This document shows, piece by piece, positions 1 through 64,000 of a stretch of 64,000 nucleotides of DNA. The DNA lies in assembly GCA_009746045.1 (NCBI GenBank), contig RPFO01001283.1, positions 18,501-82,500 of the forward strand, in the 5' to 3' direction. Source of the stretch: Mesostigma viride. Lineage: Eukaryota > Streptophyta > Mesostigmatophyceae > Mesostigmatales > Mesostigmataceae. Numbering within the stretch: the first letter of the stretch is position 1; the number at the start of each line of letters is the position of its first letter. The notes beneath the pieces are model-generated. The model was not told the DNA's origin and ran no database searches. It saw only the letters and a program-made list of their open reading frames with translations. The position numbers and the translations under genes were made by a program.

Positions 1-455
1 CGCTGTGCTGCTGTGGTGCTTTTGAGTAATTCTGCCTGCACTGTCCATGTCCCTGAATCTTCCCCTTCACCCTTTGCGTGGTTTTCTCGCCGTTACATCG
101 GCGGGTGTATGTGGGTAGTGACACTGCAGAGGCTCGTGCCTTCTGCGAGACTGCTGAGGAGTTGATGTATTTCCGTGCGGTTCTTCGGTGGTGTTTGAAG
201 TTTTGCCGTGTCATTCCACAGGTTGATACCACCATCTTCACGGATTCGCAGTCGCTGATTGACTTTTTGGCTGATCCTTATGCGCGCACGCGCAAGCTCG
301 ACTTCCTTCGTGCCAAAGAATATAGTGATGCTGTTTCGCTGTACCATGTTCGCGACAATGATAACATTTCAGATGCTTTGACCAAGCTGTATGCCAAGGC
401 TAGGCCTCAGTATGACAAGCTTAACATAGTCCGAGATTCCTCGGCGCGACGCTAG
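1..455 (+). pseudogene. Retrotransposon RNase H fragment (copia-like)
   Basis: The reading frame at 78-455 encodes residues typical of the RNase H end of a retroelement polyprotein. AEARAF resembles the conserved alanine-glutamate-alanine part of Ty1/copia RNase H, FTDSQSLIDFL matches the acidic DNQSA-type motif, and NISDALTKLYAK matches the terminal 'ADxxTK' motif. The frame upstream of 78 is closed by a TAA at 27, but frame 1 (bases 1-100) continues similar-looking protein ending in WFSRR. One frameshift near 100-105 would therefore join the two. The element is cut by the window start and no LTR is visible, so class (copia rather than another order) is inferred. It is most likely a dead remnant. 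Confidence 0.5.
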
Positions 456-2336
456 ATGCCGTTCACAAGATTCCGTCGCAGCAAAGATGCTGACGGCGCG
501 GCGTCCACACTAGGATTTAGGGTACTGAGTAGAACTACACAGTACAACTCCCACGGCCAGCGACCGCACGGCCCTGCGCCCCAACCCTGCCTGACAATGA
601 CGACCGCGTTACTACCACATCTGACCGCTTAACCTCCCGATGCTGCCAGCTCACCTCCCAGCCAAGGGGGGGGTTCCCCCCCCCTCCCACCCCCCCCTCC
701 CACAACCAAGACCAGACCCCCTGTCTCCCAAGTCGCTCCGGGTCACATTACGTTGCCACAATTGTGACTCTTCCATCTACCTTTTCCCACAATACAATCC
801 ACCAATGTCACAGCCTAGCTACGACGTTTCGTGTGTCCCGTCCCTGTCCACCCAAGTGCTGCACAACCGACCACCTACGGACTGTACATTTTCACAGCCA
901 CACCACCACGAATGCACAACACGCCACAGCCCCCCCCCCACACACACTGACACCCCAGGTGCCCATGCACCCCGCCCCACTCGGGCATGCAGGTGACAGA
1001 ACGGCCACGAACCCGACTACGCCGACTCACGTGGGCGGCCCCGCCCCCAGTTAAGTGCCCCGCAGCAGCAGTGTCCATGTGGGAAGCTAGCGATGGTACC
1101 GCATGGTGAGCTGGGGGTTTATCAACACCTGATAGCACGCGCTAGCTGCAGCTAGGAAGCATAGATAAGACCTGTGCCAGTGACAAAGGAGTACCCCTCA
1201 GCTAGATGCCTTGCCCACGTGCTACCGTTGTCTGTCCACCTGCCGCCCCATATAAGTGTGCCCCACATCCATGCCACCCATCACCAAGCCGTGCGTCGCA
1301 TATGCCTCACGCATACAGCAACATTGCAACTCCATCCTACACCACTAATTGAACAAGGGATTGTATTGCTGTAAACAGCGGTACGGCCCAAGAGTACGAT
1401 GCCCGCAGATCCTAGGACATGTCTGCTAGTCCTCGTGCCGCTCTAGACGGGCCCACAACATGTTGGCGTAAACACACCCCACCCTGCTAACTCCCCCCCC
1501 CCCCCCCCCGTCGCGGGCTCCCTCCTTCAGGACATCCACCCACATCTACGTGACGGACACCCCCATGCTATCCATAACGGCCCACCTGACCACGGACCCC
1601 CGCCCCACCACGCCGCCCCACGCCACCCGCCCTCCCAGCACATCACACGCCTCCAATTACCAAACCCTACGTTGATTGTCTAATCACCAAGAAAATGTCC
1701 TCAAATGAGGACATTTTTAAGCATGGATACCATTTGTAATAACTAACACATGTCAACAAATCCATGGGTACGGTATGGAACCATGTTCATTTATGATAGG
1801 TTCAAGAGTTGCAATGCTTAACATCGATCCATGAATATATGCTCATTGTATAATTGTTTACGATTTATGAATGCAGGGGGGTCGCTACGCGAGTGACCAA
1901 ATAGCACTCAAGTCAACAATATGCCAAGAAAGAAGGCATGGCCAGGTCATGGCTGGTCCTGAAAATGCACCCAGGGTGCCCACAACATGTCTATGTTACA
2001 CCCTCGCAGTCCTAGACCCTGCAGCCTGCCAGGGGGGGGCACAAAATGTAACCGGCAGCCAGGGACCATGGTGCAGGTCAAACAGCAGGTGTAAAGCTAG
2101 CTCAGTCCAAAGAGTGAAATATGAAGCAAATACTTGCCAAGGTTAGGTCCATGATCGTTAGTAGAGGCTCGGCTGCCACCACGGTGCTAAACCATGATGA
2201 TGAGCCCTTACATTATATATGAAACATATACTGCAAAGAGGCACAAGTTGTAACACAAGCACAATGTAAACATGACAAGCTCAAGTTTCCAAGCCAGTCT
2301 TGATCACTTGTACATGAGTTGAAGCATTAGAAACAT
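456..2336. other. Non-coding, C-rich then AT-rich spacer
   Basis: No convincing gene. 600-1670 is C-rich and full of short degenerate repeats (C-runs at 667-690 and 1491-1510). The composition switches at about 1680 to AT-rich sequence. A 12-bp-arm inverted repeat (AAAATGTCCTCA, 2-nt spacer, complement) sits at 1692-1717 on the switch. A related 9-bp-arm version lies at 4571-4590. Confidence 0.5.
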
Positions 2337-2358
2337 ATGGGCAACATACCAGCAAGCC

Positions 2359-2637
2359 TTGAAAAACTTCTCAGCAACAAGGCAGTATATATGTGTGGTG
2401 CCCTTTGTCCTGGAGGAGTTTGGGGCCATGGGGCCCCTGACCTCCGCCTTCTTCAAGGAGTGTTGCCGGCTCCGGGAGGACCGGCTGGACCTGGAGGGCC
2501 AGCGGGCCCCATGGTCGGCGCGGACCTGGACGTCATATTGGCGTCAGCGCTTGTCGGTGGCGCTGACTCGGGCCATGGCTGACATCATGCTCCGCCGTAC
2601 GCGGGCTGATTTTGCGGTGCAGCAGGGCTATTAGGTT
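2359..2637 (+). pseudogene. Possible LINE polyprotein C-terminus remnant
   Basis: A short open frame ends at the TAG at about 2634. From about residue 13 it reads VPFVLEEFGAMGPLTSAFF, then WSARTWTSYWRQRLSVALTR. I associate this layout (hydrophobic 'VPFxxExFGAxG', then W-S-A-R-x-W and a QRLSVAL helix) with C-terminal ends of algal non-LTR retroelement polyproteins, but that is from memory and unverified. No upstream catalytic region is present, and AT-rich sequence follows directly, as after a 3' end. It could also be an unrelated gene fragment. Confidence 0.3.
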
Positions 2638-4618
2638 CGGCTCCCGTTAGGCGTTTCCATTGGTCTTATCGTAGTATAGAGCTTTGACATGGCTCTGTAT
2701 ATAGGTTTATAGCTGGGCGTTTGCTTTGGTTTGAGTGATTTCACTCTGCTGTAAGTAATTATAATTTTTTAATATATGTGTCGAATCAAACTACCACATC
2801 GCAATTAAGCACATCGACTTCTACTTGCTGCTGTTTTGATAACGCAAGGCCGTTTACCTTTTCAGTGACGCATTGGGAAAAAAAAGGACTGCCCAGCAAA
2901 CTTCCGTTATTCCCCGTGTCAAATATCTAGCGATGTTTCTCTACTTTTGTCACGCATTATGTTATCACGCATTATATGCGGGGAAAATTGACGCCGTCAG
3001 CTAGGTGTTTATTTACACGACTTGTTGTTGGGTTTGCATCCCTATTGATTGCACCCACAGGTCGTTGACTAACTTGATATCATGTACAATGTTTGAGTGT
3101 ACTAAAATCCGAATGATGTTGCTCGGAATACAGCAAGCGTTACCTGTCAGCACCGTTACAGGTGCCGTAATTTACATCGGCTCTCTCCGGATCAGATCAG
3201 GTCCGCAGTTTGTGGTGCCGCCCTGGAGGCGATAGGACTTTGAGCCTATCAGACCACACACACAATGTACCATGATGTGGACAATAGATTACAGGCTGCA
3301 AAGTCGTTATTATCTAGTGTTCTTTCCGTGGTTGTAGAGACACTAAGCTGCAGTGCCGTCAGATGTAAATCAACGGTGCATAATGCATTAGCCGCCACTA
3401 CTTTGTGTGCCTAGAGTTGTTTGCTTGCTAGCCGTGTGTGGCCCCGACCCAGTGTTGGTCGTGTGACCCTGCCCAGTGTTGGCATTGTCATTTGCCCTGG
3501 CCCAGTGTTGGCTATGGTAGACTGCGCCCAGTGTTGGCCGCACCGTGTTTTCCACTCTCAGTAAACGTATTTTAATGTACAAGAAGTCTTTTCCATACAC
3601 TTGTGCAATATCTGGGTCATAACAGGCAAAAGATCTTTCCTCCGAGCCCCGGTTTCTGACACCCCGGACATAAGCGTAATCAAAACCACGAAGTTGGGCA
3701 TTGAAAGCAACCGGAATTGTCACGTCTGCGGGAGTTACAGGTTACAATGCGCTTAACACGCTTACTTAGAACGATGCGGTTGAGAAGGACAGTCGGAACC
3801 TTGTTCTTGACGTGCGCCCAGGCCGCCAGCTGCGCGGGCCAGCTCAAGAAATATATATTAAAGGACGGTGACGCGTGGGAAGCACCCAGCCTTGCGGCAA
3901 AAGAAAAATATGGCTTGCGCTCGCCCTGGTTTTCGCCAGGCGCGACTGCGACATCACGACGAAAAAATAGAGACTCTTTGACGCATGCAACTGGCCAGGT
4001 CCCTCTTTTTCCCATGTCGCCCATAAGCCCAGAAGCGTACCATAACCGCCCATACTCGCGATATCAATCCGCAGCGCCTGGGCGGAAAAATAAATTGTAA
4101 AACCGAACTGCGAACTGACCTAATATGCGATCTACGTAGCTCTCAGATTTTCTTCAACAATGCCAAAATCTGTTCATGAACAAAATTTTCGACATATACA
4201 AAGCACATGCACTTGAAGAATAGCATATTCGAAATCACTAGATGACTATCTAAAATGCTGTCTTCGTCCGGGGCAAAATAATGCCGGCTATAACATTCAG
4301 GCAAGCCTCGGAACTGGCACGACCCCATAGCTAGCCGCCACTCGACAAAACACTCGACTGCATTGCGATGTTCTTGCTGTTGTAGGTACATTTCGTCGCC
4401 TCATATTTTCCAGGTACGGTCGACCCCTGTCGACCCCAGGGCGGGGGCTTGGCGCGCTCAGTACCCGGCCTATCCCAGTTTCGCGCCAAAACCCACCAAG
4501 TGACCCTAGGACCAAATTTGGCGCCAAAACCGCGCCCCTGACCCCCCCCGTCTCAAACGAGGACTACAGTATGTCCTCAAATGAGGACATTTGGTTTTTG
4601 GACATGAACTAACCCCAT
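2638..4618. other. Non-coding spacer with short repeats and paired E2F-like palindromes
   Basis: No gene recognised. Open frames on both strands between 3388 and 4100 (up to 127 codons) match no family known to me. The core CCCAGTGTTGG recurs four times at roughly 26-28-bp steps between 3448 and 3537. Two E2F-type palindromes lie 38 bp apart, at 4479-4490 (TTTCGCGCCAAA) and 4517-4528 (TTTGGCGCCAAA). Confidence 0.4.
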
Positions 4619-4623
4619 GCACC

Positions 4624-5196
4624 TGTTACGTCGCGTAACAATTCGTTGTAGTTACGGACGTAAATTAGGTCTTTTGCCTCAGTTGTCCCTAGGTTTACGT
4701 TTAGGCTCCTACCGGGACATTATTGTCTTCGTAACAGTACTGTGGTACATTGGGTGCCGTTGGGCGCCGCGCCGCGTACTTTACTAGTGGTCCTGATCCT
4801 TTGGTAGAATGTAGTGGACCAGCGTGCATCAGTAGATGTAGTGGACCAGCGTGCATCTGTAGGCGAGGGCCATGTCGGCCCGAGCGTGTTGGACCGTTGG
4901 TGACCATTTATGCGTGTTCTACCCCTTGTGTGTGCACTCGGCGTGTGTTAAATGAATTAACACATATAGGCTTGGGTCACGGCAGTGTAGTTGTGTTTCC
5001 TTCCTCTTTTCCTGGAGTAAACGGGTTTTGGTAAATGGTTGTATGGCGTATTATAGTAACACTTACGTTAATGCATTGAGATCAGCTCCGTCACGTTCGT
5101 CTTTCGCCAGAGGTTTGAGTAGAGGAGGCCTGACCAGTATAGGTAGTATCAGGCCCATTAGAGGTAGAGGCGGAGGTAGATACCCGCGGCGTAACA
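4624..5196 (+). repeat. 5' LTR of gypsy element 1
   Basis: 573 bp, TG...CA termini with imperfect 9-bp inverted ends (TGTTACGTC / GGCGTAACA). It contains an internal duplicated 20-nt motif (GTAGTGGACCAGCGTGCATC at about 4811 and 4838). It is preceded by TSD GCACC. Confidence 0.95.
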
Positions 5197-5345
5197 ATGG
5201 TTCCGGAGGAACTTCAGTAGGTAGAGAACAAGACGACGATCCCTTGCCACATACGCCTTTTCAAGACCCCTTCCGCGTCCAGGAATACGAAGCCGACACG
5301 TCCTTGATAGGTAATGGGCGGGTCGCCTTCAAGCTAGGAGAGTAG
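5028..5345 (+). CDS. Small RG-rich ORF crossing the LTR boundary (doubtful)
   Basis: A 105-codon frame starts inside the 5' LTR and runs through the primer-binding region into the leader. Residues about 35-56 are rich in Arg and Gly (SIRPIRGRGGGRYPRR), like an RGG RNA-binding motif. The 3' LTR copy of the frame leaves the element and stops soon after. I recognise no family. It may be chance openness of the leader. It would only be translated if transcription starts upstream of 5028 in the LTR. Confidence 0.2.
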   Translation: MVNGCMAYYSNTYVNALRSAPSRSSFARGLSRGGLTSIGSIRPIRGRGGGRYPRRNNGSGGTSVGREQDDDPLPHTPFQDPFRVQEYEADTSLIGNGRVAFKLGE

Positions 5346-5699
5346 TGCTGCCCGTTTCGGGACACGCTCTACCTGGATGCTAGACCTGCTCGCAGCGGAT
5401 AAACCCTTTCGTAGTTAGCCTGTCCTTCGCCTTGTTTTCCTGCTTACGGTTGTTTCCTGTCATAGATAGGGAAGTATTACTGTCCGGAGACGATTAGCGT
5501 CGCAGTACCTACACCTTTTCCTTCGTGTTGCTGCTCATTAGACGGCCGCACTCGCAGAAATTCACTGGGTCGCTGACTTTAGGACTACGAGCGCTGGACC
5601 GTTTTCGCCCTCGTCATTTCGGTGATCCAGATACCCAGCTAAGTCGACTCCTACCCCTTCCACTCCTATCGTGACTACTCAAGAACAAGGTGCGTTACC
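5197..5699 (+). promoter_or_regulatory. Primer-binding region and leader of gypsy element 1
   Basis: One base after the LTR lies TGGTTCCGGAGG (5198-5209). This begins with the TGG expected of a tRNA-primer binding site (complement of the CCA end), but I cannot name the tRNA. The remaining roughly 490 bp is an untranslated leader with no recognised gene, up to the ATG at 5700. Confidence 0.5.
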
Positions 5700-6092
5700 A
5701 TGAGCCAGCGGCGATCTTTTACTGCTCCTTCCCATTCATCTAGTGATAATAGCTTAGCTAAATATTACGTAGTTATTACCCCTCAATGGTCAGCCATTTT
5801 CCTCTCTTGGTCAGATGCTAGGAAGATAGTGCAAAACCGTACATATAATGTAATTAGGTATAAGAAATTTGTTACCTTCGAGGAAGCTCAACAATTCCTT
5901 ATAGACCATAGTGTATCAGATCTAGGCCTACACGTACGTTCTACTCCTCATGGTCGCCCTCCTGTAGAAGCTCTAGATTTTGCTACCCCTCCTTCGTCTC
6001 CCCCTAAGAGGGCTGCATCCTCATCTAGCTTAGATACTCCTCTCACCTTAGAATTCGGTTCCCTATCCATTACTGTTGTTAAAAAGGATTGA
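5700..6092 (+). CDS. Viroplasmin / RNase H1 N-terminal-like protein encoded before gag
   Basis: An intact 130-codon ORF with a good start context (ACCATGA). Residues about 21-70 read YYVVITPQWSAIFLSWSD, then a basic-aromatic stretch ending RYKKFVTFEEAQQFL. This is the signature of the caulimovirus viroplasmin / eukaryotic RNase H1 N-terminal hybrid-binding fold: K/L-YYVV, a 'GIYxSWxE' turn, and 'YKKFxTxEEAxxFL'. In RNase H1 this domain grips RNA:DNA hybrids, so a role in handling the reverse-transcription intermediate or boosting RNase H is plausible. The C-terminal 55 residues are Ser/Pro-rich and look disordered. It is a free-standing ORF 120 bp upstream of gag, which is unusual for Ty3/gypsy. 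Family call from motif memory; function inferred. Confidence 0.65.
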   Translation: MSQRRSFTAPSHSSSDNSLAKYYVVITPQWSAIFLSWSDARKIVQNRTYNVIRYKKFVTFEEAQQFLIDHSVSDLGLHVRSTPHGRPPVEALDFATPPSSPPKRAASSSSLDTPLTLEFGSLSITVVKKD

Positions 6093-6214
6093 TTTAAATT
6101 GTTTCCTTCTTTTAAGCCATTAAAAGCTTTTTCTTTTCTTTCCTTGCCTTAAATTAGGCCTTGTCCTTTATCCTTGTTGCTTTCAGTTAGATTTCTATCA
6201 TTTACTTAATAAAA

Positions 6215-7944
6215 ATGGATCCAGTGGGTGGTAACATGTCGCCTATACCTACCAATACTCCTACTATGAATAATATAATAATAATAATAATAACAACCAT
6301 AACAACAATCGTGGTAACCGACGGGACTCACTTGAAACGGTGCACCATCTCACTCCTCAAGGTAATCTTCGTACCTCACCTCCTTCTCCTGTTGCTGGTG
6401 GTCGCCGTCGTCCCTCACTTACCCCTCCTACCTATGAACAACGTATGCAAGTCAGATTTAGTGATGACCCTTCCCTTACCCTGAACCAGGCCCCTGCCCC
6501 TCCTGCAACCTTGGCTCAACCCCCAGCAGGTCCTCACTAACTAACAATGTTTAGGCCTCCTTCCCACCCTGTGCCTTCCATGCCTGCTTTAACACGGGTC
6601 GTGCCTCTGCCCCTGTCGGCCCTTCTGGGCGCCCTAGTGCAGTTCCCTTTTACCCACCTGCTTCCTGGTCCTACCCTGAGACGGCCTATGAGGCAGCCCA
6701 GGTCCCTACCCGTGTGGCTGATTTAGAAGTTAATAGTGATTTCAGCACCATGCCCCTAGATGATAGAAATTATGATCATTTTGCCTATTCCTCTCTTCGT
6801 GAGCAATATACTGTCCCCTTCTCTTATGGGCACCAGCCTGAAACGGTGGCCCCTTCTAGACCCCTACCCAAGACTTTTCCTCTTCCTTCCTTCTATCCCG
6901 CTTATGTAGCAGTGGAAGATAGTGGCCCTATGGGAAAAACTGACTCTTCTAATCCCCCTAAGCCCCTGCTCTTCCCCTCTTTGCTAACCTTCCCAAGCTG
7001 GATGTCAAGTCTACCCCTCAACAGTTTTTCACCTTTATTATGTTGCTTACCCAGAACACAGAGTCGTGGCAGAATCATAATAGATGGCGTCTCTCTGATG
7101 CTGTATTAGTTCCTCACTATCTTACAACCTGCATTACTCCTGAGCTTGCTAACCTCATTCAGTGTGAGTCTTTGGCCTCTCATGCCTACCCTAACTCTGT
7201 AGCAGAATTGTTTAAGCGTTTAGAGAACCATTTAGTCCCTCCTGATTCAGATTGGCAGGATAGATTAGCCTTTGGTACCTTGCAGCAGGGTACTAAATCA
7301 TTTAAGGAGTATATGAAAGAGTTTGATGCTCAGATGGTACGAATTAGGGATTTGTCGGGTGCAGAAGTACGTGCTCGCTTCCTCCAAGGCCTCAGTAGAC
7401 CCTTATTACGTGAAGTCAAGCGCCAGTTCTCTGCCTACCGTTTTACTGATCTGCCCCTCAAGCATGTGCGCCAGCATCTCTTGCGTGTAGCAGATTTCTT
7501 CACCACCCCTTCTCTTCCTACCCGTTCCCGTATTAATAATATTATCCTTACCCCTGAGGAGGAGAACTCCTATGTAGAAGAATTAGATATCTGTGTTACT
7601 GACCTTTCAGCCCTTGATGTCTCTCATATCACATGCTATCATTGTAAGGAAGTAGGTCATCTTAAACGTGAGTGCCCCAAGTTCCTTTCGGGTGCTCCCC
7701 CTCATCCCGACGCTCGCCCTCCTCGTACCCCTCAGCGTGCTCCTATTCGTCCTACTTCAGGACGCATTCCCTCAGCTACCCCTAGTAGGCTGAATGCTGT
7801 GCAGACAGGACCCCAGGGTTCCCCTATGATAATCAGGCTCCCGCACCCTCTTCGCTCCCTCGTGACCCTCCAGCAGTGGCTTTTTCGCCAGGGTCTTCTT
7901 CGGGGTTAGTTCCTATGGATTTGGGGGGGGAGGGGGAACAGTAG
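6215..7944 (+). CDS. gag: Gag (capsid/nucleocapsid), broken by frameshifts
   Basis: Gag of gypsy element 1 is spread over three frames. It starts at ATG 6215, enters an AAT-repeat (6267-6297) where the frame slips into an Asn-rich stretch, and continues P/S-rich. From about 6950 it reads NLPKLDVKSTPQQFF, followed by a capsid-like helical region (WRLSDAVLVPHYLTTCITP, LQQGTKSFKEYMKEFDAQM, FLQGL). A CCHC zinc knuckle, CYHCKEVGHLKREC, is encoded at about 7632-7675. Two breaks (C-runs 6963-6966 and 7821-7824) are each explained by one missing base. After the second, the intended frame stops at 7942-7944 within a G-rich purine tract. Gag assembles the virus-like particle and binds genomic RNA through the knuckle. 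Confidence 0.75.
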
Positions 7945-8056
7945 GCCTGTCAGCCGGGGGTAACCTGGACAGGTCCTTAGATAGTACCCCAGATAAAATT
8001 TTTGCCTGCCTGTTTTTATAACCTCTGTAGGAGCTGAATCTTCCCTACCACTACGT

Positions 8057-8953
8057 GTGCGTCCTCTTATGTTCTTGAATGGTGGTTTAACCGTCCCTCA
8101 CACTGTTGTAGACCCTTTCTTGCATGCTGATGAACTCTTGAATGTCTCTGTGTTGGTAGATAGCGGTGCGGCTAGCTCCTTTGTGAGCGAGGCCCTAGTT
8201 AGGCGTTTAGGACTAGTCCCTACCCCTCACACCAAACCCGTCACTGTTCATTATGCTGATGGTCGCACCAGTCATTCCCCGGGTACGGTGTCCCTTCCCA
8301 TGGTTATACAAGGACGTACTGTCAACCTGACGGCCACTATAGGCCCTATCACTACCGCTGATGTATTACTAGGATTAGATTGGCACCAGGATAATAAGAT
8401 TACTATTAATTATGATACCATGGTCATTTGGTTTCCAGATAGCTCTTACTGGGTACCGGAACGTCATTATAGATTGGAAAATTTATCCTTGGTAGATATT
8501 ACTCCTCCTACACCTGTTGATCCTCCTGTAAGACCTATACCTGAAGTATTAATGTCCAATGATGAGTTGCGTTCTGAACTAAAGGAATATGGATATTTAT
8601 TATGTATGTTCCTTCAGTTAGAAGTACAGGAGATACCTATCACTAATAATAGTGTGGATATAGATATAAACACAGTGGATACAATAGGAGTGGGATTTAC
8701 TGAAAATGAAATAGTAAGATACATGGCTGTGATAGATTCCTCAAAAGTTTTTGAAGAAAAGACTCCTTCTTATCCTCCTCCTCGTTCTGTTTTACACCGT
8801 GTAGTTATCAAGGACGGTGCAGTTCCTACGCACTCTCCGATGTATAGAATGGGCCCTACCGAGTTAAAGGAACTAAAACAGATTTTAGTGTCATTATTAG
8901 AAGCAGGATTGATAGAGCCTAGTAACTCCCCTACTCAGCTGGTGTCCTGTTAG
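8057..8953 (+). CDS. pol: Pol part 1: retropepsin protease and start of reverse transcriptase
   Basis: An aspartic protease with active-site triplet D-S-G in VLVDSGAASSFVSEAL (about residues 32-47) and the second conserved block VLLGLDW. It is followed after about 120 residues by the N-terminal RT segment HRVVIKDGAVPTHSPMYRM ... LLEAGLIEPSNSP. The frame reaches a TAG at 8951-8953 only because of a one-base deficit in the C-run 8928-8931; the RT continues in the next frame from 8932. The first codon shown is GTG, not a true start: protease is expected to be made as part of the Gag-Pol precursor. Upstream sequence (8010-8056) continues the same frame. The protease cleaves the polyprotein during particle maturation. 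Confidence 0.85.
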   Translation: MRPLMFLNGGLTVPHTVVDPFLHADELLNVSVLVDSGAASSFVSEALVRRLGLVPTPHTKPVTVHYADGRTSHSPGTVSLPMVIQGRTVNLTATIGPITTADVLLGLDWHQDNKITINYDTMVIWFPDSSYWVPERHYRLENLSLVDITPPTPVDPPVRPIPEVLMSNDELRSELKEYGYLLCMFLQLEVQEIPITNNSVDIDINTVDTIGVGFTENEIVRYMAVIDSSKVFEEKTPSYPPPRSVLHRVVIKDGAVPTHSPMYRMGPTELKELKQILVSLLEAGLIEPSNSPTQLVSC

Positions 8954-10242
8954 TTCCTAAGCCAAATGGCAAGTTTCGCCTAGTTACTGATTATAGGAAG
9001 TTGAATGATATTACTGTGAAGTCTAAATACCCTCTACCTCGTATTGATGATATATTTAATAAGGTTAAAGGTTCCACTTGTTTCACAGTACTGGATTGTG
9101 CGGATGGTTTTTGGCAGTTGCGGATAGCTCCTGAGGATTGCCATAAAACCGCCTTTGCTACCCCTTTTGGTCATTACCAGTTTAGAGTAGCGGCTATGGG
9201 ACTCTGTAACTCGCCTGCCTCTTTTCAAATGTTAATGAATGAAGTGCTTAGACCTGTTATGGGAAATTCTCACCTTCCTCAGGTGTCCTCTGATCTAAAG
9301 GATCCTTCCTTCTCCTCTGTTTCTTTATCTGAGCATGACCGTTCTTGTGCTCAAGCTTACTTAGATGATATTCTTATTTACTCTCCTGATTTTGAAACGC
9401 ACCTACGTGATTTAAAGAAAGTATTAGAAATAATGGCTGAAAATTCTTTGTGGGCGCGCCGTGCTAAAGTTCGTTCGGGTAGGAGTGTCCCATTTTTAGG
9501 GCACGTTCTGTCAGATGCCGGGGTCGCTACCGACCCGGATAAAACTAAGTCAATTCAGGAATGGCCTACTCCTACCGACGTTAAAGGTGTACGTAGTTTC
9601 CTAGGAATTGCTTCTTACTATAGGCGTTTTATCCCGCGTTTCGCAACTATAGCAGCCCCTATTAATCATTTATTAAAGAAGGATATCCCCTTTGTTTGGA
9701 GTAGTGAATGTCAGTCGGCTTTTCAGTGCCTAAAATCCCTACTCCTTTCCCCTCCTGTACTCATCCTACCGGATACTACTAAACCCTTTGTTGTGGCTAC
9801 AGATGCTAGTAAAGTAGCTATAGGTGGTGTCCTTCTCCAGGATCAGGGTCAGGGCTTACAGCCAATTGAGTATATCTCTAGGACAATGCTCCCTGCGGAG
9901 CGTAACTATCCCGTACACCAGCAGGAACTCTTAGCTGTGGTGTATTGTTGCCACGCGTGGCAGCACTTCCTTAAAGGTGCTCAATTTGATGTCTGCCTGA
10001 ATGAACCCTGTGAGCTAGATCCTTATAGGTTAGTTATCCAAACGGATCATCGTCCCCTTACCCATCTTCTCTCCCAACCCAACCTTACCCCTCGGCAAGC
10101 GCGCTGGATGGAATTTTTAGCACAGTTTTCCCCTTTTAAACTTCAGTATGTCAAGGGTGTAGATAACATAGTACCAGATGCACTCTCTCGTCGTGCAGAC
10201 TATTCCTTTTCGAGGACCTTGATGTTCTCAATACTACTCTAG
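8932..10242 (+). CDS. pol: Pol part 2: reverse transcriptase and RNase H
   Basis: Reads PYSAGVLLVPKPNGKFRLVTDY, then KYPLPRIDDIF, FTVLDCADGFWQLRI (first catalytic Asp), AMGLCNSPASFQMLMNEV, and the polymerase motif YLDDILIYS. The thumb/connection region has FLGHVLSDAGVATDPDK and FLGIASYYRRFIPRFA. RNase H has VVATDASKVAIGGVL, the HQQELLAVV glutamate and QTDHRPLTHLL, ending in VPDALSRRADY. An extra block of about 25 residues (PQVSSDLKDPSF to SCAQA) separates the 'LMNEVLRPVMG' helix from YLDD. The decayed second element has a corresponding block, so it is a family trait. The frame is lost at a T-run (10207-10210); one more T would carry it into the integrase frame. Copies genomic RNA into DNA. 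Confidence 0.95.
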   Translation, partial: YSAGVLLVPKPNGKFRLVTDYRKLNDITVKSKYPLPRIDDIFNKVKGSTCFTVLDCADGFWQLRIAPEDCHKTAFATPFGHYQFRVAAMGLCNSPASFQMLMNEVLRPVMGNSHLPQVSSDLKDPSFSSVSLSEHDRSCAQAYLDDILIYSPDFETHLRDLKKVLEIMAENSLWARRAKVRSGRSVPFLGHVLSDAGVATDPDKTKSIQEWPTPTDVKGVRSFLGIASYYRRFIPRFATIAAPINHLLKKDIPFVWSSECQSAFQCLKSLLLSPPVLILPDTTKPFVVATDASKVAIGGVLLQDQGQGLQPIEYISRTMLPAERNYPVHQQELLAVVYCCHAWQHFLKGAQFDVCLNEPCELDPYRLVIQTDHRPLTHLLSQPNLTPRQARWMEFLAQFSPFKLQYVKGVDNIVPDALSRRADYSFSRTLMFSILL

Positions 10243-10253
10243 TTCCTACTACT

Positions 10254-11858
10254 ATGGGTGTAACCCCTTATGGTGAACTACCTGATGATGAATCCTATGC
10301 CTACCTCTTTCATACAGCTGTTCGCATGCCTGATCTCCTTTCTCACGTAGGACTCTCTCTCCCGTGTGAGGCCCTTCCCGTGGCCTCGGTGGGGGGGGAG
10401 GGGAAAAATAAAATTTCTATACCGCTTAGCCATATAGCGACTAGGTCAGGAAAGTCTTATGAAAACGTAGTCCCTCTAGGACCTCCCCTTCTCTTTGGCA
10501 AGGCGGTAGGAGATCTCTTTAAACCTGTTCTGGATACTTCTGTAGCGATGCCTACCTCTGATCTTGAACGCCTTATTAGTAGATTTACGGCCACTGAGCC
10601 GGAAGCATTAGCTGCCATTGCTGCACATCCCCAACAATTAGGCAAGCACCCTTGTAAATTTGTAGGTGGGTTTTTATATGTGCAGATAGCAGATTCTCCC
10701 CCTCAATGGCGCCTGTATGTCCCTCCTATCTGTCGCTCCTCCTTGCTCTTTGAGTTGCATGACTTAGCTGCTCATCAGGGTGGTAAACGGGTACGGGACC
10801 TAGTAGCCCGCTCTTATTACTGGCCTTCCCTTTATAAGGATGTAGATGAGTATGTTAGAACTTGTCAATCTTGCCAGGAAATGAAACCCAATAATGTAGG
10901 ACAGATAGCAGAACCTAGGACCTTGCCTGACCCCATCATGCCTTGGGATTCTATCATGATGGATTTTGTAGGACCTTTTAGAAAGAATGATAGGGGCAAT
11001 GCCCAAATCCTTGTGTTCATAGATCGTTTTACTCGTATGTGCCATCTTGTGCCGTGTCCTTTAGAACTCACCGCACGTGATTGCGCACGCCTATACCTCA
11101 ATAATGTATATAGATATCATGGATTGAGTAGGCAGTTTATTAGTGATAAGGATAAATTATTTACCTCAGATTTTTGGCAGCAGTTTTTCGCTGCCATCGG
11201 TACCAAGGTTACCTACGGTACTGCCTACCACTCCTCCTCCTCTCATTTAGTAGAGCGTCTTAATAGGGTAGTAGAAGAAGCGCTTAGGCACTATGTTAAT
11301 GGCTCGGGTAGTGATTGGGAGGATTATTTATGTTTGGTAGAGTTCTCCCTCAACAATTGTCCCCAAGCTGCGCATGGATATACGCCCTTCTTCTTAGATA
11401 CTGGTAGACAGCCCCTTACCCCTACCTCTCTCTTAGCTAGTCCTCTACGGGACAAGGATGATGTGTCCCGAGATACTGTAGAAGGTGTACAGTCCTTACT
11501 AGATAGAATGAAAACTGCTCATGACCACGCGATCTCAGGGTACCAAAAAGCTCAGGCTAAGTACCTTGCTAGGTTGCGTGCCTCCTTAGATAGACGAGCA
11601 CCTGAGATAGAAATAGGAGATCTAGTATTAGTAGAAGGCCCCCGTGTTGGCCGTTTTGCTCATAAGTTTGAAGCAGAACTGAAGGTCAAACTTAGGCCCG
11701 CCTTCTTAGGACCCTTCCATGTGTTGTCTAGGGTAGGAAATTTCTATATAAAGTCGATATCCCTACCTCTTGGCAAACATTCAAACACCTTCCATAGGAG
11801 CCAGCTTAAACTGTACCACCCTAGTACGTTCGCTGGCAGAGAGCGCCTGCCCCTTTAG
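10254..11858 (+). CDS. pol: Pol part 3: integrase (HHCC, DDE core, GPY/F)
   Basis: Order: linker; zinc-binding H-H-C-C (ELHDLAAHQGGKRVRDL ... YVRTCQSCQEMK); DDE core with Asp in IMMDFVGPF, Asp in FISDKDKLF and Glu in HLVERLNRVVEEAL; then the GPY/F-type block LRPAFLGPFHVLSRVGN. In place of the usual 'HPQTDGQ(S/T)ER' before the catalytic Glu, the protein has HSSSSHLVER. The second element in this window has HSSSSHPVER, so this is a family signature. The frame stops at 11856-11858 because a C-run (11850-11853) is one base short; the chromodomain lies directly in the next frame. A purine tract (10389-10406) interrupts the linker region. Inserts the cDNA into the host genome. Confidence 0.95.
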   Translation: MGVTPYGELPDDESYAYLFHTAVRMPDLLSHVGLSLPCEALPVASVGGEGKNKISIPLSHIATRSGKSYENVVPLGPPLLFGKAVGDLFKPVLDTSVAMPTSDLERLISRFTATEPEALAAIAAHPQQLGKHPCKFVGGFLYVQIADSPPQWRLYVPPICRSSLLFELHDLAAHQGGKRVRDLVARSYYWPSLYKDVDEYVRTCQSCQEMKPNNVGQIAEPRTLPDPIMPWDSIMMDFVGPFRKNDRGNAQILVFIDRFTRMCHLVPCPLELTARDCARLYLNNVYRYHGLSRQFISDKDKLFTSDFWQQFFAAIGTKVTYGTAYHSSSSHLVERLNRVVEEALRHYVNGSGSDWEDYLCLVEFSLNNCPQAAHGYTPFFLDTGRQPLTPTSLLASPLRDKDDVSRDTVEGVQSLLDRMKTAHDHAISGYQKAQAKYLARLRASLDRRAPEIEIGDLVLVEGPRVGRFAHKFEAELKVKLRPAFLGPFHVLSRVGNFYIKSISLPLGKHSNTFHRSQLKLYHPSTFAGRERLPL

Positions 11859-12067
11859 AGCATAACCCTGACACTGGGGAAGTAGAAGACGAAGTAGAAA
11901 GCATCGTGGCCCATAGAGATATCAAAAAGGGCCGCGGTACCCAGCGTCAGTATAAAGTGAAGTGGATGTATGCTCGTAGTGAAGTAGATAAGGTTTGGTA
12001 TACGGAGAGTGAGCTAGATGGGTGTAGTCGCCTGCTGCAGGAATATAAAACCCTGCACAAGCTCTAG
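11858..12067 (+). CDS. pol: Pol part 4: C-terminal chromodomain
   Basis: A 69-codon frame continuing pol after the one-base break at 11850-11853. It contains VESIVAHRDIKKGRGTQRQY, then KVKWMYARSEVDKVWYTESEL and SRLLQEYKTL. This is a chromodomain: 'V-E-x-I-x-x-x-R' strand, 'Y-x-V-K-W' strand, 'x-x-x-W-x' loop, then an acidic helix. In chromoviruses this domain tethers integrase to modified histones and biases target choice. The aromatic cage is partly altered (YKVKWMYA instead of YLVKWKGY), as in many retroelement chromodomains. The second element carries a matching version (KKGRGSQRQYRIKWRFAQ, about 29497-29550). Confidence 0.8.
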   Translation, partial: EHNPDTGEVEDEVESIVAHRDIKKGRGTQRQYKVKWMYARSEVDKVWYTESELDGCSRLLQEYKTLHKL

Positions 12068-12142
12068 TCGTAGGCCTTCTCCTCTCTTATGTTATGTCTG
12101 CTGTCGACGGGTGGTTGGTTGTCCCCCCCCTCCGCAGCCGTC

Positions 12143-12979
12143 ATGTCAGAGCCTACCCCTCCGGCTGAGAGCCCGCTGCCGTCCCTGCCCCTACCGGACC
12201 CTGAGCTGTATTTCGAGGCCCTTCCGGGCCGCTGGGTGTCGCGATCATGTTACCGGGTGGCGTTGTGCAGCCGGCCCTTCAGGCCCAACATGCGAGCTTA
12301 GTCAGGGCGGCCCTCTTCGGGGTCACGTGGTATGGTCCTTCCCCTGATGAGCCGCACCAGCTTGTCCTGCACGGGTTCGACGATGCCGGACACTGTTTGT
12401 TGGGGTGTGGTTCCAGCTGTCCCGCCTTGGGACAGATAGATGCGGTTCTCCGGTGCTGCCGTGTGTTCTCCTACCTCTCTACCCCTGTGGGCCGTACCTG
12501 CCTACGGGAGGTGTTCCCTTGGCTTCCGGCTGAGGGTGATGCTGAGGTAGATGAGAACCCCTGCGACCTTTTACGGGCCGTAGAATTCATGGAGATAGCT
12601 GATCAGTCGGCGGAACTAGCGGTTAGTGGTCCTGCCCCTTCGGGCGCCCCAGCCGAGGTACATTATACTCCAGATTATTCTGCCTCGAGCGCTGCGTCCG
12701 CCTCCTCGGCGTCTGTTCCTCCCTCTCCGGTCCCGTCGTCCCCTCGGTCGACCCGGGATGTTGCAGTAGAGCCTACCCCTTCGGGTTTGCCTGATCCTCT
12801 TTCGGCGACGGTCTCGGCTATGCAGGCTCAGATCCAGTCCCTGACCACGGCGTTCGGGGCCTTCCTGGCGGCCCAAGCGCAGACTCCGGCCACGCCAGGT
12901 GGGGTGTCTGTGGTGTCCGCGCCCCCTACCCCTTTGGTTGCTTCGGCACCTGTGGTTTCGCCGGCGCCCCCTACCCCTT
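12143..12979 (+). CDS. Accessory ORF after pol, N-terminal part (unknown function)
   Basis: Begins ATG 12143 (MSEPTPPAESPLPSLPLPDP). It crosses one frame break between about 12247 and 12301 into the frame that runs to 13023; the hAT insertion at 12980 ends the native sequence. The readable protein has a compact, Cys-containing region (LYFEALPGRWVSRSCYRVAL; VTWYGPSPDEPHQLVLHGF; CLLGCGSSCPALGQIDAVL). It then turns Ser/Pro/Ala-rich with a possible short coiled coil (ATVSAMQAQIQSLTTAFGAF). I recognise no family. Its position between pol and the 3' LTR is where envelope-like or other extra ORFs sit in large gypsy elements, but no signal peptide is evident here. Confidence 0.6.
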
Positions 12980-13304
12980 CCGGGTTGGCAAATACGGGTA
13001 CGGGGTATAATACGCGGACCTAAAATACGCGTATTATACGTGGGGGGTGTAAAATACGCGGCGGTAAAATACGCGACAGTTTTTGTGGTCCAATTGTCAG
13101 TCACCCAATTAGCACGCTCCTTGATGATGGTCATGCAGTTATTGCAACTGAAATTTGGTGTATATGCTTATTTATTAACATCTTCCATTAATTTATGCCC
13201 TGCAATCCTATCTAATTATGATTTGTTAAATGCTGACTGCAACGGGAACTGTAAGGAATCAATTAATTAGTTAATTGTAAGGAAAGCCATCCACTATATA
13301 ATGC

Positions 13305-13640
13305 ATGAGAGGACATAAGACACAACTAAGGACCATGCTCTCAAGGATCCCACAACAAGCTCCATACACATACACACATGTGCACACACATTCATCATTG
13401 ACAAAATGCACAACAGCAGAGGATATAAGACACAAGGACCTTGCTCTCAAGGATCCCACAACAAGCTCCATACACATACACACATGTGCACACACATTCA
13501 TCATTGACAAAATGCACAACAGCAGAGGATATACGACACAAGGACCTTGCTCTCAAGGATCCCACAACAAGCTCCATACACATACACACATGTGCACACA
13601 CATTCATCATGCATTGACAAAATGCACAACAGCACCCCCG
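13305..13640. repeat. 106-bp tandem repeat, about 3 copies
   Basis: GGATCCCACAACAAGCTCC recurs at 13345, 13451 and 13557, giving a 106-bp period. The copies are nearly identical and contain alternating CA/TG-rich stretches. Inside hAT element 1. Confidence 0.9.
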
Positions 13641-13905
13641 CTGCCATGGAGATTACTCCACGTTGGTCCATGCAATTATTTAAGCCAGCACGGCCATGCT
13701 TTCTTAACGGCAGCGTATGCAGCTCTTGTTCTCACTATACTATTGCTAGTAACTTGTGAGTTATAACTTAATGTCCCATCCATCACATGGGTCCATGCAA
13801 CCATCGGCCATCACCCACTAGCTGCCATCACATACTACACCGGCTCAAGATGGTATAAGTATTAAGACAAAAGACTCCTTCATAGATCATGCTAAGCATG
13901 ACCCT

Positions 13906-14258
13906 TTAGTTCTTGTCTGGCGGCTGCAGCGGCAAGAACCGCGGCTTCTTTGCGCAGGCGCAGGTCCTCCTCCTCCGCCTCCTCCTCCCCCACCTCCTCC
14001 TCCAACTGTTAGCAATCCTGAGAAACCTGCTCCGGATATTCGGTGGCATTTTGTCGCAGGGTAACATCCCTTCCCCTGCGATTCCGGCAAAGTGTGCACG
14101 GACTCGGAATACGCTGATTGGCCCCGCCTTGTAGGAGAAGTTCTTGTTGCAAAATGAGCAGAACATCCTCGATTATACTGCGTTGTGTTACTAACAGCAT
14201 CTGTGACTGCTTCTTTCTTCTCGACAGCGAAATCCCATTCAGGCCCTTTCTTCGGCAT
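13906..14258 (-). pseudogene. hAT transposase N-terminal BED zinc finger remnant
   Basis: Minus strand. MPKKGPEWDFAVEK starts at 14258; after a frameshift the second frame (from about 14163) gives FCSFCNKNFSYKAG, then VFRVRAHFAGIAGEGMLPC and MPPNIRSRFL. The C-x2-C ... H ... C spacing with 'AGIxGxGxxPC' is the pattern of BED fingers in plant hAT transposases. The following sequence turns into low-complexity Arg/Gly (CCT repeat). No RNase H-like catalytic core or dimerisation domain follows, so only the DNA-binding end survives. Confidence 0.6.
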
Positions 14259-16400
14259 GGCTGCAAATCGAAAATGGCTGCACACTATCGCACAGTCGCA
14301 CTGGCCTCGTCGTCGCTATATTGCATTACACCGTCAGTAGCACAGCTGGCATTATGCGTATGTACCTAGTCCTAGCTGTCTCCTACCGGCCAAAGATTTT
14401 GCAAGGCTTGCGCTTTTTTTTTTTTTGAGACTATATCGATGTGCACATGTGGTTTGGCTAAGCTTAGCCGCCTAGCGGCTAAGCTTAGGTAAGGTTTACG
14501 AAACATTTCAAACTTTTCATTAAAATTATATTAAAATATTTAAGCGCGACGCACAGCGTCTCCACAGACATTTTTCTACCTACAAAATACAATGTTAATA
14601 ATTATTCTGGCGCTGTCACAAGGTCCGGCCGGCGACTTGCGCCGGAAATGCGCGGACTACACAAATTAATTCGGCACACGGCCACGTCCAGGCTGTCTGG
14701 GATCATAAAAAGACTTTCCTCACGTGACTTAGTGTTTTCCTGTTGACATCATGCCCATTTAATATTAATGCTGCTGTTACCCTGCTCATGACCATGCCCT
14801 GAATTCCATTCTTTGGTGACTTAGTGTTTTCTTGTTTAGGGGCTGGCATGCATGCGTTGGTTGACATGCCATGGATGAAAAACGCCAAGAAGAGTATAAG
14901 GCCCCGCTGCCACCAAAAAGCACCCGCTGGTTGATCAACCAAGGGGATAGCCTGCACAGTGAGACACAAACACAGCAGACCCAGCAAAGCAAAATTCAGG
15001 TTGTAAGCGAGTGGAGATTACTTTTGACATGCTTGATGAAGAAATATATAACACACCTTCTATTGTCAACATATAATAAACAACATATATCTATTGTCAA
15101 CATATAATAAACAAATAGTTGATTGATCACCTTATACACCACGTAAACATGCTAGCAGACGCGCTCTTCAGTCCAGTGAAAATCCACGTGCGAAGCAAGT
15201 CAGCAGTTACGCAGAAAGCACCATGAATGTAAATGACGCCCCAAACCCGTGACAGCAAGCATCCAGAGGGGCTTTCCAAGCCCAGCATATTCCAGAAAAA
15301 AGCATCACAGATCCTTGGGCAACGGACGTTCACACAGGACATTCGAAGGACCATGAAGATGGCGTCCTGCACGGCTAATAAAACGCAACGCTACGCTATG
15401 TCTGCGACTAGATGGATTCGGCGAAATGGAAAGAACGCAACCATGAAAATGCATCAGAAAGAGAGCAGGTAGTACCCCGGTAGGTAGTACGCCTCACCAT
15501 CGGCATCGCCAGTTACGTCCCGTGGCAAAAAATCCAGCGTTCTTTCCAATATGATGACACCAGAAACTCGTCGGCCCCACGCCTTCCACGAACAGCAAAC
15601 TGATTTTACTAGGCACCCAGTACGTAAAGCAATTAAGCATGATACTACAATACCTAAATCTACAACGACATTCCATTTCCAGGTCGCCATAGCGCGGACC
15701 TCTCCCACGCAGGTATCAGTCACTCCGTTGACGCACCTCCAGCTCAGAAAATTTCGTACTTGCTCTTCAAACATAAAATTTTGACGTATAAAACCATGGC
15801 TGCGCATTCCCCATCCCAATTTTCTAGCGTACGTTTCCTGCCATCGCCAGCCAGCAAATTGCTCGCGGAGTACGTCACTTTGTTTTTTTCGTCCGGCGGC
15901 GTGGCCTGCGGCTGCGTCGTTTCGGTGGTGTTATGTATCGATTTCGGGTCGTTTCCGTTGGATTTGTGACCGTTGGGGCCGAAGGCCGTTTGTTTTCCGT
16001 AGTTTGCTTGTTTTGGATTGGTTGTTTATGTGTAGTATTTTGTAGTATTCTGGACGGACGACCCGAGCCGCTAACTTAGCGGGTTTATCGCGGCCGTTGG
16101 ATCCATCATCGTACGCTCCAGATTGTCGGCGGCTAACGTTTTAACTTTTTTCATTTTGCCTTCGTATATGGAAAGAACTGTACGCATCTACTTCTAGTAG
16201 TAAAAATCTCAAATGTGCAATGAACGCGCCGCGCCCAGAACCTGGGCACCGTGCCAGTGCCCGCTGCCCGCTGGTACCCCCGAAAAATTCTAAGTCCAAA
16301 CCGCGTATTCTGAAGTAAAGTACGCGTATATACGGCGGAGGCCTTCAGTGTACGTTTTCCCGTATTTTTGCGGCTCCGTACGGCGTACTGACCAACCCGG

Positions 16401-17883
16401 TACCCCTTCGGTTGCTGTGGCTTCGACACCTCCGGTTGCCTCCGTGCCTGCGGCCAACGTTCCCGCGCCTCGGCGCGAGTCTTCAGCCCCTTCGGCTGTG
16501 CCCGCCGTCGCCCCCTCTGGGCCGTCCGCCGCGCCCTCACAGCCAGTTCGTGGTTTCTTCAGCGACACGGGCGACCATCCCAGGCTTTGGGAGGGTGGTC
16601 CCCCGCAGAGGATCCCGGTTCCCGACTGGAGCTTGGATGGTAACCAATCTTATGCCGGGCTGCCTGTCCCTACGGGCCCTATCTTCAATATGTGGCCTGA
16701 GGGTGCACCGGCAACGGAGACCGGCGCGCCTGCGCCGATGGCGGGTCCGTCACGGCCCTCTCTGGCTTCGGGTCCGGCGCGACCTCCTGTTTTACCAGTG
16801 CCCCCTGCGTCGGTGTCGGCTCCTGCCCCTGCGTCGGCCCCTGCTTCGGTCCCTGCTCCTTCGGCCTCGCGGTCATTGGCCGCGGTTGTTCGGTCCACCG
16901 GTCAGGATCCTCGCGTCACCCGCGCTGCCGATTCCCTCCGGGAGTTGTCCCAGGGTGATCGGGACAGGGCCCCTTCTGTGGTGCATGCGACGCCGGAGTC
17001 GCGCGACACGCCCATTCCTGGGTATGGTATGTCCGCACTCGCCTGCCGACAGTGTGACCTGCCGCGCGCCTCTGCTGAGCTTGCCATCTCCCCCATGTCC
17101 TACGGGTTCTCCCAGGTGTGTCGGGCGCCTCGGGATCGTGGCCTACCCATTGAGACTGATCGGCCTCCCTTCGACATGGTTATTTTAGCTGATCCGGTGT
17201 TCGAGGGTGAGATCCTGGTCCGGCGCGTTCTGTATCGCTGGGCTAGGCGCCATAACGACTTGGACACCTACGGTGGGTTCCAGTGGGCTTACCCTCCGCC
17301 TCTGAGCATTATGGCTTCGGATGCCCTTACGGTAGAGTTTCCGGCGGTACAGGGTGCTGCGTACAACACGGTCCTCCAGCCTATCCTCGAGTGGGATGCC
17401 CGTCGTCCGGCACCCATCCCGGGCCAGGGTCTAGACTCCCGTTGCCACCCTCCTCCTCGGGCCAGCGACTACCTGGAGACATTCGGGTCGCGCCAGTGTG
17501 CTCGTCGGTGGCGCTCCCGAGAGGTTCGGCACATCCGGATGTGGCCGTCCAACGTGGAGCCCTTGGTGGACCTGTTTTTCCCGACGGGTTTGCGCCCTCG
17601 GATCCGGTACCATCGTCTCCTCCTGCGGGCCCTCTGTTTGATCGCGGTAGAGCCTTTCCTTCGCCTCTTTGCCTGTGGCTTCCTGGACTGGGCCCGTGGC
17701 CAGGTCGTTCTTACGCAGCATAGGTATTACTGGGCCTTTCTGGGCCTTTTTCCTGACGGTGTGTGGGCCGATGTTTTCCTCACTGTAGATAGGCATGACA
17801 ATGTCGAGGATGTGGCCCACTACCAGGCCTACCTGGATGTCCTGCTGGCCTCCCGTGGTACCTACCAGACGGATGGCCATTAG
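16401..17883 (+). CDS. Accessory ORF after pol, C-terminal part (unknown function)
   Basis: Continues in frame with the part ending at 12979 once hAT element 1 is ignored. The first roughly 180 residues are Pro/Ala/Ser-rich and probably disordered. The C-terminal half is folded-looking, with blocks FDMVILADPVFEGEILVRRV, LTVEFPAVQGAAYNTVLQPI, a hydrophobic stretch LLLRALCLIAVEPFLRLF, and GQVVLTQHRYYWAFLGLF followed by GVWADVF. The decayed second element keeps matching blocks (AIVVPSRQVPTLEGDLHVY; GHVTLTQPYFLEAFLGAW; VWTDVIVHL) in the same position and order, showing that this is a conserved protein. Function unknown; the hydrophobic stretch could be a buried helix or a membrane segment. Stop TAG 17881-17883, 370 bp before the 3' LTR. 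Confidence 0.65.
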
Positions 17884-18253
17884 ATAGAGGGCCTTAGGCC
17901 CGACCTGAGGGTGTTGTCCCTCCGGTATGTAGAGTCGCCCTCATATTCTGGCCAGTTGGTTGACGTTCTTGGTCCTTGACGCCGATGTGTTTACTCTGTG
18001 TGTCCTGCCCAGTGCCGTTCCCCCCGGCCAGGACTCCGTTCCAGGCAGTTAGGGGAACCTCCCACCAGGCTTGGTGCTGGCTAACCCTACACCACCCGGC
18101 GTGGTGGTGGAGACCGTGTGAACTATTGGTGTTTTGTATCTGGGATGGTCTATCGATTGTGTTGGTGTGTGTTGGGTGCATTAGGTTTTTCCTACCCCTT
18201 CGTTTCCTCCCAGTGCGTAGGGAGAGGGCTCCCTACCTTTGTGGGGGGGGAGG
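17884..18253 (+). promoter_or_regulatory. 3' untranslated region and polypurine tract of gypsy element 1
   Basis: Non-coding 370 bp ending in a G-rich polypurine tract (18243-18253, eight G then AGG) directly abutting the 3' LTR. This is the expected plus-strand primer site. Confidence 0.8.
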
Positions 18254-18826
18254 TGTTACGTCGCGTAACAATTCGTTGTAGTTACGGACGTAAATTAGGT
18301 CTTTTGCCTCAGTTGTCCCTAGGTTTACGTTTAGGCTCCTACCGGGACATTATTGTCTTCGTAACAGTACTGTGGTACATTGGGTGCCGTTGGGCGCCGC
18401 GCCGCGTACTTTACTAGTGGTCCTGATCCTTTGGTAGAATGTAGTGGACCAGCGTGCATCAGTAGATGTAGTGGACCAGCGTGCATCTGTAGGCGAGGGC
18501 CATGTCGGCCCGAGCGTGTTGGACCGTTGGTGACCATTTATGCGTGTTCTACCCCTTGTGTGTGCACTCGGCGTGTGTTAAATGAATTAACACATATAGG
18601 CTTGGGTCACGGCAGTGTAGTTGTGTTTCCTTCCTCTTTTCCTGGAGTAAACGGGTTTTGGTAAATGGTTGTATGGCGTATTATAGTAACACTTACGTTA
18701 ATGCATTGAGATCAGCTCCGTCACGTTCGTCTTTCGCCAGAGGTTTGAGTAGAGGAGGCCTGACCAGTATAGGTAGTATCAGGCCCATTAGAGGTAGAGG
18801 CGGAGGTAGATACCCGCGGCGTAACA
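18254..18826 (+). repeat. 3' LTR of gypsy element 1
   Basis: 573 bp, with no difference from the 5' LTR seen by eye at a constant 13,630-bp offset. Followed by TSD GCACC (18827-18831). Confidence 0.95.
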
Positions 18827-18888
18827 GCACCCTTGAACTCCCTACCCAAAGTACATGAATCCTGCCCTGCATGACTGTCCCTAGCCCA

Positions 18889-19600
18889 CCCTAATTAATT
18901 AATTAATAAGCACGTGACTGCGTCACGTGGGTGCCAATACAGAGTAAAGGAACCTTCAACCCTACTATATACACAGCGAGAAGGAGGGAGGGCGCCCTAG
19001 CTTCTCTCATGACTGCCGCAGGTGGGCAGGCCACAGAGCGCTCTCTCCACGGCATGGTGCCGGGGCGCAACACTGTGGGTGCAATACAACCAGTGCAATA
19101 CCATAGGTAGGCTGACGCATAGCTTATGCTACAAATGTGAGGTGGGCTCAAGACGTCGGCTAATTAAGGCGCAAGCTGATGGCCACAAGGTGCCAGAGCT
19201 AATTGAAGGTACTATAACGCAGTGCGCTAATATCGTTTCAAGTGCTGTAATGCCTAAGCTATCCCATAATCGATTGCCCCCATCTAGACAACTGCTCTAT
19301 CCCGGGGAAGCCCGGGGGGGCTTCCACAGTTTCTTGTTGATATAGAGGTCCCCGCCCCGCCAGTACACTTGGGGCTTCTCGGGGTTGGTCTTGTGGCGGA
19401 TGTAGTCGGGCCACTGATCGCGGCGTTGCTGCTGCTGGGCTAGCGTCAGGTCGTCGTCAAGCGACCAGGAGGTGTTCACCAGCTTCTTGCGGCGAGAGAG
19501 GAACCGAACTCGGGCTGTGATGTCGCTGAAGGTGAGGACCACTGGAGGGGGCCCAGCCTTGGCCCGTGGATGGGGCAGGCCCACCCTAGTATCCAGCTAA
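18889..19600 (-). mobile_element. Non-LTR (LINE-like) 3' fragment A
   Basis: Minus-strand orientation. The coding end at 19584-19297 reads VVLTFSDITARVRFLSRRKK, then SLDDDLTLAQQQQRRDQWPD and YWRGGDLYINKKL. The DxDLTxxQ...R...WRGxDLY pattern is one I associate with LINE-encoded ORFs of algae (from memory). It is followed by about 400 bp of untranslated sequence containing CACGTGACTGCGTCACGTGG and ending in a TAATTAAT-type tail at 18889-18908. Copy B (22683-23216) and a short oppositely oriented copy (about 38370-38408) share the tail, so this is a repeat family. Confidence 0.5.
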
Positions 19601-20357
19601 CAACCGGTAGTACATCCCCCGCGAGCACGTCAGACTCACTGGCCACCCCCTCTCTATACCCACTCATGCGCTATACCGCACACGCCTGCATGACCAAGTC
19701 TGCCAGCTGTGCACGCCTGACGCCACCCAATTAAAGGGGGACCCTCCCCCCATCACCCACCACCTACCATCCAGCCTCCACCACTGACCCACCACACCCT
19801 ACACCTGTCCACGTCCGTTCCTAGCCCGGCCACCACTGACGGCCGCACAGATCCACATGCCCACCTGCATCCGCCCACCCATCAACGCGCAACGACCCAC
19901 CCCATCTTGTACGCACGCCCTGTCCCGCGTCCCCGTTCTATAGCGATGCACTAGCCGTGACCGACCTGACTGACCACGACCACACGCCACCAAACAGACC
20001 CATGGCCCCCCCGGTCCACCCCACACGCCCAGGTCCATATACATCCTGCACCAAGCACTCGAGGAGACTACCGCTGGTCCGTGTTGCGAGTCCGGCTAGG
20101 GGCGGGGCGGGGGCCACGTCGACGTGCACCCGGGAAGTATCCATGTCGTATCTGGTAATGTGCTATCCTCTATGCCACTCCATCGAGGCTACTTGGCATG
20201 AGATCGATTGCTAGGATACATGTTGCTGTGAACTCACGCATAGGTATCCGATGATGCAACCGTCCATGTCCCAGTGCCCCGATAGTACCACCGATACTAA
20301 ATATATCCGGCCCTCGGCCACTATAGATCTCTGCTGCATGCCCTTGGGCGGCGTGGG
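19601..20357. other. Non-coding C-rich spacer
   Basis: No gene recognised. Composition is C-rich with scattered CCACC and CACGCC motifs up to the AAC array. Confidence 0.5.
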
Positions 20358-20816
<459 letters not shown>

Positions 20817-20919
20817 GAAGTTGGGCGCCGTATACCTCACCGCCCACCTTTCGGTAATTATCTGGCCGGAAAAATGGAGTTCGCAATTTGGTTTGAAATG
20901 ACCAGAATATTTATAATTA

Positions 20920-22051
20920 ATGACCGACTACCGCAAGCTCAACGCCATCGCGGTCAAGTCCAAGTATCCGCTCCCACGGATTGATGACATCTTCAACCGC
21001 GTCCAAGGAGCCACATCCGATCAGTGCTACCGTGCTGGACTGTGCCGATGGCTTCTGGCAACTCAGGATCGCTCCGGAGGACTGCCACAAGACCGCATTC
21101 GCAACCCCATTTGGTCATTATCAGTTTAAGGTCGCGGCCATGGGGCTCTGATATTCCCCGGCCTCGTTCCAAATGCTGATGAATGACATCTTGCGCCCAG
21201 TCATGGGCACGTCGCAGCTGCCTCAGGTCTCCTCGATCAGACCTCAAGGACCCTGCGACAGGCGCGAAGCCTCCTTGGTCCTACAAGCGCAATTGCGCGC
21301 TTGCCTACTTGGACGACATCCTCATTTACTCCAAGACCTTCGAGGAGCACTTGGAGGATGTGGACACCGTTCTCCAGATCATGGACGGGACGAGCAGCTG
21401 TCAGCGCGCAAGACCAAGGTCCGCGCAGGACGTCCCATTCCGACGCAGTGTCCCATTCCTGGGTCATGTGTTGTCCGCGGAGGGCGTGGCCACTGACCCG
21501 GACAAGATCGCCTCTGTCCAGGAATGGCCGGTTCCCACTGATGTTAAAGGGGTGCGGAGCTTGCTGGGCGTGGCATCGTATTATCGCCGGTTCATCCCGC
21601 GCTTTGCTACCATCGCAGCACCCATCAACGCCCTGCTCAAGAAGGGTGCACCCTTTGTGTGGACAGACGCCTAGCTGCCAGCAGGCCTTTGAGGCTCTGA
21701 AGGCCAGCTTGACCTCGGCGCCAGTTCTCGAGTTCTGCCGGATCCGTCACTCCCATTAAAATTCGTGCATGGTCGCTACTGATGCGAGCAAGGTGGCCAT
21801 TGGTGGCGTTCTATTCCAAGACCACGGATCAGGCCTTCAACCGATCGAGTATTATTATCTCTCGGACAATGATCCCGGCAGAGCGCAACTAGTAACCCTG
21901 TCCACCAACAGGAGTTGCTCGCGGTGCAGTTTACTGTTGCCACACATGGCGACTGTCACCACGTACCTACTTGGCGCCCAATTCGACGTTGCCATCAGCG
22001 AGCAGGGTTCCTTGGATCCGCATCGTCTCATCATCCACACGGATCATCGTC
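20920..22051 (+). pseudogene. pol: RT/RNase H remnant of gypsy element 2
   Basis: Fragments in shifting frames include TDYRKLNAIAVKSKYPLPRI, FQMLMNDILRPVMG (21159-21210 region), LAYLDDILIYSKTFEEHL, VPFLGHVLSAEGVATDPDK, LLGVASYYRRFIPRFATI, VATDASKVAIGGVLFQD and LIIHTDHR. The intervening PQVSS-LKDP block between the LMN helix and YLDD matches the insertion in element 1. Several frameshifts (near 21020, 21150, 21240, 21400, 21680, 21750) disable it. It is cut at 22051 by the miniature LTR element. Confidence 0.85.
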
Positions 22052-22388
22052 AGTTAGGAAATGGGAATGAACGACGTAGTATAATGCTTGAGAGCACTGA
22101 AGGTTGTGAGCAATGAATTGCTTGGTTCATTAGAAAATAGGTTTACCCTTTATCAACGTTGCTCTCACTGGCCGCGCCGCCAGTGACCGTTGGGTGCAGA
22201 CCGTTGGCCCGAGGCCGCACGATGACAGGTAGCAGTCTAGTCACTGCATCGTGTGATCACAGATCAATGCACGCTGCAGTACGGTCCCTTAATCTAGGAT
22301 ACTCTAGTACCGTCCAGTGACAGGACACTACGTATACTGGGTACTGACATCTGTCACGTACCCCAGTACCCAAAGTACCTATCTAGGG

Positions 22389-24083
22389 CAGTGTGAGCCA
22401 GTACGGCAATACGGCAATACGGCAAAACCTCGGCGTATTGCGTATTGCCGTATTATACGCGTATTATACGCGTATTATACGCCAAAAAAAAAAAAGTGGT
22501 TTTTTGACCGGAAAAGTGGATTTTCAATTAGGATAAAATATTCTAAGGTGTTTATCCCATGGGCGTGCCTCTCAAAAACTCTAGCTAATGTCTCAATCTT
22601 GATGAAAAACAATACAATGCACGTAGAGGTCGCCGGTAGCCGTTTGACACTCACTTGGTTGTCTCATCAATTGTATGAAGTGTAATTAATTAATTAATTA
22701 GTTAATTATCACGTGACTGCGTCACGTGGGTGCCAATACAAAGTAGAGGAACCTTCAACCCCTGTACACAATGAGAGGGAGGGAGGGCGCCCTAGCTTCT
22801 CTCACTGCCACCGCCCACCAGTCGGTGGGCAGGCCACATCGAGCGCTCTATCCACATCACGGGGCCGGGGCGCATCACTGTGGGACAACCATTATTAACG
22901 ATACCAGAGGTAGGCTGAAGCATAGCTGATGCTGTACAAGAAAGGTGAAGTGGGCTCAACGGGCGTCTGCTAAGGCATAAGCAAATGGCCACGCTGAGCC
23001 ATGGCTGGGCTAATGTGATTGCGTTCATGCCACTCTAAACCGTTGGGGCTACTCTAAGCCGTTGGGGCTAGATCAGTATACTATGCTCGAGAAATACATG
23101 GCAAGTCATGCTATAATGTAAAAGCTATGTCGATTGCCCTCTTCTAGACAGCTGGCTAGAATCTATTCTGGGGGAGCCCTAGGGGGTGTCGACAGTTTGT
23201 TGTTTACATAAAGGTCATGAAGTGTGATACTCATCCACTGCATGGTATATAGATTGCTAATTGAACTAATTCCTTATTACAACCATGAACTTATTGATAG
23301 GTATACGATTCGACCCAAAACCTTGATACAGTATGCAATAAAACGTGAACAGGATAGCACATACCAGATCAAAACCGCAGATTAATTACCTTCCTTGAGT
23401 GGAGGTAGCCGGATGCCCACCTCATCGATGTAGCTGCGAGCCGCTTTCCTGGCCGTCGTCGCCAATAAAACATGTCAGCAATATATTTTACACATCTATC
23501 CGCGTACAAACGTATCGACTTATTTCCCGCCTAGTAACAGTTAGCACATGCACGGCGACCGACCTGGTCGCTGATCAAACGAGGTTGCTGCACCGAGCAT
23601 AGGGTCGAGACATATCTGCGCACACCCAGGCGTTGCCTGCCAATGATATACGCTGTTTAGGACCTATGGATCATGCCTGCGAAATTGCAGTTCAAAATGT
23701 CAAGCCATGCTCCCATACCAGTCAGATTTCTGCACCTCCATGGCCGCGGAGGTCAACTATCATATTTATGCAAGTCGGTCTCGTTTTGCCATCGTTTACC
23801 CACGCCGTCAACTGGCAGAGATGACAAGCGGGACCAACCGTAGGCCCGTACTCCCCAAGTACGGTTCAGGCTGCGTACCTGCCTAGGTCAGCAACGCCAA
23901 AACTAGCTCTGGCGCCAAATTCCGGAGCCGGGCGCCGTATAATACGCGAAAAATACGTATTATGCGCCGTATTGGCGTTGAGAACGCAATACGCCGTATT
24001 TCTAGTACGTTAGTACGCCAAACCCCGCCGTATTGTATAATACGGCGTATTTACCGTATTATACGGCGTATTGGCGTTCACTG
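22389..24083. mobile_element. hAT-type DNA transposon 2 inside the TRIM 5' LTR
   Basis: An 8-bp TSD ATCTAGGG flanks it (22381-22388, 24084-24091). The element starts CAGTGTGAGCCAGTACGGC and ends in the complement of CAGTGAACGCCAATACGCC. Sub-terminal zones are packed with CGTATTATACGC motifs (22440-22485, 23935-24075). The sister LTR at 25136 retains the unoccupied site (ATCTAAGG), showing directly what the insertion did. No transposase coding was recognised. It contains LINE fragment B. Confidence 0.9.
22683..23216 (-). mobile_element. Non-LTR (LINE-like) 3' fragment B
   Basis: Similar to 18889-19345. It starts (plus strand) with an AATTAATTAATTAGTTAATT tail, then CACGTGACTGCGTCACGTGG and AGGGAGGGCGCCCTAGCTTC. 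Its far end on the minus strand still encodes DLYVNNKLSTPPRAPPE, comparable with DLYINKKLWKPPRASPG of copy A. Nested in hAT element 2. Confidence 0.55.
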
Positions 24084-24793
24084 ATCTAGGGAAACGTATG
24101 CTACTCGGCTAGCATTCCTATCTGCATAGCCCACGTGGTATTTATATAATCACATACCAACATAGGTTTACAAGGCTTATTCATCATACGTTGTATTCAC
24201 AATGCCTTTGAGACTTAGTCTGCAGCAAAGCATGGAGACTAACTCCAGTATTGTTTTATTCTTTATTTCTTATGCAGGTCTGCACCCCCAACATTATTGT
24301 TATTGTTTTTAAGTTGATTAGGGGTACGTACAAAAGAGACATGGCTGGTTGAGCCAGGTTGGTTACAGCTGGCTGTTCTGGCCAGGTGTTGGATTGCACA
24401 TTAAATAAGGTGTACACAGCTGCATGGCTGGTTTGGCCAGTTATTGGAGCACACATTAAATAAAGTGGATACAAGGCTTGTGCCCTCAAGCTTCAAATGG
24501 ATAGAGATCTGACCTAGTCAGCACTCACACCCCACAGCAAATGTGTTGAATTTTACGCCTGGCTGGTATTGTCATGGTTGTTCTTTTGTTTTCTTTTTCT
24601 TTTTCCTTGTCTTCTTTTTGTTTTGTTGTTATTGCATGCAGGCGCACCGACATCAGCCGGTGCCCTGTTGTCTGGCGGACGACGCTGATCATCATCGTCG
24701 TCCCCAAGATATAGTTTTTTTTTTTTTTTTTTTCCAGTGCCGGTTTGAACCATTGTTGAGTTTGATGTTGCTGAAGAGCATTTGTAAAATTCA

Positions 24794-25295
24794 AGTTAGG
24801 AAATGGGAATGAACGACGTAGTATAATACTAATGCTTGAGAGCACTGAAGGTTGTGAGCAATGAATTGCTTGGTTCATTAGAAAATAGGTTTACCCTTTA
24901 TCAACGTTGCTCTCACTGGCCGCGCCGCCAGTGACCGTTGGGTGCAGACCGTTGGCCCGAGGCCACATGACGATGACAGGTAGCATGCAGTCTAGTCACT
25001 GCATCGTGTGATCACAGATCAATGCACGCTGCAGTACGGTCCCTATCTAGGATACTCTAGTACCGTCCAGTGACAGGACAAGTGCTACGTATACTGGGTA
25101 CTGACATCTGTCACGTACCCCAGTACCCAAAGTACCTATCTAAGGAAACGTATGCGACTCGACTAGCATTCCTATCTGCATAGCCCACGTGGTATTTATA
25201 TAATCACATACCAACATAGGTTTACAAGGCTTATTCATACGTTGTATTCACAATGCCTTTGAGACTTAGTCTGCAGCAAAGCATGGAGACTAACT
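24794..25295. repeat. 3' LTR of the TRIM-like element (unoccupied hAT site)
   Basis: 502 bp. Most differences from the 5' copy are small insertions or deletions (for example TATAATACTAATGC against TATAATGC, and TAGCATGCAG against TAGCAG), with few substitutions. Confidence 0.75.
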
Positions 25296-25300
25296 TCGTC

Positions 25301-25389
25301 CCCTGCATGACTCACTTGCTGGCTCAACCCAATCTCACCCCGCGCCAGGCAAGGTGGATGGAGTACCTTTCCCAGTTCGCCCCATTTAA
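25301..25389 (+). pseudogene. pol: RNase H remnant of gypsy element 2 (middle piece)
   Basis: Encodes THLLAQPNLTPRQARWMEYL, then SQFAPF, the segment after the HTDHR motif of RNase H. It ends at the TTAA target of the piggyBac-like insertion, and the protein resumes after 26732. Confidence 0.8.
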
Positions 25390-26731
25390 CCATAGTCCGG
25401 AAACAGTTCGATATATCGAACTGTTTGACCCCCGGTGGCGCGGCGCTCAATTCCAGGAGCGCCGCGCCACCCGTGACGGATGTCAGTGGTCCGGTGGATC
25501 TGGGAACACTTAGGGACGAAGGTGATGCATAGGTTTGGGGGTAATATTCGCCATAGCCTGGTAAATACAACGTGTATTGAGACAGTATCACGTGACTTTG
25601 GCGGGAAATTTTCACTCGCGCGCGCGCGTAACGAGATATGGCTGCTAGCGTGCCGTTATCAAGGAAATTTTGCGTCTCGCGGCTTGTAATGGTTCAGAAT
25701 GTTGCTCAGAATGATGATGCGTGATTTTCGTAGGTCAGGGGTGGCCAGATGTATAGCATTGGTAAAATACAGGTAGGACATTACTGCTTTCTTGGTCGTC
25801 AGTACCAGATGAGTAATGGCATGCCATATTTCGATTTTCTTCTTATGGCCCGGCAGTCTGCGCCAGCCCGAGCACCCAGTTTTGGTACGGGACATCCGCA
25901 GCAGCGTCCCTGTGAATTCGGATGCGTTTATAGGTCATCTTTGCACAGAACATCAACCTGGTAATCATGTCGGATGCATGCATTATGCGGCTATGGCGGC
26001 CTATGCCTGGAAAGCATTAGCCAGTGTGAGATATGAGGGTCCCGGCCAGCAGAACCCGGAAAGGTCGTGATCAAGCCAGGTACGGCAACGTGTTTGCATG
26101 TCGTTTGCACGGGAATCTGTCGTTTATACATCCATTTTACACGAGTGTATCAGTGCCTCTTGCAGCAGGTTTCCATGCCTGCTGTATGAGTGCTATTAGC
26201 CCCAAATCTGCTCAGTTTGTGGTGTTTCTTTGGAGGATGCCATTCCGTTAGTGCTGGTTTAGCACTTCTTTGTTTCCCAGCACTTTTTACAGTCCTATGT
26301 GGCTGTATACAATGCATAAGTGTGTGGCATTTCATGGATGGCTGCTTACGCGCGCGTAACCCACACACGTAAGTGAGCGCATTATATAGGTCAGATGGGC
26401 TATCCGTGCGGTCTGACCCAAGGAAAGCATGGTGGCACTATCTATTGAGATTGTCCAACCCCAGAATAATTTTTTAGAACCCTCCCTGCAGGGGTAAACT
26501 ACTAAGGGGATTTCCCTTGCCTGAAAATGATCGTCTTTTGTCCAACTTTGGCAGTAAATATCTTGCAAAGCACTGAATGGACTTGATATATTATTGCATT
26601 TTCTGAAAGCCCTTGAAGTGTAGATACTCCTAGCACCTTGGTTGGGGGTATTTGGAGTTGTGGCCTATGAGTTATGATTTTTTCCATTTTCAGGGGTCTA
26701 AAAATGCCAAAAACCCATTCCCGGACTAGGG
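25390..26731. mobile_element. piggyBac-like non-autonomous element
   Basis: Flanked by TTAA on both sides (25386-25389, 26732-26735), with inverted ends CCATAGTCCGG / complement of CCCTAGTCCGG; piggyBac ends likewise begin CCC/CCY next to TTAA. Removing it plus one TTAA leaves a continuous RNase H frame (PFK then I-H-N-V-K against PFKLQYVK in element 1), confirming the boundaries. The interior has no recognised transposase. Just inside the left end lie a perfect 26-bp palindrome (25401-25426) and a hairpin with 15-bp perfect arms and an 8-nt loop (25434-25471). Confidence 0.8.
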
Positions 26732-26735
26732 TTAA

Positions 26736-27868
26736 GATTCATAACGTCAATTAAGGGGGCGGACAATATTTATTGTGCCTGATGCGCTCTCGCGCCGGGC
26801 CGACTATACTGGATCTACGAGGACCTTGACGTACGTTCTGCACACCACGTGCGTCGCAGCCGACGGTCCCGGCCCTGCGAGACTACGGCAAACCTGACCG
26901 GTCTCCGACCGTGCGCACGCCGCTTGTTCCATGCACCTCGCGCACGCGGTCGCAGACCCCCTGACTCCTTGGCAGCCGGACGACAGCGCGGACGCGTCGT
27001 CCCCGCGGGGGAAGGGGAGGGGTCCCATACGCGGGTCCCCCTAAGTCACATTGTCCCCGCGGAGGGAATTTTTCGCCATATGAACCCATTGGCGAGCCTG
27101 TCACCATTCCCCCGTACTTCCATCAAGCGGCGGGATTGCCGTGTCAACACTATGGCTACCGATGATGGCGAGGCCGAGGATGAGTCCTACACTATCACCT
27201 CCGACCTAGAGCGCCTCACCAGTAGGTTCACCATCACCGGCCGAGCCGGAGGCCCAAGCTGCCATCGCATCACATCCACAATGGATGGATGCCATCAGGG
27301 CACCCGTGCAAGTTTCAAGAGGGCTTCCTTCTGGTCCAGGTACGCCCGGATGTGTGGCGGACATACGTGCCGGCGTTGTGCCGACCCGCCCTCCTGTATG
27401 AACTGCACGACTCGGCCTTGGGAGGCCATCAAGGAATCCATCGCATCCTCGCACGGATCCGGCGACTCTTCTACTGGCCAGGCATGCGGCAGTATGTTGA
27501 GACGTACGTGCGCCAATGCCATGCACTCGATCATGTCAGAGCATGAAGTCTCACAACACGGGGTCTCAAGCGGTCCCACGCTCCATCCCTGACCCGTTGC
27601 GACCTTGGGATTCCATAATGATGGACTTCATTGGACCGTTCAAGAAGACTAAGTCAGGCAACAGCATGGTCTTGGTCTTTGTGGACAGGCTCGCCCGCAT
27701 ATATGTGCCATCTTGTGCCATGCCCAGCTACGCTCTCCGCGGAGGAGTGCGCCAAGCTGTACCTCAACCATGCAGGTGACATCAGGGAACAGTTCCGCTA
27801 CCATGGCTTGAGCCGACAGTTCATTTCCGACAGGGATAAGCTGTTCACGGCCAAGTTCTGGAAGGAGT
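26736..27868 (+). pseudogene. pol: RNase H end and integrase N-terminal half of gypsy element 2
   Basis: Resumes with VPDALSRRADYT (about 26777-26812), then the linker. Shifted frames read SDLERLTSRFTITG, HPCKFQEGFLLVQVRPDVWR, LYELHDSALGGHQGIHRILA with YWPGMRQYVETYVRQC (zinc-binding H-H-C), DPLRPWDSIMMDFIGPFKK (first Asp of DDE) and YHGLSRQFISDRDKLFTAKF (second Asp). Several frameshifts separate these pieces. It stops at 27868 where a solo LTR is inserted in the codons after FWKE. Confidence 0.85.
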
Positions 27869-28735
27869 TGTTAGGGATATTATATCCACCTGGCCACAAT
27901 ATATCCCAGCCTGATTTATTTCCTGTTGGATTTATTACTTATGGACTGGGAATTGGATAGCTATGATGAGCTAGATGGATTGGGCTCAATGAGCTGATCA
28001 ATATTCATGTGCCATAGTCCTATACTGGGGACATGGATGACTTGTACCCTGAGTCAGCCTAGTAGCATCACGTATTTGATTGACAAGTGGTGCTATGGCC
28101 TATTGGACAAGTGTTTGGTCCATGAGCTGACAAATGTTGGAAGCTCATGATGACACATGTTATGACTTACATGATGACAAGTGGGTAGACTCATTGCATG
28201 ACACTTGTCACTCCAAGGAGAAGAGATGTGTCACTTTATTTATCATGTTATGTGGCACATTATAATGTAGACACTTGGCATCTAGCTATTATGCCAGCTC
28301 ATTGGATCATGTCTAGAATGTTCTAGGAATGTTCTAAGAATATGCCAGGAATATTCCTGGAATATACTGAGAATATGCTGGGAATATGCTAGGAATATGC
28401 TAGGATGTTTCTACAAGCTTCTGTGATGATGTCATTGCTGATGTCATCCTTCCTAGCCTAAAAGGTATAAAAGGAAACTGCCCCCTAAGGGCAGGTACCT
28501 CCATTTAACCTCTATTTTACCTCCATTGAACCTCTATTCAACCTCCAGTTAACCTCTATTGTACCTCCATTCAAACTCTTTTCCTAACCTCTAAGCCTAT
28601 GAAATAAAATTCTTTTTCTGGTCTCTCTTCCATTGTCTTCAAGCTCAGTCTTTCATCACCTGCAAGGTGAAAGGGTAGCAAGGCCAAGCAAAAGGCATTG
28701 TGTAAAACCCATTAGTTTCCTCTACCTTTCCAACA
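27869..28735 (+). mobile_element. Solo LTR (867 bp) inserted in integrase remnant
   Basis: TGTTAGGGATATTATATCC...TTTCCAACA ends and a 5-bp TSD GGAGT (27864-27868, 28736-28740). TATA box TATAAAA at 28466-28472 and AATAAA at 28603-28608 give the plus orientation. Contains a run of GAATATGCTAG-like repeats (28310-28400) and ACCTCCATT/ACCTCTATT repeats (28497-28580). No internal region remains, as after LTR-LTR recombination. Parent superfamily not proven. Confidence 0.9.
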
Positions 28736-28740
28736 GGAGT

Positions 28741-29640
28741 TCTTTGAGATTCGATCTCGGAACCAAGGTCACCCTCGGGACTGCGTATCACAGCTCCTCG
28801 TCTCACCCGGTCGAGCGCCTCAACCGCACCGTCCAAGAGACCATGAGGCACTACGTTGACGCAGTCGGTAGCAAATGGGAGGAATTCCTGGGCTTGGTTG
28901 AGTTCTCTTTGAACAATGCCCCCCAGGCCGCCCATGGCTTTACGGCATTCTTCCTAGACACGGGGCGCCACCCACTGACCCCCACCGATTTGCTCACTAG
29001 TCCCCTCTTGTCGGAGAAGGATGTGTCGCGCAGCACCATTCAAGGAGTGCATGGAGAGACTCTTGAATGACATGAAGAAGGCTCACGAGAGTGCCGTGAA
29101 GGGCTACCGTGCAGCCCGCGAGAAGTGCATGGCCAAAATCATGGACTCCCGTGATGCCCGCGCCTCCTCCTCCATCGAGGTGGGCGATTGGGTGCTGATA
29201 GAGGGCCCCCGACTAGGGCGGTTCGCCAACAAGGTCGAAGCCGAACTCAAGACCAAGTTGCGACCCCTTTTTCTCGGGCCCTACAAGGTCCTAGTAGATA
29301 AGTTCGATGAGGTCATGTTCAAGATGCATGGACATCCCCGACACTTGGCAACTCTCAAGCCCCGATTTCCATCGCGACCAGCTCAAGTTGTACCGCCAGA
29401 ATACGATCCAGGGCCCTCCGGCCCCCATCGAGTACAATCCTGAGACTGGAGAGGCCGAGGATATGAGGTAGCTAGGCCATAGTGGACCACAGGGCCGGTC
29501 GTCAAGAAGGGCAGAGGTAGTCAGCGACAGTACCGTATCAAGTGGCGGTTCGCCCAACACCACTCACAGCACTCGTGGAGAGATGAGCGTGAGTTGCATG
29601 ATTCGTGTGGGCGGCTGTTGGCTGAATACAAGGCTGCTCA
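28741..29640 (+). pseudogene. pol: Integrase C-terminal half and chromodomain of gypsy element 2
   Basis: Includes LGTKVTLGTAYHSSSSHPVE (third catalytic residue), FSLNNAPQAAHGFTAFFLDT, VGDWVLIEGPRLGRFANKVE and LRPLFLGPYKVLVDKFDEV (GPY/F). In the next frame comes a chromodomain, KKGRGSQRQYRIKWRFAQ followed by LLAEYKAAHNK. The same HSSSSH substitution before the catalytic Glu is present as in element 1. Frameshifts near 29035 and 29450. Confidence 0.85.
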
Positions 29641-31350
29641 TAATAAACTACGCTGATCGAGCCCGTGCACTCTATGCTTTTTCTTGGTCTCTTGTGGTAT
29701 TATTGACGCAGAGGCTGAGGCATGGCGAGCAACGGGAGCAGGGGAAGGTCCGAGCGCGCTTGCGTGACCCGACGCCGCCGGACCATGACAACGACGTCGA
29801 AATTGATGCATGTCGTGAACTGTGTGGATCAGTCGGTCGTGGAGACTGACCACATCGAAGAAGGGCGGGCTGTCCTGCGGGAGCACGCTGCGACCGCAGG
29901 CGCCGGCCCAGGCGCGGTCCCCCGTCCGCGGCTCACCCAGCCTGCCAGGGCGGACGGTCATACCGCGACCAAGCAGGCGAGGGTCGGACGTGGAGTCCGA
30001 TCCTCTTCCGTAGGGACGCTCTCCGGCCAGCCGTCGGACTTGTGGATGCTCCTACAGCCGTTCCCGGCCCATCGGAGCATCCCAGCATGCCATGCAGCTA
30101 GGAGATAGCGATCCGCTGTCAACCGGCCGGGGGACCACTGATGGACACGGAGTCCGGCGGCATCCGGCTGCATGAGTTACCTCGGGAGCCACGGCAGCGC
30201 CCTCGGGTTGAGGGATCCCAGCCGCCCTCAGTAGCGGCTGACCTTACATCCCTTCCTGAACGCATGCGCGGCCTACCTACCTTTGGAAGGTTAGCGGCCC
30301 CACAATTAAAGGCCCTCAACCCCGGCGGCAACCGGCCCAGCACTAGTAGCTGCGGCGTTCCCGCTGACAGCCACAGGTAGTTCTACCCCGCGCGAGCATC
30401 GAGCGGAGGCCTGCCATAATTGCAGTCCTACGCGAGAGGGAGCCATTCCATGCATCACCGCTCCCCGACCTCGCGCTCAAGGCCGGGTGGGGCCCCTTCT
30501 CGATTCCCAAGGGCACCGGTTGTTCCACCACGCGTGGAGACGGCGCCTGCTGCGACCGGCCGTGCAACTGGCTCGGCCGTGGAGTCCACAGTCGAGTGGT
30601 GGACAAACAGGTGTTTAACACCTTGTTGTTGTCGGTAGCGAACCAGTTGGCTACCCAGGGAGTCGCCCAGCTAGCTGGGTCAAGGCGCTCCTCAATTAGT
30701 ACCGGCCGTGGCGCCTCCACCTGCCGTTGTTGTCATGCAACGCGGCTCTGGTGCCGACGGGTTACGCAGCCCCAACTGAGCCGTGTTCCGGAGTCACTGC
30801 GACCCCGACGCAGGCTGGCGGGCCCGTCTCCGCTGTACATGTGTGGACGCCTTTCAGGACCGCCATCGTGGTGCCAAGTCGGCAAGTTCCCACACTGGAA
30901 GGGGATTTGCACGTGTACCCGATCCGCTATCGCTTTAACCGGCCAAACACACCTGCGAGGGAGGGACACGATTTTCCCCCGGCCACGGTAGTGGAGTCAG
31001 GATCGTGGTTCACCTTGACCCGGCAAGCTCCATCGGGACACACGTTCGTGGATCAGGTGGGTCTGACTTTCGAGGCCAGATCGTCGGCGCCAGTGGTACG
31101 TCCCCGGCCCATCGACCACCAAATCAGTGACCCGGCTGGATGGCTTCCTGTACCTGTACCAGATCTTATCTCTGTGTAAGATACGGAAGCCTTCACCACG
31201 GTGTATCGGGTCCTCGAGCCAAGCGGACGTGTGGTGCCTCGGAACGTGCAGTTTCCTCGCTTCACCCCAGCAGCGCGCGTGCAATCCTGGCTATCGATCA
31301 GAGAAAATGCCGGACCTCGTGGTCAATGCCGAACAACAACGACCAGAGGT

Positions 31351-32827
31351 CAGTGACTGGCCATACGCCGTATTATACGCCGTATTTAGCGTATTATGCG
31401 CGATACGCAAGCGGCGCGTACGAAAATGGGGTACTTTCATGCGCAACGCGTATTTTTGCGCATTTTTGCGTATTTTCGCGTATTTTGGGCATATTTTTGG
31501 CTTACGAGGTGGGTGCATTTGCTTGCCTAGACTGCGGCGCGCCGACCTGTAGTAGGAACAAATAATTGCATGATGAGCTGGCTAGTGTATAATGCAAGAA
31601 AGCGTTTGAATCGTGACTTGTGAAGGCGGGAATGTGAAGGCGGGAAGGGTGAAGACTAAAGACAACAGGTGACAAGGTTTCTTTGTCTGCCAGCAACATC
31701 AGTGCGTAGCATCCAGGCATGGCTGACGCGAGTGAGGAGTCAATGGAACACGATGATGATGTGCGGCCCGATGAAGAAGAGGCCGCATCCGAAACTGTCT
31801 GGACATATATTAGCAAAGAGCGCATCCTCAAGAATGGGCTGCAGACAAATAACTACTACATGGAGTGCTCACTCTGCCAGGCAAAGTTCAGTGGTTCTTC
31901 TACCGGAGCAAGGTGCCATATCCTGGGCGGCTCGTACGCAAAGGACGCAATTAAAAGTGTGCCCTTGCAAGAAGCCACCGCCGGTACTCCGTTACAAGCT
32001 TGTCGGGGCCTCGGGGGGAAGCATGATGAACATTGTGATTTTGGCTAATTGCCGTGCAGGCTGCTGCCATTTGGGCACCCTACCACATGACATTGTTCAG
32101 TTTTCATGTCGAACTGTAGCTTTGAGGGGCAGGTTGCATGCATGATAGCATGTAGTGCACATTGGTAGCCTGCTGCCCTGCATTTCAGGCTTTCAGCCAT
32201 GTGTAGCCCGTATACGTGTCCTTAATTGCTTGATGTAGCTGGAATTAATGATGGTGGCCTACCACGAGTAGGAAAGATCCATGTCTTATTTTCAGCATGT
32301 CTTATTCTCAGCATGTCTTATTTTCAGATGGCACAATGTTCTTATCACTTCTATATTTGGCAGCTTGGCAGTCGGCCAAGCTCTCTTTAAGTACTATATT
32401 TGGAAGACAGTCCTCTGCTGCTTCAATGTATATAGTGCATTCATATCTTGAGTTCTACAAATTTATTATCCTTTCCAGTGAGTTGTGAATTGCTACGTAC
32501 TGGTATTGATACTGAGTTGCATGTTGTCTCGATTTTGAAGAGAAACTATCAAGTTAGACCGTTAGAAACTATGCTTGTATTTCTAGCTAGGTAGTGATGA
32601 CAATGCCAAGGTCATGCTATATATGTCATGTATAGCCAAAAGGTATGGCAAAAACACCAGCAGACCATGCTTGGTTGCTCAGAATGTTGAAAACCCCTCA
32701 AAACCATGCCAAAAAAGGGGTTTTCAACAGTTAGCGTACGATCAGCGTATAATACATTATACACCGCGTATTATACATTATACACCTGGGGCCGCGTACG
32801 ACGCGTATCGCGTATGGCCAGTCACTG
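31351..32827. mobile_element. hAT-type DNA transposon 3 (18-bp perfect TIR)
   Basis: Perfect 18-bp terminal inverted repeats CAGTGACTGGCCATACGC (31351-31368; complement 32810-32827) with an 8-bp TSD CCAGAGGT (31343-31350, 32828-32835). CAGTG ends and 8-bp TSDs define hAT. Sub-terminal zones repeat CGTATTATACGC-like motifs. A plus-strand ORF (31719-32048) encodes an N-terminal finger only, so the copy is non-autonomous. Confidence 0.95.
31719..32048 (+). CDS. hAT transposase N-terminal zinc finger fragment
   Basis: 109 codons. Acidic start (MADASEESMEHDDDVRPDEE), then VWTYISKERILKNGLQTNNY and a BED-like finger, MECSLCQAKFSGSSTGARCH, followed by ILGGSYAKDAIKSVPL. This corresponds to the 'C-x2-C...FSGxxTR...HL' DNA-binding module at the N-terminus of hAT transposases. 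The catalytic RNase H-like domain and dimerisation domain are absent: the element ends 780 bp later without them. It might act as a repressor by binding hAT ends, but that is speculation. Confidence 0.55.
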   Translation: MADASEESMEHDDDVRPDEEEAASETVWTYISKERILKNGLQTNNYYMECSLCQAKFSGSSTGARCHILGGSYAKDAIKSVPLQEATAGTPLQACRGLGGKHDEHCDFG

Positions 32828-33369
32828 CCAGAGGTGCATATCGACTCCAAGCACATGCGCTTGGCAATACTTCTAGTCGGCCGCTCCGGAACTGGAATGC
32901 CTGCAGTGCGGCTGTATCGACCATAAGCAGGGGCATGTCACCCTGACGCAGCCTTACTTCTTGGAAGCATTCCTGGGGGCATGGCCGGCCCGAAGGAGTG
33001 TGGACGGACGTGATTGTTCATCTGCGGCAAGACCAACCCCTGTTCACGCGGGCACTACAGGCTGGCTATCAAGCCGACTTGTTGGCGGCTCACGGCGCGC
33101 CTGTGTTTGAGGTGACCGCTGTCGGCCGCGAGGCGATGGATCAGTACGTTTCTTCTGGCGCACGCACCTGCTGGCGTGGGGGCTGCCGATCTGCATCGTC
33201 GTCGCCGACGCTAGTGCATCCTTGTGATGCGTTTACGTGAATCAGTGGAGTGCTGTAAAGCTGGGTTCATGCTGACGGGATACGTGGTCGGCTACATTGC
33301 CGGATCACGTTGCATTATAAATATTCCCTCTTGCTGCATGGAGTCCCAGATTGGCTATATAAGGAATTG

Positions 33370-34300
33370 TAAGTAAGTAAGTAAGTACTTGCGTGTCATG
33401 CGCAATTAAAGGCAATGATGCCACGGAGTACTATTATGCTAATCTCATTAGAAAAATAATTACACAACAGTTTAAACAAATATCGTCTGCATCATCCCCC
33501 AACCGCGTTAAGCACTAGATGGGGATGTTATCCTCATCCGAGCTGTCCTCTACTGTAATGGCAGACGAGGCGGTAGTGTAGCGGCTAATCCTCAGGACCA
33601 ATAACCTCCACCTGCGGACTTCTACCCTGGCTAACAACGGGCCGCGGGGCCCGTGGGGAGAAAACAGGAGCATACCCCTCGGGAAGGTGCTTATCGCAGA
33701 TGGCAGCCCATTTCTCCTTGTCAATCATGCGGGCGCGGAGTACGGATAGTCCCAGAAGCCCTGCATCTTCAAGCAGTTGTGTCACATAGGTCCGGGTCGC
33801 GCCGCGCCGGTGCCCGGCGCGCGCAAGTTTGCCAGTGGGTTGCGATGGGACAAGGGGACCCTGCCATAGGAGGAGGTGTCTACCTGGTTGGCCCGTCTTA
33901 AGCCCCCCGGCAGGGCCCACATCGGTATCCACCTGGTCTGTGCGGGCAAGATGGCCGGCAAAGAGGAGGCGGCGGTGTCGGATATGGTATGGGTGACAAG
34001 AGGGAGCTCGCAGTAGAGCTCGGCCCGGGTGCGGCGTTCTTGGTAGCGGACGCCGAGGATATGACGGAGCATTCGAGTGACGGTGCCGTAAAGCTGCTGG
34101 CTCAGTTCCTGGTCCAGGGTCCACGCCTCGCAGCCATAAAGGAGGATGCTGAGGACAAGGGCCTTGAACAGAATGCGCTTGCGTCGCTCACTCAGGTAGC
34201 GACAGGTCCAGAACCTGTCGAGGCGGCGGAGGGCCGCCCAGGTCTGGCCAATGCGGGTGTTGCATGATGTATGGCATAAGGAGTTGTCCTTGAGTGGCAA
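33370..34300 (-). pseudogene. LINE reverse transcriptase C-terminal fragment with GTAA-type tail
   Basis: Minus strand. From 34300 it reads CNTRIGQTWAALRRLDRFWT, SERRKRILFKALVLSILLYG and CEAWTLDQELSQQLYGTVTR ... MLRHILGVRYQERRTR. This is the conserved region after the RT fingers/palm in LINEs ('LxxxxVLSxLLYGCExWT', 'RRILGVRWxDRxTN'). After a frameshift it continues (HIRHRRLLFAGHLARTD ... WAAICDKHLPEGY) to a stop near 33585. The 3' end abuts a plus-strand AAGTAAGTAAGTAAGTAC run (33371-33388), i.e. a (TTAC)n tail in the element's orientation. A second copy of this 3' end is at 63733-64000. Confidence 0.75.
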
Positions 34301-34699
34301 GTCTGGGGGAAACTGGCTTTACTGGCCTGTTGGTGAACAAGGGCTGGGACATAGTACCCCTATGGTCAACATTTTAAGGTCGAGTTGGCTATATAACGAC
34401 CTCTTGGCTGAGCGGGAAGGGACTGCCGCGCATCATATTGTGTGTGTGTGTGTGTGTGTGTTTTTCTCTTGTGTTGCGTGCATGTGTTTGCCTCCAAGAC
34501 GGTAGGGGCTACCGTCCCCCAGGGAGGGGGAGGAGTGTTGCGGCTCGGCCCTTAGAACGGGCGCAACAATGAGATAATAAATTGTGTATTTGGCTTGTTT
34601 TCATAGTCCGCAGGACTTTAGGACTCATTTCGGGACTTATTTGGGAATTGTCCTATGTTCAGGACTTTTGTATGAAATTCTGATAATTTGTGTGATTCG

Positions 34700-36237
34700 A
34701 GTTAGATGAGATGCTTAGGCTGACACACGGATTTCCGGCCTGCGCGCCGCGTATCAGTGCCTATCGCGGCTGAGCGGGACACCTCAGTACTGTACGGCAG
34801 GTCGTACGGTCCTGCATGAGGTGTCATGTGGACTGATGTGCAGTTAGTGCCAGACTGTTCCTAGGCTCTAGCTCGACCCGCCAGATCCGGGTTATCCGGG
34901 TCTGACGGGCCGAGTGTAGTTGATGCTAGTGACGTGGTCGCATGGCATTGCAGTGTACAGTTGTCCACTGGTAGGTGCTGCAGTGAGCACTGCCATAGGC
35001 ATATAGGCGTAGCACTGGGGAGTGCCACAGCACCGAGTTTGCACACGGCAGAGCTCCATTCTGAGCTCTTCGAGTTTCCTTGTATTATTTGCCTAATACA
35101 ATCTCTCTCTCCGCTCTCAGCATTTGTGAGTTGTCCACCGCATTCTCTGCTTTCCAACTTGGACTGAAAAGTTCGAAATGGCTTCCAACAACAACCGTTG
35201 AACGCCGGCAAGAATAACACCAACAAGAAGGGGAGTGCGCCGACCAGGCGCACCTCAGTCCTCACGGCTCTCGCCGGAGGGTTCGCCCTCCGCCACCGTG
35301 CGGGTGACGCCAAACGTCACCTTTAGCACGGTGGTTGCCGATAACCCGAGGCGTCGGACCCCGCAGGTGGGGGCCGGCGCCCCGGGGCAGGCGAGAGGTC
35401 GCACGCTTGCCGCTGGCGGTTCGTCCGCCATGGCACCCGGGGTGCAGGAACCCCGGGCACGTGACACCCCCGTCGCAGGTGGCAGGGGACGTGAGCGTAG
35501 TGACTCCTCTGAGGAGGACGGGGAGGTGCCGCCCGCGAGGCCGCGACCCTCGCTTGAGGTGTCATCACAGACGTCTGCTACGTCGGGCAACCTGTCAGTG
35601 GGCCGCCAAATGGCCACTATGGATATTGATCCGAGTTCTGGGGAACATCTTTTTCAGTCCAGATGTTGCAGTATGGGTGTCAGTTGCTCAGCACCTCAGT
35701 CAGCTTGGAGTCAGTCTCCTAGCTGGGCAGGATCAGGCTTGAAGTCGCTAGCCTTCAACCTGAAAGGAAAACATAATGGGAGTTAGATGAGATGCTTAGG
35801 CTGACACACGGATTTCCGGCCTGCGCGCCGCGTATTGCCTACCGCGGCTGAGCGGGACACCTCAGTACTGTACGGCAGGTCGTACGGTCCTGAGGTGTCA
35901 TGTGGACTGATGTGCAGTTAGTGCCAGACTGTTCCTAGGCTCTAGCTCGACCCGCCAGATCCGGGTTATCCGGGTCTGACGGGCCGAGTGTAGTTGATGC
36001 TAGTGACGTGGTCGCATGGCATTGCAGTGCACAGTTGTCCACTGGTAGGTACGTGCTGCAGTGAGCACTGCCATAGGCATATAGGCGTAGCACTGGGGAG
36101 TGCCACAGCACCGAGTTTGCACACGGCAGAGTTCCATTCTGAGCTCTTCGAGTTTCCTTGTATTATTTGCCTAATACAATCTCTCTCTCCGCTCTCAGCA
36201 TTTGTGAGTTGTCCACCGCATTCTCTGCTTTCCAACT
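34700..36237 (+). mobile_element. TRIM/LARD-like LTR element 2 with a partial gag-like ORF
   Basis: Direct repeats 34700-35159 (460 bp) and 35781-36237 (457 bp) start AGTTAGATGAGATGCTTAGG and end GCTTTCCAACT. The element is flanked by a 5-bp TSD ATTCG (34695-34699, 36238-36242). The 621-bp interior begins with TGGACTGAAAAGTTCG, a plausible primer-binding site, and ends with a purine-rich stretch (35763-35780). It has a 183-codon ORF. Like the other TRIM here its LTR ends are AGTT...AACT rather than TG...CA. LTR copies differ by a few small indels, so insertion is fairly recent. Confidence 0.85.
35235..35786 (+). CDS. Gag-like N-terminal ORF of TRIM-like element 2
   Basis: 183 codons, the only sizeable ORF between the LTRs. 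The protein is Arg/Pro/Ser-rich, apparently disordered, and acidic in the middle (SDSSEEDGEVPPARPRP). It loses any fold at the end and runs into the 3' LTR border. This looks like the N-terminal part of a Gag protein left after deletion of gag-pol. Family not recognised; no zinc knuckle is present. Confidence 0.35.
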   Translation: MRRPGAPQSSRLSPEGSPSATVRVTPNVTFSTVVADNPRRRTPQVGAGAPGQARGRTLAAGGSSAMAPGVQEPRARDTPVAGGRGRERSDSSEEDGEVPPARPRPSLEVSSQTSATSGNLSVGRQMATMDIDPSSGEHLFQSRCCSMGVSCSAPQSAWSQSPSWAGSGLKSLAFNLKGKHNGS

Positions 36238-36689
36238 ATTCGGACTAATTATTTTGGGCCTAGGTTGAAGCACTAGATCCCGGGTCGGCCCTAGTCGTCA
36301 CACGGAATCTTTTGAGTGTCGTTTCAGCAGTCTCTGGAAGGTCGGCGCTCATGTCGGCGCACCTGCTTACCAGCGTGCCAGCCTGGTAGCGCAGCCTAGG
36401 TGAAATTGGTCCAAGGACGAATGTCTCGTCCTCTTGCATGTTGCATGTACTGTAAACGATATCCCTACATGTAAAGACCATCCTATACATGTAAAGAGCA
36501 ACCCCTTGAATATATATACCCGCTGAGTGCTAAGAATCGCCCGGCATGATCAATCATTCCTAATTAGTAATTAGAATTGGCATGCTTAGTTGGACGTCTA
36601 AAGGACGAGTTTCAGCCCGTTGAGCAGCTACGTGAAAAGCGTGCATTTGTTTCCCGTGCATATCGTGCCGGGCAGGGGCCCGAATTGCA

Positions 36690-38111
36690 TTCTATACGCT
36701 TTGGCTAGATCTTTCGCAGTCCCACACTTTAGGGACGCGACACCAGGCGATAGCCAGGTTTAACCCCGCCGTGCTCGCGCTCGTTAAGGATGTCCAAGCC
36801 TGGCTCGAACCCGAGCAGTAAAGCGTGCACGTGCCCGGCGCATGACGTGATCCACGACAATAATGAACAGGTATGGGGACAGGACACAACCTTGCCACAC
36901 CCCGTCCACGGTGAAGGGGGAATGGTGGGGTGGTGCCTTCCGCAGTCTGCACTACTGCCTGTGAGCCCTCATACAGTCGACGAATGGCAGCAATAAACGC
37001 TGGTGGCACCCGATCCAGAGCTAGGATGGCCCAAAGAGCCTCCCAGAGGACCGTGTCAAAGGCCTTGATATAGTCAACAAACATGAAGACCAGCGGCAGA
37101 CTGTCAGGGCAAAGGCGACGCACCTCCTCCATCAACCGGCGCGCGACAAACACAGCCATGACAGTGTTACGACCACGACGGAAAACCATCTGAGACTCAC
37201 CCAGGTGTGGGTCCAGCGCGGCGCGGAGCCGGTGCAGCATCATGCGCATGCAGACCTTCAGCGTGGCGCTCTGGAGGCAGACACCCCTGTAGTTACCGGG
37301 GTCAGCAGCAGAGCCCTTCTTGTACAGCATGCATGACGCGGATGGCCGTCTGCCACTCAGCAGGCGGAGGCTCGTCAGAGAGCAGGATACGGTTGCAGAA
37401 CGCCAGCAGAAGATACCTCACCGCCGGGTCAGGGGTCTTCAGCAGCTCAGCCGAAAGGTGGTCGGCACCGACCGCCGCGTCGTACCGCAGGCGAGCAAGG
37501 GCGCCGTCCAATTCCATCAAAGTGAAGGGGTGGACGACGTCGTCGGTGGCAAGGCAGCCCTCCTGCAAGGCGGGGACTTGGTAGTCCGCGGCCGAGGAGG
37601 GGGGCGCCGGCGGCGGCGGGGGTCCGGCGACCCCGAGACGGGCGGCCGTCTCGGGGTGAAGCGGCGGGGGGGGGGCGCGAGCCCCACCTGTCAAGGAAGC
37701 ATTGTGGGCCAACCAGCGGTCAAGGCTTACCGGCGCGCCGTGCCGTCCCCCGTGTGCTCCACCGGGGTGCGCTGCCGCCGGCCGCCGAGCCGGTCACTCG
37801 AGGTGGTACCACATGTCCTTGCCCTGGTTGCGAGCTTGGCAGGCCTTGGCATCTGCGATGCACTGGGCCGCCTCTGCGTCCTGAGCGTGCTCGTAGGCCT
37901 CCACAAGGGCGGCCTTGAGCACCGGTTTCTGCAGCGGGTCCCGGTTACGCTTGAGGCGGTGCCGGGCGGCCAAGACCTTGGGGTCTGCTGAGATGCCATG
38001 CCCTAGCTTTGTATTCTGATTCTTTTGTATAGCTATGCTGATCTTCCGGCCCCCCCATGCCAGGCCTTTTAGGTATGATACATCATGGTGGTGCAGGTGC
38101 ACTGTGTGCAC
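36690..38111 (-). pseudogene. LINE reverse transcriptase, N-terminal and central fragment
   Basis: Minus strand. From 38111: an uncertain N-terminal stretch (PKVLAARHRLKRNRDPLQK). Then 37712-37302 has FTLMELDGALARLRYDAAVG with ADHLSAELLK and PPPAEWQTA (the RT entry motif region), continuing from 37330 with LYKKGSAADPGNYRGVCLQS, MVFRRGRNTVMAVFVARRLM and FMFVDYIKAFDTVLWEALW (palm Asp in F-V-D-Y-x-K-A-F-D). These are hallmark LINE RT motifs. The YADD-containing part is missing or scrambled before 36690. With the fragment at 33370-34300 in the same orientation, it is probably one LINE disrupted by the LTR insertions between. Confidence 0.8.
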
Positions 38112-38670
38112 CCAGCCGCAGGTGTACTTTTACACCCTACCCTTGCAGGAAGTAGCCCAGAATGGATTAAAAGCCATATGCCCCTTCTCAGGGATATGTC
38201 GCTACATGTACTCCCAACGGAGATATGTTCCAATTTTAAAATTAATTTTTAGATTAGCCTACCATAAATTAGATTCCCGCGGCGCTCAGTAACCACCCAA
38301 CCCCATCATGCCCATAGAATCAAGTTGCCCCCCAACGGAGGCACGTTATGATTAAAAATATTGGTAACCACGTGACGCAGCCTACGTGATAATTAATTAA
38401 TTTTTTTTTATTAATCGTGGATCCAATGCACCTCTGCAGCGACAAGGCTGCATGTGTCAGCCTTGCAGAGCGTGGTAAGTGGTTGCCAACTGGCTTGGGG
38501 GGGGAGTAAGCACCAAGCACACGTACATCCATCAGCAAGAGGAGATGCTCCGGTAGTAGTGATTTATTAATTAGACCTCCAAAAACATGTGTAGTGGCAA
38601 GGACGCCATTCCATGTTCTCCACCACATTGCATTCTAATCTCAAAAAGAGGAAATAATCCCCAAAAGTTT
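38112..38670. other. OLA1 3' flank with short LINE-tail fragment
   Basis: No gene. At about 38370-38408 lies CCACGTGACGCAGCCTACGTG followed by an AATTAATTAATT tail and T-run, an inverted short copy of the LINE 3' end seen at 18889 and 22683. A hairpin with loop AAGG.. is at about 38430-38470 (CTCTGCAGCGACAAGGCTG / CAGCCTTGCAGAG). Probable OLA1 3'UTR downstream of 38671. Confidence 0.4.
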
Positions 38671-41600
38671 TTATTTCTTGGCAGCCGCCGTGACGTTGAA
38701 CTTGAAGTAGATGATGTCGCCATCTGCCACCGTGTAGTTCTTCCCTTCCTGATGGTACTTGCCCGCCGCCTGCAAAAGGCACACAACAAAAACCAGGAAA
38801 GTAGTATGGAACGGTGACGTTGCATGGAAAGCGGGAGAGGGATGGGGGGGGGGGGGGGGCGAAGGGTTGAAAACATTGACCTTTGAAAGAAGAGTGCATT
38901 GCCTGACCTTGAGGACGCAACCATCAAGGCACGTAGGCATGCCTAGAAAGCTTTGCCAATCAGCACATCAGGCGGCAGTAGCAGGCAGAAGGCGATGGAT
39001 GACCTGTGTACAATGCGCCAGCTGGCGGTCACTTATACAACGAGGAAGCATTAATAAACTAACGAAGTTACATAGACTCCGTCCTCAGTGGGACAAGGTC
39101 AAAGCAACCACGATGGGTGACATTATATTGTGCATGCGCAATACCCTTGCTTACTACATCATCCGTGAGGCAAATACAGAATATGGAAGGCCGTCAGGTG
39201 CACAAAGACCATACATAAATCCAGCTTCTTCCAGATTTCTGGCCTGCGCTGGTGGTCTCTTTGATACAGAACATGGAAGGGTATCAAGTGCTCAAAGAAA
39301 AAAGTATTACTTCCAAAAAGGGACAAAAGAAAATGAGCGCAACAGGGAGCTAAAAAACCCAAATGTCCCCATGTACAGCCTGTGCACTACTTTACAATAC
39401 TACCTCCGGTGCATTAAAATATCTCAAGAGGTGGTGAACTAAAACATCTCGTTTTCACATACGCTAGAAGATGCGATGCCGTGGTCACAAATATAGGAAT
39501 TTTAAAAAGCCTTTTCCAGGGCAACATGCCTAGAGTTGTAAATCCAAGGCCTTTAAAATGAAATCTGAGTGTGGCTAGCTACAATAAAAGTGCCATAAAA
39601 TCACCCGTTAGGGGGTTGCCTGAGCCTAGGCAGAAAAAACGAAAAAATGGCCGTGCTAAATTAGTTTAAATGAGAAATAGAAACAAGACAAGACGTTTGG
39701 CGTTGGAGTGTGCTGGATATCTAGTTGGGTCTCATCCTACCCATTTTGGGGGCAATTAGCAGGCAATTTAGGCACATAATAATACCATAGTGCACATCTG
39801 CATTTCTTCAGGCAATTTTCAGCACGAGTCTCCATTTGGACCCAAAGCGTCATTTTGGCTCATAACATCTTTACATTAGCAAGTTGCAGCAATACTTCTA
39901 CTGCAGCACTCTTAAACTTGAATACTTGATTAAAAAATTTGGCATCTTTACAGCCTTATTCAAAGGCACTTTGAAGCTGCTGGCATTCATCATGACCGCA
40001 AAATAACTGTGGTACAGTGCCCTTGAACCAAGCCTTCAAAACCAAAATCTTTAAAGCAACTGCTCTACCTGTTTCACTTCCTCATTTCCTTAAAATACTT
40101 TATCATATTTGATAACAAGGCAGACCATCATTTTAACCTGCAGAGATTATGCTGCAGACTGTGGGTAAAAGGCACATATGCTTTCCCGTATGTGCGGTTA
40201 ATGCAGCCGACAAGCCTCCGCTGATTCTCGCTGCCATTTTCACGAGCAATATCTGCTTTCTCGCGTTGCAAATCCTCTGGTAGCTGAGTAATGAGGAAAT
40301 ACCAACCTAACTCGCCAGCTGCTGCGTTTCTAGGTCGATTGAGGCCTCGCCCGTGTGCCTGCTGCAGCCTTGGCTGCTCTCGGGTTGCCGGCACAAGATT
40401 GCGTCACCAATCGTCCGGAATTCTGGTCCATATGCTGCCATTTGTACCCAATTACTTTCAATACCTTGCTGGCAAAAACCCATGTCGTGGAACATCGAAC
40501 AACGCAACAAAAACCGCTCAATAAAATATGACCCCCTGCAGGTCTTTGGTGCGGAAATTAAGCAAGAAATCAGGTACAACCAACCTTAAAAGAAAACATA
40601 GCTACGGCCAGTGTTTTTAGTAAGGGTTTTTGGCACGCGTCAGACGGCTGACACGCCGCCGTTGGCGGCGCGTCGGACGGCTGACACACCGCCGTTGGCG
40701 ACGCGTCAGCCCATAGCAGTTGGGGGCGGGGCCCAGCTAGGGCCTCACTATAAGACGGAACTACCCTCAGGCCTCAAGTAATGTACCGGGGGATGGGGGG
40801 TGGGGCAGTCACATTATAGTTACCCTAAGGGCAACAAAACTTTTTAACAAAATATTTTTTATTATCAAAATGAGCTTGAGATTTAAATGGTAAGTGATTG
40901 GTACTTGATGCATCAAGCTCAAACAAAAGCTAGCACGTCTGGATGTGTATAAAACAAGAGCCCTTAGCTACGGATTATAAGACAAACTGTCTAGCACCTG
41001 GATCCATTGTTGTCAAGACTAAAGACAGGTACCAGCGCTGACTGCACCTCCCGGGGCTTGTGCCTCTAGCCTCACCTAAGCCACTATCAGTCAGTCAGTA
41101 CAGCTCCAACTCATCATCCTCGGTTGACCTTTTCCTCTTGTTCCGCCTTTCAAGTTCCCTCACGGCCTTGGTTACATCGACGAGAGTGGGACTACTGGGT
41201 CCTGCCCCGTTGGCGGTTTGCCTCTTAAAAATATGACGAAATCGCCACGGAATGAAACCTTTTTAGGAATCCGCCTCCTTTCGACCCCATGGCCAGGTGT
41301 GCCCCAAGCCCCAAACATCGCTGAAGATCCGCGAGTCAGGTACAAGGCAATGTAATGCAGAAATACGAAAAAATGTTGCGTAGACTTACGGATAGGCCGC
41401 TGAGGTTGATCGACGAATTTTATTTCCTACCGCCTCGGCATGATACCTAAACCGATGCAACCCGCAGGTTGCAAGAAAAGTAGAAAACGCTCCTACCAAA
41501 TAGCAGCTGCTATTAAAATGCATCCATCGTAAGTTTACGTATGCTTTGCTTACAAAGTATCCGCTAGCGCTGCGACGGCTATCGCCACCTCGGTGGCTGC

Positions 41601-44600
41601 ACCAAATAATTATACTGTCTCGCGTTGGCAAGCCAGGCAGACGGGCCGGCAGGTCTTAGCATACCGGTAATTAAGTCACCGAAAGGTGTGAGGTTCCACA
41701 CGGCCAAGTGCGGCCCACATTTCAGTCAGTCACAATCAGTTTCAGTCAGTGCACGAAAATCTCAAGTACGACTCGGTGGGCCTGGATGGGCTTATACTTA
41801 AAACTATGTACAAAAAAGCGAATAGAAGTTGACGCGGCGAACCTGTGGCCCAGGCACATGACGCGTGAGGCTTGGTGCACGTCAGACGACTGACGCGCAG
41901 CCCAAATTTACGCGTCAGTCGCCTGACCCGCGGCCTAAATTTACGCGTCAGCCGGCTGACGCGCGGGGTAAAATTCCTGACGCGTAAGAGCTGGCGCTTC
42001 AGCCCGCTGACGCATGCGTCACGTTACTAAAAACACTGGCTACGGCCCCCAATACCAAACAAGCTTTCATGCGCAAACGTCCCTCATAATAAACAAAAGC
42101 TTTATTGCCGACGCATTCCAAATAAGTCTAGCGAGCATGAACTCCATGGCCAGTGTACCACTAAATTGGAGTTGTAGTTACTGCTGGTCGCAACGCACTC
42201 ACGTGAATTTCCAGGTCTGGCTGACCTACCCCGAGTATCCGAGATCCGGTACGACCTACTTTTACTGTTCAAACCCTCTCAGCGGATCAAAGCGCCGGAT
42301 TTTTCTTTTGTGTTAATTTACCGTGTGCCCCCCCTACAACGCAACTTTTACACCCCTATTTTTTGGGGGTACTTTTGGAGGTACTCCTGGTTTGTACTGC
42401 TAGTGCTGCCACCCTTTGGGCCCAAAATAGAACTATCCCTACCCTTCCAGCATATCTAGTTTGCAGGACCACACATGCCCTATTTTACATGGAGCCCTTG
42501 TTGCCCCACCATGAAATGTTTTTAAAAAAGAAAAAAAAAGGCTTTTGAGATATTTTAATGCACCGGAGGTAGTATTAGTCTACTATAAGTATGCATCCAT
42601 TTGTGAACCCTAGCCAAGATCTCTGAAAAGTTCGTTCCTTAGATGCATCACTAGCATGGAAAATGGTTACAATAGGCGGGCTGGGGTGATATCAAGATGT
42701 CGAGGATCGTGTAGCAAAACAGTGAGGCATTTTCACGAAGAGCCCGACAAATCAGTACTAACCCATATACCAGCTGGTAGCTGGCTGCTATCATGTTAAG
42801 AGACATTGGGTAAGAAAAATTAGCAAATTTAAAAAATTTGCAACAGGCATGTCCATAATATCTTACCTTCATTTCTGGCCTGTGCTGGTTGTCTCATAAA
42901 TGAGATATTGTCTCATAAATAGGATATCGTCTCATCATTAGGATATTGTCTCATAAATAGGGTATCTCACCTTCACCGCTGAATCACTGCCTTCCTTCAC
43001 CAGGTCTTCGTACTTCATGACCTGAAGGGTAACGACGTGAACCAAGCATGAGAGATCATGGCCGGGCGCAGCAAAACCATGTGAAAAGTCCGAAAACCAA
43101 GCCATGCGTGGAGTGAAGCCACGTGGACAGCCAAAGTTCAGTCTTATCATTAATATTTTATCGACAATTATGTTTTACACATGGCTGTCAAAACATGATG
43201 CAACTCTTTGCAGGTCCACATGCATGTCTCCTACTACCTTCACGTCTAAGAACCCCCTCATAAACATACTTGACCGATCATACCTGACCGATCTAACATG
43301 GGAGTTCATTTCTGGGGCCATATGATGCTTCACTTCCCTAACTAGAAGCCCTCAACCAGACAGATAGGTAAACTAGATGTAAGCATTGCTAATGGTCTAT
43401 GCAATGAGCGTACTCGAATGACCTCTATGCTCACCCCCCAGCGCAGTGGATGTTTGAAAAAAATACGTAACCAAGTGCAGCCGAAGCTTCTTCATGCTGA
43501 ATCTCAGGCAAGTGCAGACGATGCTTCTAACTGCTACCAAACTACAACCAAGCAGCTGGCTGCATACCTAAGCTGGAACTCACGAAGAAGATTTATAGAA
43601 CTGCGACAATAACAATATGATGCTTCTAAATATTGCGAGGCAAAGGCACATGCAGGTTGGATTTGTCACCCGGGCGTGCGCATACCTCCGCACAAATGAA
43701 GCCTCTCTCAAAGTCTGAATGGATGGCTCCCGCAGCCTGGGGCGCCTTGGTCTGTTTCCGGATGGTCCAGCACTTAACCTGAAACCAGCCAGAAACGCCA
43801 ACACATGTTCATTAGCAGATGTTCACAGTTAATCAGTAGGTGGTACAGCTTTGAAACCTGGGAGGCGGCCCCACACACATCAACCCACGTTGTTCACGTT
43901 AAATTAGTAGATGGTTCAGCAATCGACCTGGGAACCGGCCACACACCTCGCCACAAGGTGATTAGAGGAGGCACCCATTGGTCAATAGATGGTCCAGCAT
44001 CTAGCCTCAACCTGCCACACAAATCGCCACGCGGTCCTTACAGGCATTATTAGCTACTCTAAATCATTGCTAATTATTTATTCGTAATTATGATCGCTAT
44101 GATTCCACATTTATTACTCAAGTTATTCAACCCAAAAGGTTGAACACCCTTGAGGTCATAACCACACCGACAAGGTCGCCTTGGGCATTCCCGTTACATT
44201 TGCAAACCCCTTGGCACTAAGTGATTCCGCGGACCTATCAGTATGGCAACCCCAGCAGTACAGCAGCAGCGAAAGCCCGTCGAGGTGGCCATGGCAAGCC
44301 AGTACCACAACTAACACTCACCTCATCCAAGCCGCGCGCAAGCAGATAGAGTATAGCAACTGCAACCTGGCACGTCCTTTTAGCCACGTCGATTTAGGCA
44401 TGTCATCTATACTCGCCTCACTTGCCTCGCACATAGTCATTCTGGCAAGCCACTACTGCCAACAGCGATCACCTCAAAGCTGTACAACAAGCTTTAACTT
44501 TGTAGACAAGACGCCATCCCCCGTGAACGCAGTCAGCTCACCCAGTTGTCGAGGGCTGCACAACACAAGGCGCCCCCCCCCCAACACACTTCTTAGTGCT

Positions 44601-47600
44601 GGCGTCAGTTGCGCTCACCTCGTCGGAGCCGCACGTGAAGAAGTAGATCAGATGGATCGCGGTGTAGCCCGTCTTGATGATCTTGGGCAGCGCGCTGCGA
44701 GGCAGCATGGAGGGGGGGGATATACATGGGATAGATAGGATGTGATGGCTTTAACCCATGGCTTTCAATAGCCTTGTCTTGATGATCTTGGGCAGCGCGC
44801 TGCGAGGCAGCATGGAGGGGGGGGATATTCATGGGTTAGATGGGATGTTAGGCCCATGGCTTTTTTCTTTTCTTTTTTTAAAACCTTGCCTTGATAATCT
44901 TGGGCAGTGCGCGGGAGGGTCGTGGGGGTGGACCGGGGGGGTAAATAAATCAAATAGACTTTTATTATAGAAGACATTCCCACGCCATCTCACCTCATGG
45001 AGAACACTCCAGCATCTATAACGCCCACCTGGTCACCTCGTCCTCCTTGAATTGGGCTTTTCCTCCACACGAGTTACCTAGCTCATGAAGAATACGACAC
45101 TAGGCAAGTAGTCCAGTCACCCACCTCGTCACCTCGTTGTCCTTGCAATACTTGGCCGCCTCCTCCTCGGTCATGTCGGCCAGTTTGGTCTCCAGCACGC
45201 CGCTGAAAGGGATGATTGGGTCCTCTGGGTGGTGCTCCTTGATCCTGGTGGCGTGGTGGGTGGAGCGTGAAGACGTGTTAGTTGGTGCACACGTCACGAG
45301 ACATAAGCGATAAGAGGGGATGAATTCATTACTAATAAATCATAAATGAATGACAAATAAATCATACATTAATGATACTGCTACATAGACAATACATTAA
45401 TAATAAAGAGCAATGGGAGAGGACGATGGGGAGGCGCTTCTTAATCCTGGAGTTGGACACATGCCAAAGAAGAAACGTGGAGGTACAAAGAAGGGTGAGG
45501 AGGTGTCAAGAGAGAAATATACTATTATATCCATTCGGTCAGAGGGATGACGGGGTCCTACAGGTGGTGGTAGCCATGTGGTGGGCATCCACACGGTAGG
45601 CATCAACCCACATGTAGGCAGAACCTACAGTTTGCTAAATGTTTAGCAGGCACTCCACGTGGTCCTTCGTGGCCCTGGTGAACACAGCTAGCCCAGACCC
45701 GACACCCTAACCAAGTGTTTAGTGCACTCACCAGTGCGCAATCTTGGCCAGCCACTTGTTCTTTTTTCGCTTGTAGTCCTCTTCACCCAGGTTGATCTGG
45801 CGGCGGGGAAATAAAAATAGCAAAGCCATGAGGAACAGTATTCGCGAAAAGGGGTTTTGGGAGACCAGTATAAGCCTGAAAAGGGTTAGGAGAATAGCAT
45901 GAGCCTGACAAGGATTTTTGTTCATGTAAATCAAGTGAGGCAACTAGAGCAATTCGATCTTGCACATTCATAAACACATAACTGCCACAAAGAACTACCA
46001 TAATGAACCAAGGTAAATCACCACCGAACATGGCCAGCAGAGCCAGGATGCCTATATTTTTCTGCAAAGTAAAGGAATTGCCGGCAGCACAGTCGGAAAC
46101 AGAGACAGTGACCATGCACCCATCGTGGCACTCAACCCTCAGGCAGCACTCACCCATCGTGGCACTTCAACACAGACAACCATGGGGATGCATAAGGTGC
46201 TTGTGTCGAAAAAAATCAGATTTCCAGGTAAGGTCATGCCTCTATGCATGCGAGGGACCACGGGGCCCCACACTCACGCACCAGGTAAACGCAGGAAGCT
46301 GATGTGCATGCCAAGCGAAGATAAGCAAAGCAAAGCATGGCTACACGCTGCCTTTGATGTTTTCGTGCTGCACAGGCACGCGCCAGGTAAACGGCCGGCT
46401 TCTTGGCCCTCAGCAGCCTGGGAGGTGTTGAGCATCCTCATCACTAGGAAAGGCAGCGCTGAACATGGGACAAAAACATGATCTGGACAAGTATGGCCAG
46501 CACCAGACTAACTTCCCCCCCCTGACTTTGTTCGCCCCTTTCGTCTCAGAGGACTACTCCAGTGCTCACACGACGATGGACCGCCATGCGTCCAGGAATA
46601 GTTGTCTCACTTTATAAATCAACACACTCAGTGCTGTTCACGCACCAGGTAGACGACTGGCTTGGCAGTCAGCAGCTGGAAGGTGTTGAGGACCTCAATC
46701 TCTGCCGCCTTCCAGTCGCCCGACCGGACGTCGTTGCCGGCTTCCAACCACGCCGCCACCTGGCCGCGCCAGGACGCACGCAACACATGCATCCACAAAC
46801 GCAGCACGTGCATGCGCGAACGCATGCCATGCATGCATGAACGCATGCACTCACGCGCGCATGAGTTGTTGACAAGCAATACACTGCATGAGACTTGTGT
46901 TGAGTACACACAGAACCATGATGTTGTTGACAAGCAATACACTGCATTAGACTTGTGTTGAGTACACACAGAACCATGATGTTGTTGACAAGCAATACAC
47001 TGCATTAGACTTGTGTTGAGTACACACAGAACCATGATGTTGTTGACAAGCAATACACTGCATGAGACTTGTGTTGAGTACACACAGAACCACGATGCAA
47101 ATGGATGACGCGGCGTCTCCTTCTGTGACGCGGCGTCTCCTTCTGCGTCTTCTTCATGTTCTTGAAGCGCATGTCCACAAATCATTATCATGACCATAAA
47201 TCATTATCATGACCATAAATCATAGTGACGCCTACTCATGTTATTGTATAGACTAGTACCGTAGTGGCCCTTATATCAGTACGCTTAATTATGTACGAAT
47301 CGCCCTCGTACATGCCCCCAAAAAAACTCCTTCCGGCCTCGTACAACCCAAGATATCTCCTTCACCGGGCTTCAGGTCGTCAATATACATTTTATGAACA
47401 CCCAGAGGGTACACCTGCAGAGGACCCTCAAGTATATACCCTGACAATATACCTACGTACTATAAAAAAAAATCCCAAAAGTCTACGTAAACGTAACAAA
47501 AACTCCAAAAGCTCTTCGTACAAGAATTAAGCGTACACATATAAGGGCCACTACGGTAGTCAGTGAACTTCACATCCAGCTTCTGTATTTCGTTCTTGCC

Positions 47601-50600
47601 AGCGCCAGGAACACTTCCGGCAACACAACCATTACCATTTAGTGACCTCCACTATCCTTACAGTACACGCTGTTCACCTTTACACCCACCTCCAGCTCCA
47701 ATTCTGTGCCACTGTAGATGCCAAGAACACGTTGCAGTGCCAGCAGAAGCAATCAAGAAATGTCAAGGCATCTACACAGCCATGTCACCAATCTACAGCA
47801 AAGGTCACTGTAGCCAACAGTACAACTAGCAAACGTCACACTAGCCGCAAGGATCACCTTCTCCACCATCTCCAGCTCAAACTTCGCGTTCTTGTCCGTG
47901 GGAGCCTTCTTCAGCGTCTTCTTCACGTCCTCGATGCGCGCGTTCACAAACTCAATGTCCTGACCCAACAAGGGACGAAAACCGGAACCGCGCAGAGGTG
48001 CACGAGAACCAAAACCATGCAGACGTGTCAGGGAATGTCACCGAGGGGTTATTAACGGCCAAGTCCACATTCTCAACGAGTGGGTTACGGACGGACGTGT
48101 TCCCACACTCAATGTCCTGCTGAGTGGGAAGCGAGTCCACTCACCAATAGCACGTAGACTGAATCACGTGAGGATAAATCCTCAATGACACAAAAATCGA
48201 ATGGGATGCCTGGGTGCCTATCTGACCTTTAGCCTCTAACCGAAACCATAAGGGAGCCGGGTCAATGACCAAGCCGGGGGCAGAGAACATTCAAGGGCGA
48301 GGGCAACAGGAGGAGGCCGAAGAGGCTGTTACGGCCCAGACCTTTGTATGGGCGTAACAATGCCTTCAATAAATAACTCGAAAGTAATTTGTTATTCGTT
48401 TGGGACTTTCGGTAGCTCGCTTTCATAGTCCGCCGGACTATCGGACTCAATTCGGGACTTATTTGAGAATTTGTCCTAAGTTCGGGACTTTGTGTGTTTA
48501 TTTGGTACTTTGTGTGTTTCGGACCAGTTATTTTGGGCCTAGCCAGAAGTACGAGATCTTCTAGGGGCCGGGCCGGCCCTAGACGTCAGACAGAATCTGT
48601 TGGGGCCTGACGGCAGTCTGAAGTCTCTGGAAGATCGGCGCGCATGTCGGCGCGCCTGCACACCAACTTGCCAGCTTGGTAGCGCAGCTAGGTGAAATTG
48701 GTCTGAGGACGATGGACTCACTCTCTTTGGTTTGATCATTAATGAAACGAGTGTTGACGACTCTCTCAGACCAAGGGGCACTATTCCGGATGTCATTTGC
48801 CTCATGACATGCCGTGTTATATAGCTAGATTAACTAATCATGCTATATCCGGATCGGGATGTAACAGAGGCGTAGGCGACCAAGCCGCGGCAATGAACAT
48901 TCCAGGGCAGGAGCAACAGCAAGTTATTGCTGGCGGTGTTCACAAACTTGCTATGCCCATCAAAAAATGTTGCCATGAATCCGGTAGCCAAAAAAAAGAA
49001 AAAGAAAAAAGAGCTAGCGACGTAATCAAGTAAGGTATGACGAGAGGGGCTTACATGCCAAATGGCATGCTAAACCGAAGCTGGAACATAATCCACGCAC
49101 CAGGAGCTCACTTAGTACATCTAGCACAATTTCCCTATTACTGGCACCACTATCCAGTGAGAGCTTTTTCGCAGTTGGGCGGTAGCTTGGGATGCCTTCG
49201 GATCAGGAGACCCATTTAGCCGCGGAATCAAGCCAGAGGTCCTAGTTTGAATCCCTGTTGGAGCTACTTGAACTTTCGCGTTTTTCGCATCCTGGCGCTC
49301 GGCAGCATTTGGTTTCACTATTTGTCGCTTGCCTTGACGATAATTCACGGAGCCGGGAGCGCAAGAGAATGAAATAGAAGAGAGAGAGAGAATGGCGCAG
49401 AAACAGAAGAACCAAAAATGATGCCGGCGACATAAGGGCACAGCCACATAGGGGGGGGGGCTAACCAGGTATCACCGGGGGGGCATAAAGTGCCTCAACC
49501 CCACCCGCCCACCCACCCACCCACCCACCCACCCACCCACCCACCCACCCACCCACCCACCCACCCACCCACCCACCCACCCACCCACCCACCCACCCAC
49601 CCACCCACCCACCCACCCACCCACCCACCCACCCACCCACCCACCCACCCACCCACCCACCCACCCACCCACCCACCCACCCACCCACCCACCCACCCAC
49701 CCACCCACCCGCCAGTACCACCGCCACAAAAAAGAATAAAAGCACGAGAACGAGATATGACACATCACCTTTGGCATGAGAGGTATGGAATAATAAATAG
49801 AGTCCCATGATGCAATTACATATCAATAATACAAAGAGCTACCAATAATAGAATTCATACGACGAAACGAAAGGAGAGAAGTGCAGTATACGCCCGTGCC
49901 TGTACCTTGGATGGTGAAGCTTTCCTTTGCTTGACAAGCACTACTTTAGCTGCGGCCCAGCCATTGTAAAAGCCTTGTGGTAAAAGGTACAGAAAGGGCA
50001 CTGAGCAGTCATCCTGCTAAGTACGGACGTAATAATATTACGTACATATACTACTATATATAACGTAATAATATTACCGTGGAGCTGAAGCTAAAGGCAG
50101 ATCTAGCTCTACCTTCAGCCGCAGCTCCGCGGTGATGATGCGAAGAAAGGGCTGTACCCGCAGGTCTGCATGCCACGTCGAGAATGTACAGAAAGGGCAT
50201 TGAACAGTCGTTCTGGTAACAATCACTCCCATACCTGGAACAGTCATCCTTCTGGTAACAATCACTCCCATGCCTGGAACAGTCATCCTTCTGGTAACAA
50301 TCACTCCCATACCTGGAACAGTCATCCTTCTGGTAACAATCACTCCCATACCTGGAACAGTCATTCTGGTAACAATCACTCCCATACCTGGAACAGTCAT
50401 CCTTCTGGTAACAATCACTCCCATACCTGGAACAGTCATCCTTCTGGTAACAATCACTCCCATACCTGGAACAGTCATTCTGGTAACAATCACTCCCATA
50501 CCTGGAACAGTCATCCTTCTGGTAACAATCACTCCCATACCTGGAACAGTCATCCTTCTGGTAACAATCACTCCCATACCTGGAACAGTCGTTCTGGTAA

Positions 50601-53600
50601 CAATCACTCGCATACCTGGAACAGTCATCCTTCTGGTAACAATCACTCCCATACCTGGAACAGTCATCCTTCTGGTAACAATCACTCCCATGCCTGGAAC
50701 AGTCATTCTGGTAACAATCACTCCCATACCTGGAACAGTCATCCTTCTGGTAACAATCACTCCCATACCTGGAACAGTCATCCTTCTGGTAACAATCACT
50801 CCCATACCTGGAACAGTCATCCTTCTGGTAACAATCCCTCCCATACCTGGAACAGTCATTCTGGTAACAATCACTCCCATACCTGGAACAGTCATCCTTC
50901 TGGTAACAATCACTCCCATACCTGGAACAGTCATCCTTCTGGTAACAATCACTCACATACCTGGAACAGTCGTCCTTCTGGTAACAATCACTCCCATACC
51001 TGGAACAGTCATCCTTCTGGTAACAATCACTCACATACCTGGAACAGTCATCCTTCTGGTAACAATCACTCCCATGCCTGGAACAGTCATTCTGGTAACA
51101 ATCACTCCCATACCTGGAACAGTCATTCTGGTAACAATCACTCCCATACCTGGAACAGTCATCCTTCTGGTAACAATCACTCCCATGCCTGGAACAGTCA
51201 TTCTGGTAACAATCACTCCCATACCTGGAACAGTCATTCTGGTAACAATCACTCCCATACCTGGAACAGTCGTTCTGGTAACAATCACTCCCATACCTGG
51301 TCCAGTCGTTCTGGTAACAATCACTCCCATACCTGGAACAGTCATCCTTCTGGTAACAATCACTCCCATACCTGGAACAGTCATCCTTCTGGTAACAATC
51401 ACTCCCATGCCTGGAACAGTCATCCTTCTGGTAACAATCACTCCCATGCCTGGAACAGTCATTCTGGTAACAATCACTCCCATACCTGGAACAGTCATTC
51501 TGGTAACAATCACTCCCATACCTGGAACAGTCGTTCTGGTAACAATCACTCCCATACCTGGTCCAGTCGTTCTGGCAACAATCACTCACATACCTGGAAC
51601 AGTAATCCTGGTAACAATCACTCCCATACCTGGAACAGTCATCCTTCTGGTAACAATCACTCCCATACCTGGAACAGTCATTCTGGTAACAATCACTCCC
51701 ATACCTGGAACAGTCATCCTTCTGGTAACAATCACTCCCATACCTGGAACAGTCGTTCTGGTAACAATCACTCCCATACCTGGAACAGTCGTTCTGGTAA
51801 CAATCACTCCCATACCTGGTCCAGTCGTTCTGGCAACAATCACTCACATACCTGGAACAGTAATCCTGGTAACAATCACTCCCATACCTGGTCCAGTCGT
51901 TCTGGCAACAATCACTCACATACCTGGAACAGTCATTCTGGTAACAATCACTCCCATACCTGGTCCAGTCGTTCTGGCAACAATCACTCCCATACCTGGA
52001 ACAGTCATCCTTCTGGTAACAATCACTCCCATACCTGGAACAGTCATCCTTCTGGTAACAATCACTCCCATGCCTGGAACAGTCATCCTTCTGGTAACAA
52101 TCACTCCCATGCCTGGAACAGTCATTCTGGTAACAATCACTCCCATACCTGGAACAGTCGTTCTGGTAACAATCACTCCCATACCTGGAACAGTCATTCT
52201 GGTAACAATCACTCCCATACCCCCAAGGTACCTTTAGTCGCAGCTCCGCGGTGATGATGTCCAGGTCCCTGACAGGGTCGACCACGTCCTCCACGTGGAT
52301 GACGTCAGCGTCATCGAACGCGCCTGCCGCGGGGGAGCATGAAATATAGTCATTCGAGGATAGTAGTCCGAGGGTTGGGGAAGGCGATCGATAAAATGGG
52401 GCCGAAAAGGGGCGCGGGATGGTGGCAAACCGCAAAGAGGGCCGGGGGGGAACAGGTTTTGGGGGATGGAAAGAGAGCGACGGTACAGGGAGGGAAAGAC
52501 AGGGAGAAAGTGGGAGAAAGATCGAGAGAGGAAAGACAGGAAGGGGGTGCAGGGGGGGACAGGAGGGGGAGAGGAGGGGGAGGGGAGAGCGATGTGAAGT
52601 AGGGGAAGCATAGCAGGCGAAGTAGAAAGGAGAAGATGACAGGGAAAGTGGAAAGGAGAAGATGTAAGGTGAAGACAAACGCGAGGAGGGGCTTGAGAGG
52701 GGGGAACAATAGCAGGGGTGGTCAAGCACGAGTTTGGCATTTTGGTTTGATTTGGTTTGAGAACACGTGTGGTCAAGGAAGGATCGCGATGGCTTGTCAA
52801 AGAGAAATGGACCCGGGAAATCGACCTGGGAAAGTGACCTCTAATGGGGGATCGACTTTGTGGATCATATGCCTGGCCACATCCATTGAAAGGTTCAAGG
52901 ACAATGGACCCAGCCTGTAGGTAGCTCTGCGCGACTATATTGAGAGTTGTAAGGACTAGCTAGACAGAGATGCCGATCCTGATTGACATCACTCAGAGTA
53001 GTCCAAACTGCCACCTCGAAGAAAACCCGGATTGCGTGATAGGGAAGGGGCAAACAGCAGTAGCATCATCATACTGGGTACATACTCATGGATGCTATAT
53101 GAATGGCGTGTTTGTTGGAAGGGATCCAGATCAGGGGGACCGACAAAGGGCGATGGGCGGAAGCCTTGCCATAGGATACACGAGAATTCGTCTATCACCA
53201 AGTCATGACTATCTGTTAACTTCATGGTCGACAAAGGAAATGGATAGAGGATGCGAAGTGGAAGCAAACCAAGGGGCAAGGGCGGCAACTAAAGATAATA
53301 TCGTGGTAGTATTCATCGTGTATATAGATAATATCGTGGTAGTATATATAATATCGTGTATATATATAATATCGTGTATATAGATAATATGGTGGTAGTA
53401 TTCATCCATGGGCAGGCCAGAGATCTGGATTATACGTTTTCATTTCATTCAGCACATGATTCATTCTCTTTCCTTGTGGTTAAGGATACGGATCACATGG
53501 TAGATGCCGTCCACCGCACGGATGTGCGACAGGAACGCGTTGCCGAGACCCGCACCCTGCGACGCTCCCTTGACCAGCCCCGCGATGTCCCAGATGTCCA

Positions 53601-56600
53601 GGTAGGGGGGGACCTGGGTGGGGAATGATGCAGGCAAAGAGTAGGACATGTGAATGGCGGACAGAAGCATACGATTGGGGCCCGATAGGATGGCACCTGT
53701 GCCGGGCAAGGGCAAGGGTAGGCACAAAGCGGGTAGGCGATGGGACTATCCAATCTACGGGAACAGCAAACAAGGAAGAAGGGTGCCACGGTAGGGGGCA
53801 CCTGCACCCTGTATTCATCCGTTCTTTCATGCACCCATGCGCCTCCGCTGGGAGCATCACCCAGTAGGGTGTAGTGGGCACCCTGGATGGTGTAGGCAAA
53901 GACACGAGTATGCCGTGGGAATCACTATAGGAGGATTACTTTAGGGGGGCCTATCGCTGTAGGCACAGGCAAGAGCAGACCGTGGGAATCATGAATAGGA
54001 GCACAGGGCCGCATCTAGTAGGAGACGGATCCAGATAGTGGGTATAATGACTAGGAACACAGCGGCGCATTTAGATAGGGAAAGCTCACGCACAAGGCAC
54101 ACGGGGACACGGAGGAATGGGGGAATGGAGGGTGGTCACTACAGGCTATGATGGGGGGGAGATAAGGGGGGTGGTCACTACAGGAGGAATGTGGGAACAG
54201 GGGTGGGAACACAGGCTATGACGGGGGGGAGATAGGGGGGGTGGTCACTACAGGAGGAATGTGGGAACAGGGGTGGGAACACAGGCTATGATGGGGGGGA
54301 GATAGGGGGGGTGGTCACTACAGGAGGAATGTGGGAACAGGGGTGGGAACACAGGCTATGATGGGGGGGAGACAAGGGGGGTGGCCACTACAGGAGGAAT
54401 GTGGGAATAGGGGTGGGAACACAGGCTATGATGGGGGGGAGATAAGGGGGGGGCGCCTGTACGGGGCACGCTGTGGGCAACAGGACCACATGAACAGGAA
54501 AACGAGGCGGACACCAGGAAATTATTTGGTGGTGGGCCAACTAGGTTGTTCAATAGGGGTTACATTGTCACATGGGGGGCCCACCGCCCTCCTTCGGTGG
54601 GTGATGCAGCTGGCAGGCCCATGCTCGTATACCCCTGGAGTGGGACCCCTTCACCGGGCCAACATAAGGCACGGATGCAGGGGATACTTAACATTAACAG
54701 TGATAATAACATTCATAATAATACGATACAACAGAGCCAACATGAGGGATGGGTGTGGTTGATACTTGCTTGCACCAATCATGCACTCAAGTACGGCACT
54801 CGTTGGGTGATAATGCTTGCATGGACATGCACACATGCGTGGCAGTTTCTGGATGGCGTTGCCTGCGCTCGCGAACACCGTGCATCCTTCGGTACCTCAT
54901 TGCTCTTGAACATTCTCTATTACTTAGAAATTCTCTATTACTTACTGCGCCCTAGTTGGCAGCTTCATGACGAGTACCGCACTAGAAGCATGTAATTTGA
55001 TTGACTCAAATATAGTAAGACCTACTGCGCTCTGTGGGTGGTGATGCTCTCCCTACAACCCCTCACCACACATGATGGATGGTGATGCTCTCTATACAAC
55101 CCTCCACGGCGTTCTTTGGGCGGTGATGCTCTTTGTACAACCCCTCACCGCGCTCTTTGGGTGGTAATGCTCCACCAGCCAGTTGAAGCGGTCGTCCGGC
55201 AGGTTCACCCGCGCCTCGTTCGGGTTGATGGTGCAGAACGGAAAGTTCTGGGGTGGAAGGGGGGAGAGAACAACAATTCCGCGTTGGGTGCGTGCATTGC
55301 CAACATGATGGGTGCATGTCAGACGTTATGGGTGCATGGCAGACGTTATGGGTGCATGGCAGACAATTATGGGAGCATTGCAGACATTACGGGTGCATCG
55401 CCGACATTAGGGATGGCGGGGTGCAAGTATCGCCCACATTGAGTTCGAGAAACACGTTCCCATTGGGAGCAGGGTTGAGGGTTCACAACCGGAGGATCTG
55501 CAATGAAAGAGGCGTTGAACCAAGTCCAAAAGCCCAGAGACAAAGAAAGAAAGAACGGCACATCCACATTATTTTCTCCACGTTAGGTGACTGAGCTACC
55601 ATCAATATGGGAGGGGAGGCCCAACCATAAGTCCATAACCAAGAATGTTGCTATATCATGGGGTGGAGGGTGCAAATGGTGCCCCTGCTGGGCATTTATA
55701 TTATCAATATATTGTCTCCTTGATATAATGGGTGTGAGTGTGCCCACCTTAAGCGGCACGTGCCACCCTGCTGGGTGGCTAGACAACGAACCCTAAACCC
55801 TAAGGGTTGATGCACCAAAATCCGTAAGTTGCTTGCGGGTGTTGTTGCAAGTCTTCCCCAACAGATTTGGAATTGCAAATCTGCACTGGGTGGGTGGATG
55901 GGGATGCAAGTGGGTGGCATGACAGGACGACCATGGCTATGCAGACACAACAACAGCTAGACAAAAGTGTTAACACGATACATACGCAATACATAGCTTT
56001 TGGTCCATTAGAGTTCCTTCCCACCAAGAGAAACACGTGTACTACCGGTAAGTGTGCTAGGCTTTGCCCAATGACTAGGCCATTGTGGTGTCCAATAGTT
56101 TCTTGGTATGAAAGAGGATGGCCACATAGTGAAACTGCAGTTTGTGTACTACTAGGATGTACGATGCACGCTGTCTCAGAAACTGCAAGCACAACCACCA
56201 TTGATTTTACTTCCACGCCACAATTGCCGTTCAAACTTCCAGGAGGCCAATGCGACCGGCCACACACCCAGAACATATGAAGTGAGACAACTATCTGTTG
56301 ATCAACCAAATACAGCTATAAGGATCAACACAGTGGCTATTTCTGGCATCCGTATAGTAACCCAAGGTGACAACATAACATTGCTGGCATCCGTACAGTG
56401 ACCACAAGCTAAACAACAGAGCATCGCTGGCAGGCAAATACATGTAGAAGTCAAGCTTCCCGACTCCTGGGTCCACTAGGTCGACTTCCCACTCCCGTCT
56501 AGGCCATGACATCTCACTTGGCCGATGGCACCTGGCAATGCCAGCATGCTCTTTGTTCTTAGATCAAACATTCATTTTCCCTGAAGAAAATTTACGTTAG

Positions 56601-57128
56601 GGGCGATGTAGCATAAATGGATCTACCACAGCGAAGGTTGGGCACAATAACAAAACCGACGCGGTACTAGGATGGTATCTGCATGGTATAAACGTTATCT
56701 ACGCACGCTCGCGTAACTTCCTAGACAGCTCCTAGACGATACCGTTATATGTAGATAGTTTATGGCTTAGTTATCCAAGCATATCGACAGAAACGAGGTT
56801 GCTAAACCGTCCGACAGAAACGAGGTTGTTGAAAGCAAATCTTAGTAAAAGGCTTAATTTGGTACCCGTCCCCAAGTGCGTTTAGCCAAGTGGGCGCCAT
56901 TACCAAGCCTCCCGCTGCTAGTTACGTCGCATGGGCGACCTAGAGCATGCTTTCCACAAACTGCAGTGGTGTCATACTCACTTCAGCAGGCACGGAAACC
57001 TTTCCCAGGGTGTTAAACAACGTGCTCTTGCCGACATTAGGGAGGCCGACAATGCCCATCTTCAAATTGGACGAGAAGCGTCCCAGCAAGGGCTTCTCAG
57101 CAGCGGGCTCAGCCTTCTTTGGCGCCAT
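38671..57128 (-). CDS. OLA1: Obg-like ATPase 1 (OLA1/YchF family), complete 12-exon gene, 393 aa
   Basis: Minus-strand exons: 57128-56982, 55247-55149, 53613-53490, 52323-52232, 47959-47858, 46759-46646, 45796-45732, 45244-45125, 44694-44619, 43778-43686, 43021-42971, 38769-38671 (stop TAA). All junctions are GT-AG and keep frame; 1,182 nt give 393 aa, the usual OLA1 length. Motifs: P-loop GLPNVGKS (28-35), NFPFCTI switch (50-56), DIAGLV (91-96), and NLGE (228-231) in place of NKxD, the change that makes this TRAFAC GTPase-fold protein prefer ATP. A C-terminal TGS domain follows (about 305-390; [28 protein letters not shown]). It is a cytosolic, ribosome-associated ATPase linked to translation and stress control. 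Introns average over 1.5 kb and carry transposons, satellites and decayed exon-edge copies. Exon 3's donor GTATCCTTAA resembles the U12 type. Confidence 0.95.
40609..42038. mobile_element. hAT-type DNA transposon 4 in OLA1 intron 11
   Basis: 8-bp TSD GCTACGGC (40601-40608, 42039-42046) and 15-bp perfect TIR CAGTGTTTTTAGTAA (40609-40623; complement 42024-42038). Sub-terminal regions carry many copies of GCGTCAG...CTGACGCGC (40635-40712 left, 41880-42020 right), a different motif from the CGTATTATACG type of the other hAT elements, so a separate hAT family. A minus-strand stretch (about 41240-41095) reads like protein ([20 protein letters not shown], then [14 protein letters not shown] and stop), possibly a transposase exon remnant. 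Confidence 0.95.
42856..42968. repeat. Short tandem repeat at the exon 11 donor side
   Basis: Four units of a TCTCATAAATAGGATATTG-like sequence (42890-42966), preceded at 42856-42878 by a decayed copy of the exon 11 donor (minus strand AATGAAG then GTAAGATAT; the real one is GGTGAAG then GTGAGATAC). Confidence 0.7.
43838..44030. repeat. Three decayed copies of the OLA1 exon 10 acceptor end
   Basis: The exon 10 start (plus-strand GGATGGTCCAGCACTTAACC) recurs as TAGATGGTCCAGCATCTAGCC (43985-44005), TAGATGGTTCAGCAATCGACC (43908-43928) and TAGGTGGTACAGCTTTGAAACC (43838-43859), each followed by related CGGCCACACAC / CTGCCACACAA sequence. All lie upstream of exon 10 in transcription direction. Confidence 0.7.
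44764..44925. repeat. Two decayed copies of the OLA1 exon 9 acceptor end
   Basis: The exon 9 start with its acceptor (plus-strand GTCTTGATGATCTTGGGCAG then CGCGCTGCGAGGCAGC) is repeated at 44775-44814 almost perfectly and at 44887-44920 more diverged (CCTTGATAATCTTGGGCAG then TGCGCGGGAGG). Both lie upstream of the real exon 9 (44694-44619); neither continues into the rest of the exon. Confidence 0.85.
46865..47094. repeat. 58-bp tandem repeat, 4 copies, in OLA1 intron 5
   Basis: GTTGTTGACAAGCAATACAC starts units at 46865, 46923, 46981 and 47039. The copies are nearly identical. Confidence 0.9.
47259..47556. mobile_element. Tc1/mariner-type MITE in OLA1 intron 5
   Basis: 298 bp. Inverted ends CCGTAGTGGCCCTTATAT, extending inward to about 40 bp with a few mismatches (47259-47300; complement 47515-47556), flanked by TA on both sides (47257-47258, 47557-47558). 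No transposase. It lies between two decayed copies of OLA1 exon 5 edges. Confidence 0.8.
48327..48866. mobile_element. Solo LTR (540 bp) in OLA1 intron 4
   Basis: TGTTACGGCC...GGGATGTAACA ends with a perfect 5-bp TSD GAGGC (48322-48326, 48867-48871). Related to the split LTR at 34536-36480. Flanking DNA on the two sides is itself similar (ACCAAGCCG ... GAACATTC ... GGGC...GCAACAG), so the insertion fell in or beside an older local duplication. Confidence 0.9.
49160..49270. ncRNA. tRNA-like / SINE-head sequence with pol III B-box (tentative)
   Basis: AGTTGGGCGGTAGCTTGGG (about 49175-49193) could serve as an A box. GTCCTAGTTTGAATCCC at about 49239-49255 fits a B box (GGTTCGAATCC type). Box spacing of about 65 bp and weak stem potential suggest a degenerate long-variable-arm tRNA or a tRNA-derived SINE head. 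No clean cloverleaf could be drawn by eye. Confidence 0.3.
49500..49710. repeat. (CCCA)n microsatellite in OLA1 intron 4
   Basis: About 52 nearly perfect CCCA units; in OLA1 transcript sense this is (GGGT)n. Overlapping open frames of Gly-Gly-Trp-Val or His-Pro-Pro-Thr are products of the repeat. Confidence 0.95.
50113..52231. repeat. 36/39-bp minisatellite starting at the OLA1 exon 4 donor
   Basis: About 55 units of GTAACAATCACTCCCATACC + TGGAACAGTC(AT/GT) + (CCTT)CTG between about 50200 and 52220, in 36- and 39-bp variants. The array begins about 10 bp inside intron 4 (donor at 52231). At its far end (50113-50139) lies a second copy of the last 27 nt of exon 4 with a donor-like GT. Each minus-strand unit contains CCAG then GTATGG, a donor-like sequence. 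Unit lengths divisible by three keep several frames open on both strands. Confidence 0.95.
54144..54455. repeat. 70-bp tandem repeat, about 4.5 copies, in OLA1 intron 2
   Basis: AGGCTATGATGGGGGGGAGA recurs every 70 bp (from 54145), with GGTGGTCACTACAGGAGGAA in each unit. G-rich on the plus strand. Confidence 0.9.
55021..55170. repeat. 41-bp repeats: decayed copies of the OLA1 exon 2 donor end
   Basis: Plus-strand GTGATGCTCT-type starts at 55041, 55082 and 55123, then the real exon 2 (GTAATGCTCC at 55164). Each unit keeps versions of the exon end plus donor: real CACCCAAAGAGCGCG then GTGAGGGGTTGTA; copies CGCCCAAAGAACGCC then GTGGAGGGTTGTA, and so on. The copies lie downstream of the true donor in intron 2. 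Confidence 0.85.
55313..55420. repeat. Roughly 22-bp tandem repeat (GGGTGCATGGCAGACGTTAT)
   Basis: Five degenerate units in OLA1 intron 1 next to exon 2's acceptor side. Confidence 0.8.
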
Positions 57129-58521
57129 CTTTTCACTTGAGCGTAATAACCGCCGCCAAAATACTTCTCTGTGCCAATGAAACTATTAAAAAAATCTGGA
57201 TGCTCTGTGGGATTTTCTAGGTTCCGCCAGCCCTCGCTGCCATGACCAGTGTGTCTGAGCTGCTTCACATGAGTAAAACCACGCTGCTGCCGTCTCCAGG
57301 AGGATGCGCGGCAGTCTGCACGCAGCAAGTCTGCATGGCTGACAGCAGCCGTTGCAAACGACAGCAGTATCGCGGGGCAAATAGTTGCCAAGCGGTCTCA
57401 GTTGGCCCAGAACGCGCCCCCCCCACCACGTTTAAGATTCTCAGGTTTAAGATCATGAGACTCTGGACTTGACCTCTACTAGTAGTATAATTGTATTAGA
57501 ATGTATAGAACTAACTATAATCGAATCACAGTAGTAAGATTCTTTAAGATCGTGAGCCCTGGATTGGTCGGGCCGTTTTGGGGCGCCGCCGCGCCGCGCC
57601 TTAGGCGCCGCGGCGGTGGCCTGGCGGGTTCAAGCTCACAAAGCTTGGCTCAGTTCCGCACTTCCGCCTATGTTCCGCCCCTCGAAAATCGCACGCGCTT
57701 AGTTGACATCCAGAAATGCGTCCGTCAGTCGTCCGTCAGTTGTCTTAGTATTGTGCCGCTCGCATGGAGCTGAACGCTGCTGAACGTACGCGTAAACTCT
57801 ACAGATACCGTAGTTGTTGACCAGTTGAGTTGAGTTGAGTTCAGTTTATTCCCGCGCCGGTGGTTGACCAGCAGCTGGCCAGATGGCAGCCAAGAGTGCT
57901 GTCTTGTGCATTTGGCAAAAATTGACCAAGTCCGCCACGTTGTCACGCAAAAGAGAAGTCGCACGCCGACTGCGAGCTCGAGGTGAAATATAAACGCCAT
58001 TTTCGGGCATTTTCTTGCACTGCAGATATTTAACTCAAGCATACAGCGGTGCTGTCGATGCCACATGCATATGCAGAATAATAGAGGCATATCCCCTCTA
58101 CGGCGGGCTGGTCTCAGATAACCTTAGAGAAAGGGCACGTATAAACTGCGAAATCCGCACTCATTGCGTGAGCTGCTAGCACTGTCAGCAGCTGCCATGC
58201 ACTCGTGTGTGCCGACAATGCTAGTGATAAACGTCGTTGTAATTCCATTCCACGCTGTCATCAGCATACGTGCCATTAGCGGGACAACTTCAGAAATTGC
58301 CTGTCCCACCATTCAGTAACCAGTTGCGGTTTGGCCCTTTCCTCTTATCGAGCGAAGATTTGGTTCTCGGCTGTTATAAGATTTTTTAGCTCACCGATCG
58401 GTTGCTTCCCGTGTATGTGCCTGTGCCCAGCCGCGCCCCGCGTAAATGCACGAGCTTGCTGTTAGATATCAAGACTTACCGCCCCAGTAAGGAGCGTCGA
58501 AACCTTCCATTAGAACCTTCC
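57129..58521. promoter_or_regulatory. Divergent intergenic region between OLA1 and the anchor-E gene
   Basis: 1.4 kb between two divergent start codons, so it should hold both promoters. A GC-rich block (57575-57625) and Y-rich stretches are present; no clear TATA box at a convincing distance from either start. No other gene seen. Confidence 0.5.
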
Positions 58522-61500
58522 ATGGAGTTATCACGGCGAGCTCTTGCCATGGCGATGAGGGCGTTGTTGGTAATCGTAGCGAGCTGCTGCATGATGAAAA
58601 CCTGTTCCGCGTCGTCCGTCCTCAGCGTGCATCACTCGGCTAAATACGGGCCGCAGGCGCCGAACTGGCAAACCGTCGTGGCGGTACCGCAGTTTGACCC
58701 AAACCTGGGCAATTTGATCTCAGTGACCGTCAGCATTTTGGGCGTCGTCATCGGGGATGCAAAGTAAGTAAGTGGCGGGTGCTCTCTTGTCATCGTTGAT
58801 GTCAGCCATGTCGGCAATCTTGTCCGCAGCGTATCTGCCATACTGACTGCACCCAGACACCCAGGGAGTCACGATGTGAGGCATGTCCCATCCAAGTGGA
58901 AGTATCAGTAAAACAAAATTTCAAGTCTCCACACAGCCGCACGGACGCCTGGGAGCTCGCAGCACAGCGATAGACCGGCATTTGCGAGTGCAGCACCATG
59001 ATGAGGAACCCTGCTGGAGTACACCGGACTGTACCAGCTCACAGCACAACACAGCACAGCACAGCATAGACCGGCATTTGCGAGTGCAGCACCATGATGA
59101 GTAACTCTTCTGGAGTACAGCGGACAGCACTAGCCTTGGAGAAAGTAGATAATTTACAGTTAATATAAGATAGTTAATAGTTTTGAGATCGTGTGGTTGA
59201 ACGTATAGCTGTAATATAATGTACATGTATTTGTGTTATATGATTGTGTCATAGCTGGCGCTGGTGGGAGCCTCTCCCTCTCCCTCCCTCCCTCCCTCCC
59301 TCCCTCCCTCCCTCCCTCCCTCCCTCCCTCCCTCCCTCCCTCCTCCCTCCCTCCCTCCCTCCCTCCCTCCCTCCCTCCCTCCTCCCTCCTCCCTCCTCCC
59401 TCCCTCCTCCTCCCTCCCTCCCTCCCTCCCTCCCTCCTCCCTCCCTCCCTCCCTCCCTCCCTCCTCCCTCCTCCCTCCCTCCTCCCTCCCTCCCTCCCTC
59501 CCTCCCTCCCTCCCTCCTCCCTCCCTCCCTCCCTCCCTCCTCCCTCCCTCCCTCCTCCCTCCCTCCCTCCCTCCCTCCCTCCCTCCTCCCTCCTCCCTCC
59601 CTCCCTCCCCCTCCCTCCCTCCCTCCCTCCCTCCCTCCCTCCCTCCCTCCCTCCCTCCCTCCCTCCCTCCCTCCCTCCTCCCTCCCTCCCTCCCTCCCTC
59701 CCTCCCTCCCTCCCTCCCTCCCTCCCTCCCTCCCTCCCTCCCTCCCTCCCTCCCTCCCTCCCTCCCTCCCTCCCTCCTCCCTCCCTCCCTCCCTCCCTCC
59801 CTCCTCCCTCCCTCCCTCTCCCTCCCTCCGTCAGACCACCCCCACCTCCTCTGACGGACTTCTATACGGCAATCGACAGCTCTGGTCAAGCCCGATTCAG
59901 CAGAGCATCGAAATTGCCCAACGTACGGGATTTCGTACCAGATTCCGGATGCGCGGCTGGGCACTGCGCGCCAGCAGTCTCGTATGTGGGCCTTATTCAT
60001 AGTCTTACTAGTACAGTGTCTTATTAGAGGTGCCGTAGTTGTCTGATGTCTCACTTACCAGTAGAATAGCGGCGGGTACTCCCCTAGTCCGGAGTTGGCC
60101 AAAAGTAGCCTGACGCCTACTGATTGGGCCATACCCGGGTTAAGTTACGGTCGCCGCCCAAACTTTGGCGTGGTAACTTAACGCGGGAACGTAACCTTAA
60201 TAATCGTAACTTAATGCGGTAATGACTGTACAACAACCTGGTCGAGAAACCCGCTTTCACCCACAACTGACAATGCTGGGTCACTGTATGCGGTCACTCT
60301 GTTTATACGGGGTTATCCCCGTTGTGATGACCACCAGGTATGAGAACCTGGTCGAGACATCCTTCATGCCCGTCTTAGTTTTGAATGGTCACGATGCGGT
60401 CACTCTGTGGCCCCCAACATATGACAGCATGGGCGATAGACCGGTCTACCCTATAAAAAAAGCACATTTTGGCGAATTAATCAATTTTTTGGGTTGGGAG
60501 TATCGGATTTCGATCCTTGCAGTTCAAATAATGACCATTCCTGGTATGTGGAGTTCAGATTCTGAGTGCCCTCATCGAGATCTATCGATTGAGCTAATGT
60601 AACTTGAGATTAGACCCCCCAACGGCCCACTTGGATCTTGACTTTGGATCATTATTGGCTAAGGGGCCAGCTTACAGCCATTTTTGCCTGTCTTGTAGGC
60701 CGAGTATCGCTCAACTGAAAACGGACTTTCCGGTATCTAAGGTATGATCCAGGATCCTATCGCGGAGATCTGTCGATTGCGCTACTCAAAATAAAAATCG
60801 AACTTGAGACCCAGTCTACGATGGTACACCGGTCTATCGCCCATGCTTTCATGTGACGCAGTCACGCGCTTTTGATTGATTTATGCCCCCCCCCCCCCTC
60901 CCAGATACGAGAACCTGGTCGAAAAGTCCGCCATTACCCACATCGACCTCTCCTGCACGCTCAGCGTGCGCTACCCCCGCGCTGTGGACGCGGGTAATGC
61001 CTCCACCCGCACCGTGGTGGTCTCCCCCGTCGCCGAGCGCGTCGACGTGAGCACGGCCAGGGACCCTGCCGACCCCCTGGGTGAGGATGCGTCGCACACG
61101 TTCCTGGGCCTTAGGGGTGAGGCGACGCACCGCGAGGTGCTGACGGCGGAGGCGGACGGGCTTGCGGTTCTGGCGCCGTTTGTGGGTCTGCACACGGCCG
61201 ACTTTGTGGTGAGGGCAGGTGTAGACAGGATGGGATGCTTGCCGGAGCTTGTTGATGTGTCTGCTCCCTGGGCCTGCACACGGCCGACATTGTAGAGGTA
61301 AGGAAAGGGAGGTGTGCCTGGTGCGGGGGGGGGGTGTAGGGGGGGTAGGAGGGGTTCTTATAATGTTTCTTTGGACTGGTTCTATATGGCCGAGTGTGGA
61401 TCTTCACACGGCCAATTCTTGGTGCGCGATGAGCCGGGAGGGGGGATGTGGGGGGGAGGGTGGAAGGAGCTTGCCTCATGCCTGTTGAGCTGGGTGGGTG

Positions 61501-63691
61501 GGTGGGTGGGTGGGTGGGTGGGTGGGTGGGTGGGTGGGTGGGTGGGTGGGTGGGTGGGTGGGTGGGTGGGTGGGTGGGTGGGTGGGTGGGTGGGTGGGTG
61601 GGTGGGTGGGTGGGTGGGTGGGTGGGTGGGTGGGTGGGTGGGTGGGTGGGTGGGTGGGTGGGTGGGTGGGTGGGTGGGTGGGTGGGTGGGTGGGTGGGTG
61701 GGTGGGTGGGTGGGTGGGTGGGTGGGTGGGTGGGTGGGTGGGTGGGTGGGTGGGTGGGTGGGTGGGTGGGTGGGTGGGTGGGTGGGTGGGTGGGTGGGTG
61801 GGGGATGCTAAGGGGGCTAAGGGGGCTAAGGGGGCTAAACAGGCTAAGGGGGGGTTGGGGTTTGAAGGTTGTGAAAGTGGCGTGGGCCGGCTAGTGGGAA
61901 GTGGTAGGGTTGGGTGAGGTGGGGTGGTGGGTGTGGGGAGGAGTGCTTCTCATGAGACAATATCTATGGCTGGCATGGTACGGTCAGTGGGGCATTAATT
62001 AAACACTTCCACATGATGCTTTTGTGTGCCTCTGTATGCACTATGGCTTTTTCTACATATCTATATGTGTGCGGTATGCTCATATCAGATGTAATATGGT
62101 TAATCTCTCTCAATCTATACCGCTAGTATAGCTTTTTCGTGATACTATTTTTTCTATATACCTGACCTATGTGCTTACGTTGTTCCAATTCTATGCTTCC
62201 AGCTCCACTAGCGTTGCCGCTCCGTAATTCTGAATTTCCGTACCTTACTATTTCCGTAGTTTAGTTACTCTCATTTACTTTCATCGCATAGACGTACCAG
62301 GCCTTTTCATCCTCGTGGTTTCAAGCACCTTCCTCCCCTCCCCCCACCCCTGCAGGTGACCGCACGTGATGCCTCAACGGGCGAGGAGGAAGGGGGGGAA
62401 ATTGAGACAGAGTTTCGGAGCGAAGCCTCGGTGGAGGTGGCAGTGGAGTACCACTATACGGGTGAGTGCTCAAGACGGTTACTAACTTACTGTCTATGGT
62501 TCCTTGCATAGTATTTATATTTTGGATGCGATATCGCTGGTTTTTTTTGTTCAAACGATTTGTAACTTCTGGACCTCAACGGAGACTCGCTCCCATGCAG
62601 TGTTGATCAATGACAGGCATGGCTGTGCTGGGAATCATCATCGTCGCCACCATCTGCAGGTTGCCACCATCTGCACTAGGATCTGCTTTCTATGATCATG
62701 AGGTGTGGTGCGGTGGCAAGTTTTCATTTATTCTAATATGGTCTGCCTGGTGGCACATCTAAATCACCTGGAACCTGGTGACTGGTGCAGTGTGCCGACT
62801 GGTGTAGCAGGTTAATGGGAATGGCAGCATGTATCGTGCTTGCTCACAGGTGCATCCACACAGGTGTACCAGTCGGCAGCACAGTTTACTATGGCGTGTT
62901 TGACTACGACACGATATCTCATGTTTGCCTATCCGTGCATATTCTATCCTATCCGTGCATTGACTACGACACGATATCTCGTGTTTGCCTATCCGTGCAT
63001 ATTCTATCCTATCCGTGCATTGACTACGACACGATATCTCATGTTTGCCTGTCCGTGCATATTCTATCCTATCCGTGCATTGACTACGGCACGTTATCTC
63101 ATGTTTGCCTATCCGTGCATATTCTATCCTATCCGTGCATTGACTACCACACGATATCTCGTGTTTGCCTATCCGTGCATATTCTATCCTATCCGTGCAT
63201 TGACTACGGCACGATATCTCATGTTTGCCTATCCGTGCATATTCTATCCTATCCGTGCATTGACTACGGCACGATATCTCATGTTTGCCTATCCGTGCAT
63301 ATTCTATCCTATTCGTGCATGTTCTATCCTATCAGTTTACTATGGAGTGTTTGACTACGACACGATATCTCGTGTTTGCCTCGTGTATCTGGCCGCCACT
63401 TTCCTTTGGCGTCTCTTATGTCGCCATCCCTCCATCACTTTGGCATTTCTTACAGAAATCGACATTGTAGCTACCGGCCCGGGCCAGGTGTCATCCAAAG
63501 AGGGTCATCATGAAGGAGGCGGCAGGCATGGCGGGGCTTCGTCGGAGCATGGCCATTCCCATGGGTCTGCAGGCCATGGCCACGCTCATGGAGGTCACAG
63601 CGGGGCCGTGGGCCACCATAGCCATGGCACAGGGTCGAGCTTGCGCCATGGCCAATGGGAACATGTGCACCCCATGCACCGGCATCCCTGA
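58522..63691 (+). CDS. Predicted secreted choice-of-anchor-E-like protein with His-rich tail, 4 exons, 295 aa
   Basis: Exons 58522-58763, 60905-61208, 62356-62461, 63456-63691 (TGA); all GT-AG and frame-preserving. The start [12 protein letters not shown] leads into a signal peptide ([17 protein letters not shown]); an upstream in-frame ATG at 58402 would bury it. The mature domain reads [20 protein letters not shown], then [33 protein letters not shown], and [14 protein letters not shown]. 'PQFDPxLGxLxxV', an 'FxGxxxx' strand and a final 'A-x-V-x-V-x-Y-x-Y' strand are the signature of choice-of-anchor E domains, a secreted beta-sandwich known mostly from bacteria. The family is recognised from memory, not searched. 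The last 60 residues are Gly/His-rich (18 His; [17 protein letters not shown]), like metal-binding tails. Introns carry (CCCT)n, (GGGT)n and a 60-bp minisatellite. Function unknown; an extracellular metal-binding or wall protein is a guess. Confidence 0.7.
58950..59128. repeat. Roughly 97-bp direct duplication in intron 1
   Basis: ATAGACCGGCATTTGCGAGT then GCAGCACCATGATGAG occurs at about 58970 and 59067, with CACAGC-rich linkers. Confidence 0.85.
59275..59830. repeat. (CCCT)n microsatellite with interspersed CCT units
   Basis: About 555 bp in intron 1 of the anchor-E gene. Open frames of Pro-Pro-Ser-Leu (+) and Arg-Glu-Gly-Gly (-) are repeat artefacts. Interruptions are mostly shortened CCT units. 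Confidence 0.95.
60226..60410. repeat. Decayed copies of the anchor-E gene exon 2 acceptor end
   Basis: The exon 2 start (CCCAG then ATACGAGAACCTGGTCGAAAA, 60900-60925) is echoed at 60342-60362 (CCAG then GTATGAGAACCTGGTCGAGA) and partly at 60234-60250 (AACCTGGTCGAGAAACC). A GCGGTCACTCTGT motif also repeats (60290, 60394). Confidence 0.7.
60426..60847. mobile_element. TIR-flanked MITE candidate in intron 1
   Basis: 20-bp perfect inverted repeat AGCATGGGCGATAGACCGGT (60426-60445; complement 60828-60847), similarity continuing a few bases inward. 422 bp, no coding. No clear TSD, so superfamily unknown; it might be an inverted duplication instead. Confidence 0.5.
61494..61802. repeat. (GGGT)n microsatellite in intron 2 of the anchor-E gene
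   Basis: About 77 near-perfect units, sense-strand G-rich, followed by five GGGGGCTAA-type 10-bp units (61802-61850). Strong G-quadruplex potential in RNA and on the non-template DNA strand. Confidence 0.95.
61851..62355. other. Rest of intron 2 of the anchor-E gene
   Basis: Unique AT-richer sequence after the GGGT array; nothing recognised. It ends in the pyrimidine-rich acceptor CCCCTGCAG before 62356. Confidence 0.5.
62886..63395. repeat. 60-bp minisatellite, about 7 copies, in intron 3 of the anchor-E gene
   Basis: A TGACTACGACACGATATCTC + ATGTTTGCCTATCCGTGCAT + ATTCTATCCTATCCGTGCAT unit repeats exactly every 60 bp from about 62900 to 63320. The flank CAGTTTACTATGG(C/A)GTGT appears on both sides. 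Open frames through it arise because 60 is divisible by 3. Confidence 0.95.
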
Positions 63692-63732
63692 AGATGTTTG
63701 ATGGTAGTATTATGATATTTTTCTCAGTTATT

Positions 63733-64000
63733 AGTAAGTAAGTACTTGCGTGTCATCAGTGCGCATATGGGCATGCCACGGAGTACTATGCTAATCTCAT
63801 TAGAAAATAATTACAGGAAAGTTACAAATATCATCTGCATCATGCGCCAACCATATAGTCACTAGAGGGGAATAAAATCCTCATCTAAGCTGTCCTCTAC
63901 TCTAATTGCAGAGGAGGCGGTGTGTAGCAGCTATCCTCAGGGGCAATAACCAGAGCTGCGTGGACTTAAACCCTGGCTAGCAATGGGCTGCGGGGCCCGT
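63733..64000 (-). mobile_element. LINE 3' end, second copy (cut by window end)
   Basis: Begins with a TAAGTAAGTACTTGCGTGTCA tail and matches 33375-33650 through landmarks CACGGAGTACTA, CTAATCTCATTAGAAAA, AGCTGTCCTCTACT and GGCTGCGGGGCCCGT. Minus-strand orientation, so its 3' end lies just 42 bp beyond the anchor-E stop codon and may supply or disturb the transcript end. Confidence 0.8.

What the first reader, a model, noticed from the sequence alone, without database searches (positions are those of the whole stretch)
42856..55170. OLA1 exon edges are surrounded by decayed copies of themselves, including their splice sites
At least eight of the twelve exons (2, 4, 5, 6, 8, 9, 10, 11) have one to three fading copies of one exon edge plus splice site in the adjoining intron. 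Donor-side copies: exon 2 (55021-55130), 4 (50113-50139), 5 (47561-47600 and 47671-47706), 6 (46381-46438 and 46271-46300), 11 (42856-42878). Acceptor-side copies: 5 (48097-48120), 8 (45538-45592), 9 (44775-44814, 44887-44920), 10 (43838-44030). A copy of the 5' part of exon 5 is also at 47140-47195. This looks like repeated short tandem duplication focused on exon-intron junctions, enlarging introns and leaving 'ghost' splice sites. Some minisatellites (exon 4) appear to have grown from such duplications. I know of no described mechanism that targets junctions this regularly.
Basis: partly seen in the sequence, partly recalled or inferred. Interest (0 to 1): 0.8.

Follow-up and report, generated by a model that had tools for sequence, protein, structure and literature searches.

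The report
Decayed duplicate exon edges in introns
In a gene of the green alga Mesostigma viride, introns beside many exons hold worn-out extra copies of the exon's own edge and splice site, apparently left by repeated small tandem duplications of a kind already described in amphioxus; that the duplications aim at splice junctions is not shown.

Summary
The gene is OLA1 of Mesostigma viride; my 12-exon model gives a protein identical to the annotated Mv06738. I found four more. Scored uniformly, 11 of 22 OLA1 junctions and 2 of 6 in the neighbouring gene have a copy in their own adjoining intron; matched intron windows predict 3.9 of 28 (p=1e-4). Matches are direct, not inverted (12 against 1 of 28). 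Mismatches concentrate at third codon positions (27/136 against 25/273, p=0.004): the exon is held by selection while the copy decays.

Best reading: short local tandem duplications straddled junctions, splicing kept the authentic sites, and the inner copies rotted into intron. Amphioxus "mirages" (PMC3087553) are the same kind of thing, so "no described mechanism" is wrong on the phenomenon; its cause is unknown there too. Targeting is unproven: the 3-4-fold excess exceeds my uniform model, but rests on two genes, one chosen for the pattern, and slower decay of exon-anchored pairs explains part of it. The genome-wide test could not be run.

The parts
38671..57128 (-). OLA1 gene, 12 coding exons (57128-56982, 55247-55149, 53613-53490, 52323-52232, 47959-47858, 46759-46646, 45796-45732, 45244-45125, 44694-44619, 43778-43686, 43021-42971, 38769-38671)
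   Evidence: protein identical to Mv06738
55027..55172 (-). 41-bp tandem array spanning the exon 2 donor (3.6 copies)
54793..54817 (-). second, more distant copy of the exon 2 donor edge
   Evidence: p=0.007
55472..55527 (-). copy of the exon 2 acceptor edge
50113..50140 (-). copy of the exon 4 donor edge, 26/28 identical
50211..52221 (-). 39-bp minisatellite between exon 4 and its copy
48096..48119 (-). copy of the exon 5 acceptor edge
47674..47704 (-). copy of the exon 5 donor edge
47116..47195 (-). copy of the 5' part of exon 5, in the downstream intron, offset 770
   Evidence: score 70
46377..46445 (-). copy of the exon 6 donor edge
46274..46291 (-). second, short copy of the exon 6 donor edge
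   Evidence: p=0.017; exon side alone p=0.10
45536..45592 (-). copy of the exon 8 head (acceptor side)
45420..45455 (-). possible second exon 8 acceptor copy
   Evidence: p=0.023; exon side alone p=0.08
45024..45052 (-). copy of the exon 8 donor edge
44775..44821 (-). copy of the exon 9 acceptor edge, offset 105
44887..44931 (-). older copy of the exon 9 acceptor edge, offset 217, AG lost
44317..44350 (-). copy of the exon 9 donor edge
43838..44044 (-). three tandem copies of the exon 10 acceptor edge, spaced 70-79 bp
58522..63691 (+). neighbouring gene Mv06739, exons 58522-58763, 60905-61208, 62356-62461, 63456-63691 (last one and the start uncertain)
60229..60271 (+). copy of the exon 2 head of the neighbouring gene
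60334..60367 (+). second copy of the exon 2 acceptor edge of the neighbouring gene
61269..61315 (+). copy of the exon 2 donor edge of the neighbouring gene
61378..61448 (+). second copy of the exon 2 donor edge of the neighbouring gene

Best explanation
The ghost edges are remnants of short local direct (tandem) duplications whose unit straddled a splice junction; most copies now lie 40-300 bp from the original. After each duplication the mRNA stayed intact because splicing kept the site next to the body of the exon, so the inner copy, with its duplicated splice site, became intron and decayed while selection held the exon. Repeated rounds lengthened the introns and left one to three copies of different ages. 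Shown here: the copies, their direct orientation, that each edge matches its own intron best, the one-sided decay (codon-position pattern), contiguous tandem geometry for about half, and an annotated protein that uses only the authentic sites. Inferred: the tandem origin of the other half, the order of events, that transcripts ignore the ghost sites, and the slippage or break-repair step that makes the duplications. No machinery aimed at junctions is needed for the copies to exist; whether junctions are hit more often than introns remains open.
For: Own-intron copies at 12 of 28 junctions, rank 1 of 27 against flanks of other introns; 13 of 28 with arrays shortened. Score 28 or more: direct 12, inverted 1, reversed 0 of 28. 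Contiguous units at exon 2 donor (41 bp x 3.6), exon 9 acceptor (105 and 112 bp steps) and exon 10 acceptor (70-79 bp steps); intron side also repeated (p at most 0.05, one of 20 expected by chance) in 10 of 20 ghosts. Mismatches by codon position 13/136, 12/137, 27/136, Fisher p=0.004 for third against first plus second. All 14 OLA1 ghost sites examined would, if used, shift the frame or bring an in-frame stop, or both. Short intron-intron duplications are common in the same genes (36 pairs). Same phenomenon described in amphioxus (PMC3087553, passages).
Against: 10 of 20 ghosts show no recognisable intron-side similarity, and 4 of 20 do not reach p=0.05 on the exon side alone, so tandem geometry is unproven for many. 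The exon 5 head copy lies 770 bp away on the downstream side and its similarity does not run through the exon 5 donor. Junction copies are 3.4-4.5 times commoner than intron windows, while a uniform duplication model predicts about parity (1.0); the codon-calibrated age of about 0.15 substitutions per site is too young for decay asymmetry alone to explain that.
Confidence: 0.8

Rival explanations
1. Junction-targeted duplication: the same tandem duplications, but something about splice junctions (for example transcription- or splicing-linked breaks, C-rich tracts, or chromatin at exon borders) makes them start or end there more often than elsewhere. This is a rival about the excess, not about the copies.
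For: 13 of 28 junctions against a matched expectation of 3.75-3.85, p=1e-4; windows with a local copy are commonest within 150 bp of exons (23% against 0-17.5% in bins farther out); uniform-rate simulation predicts a ratio near 1.0 against 3.4-4.5 seen.
Against: Two genes only; OLA1 was picked because it showed the pattern; the second gene alone gives 2 of 6 (p=0.17). If the intron rate is doubled to allow for one-sided loss, p rises to 0.002-0.011. Ghosts near exons may also be shielded from large deletions, since deletions running into the exon are removed (inference). No motif or mechanism was shown.
Confidence: 0.25
2. Detection and ascertainment bias: duplications fall uniformly; exon-anchored pairs stay recognisable longer because the exon hardly mutates, and this gene was noticed because it is extreme.
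For: Third codon positions carry about twice the mismatches of the others, showing one-sided decay; in simulation, for events older than 0.2 substitutions per site the junction/intron ratio rises to 4.0; estimated ages of exon-edge pairs (0.11-0.39) exceed those of intron pairs (0-0.22).
Against: Under a constant rate the predicted ratio is 1.0, and at the codon-based age of about 0.15 it is only 0.6-1.0.
Confidence: 0.45
3. Templated insertions during break repair copied nearby exon sequence into introns.
For: 10 of 20 copies lack a recognisable intron side and some lie hundreds of bases away.
Against: Such insertions should often be inverted; 1 of 28 junction queries has an inverted match at threshold (score 29) against 12 direct. 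Over all 824 exon windows: direct 51, inverted 5, reversed control 10.
Confidence: 0.08
4. The ghosts are functional decoy or alternative splice sites kept by selection.
For: GT or AG is present at 16 of 20 ghost junctions.
Against: I set those 20 positions by hand, partly on the GT or AG itself, so the count is inflated; the ghosts otherwise decay; use of any of the 14 examined would break the reading frame; the annotated protein uses none.
Confidence: 0.07
5. Chance similarity of splice-site consensus and C-rich tracts.
Against: Twelve junction queries match their own intron better than any flank of other introns, which contain splice sites too.
Confidence: 0.02

Closest known systems
[quoted passage not shown]
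   Same: Tandem copies span the boundary, at 5' or 3' ends of exons; units of tens to about 160 bp; many copies keep AG/GT; the regular gene product is retained.
   Different: Described there in cephalochordates, with length variation between haplotypes; here in a streptophyte alga, mostly older and decayed, at 11 of 22 junctions of one gene.
Boundary-crossing tandem duplication that made a new intron in a potato RdRp gene (PMC4974935, abstract and section 5 seen)
   Same: Tandem duplication crossing an intron-exon boundary and carrying its splice signals.
   Different: There a new intron and a piece of exon arose; here the copies stayed inside the existing intron.
Tandem genomic duplication model of intron gain (Rogers; Gao and Lynch; Hellsten: seen only as cited in PMC3443670 and PMC3087553)
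   Same: Internal gene duplications that contain splice sites.
   Different: No intron gain is shown in OLA1; the process lengthens introns.
Introners (PMC9860276, one passage and the start of the abstract seen)
   Same: Sequence-driven change of introns.
   Different: Introners are elements that insert copies into many genes; here the copies match their own intron best.

Membership tests
mirage | Tandem repeat unit spans an exon-intron boundary | tested here: met
   Clear for exon 2 donor, exon 9 and 10 acceptors; intron side recognisable in 10 of 20 ghosts overall, so met for part of the set
mirage | Both 5' and 3' boundaries can be affected | tested here: met
   Donor side of exons 2, 4, 5, 6, 8, 9 and acceptor side of 2, 5, 8, 9, 10 in OLA1; both sides of exon 2 in the second gene
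mirage | Many copies keep AG/GT | tested here: met
   16 of 20; positions set by hand, so inflated
mirage | Regular mRNA splicing is not disturbed | not testable with these tools
   No RNA data; the annotated protein uses only authentic sites
mirage | Length instability between haplotypes or somatic cells | not testable with these tools
   One sequence only
mirage | Occurs in cephalochordates (taxonomic, not mechanistic) | tested here: not met
   Mesostigma viride: a parallel case, not the same lineage trait
Intron gain by tandem duplication | A new intron created by the duplication | not tested
   No gene structures of relatives were available
Introner | Similar sequence in introns of many genes | tested here: inconclusive
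   Within the two genes, 12 of 28 queries match their own intron best; the rest of the genome could not be searched
Templated repair insertion | Copies in both orientations | tested here: not met
   12 direct against 1 inverted of 28

The most novel reading that the evidence does not exclude
In Mesostigma, tandem duplication is truly biased to splice junctions, through a transcription- or splicing-linked break process that also acts in amphioxus, and it is a main source of intron lengthening, so that intron ends throughout the genome are stratified records of past exon edges.
Probability: 0.2. Interest if true: 0.85.

Novelty: new member of a known kind. Interest (0 to 1): 0.5.

Why it matters
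It extends boundary-spanning tandem duplication from amphioxus and a single potato case to one of the earliest-branching streptophyte algae, at high density in one gene. Each ghost next to a conserved exon is a datable duplication with a nearly unmutated reference, which would let one measure the rate and junction bias of short tandem duplication, intron growth, and the loss of duplicated splice sites across a whole genome.

Tried and rejected
Rejected: the exon 11 donor copy and 47561-47600; the spurious 12-nt seventh piece of my first gene model. Weak and not counted: exon 7 donor and exon 3 acceptor. Of the 17 exon-edge pairs, three are doubtful and I do not lean on them: 53674-53604 (10 exon bases only), 52252 to 49183, and 52259 to 50140, whose alignment runs through the shortened array so that its age is not usable (the exon 4 copy itself is solid). 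Some of the 36 intron pairs, such as those at offsets of 9-10 bp, look like shifted low-complexity sequence rather than duplications. Self-BLAST gave few pairs and was replaced by a banded Smith-Waterman scan. One search listed trivial self matches of the query's own flank, which I ignored, and part of its output was cut. Masking every TRF array removes the kind of event under study, so I use the shortened-array version; both are reported. Chance, introners and templated insertion were considered and disfavoured. Rfam gave no match. Pfam gave context: of 10 proteins scanned, 6 had matches and 4 none, among them the neighbour's protein.

Literature: eight paper searches, seen as listings, and passages of the Mesostigma genome paper ('splic' occurs 0 times in its main text) showed me no report of boundary duplications in Mesostigma. 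The original mirage paper and Gao and Lynch are not held and were seen only as cited. The second Mesostigma genome paper, which I recall, was not looked up.
Full report
What the gene is. Joining 12 exons (with a wrongly included 12-nt piece removed; checked) gives a 393-residue protein identical to Mesvir1 Mv06738 of Mesostigma viride, with a YchF C-terminal and a GTPase domain. The next gene, on the plus strand, is Mv06739 (98% identity over 67% of my query); both ends differ between my model and the annotation. The published genome has long introns, averaging 1,142 bp, with repeats making up 30.1% of intron space (PMC6947507, passages).

Noticed in passing
52324-53489: OLA1 intron 3 begins GTATCCTTAACC, close to the U12-type donor consensus (consensus recalled, not from a call); no convincing branch site identified by eye (sequence).
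   Followed up: partly
39396-42576: A 3.2-kb insert in OLA1 intron 11 with 35-nt terminal inverted repeats, 97% complementary: probably a DNA transposon.
   Followed up: partly
50054-52840: The 39-bp array downstream of exon 4 has no stop in the exon 4 frame, so a 928-residue open frame runs through exon 4, the array and the ghost, the ghost being out of its coding frame.
   Followed up: no
6962-11858: Retrotransposon with gag, protease, reverse transcriptase, RNase H and integrase domains in successive reading frames; Ty3/gypsy type by domain order, which is recalled.
   Followed up: partly
36695-37417: Reverse transcriptase fragment on the minus strand (RVT_1), perhaps LINE-like.
   Followed up: no
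4804-4862 and 18434-18492: The same 27-bp tandem repeat, with the same consensus, occurs twice 13.6 kb apart, perhaps in the two long terminal repeats of one element.
   Followed up: no
62461-63691: The annotated protein of Mv06739 ends in VCRLV, whereas a histidine-rich last exon at 63456-63691 is also open; the 3' end of this gene model is uncertain.
   Followed up: partly
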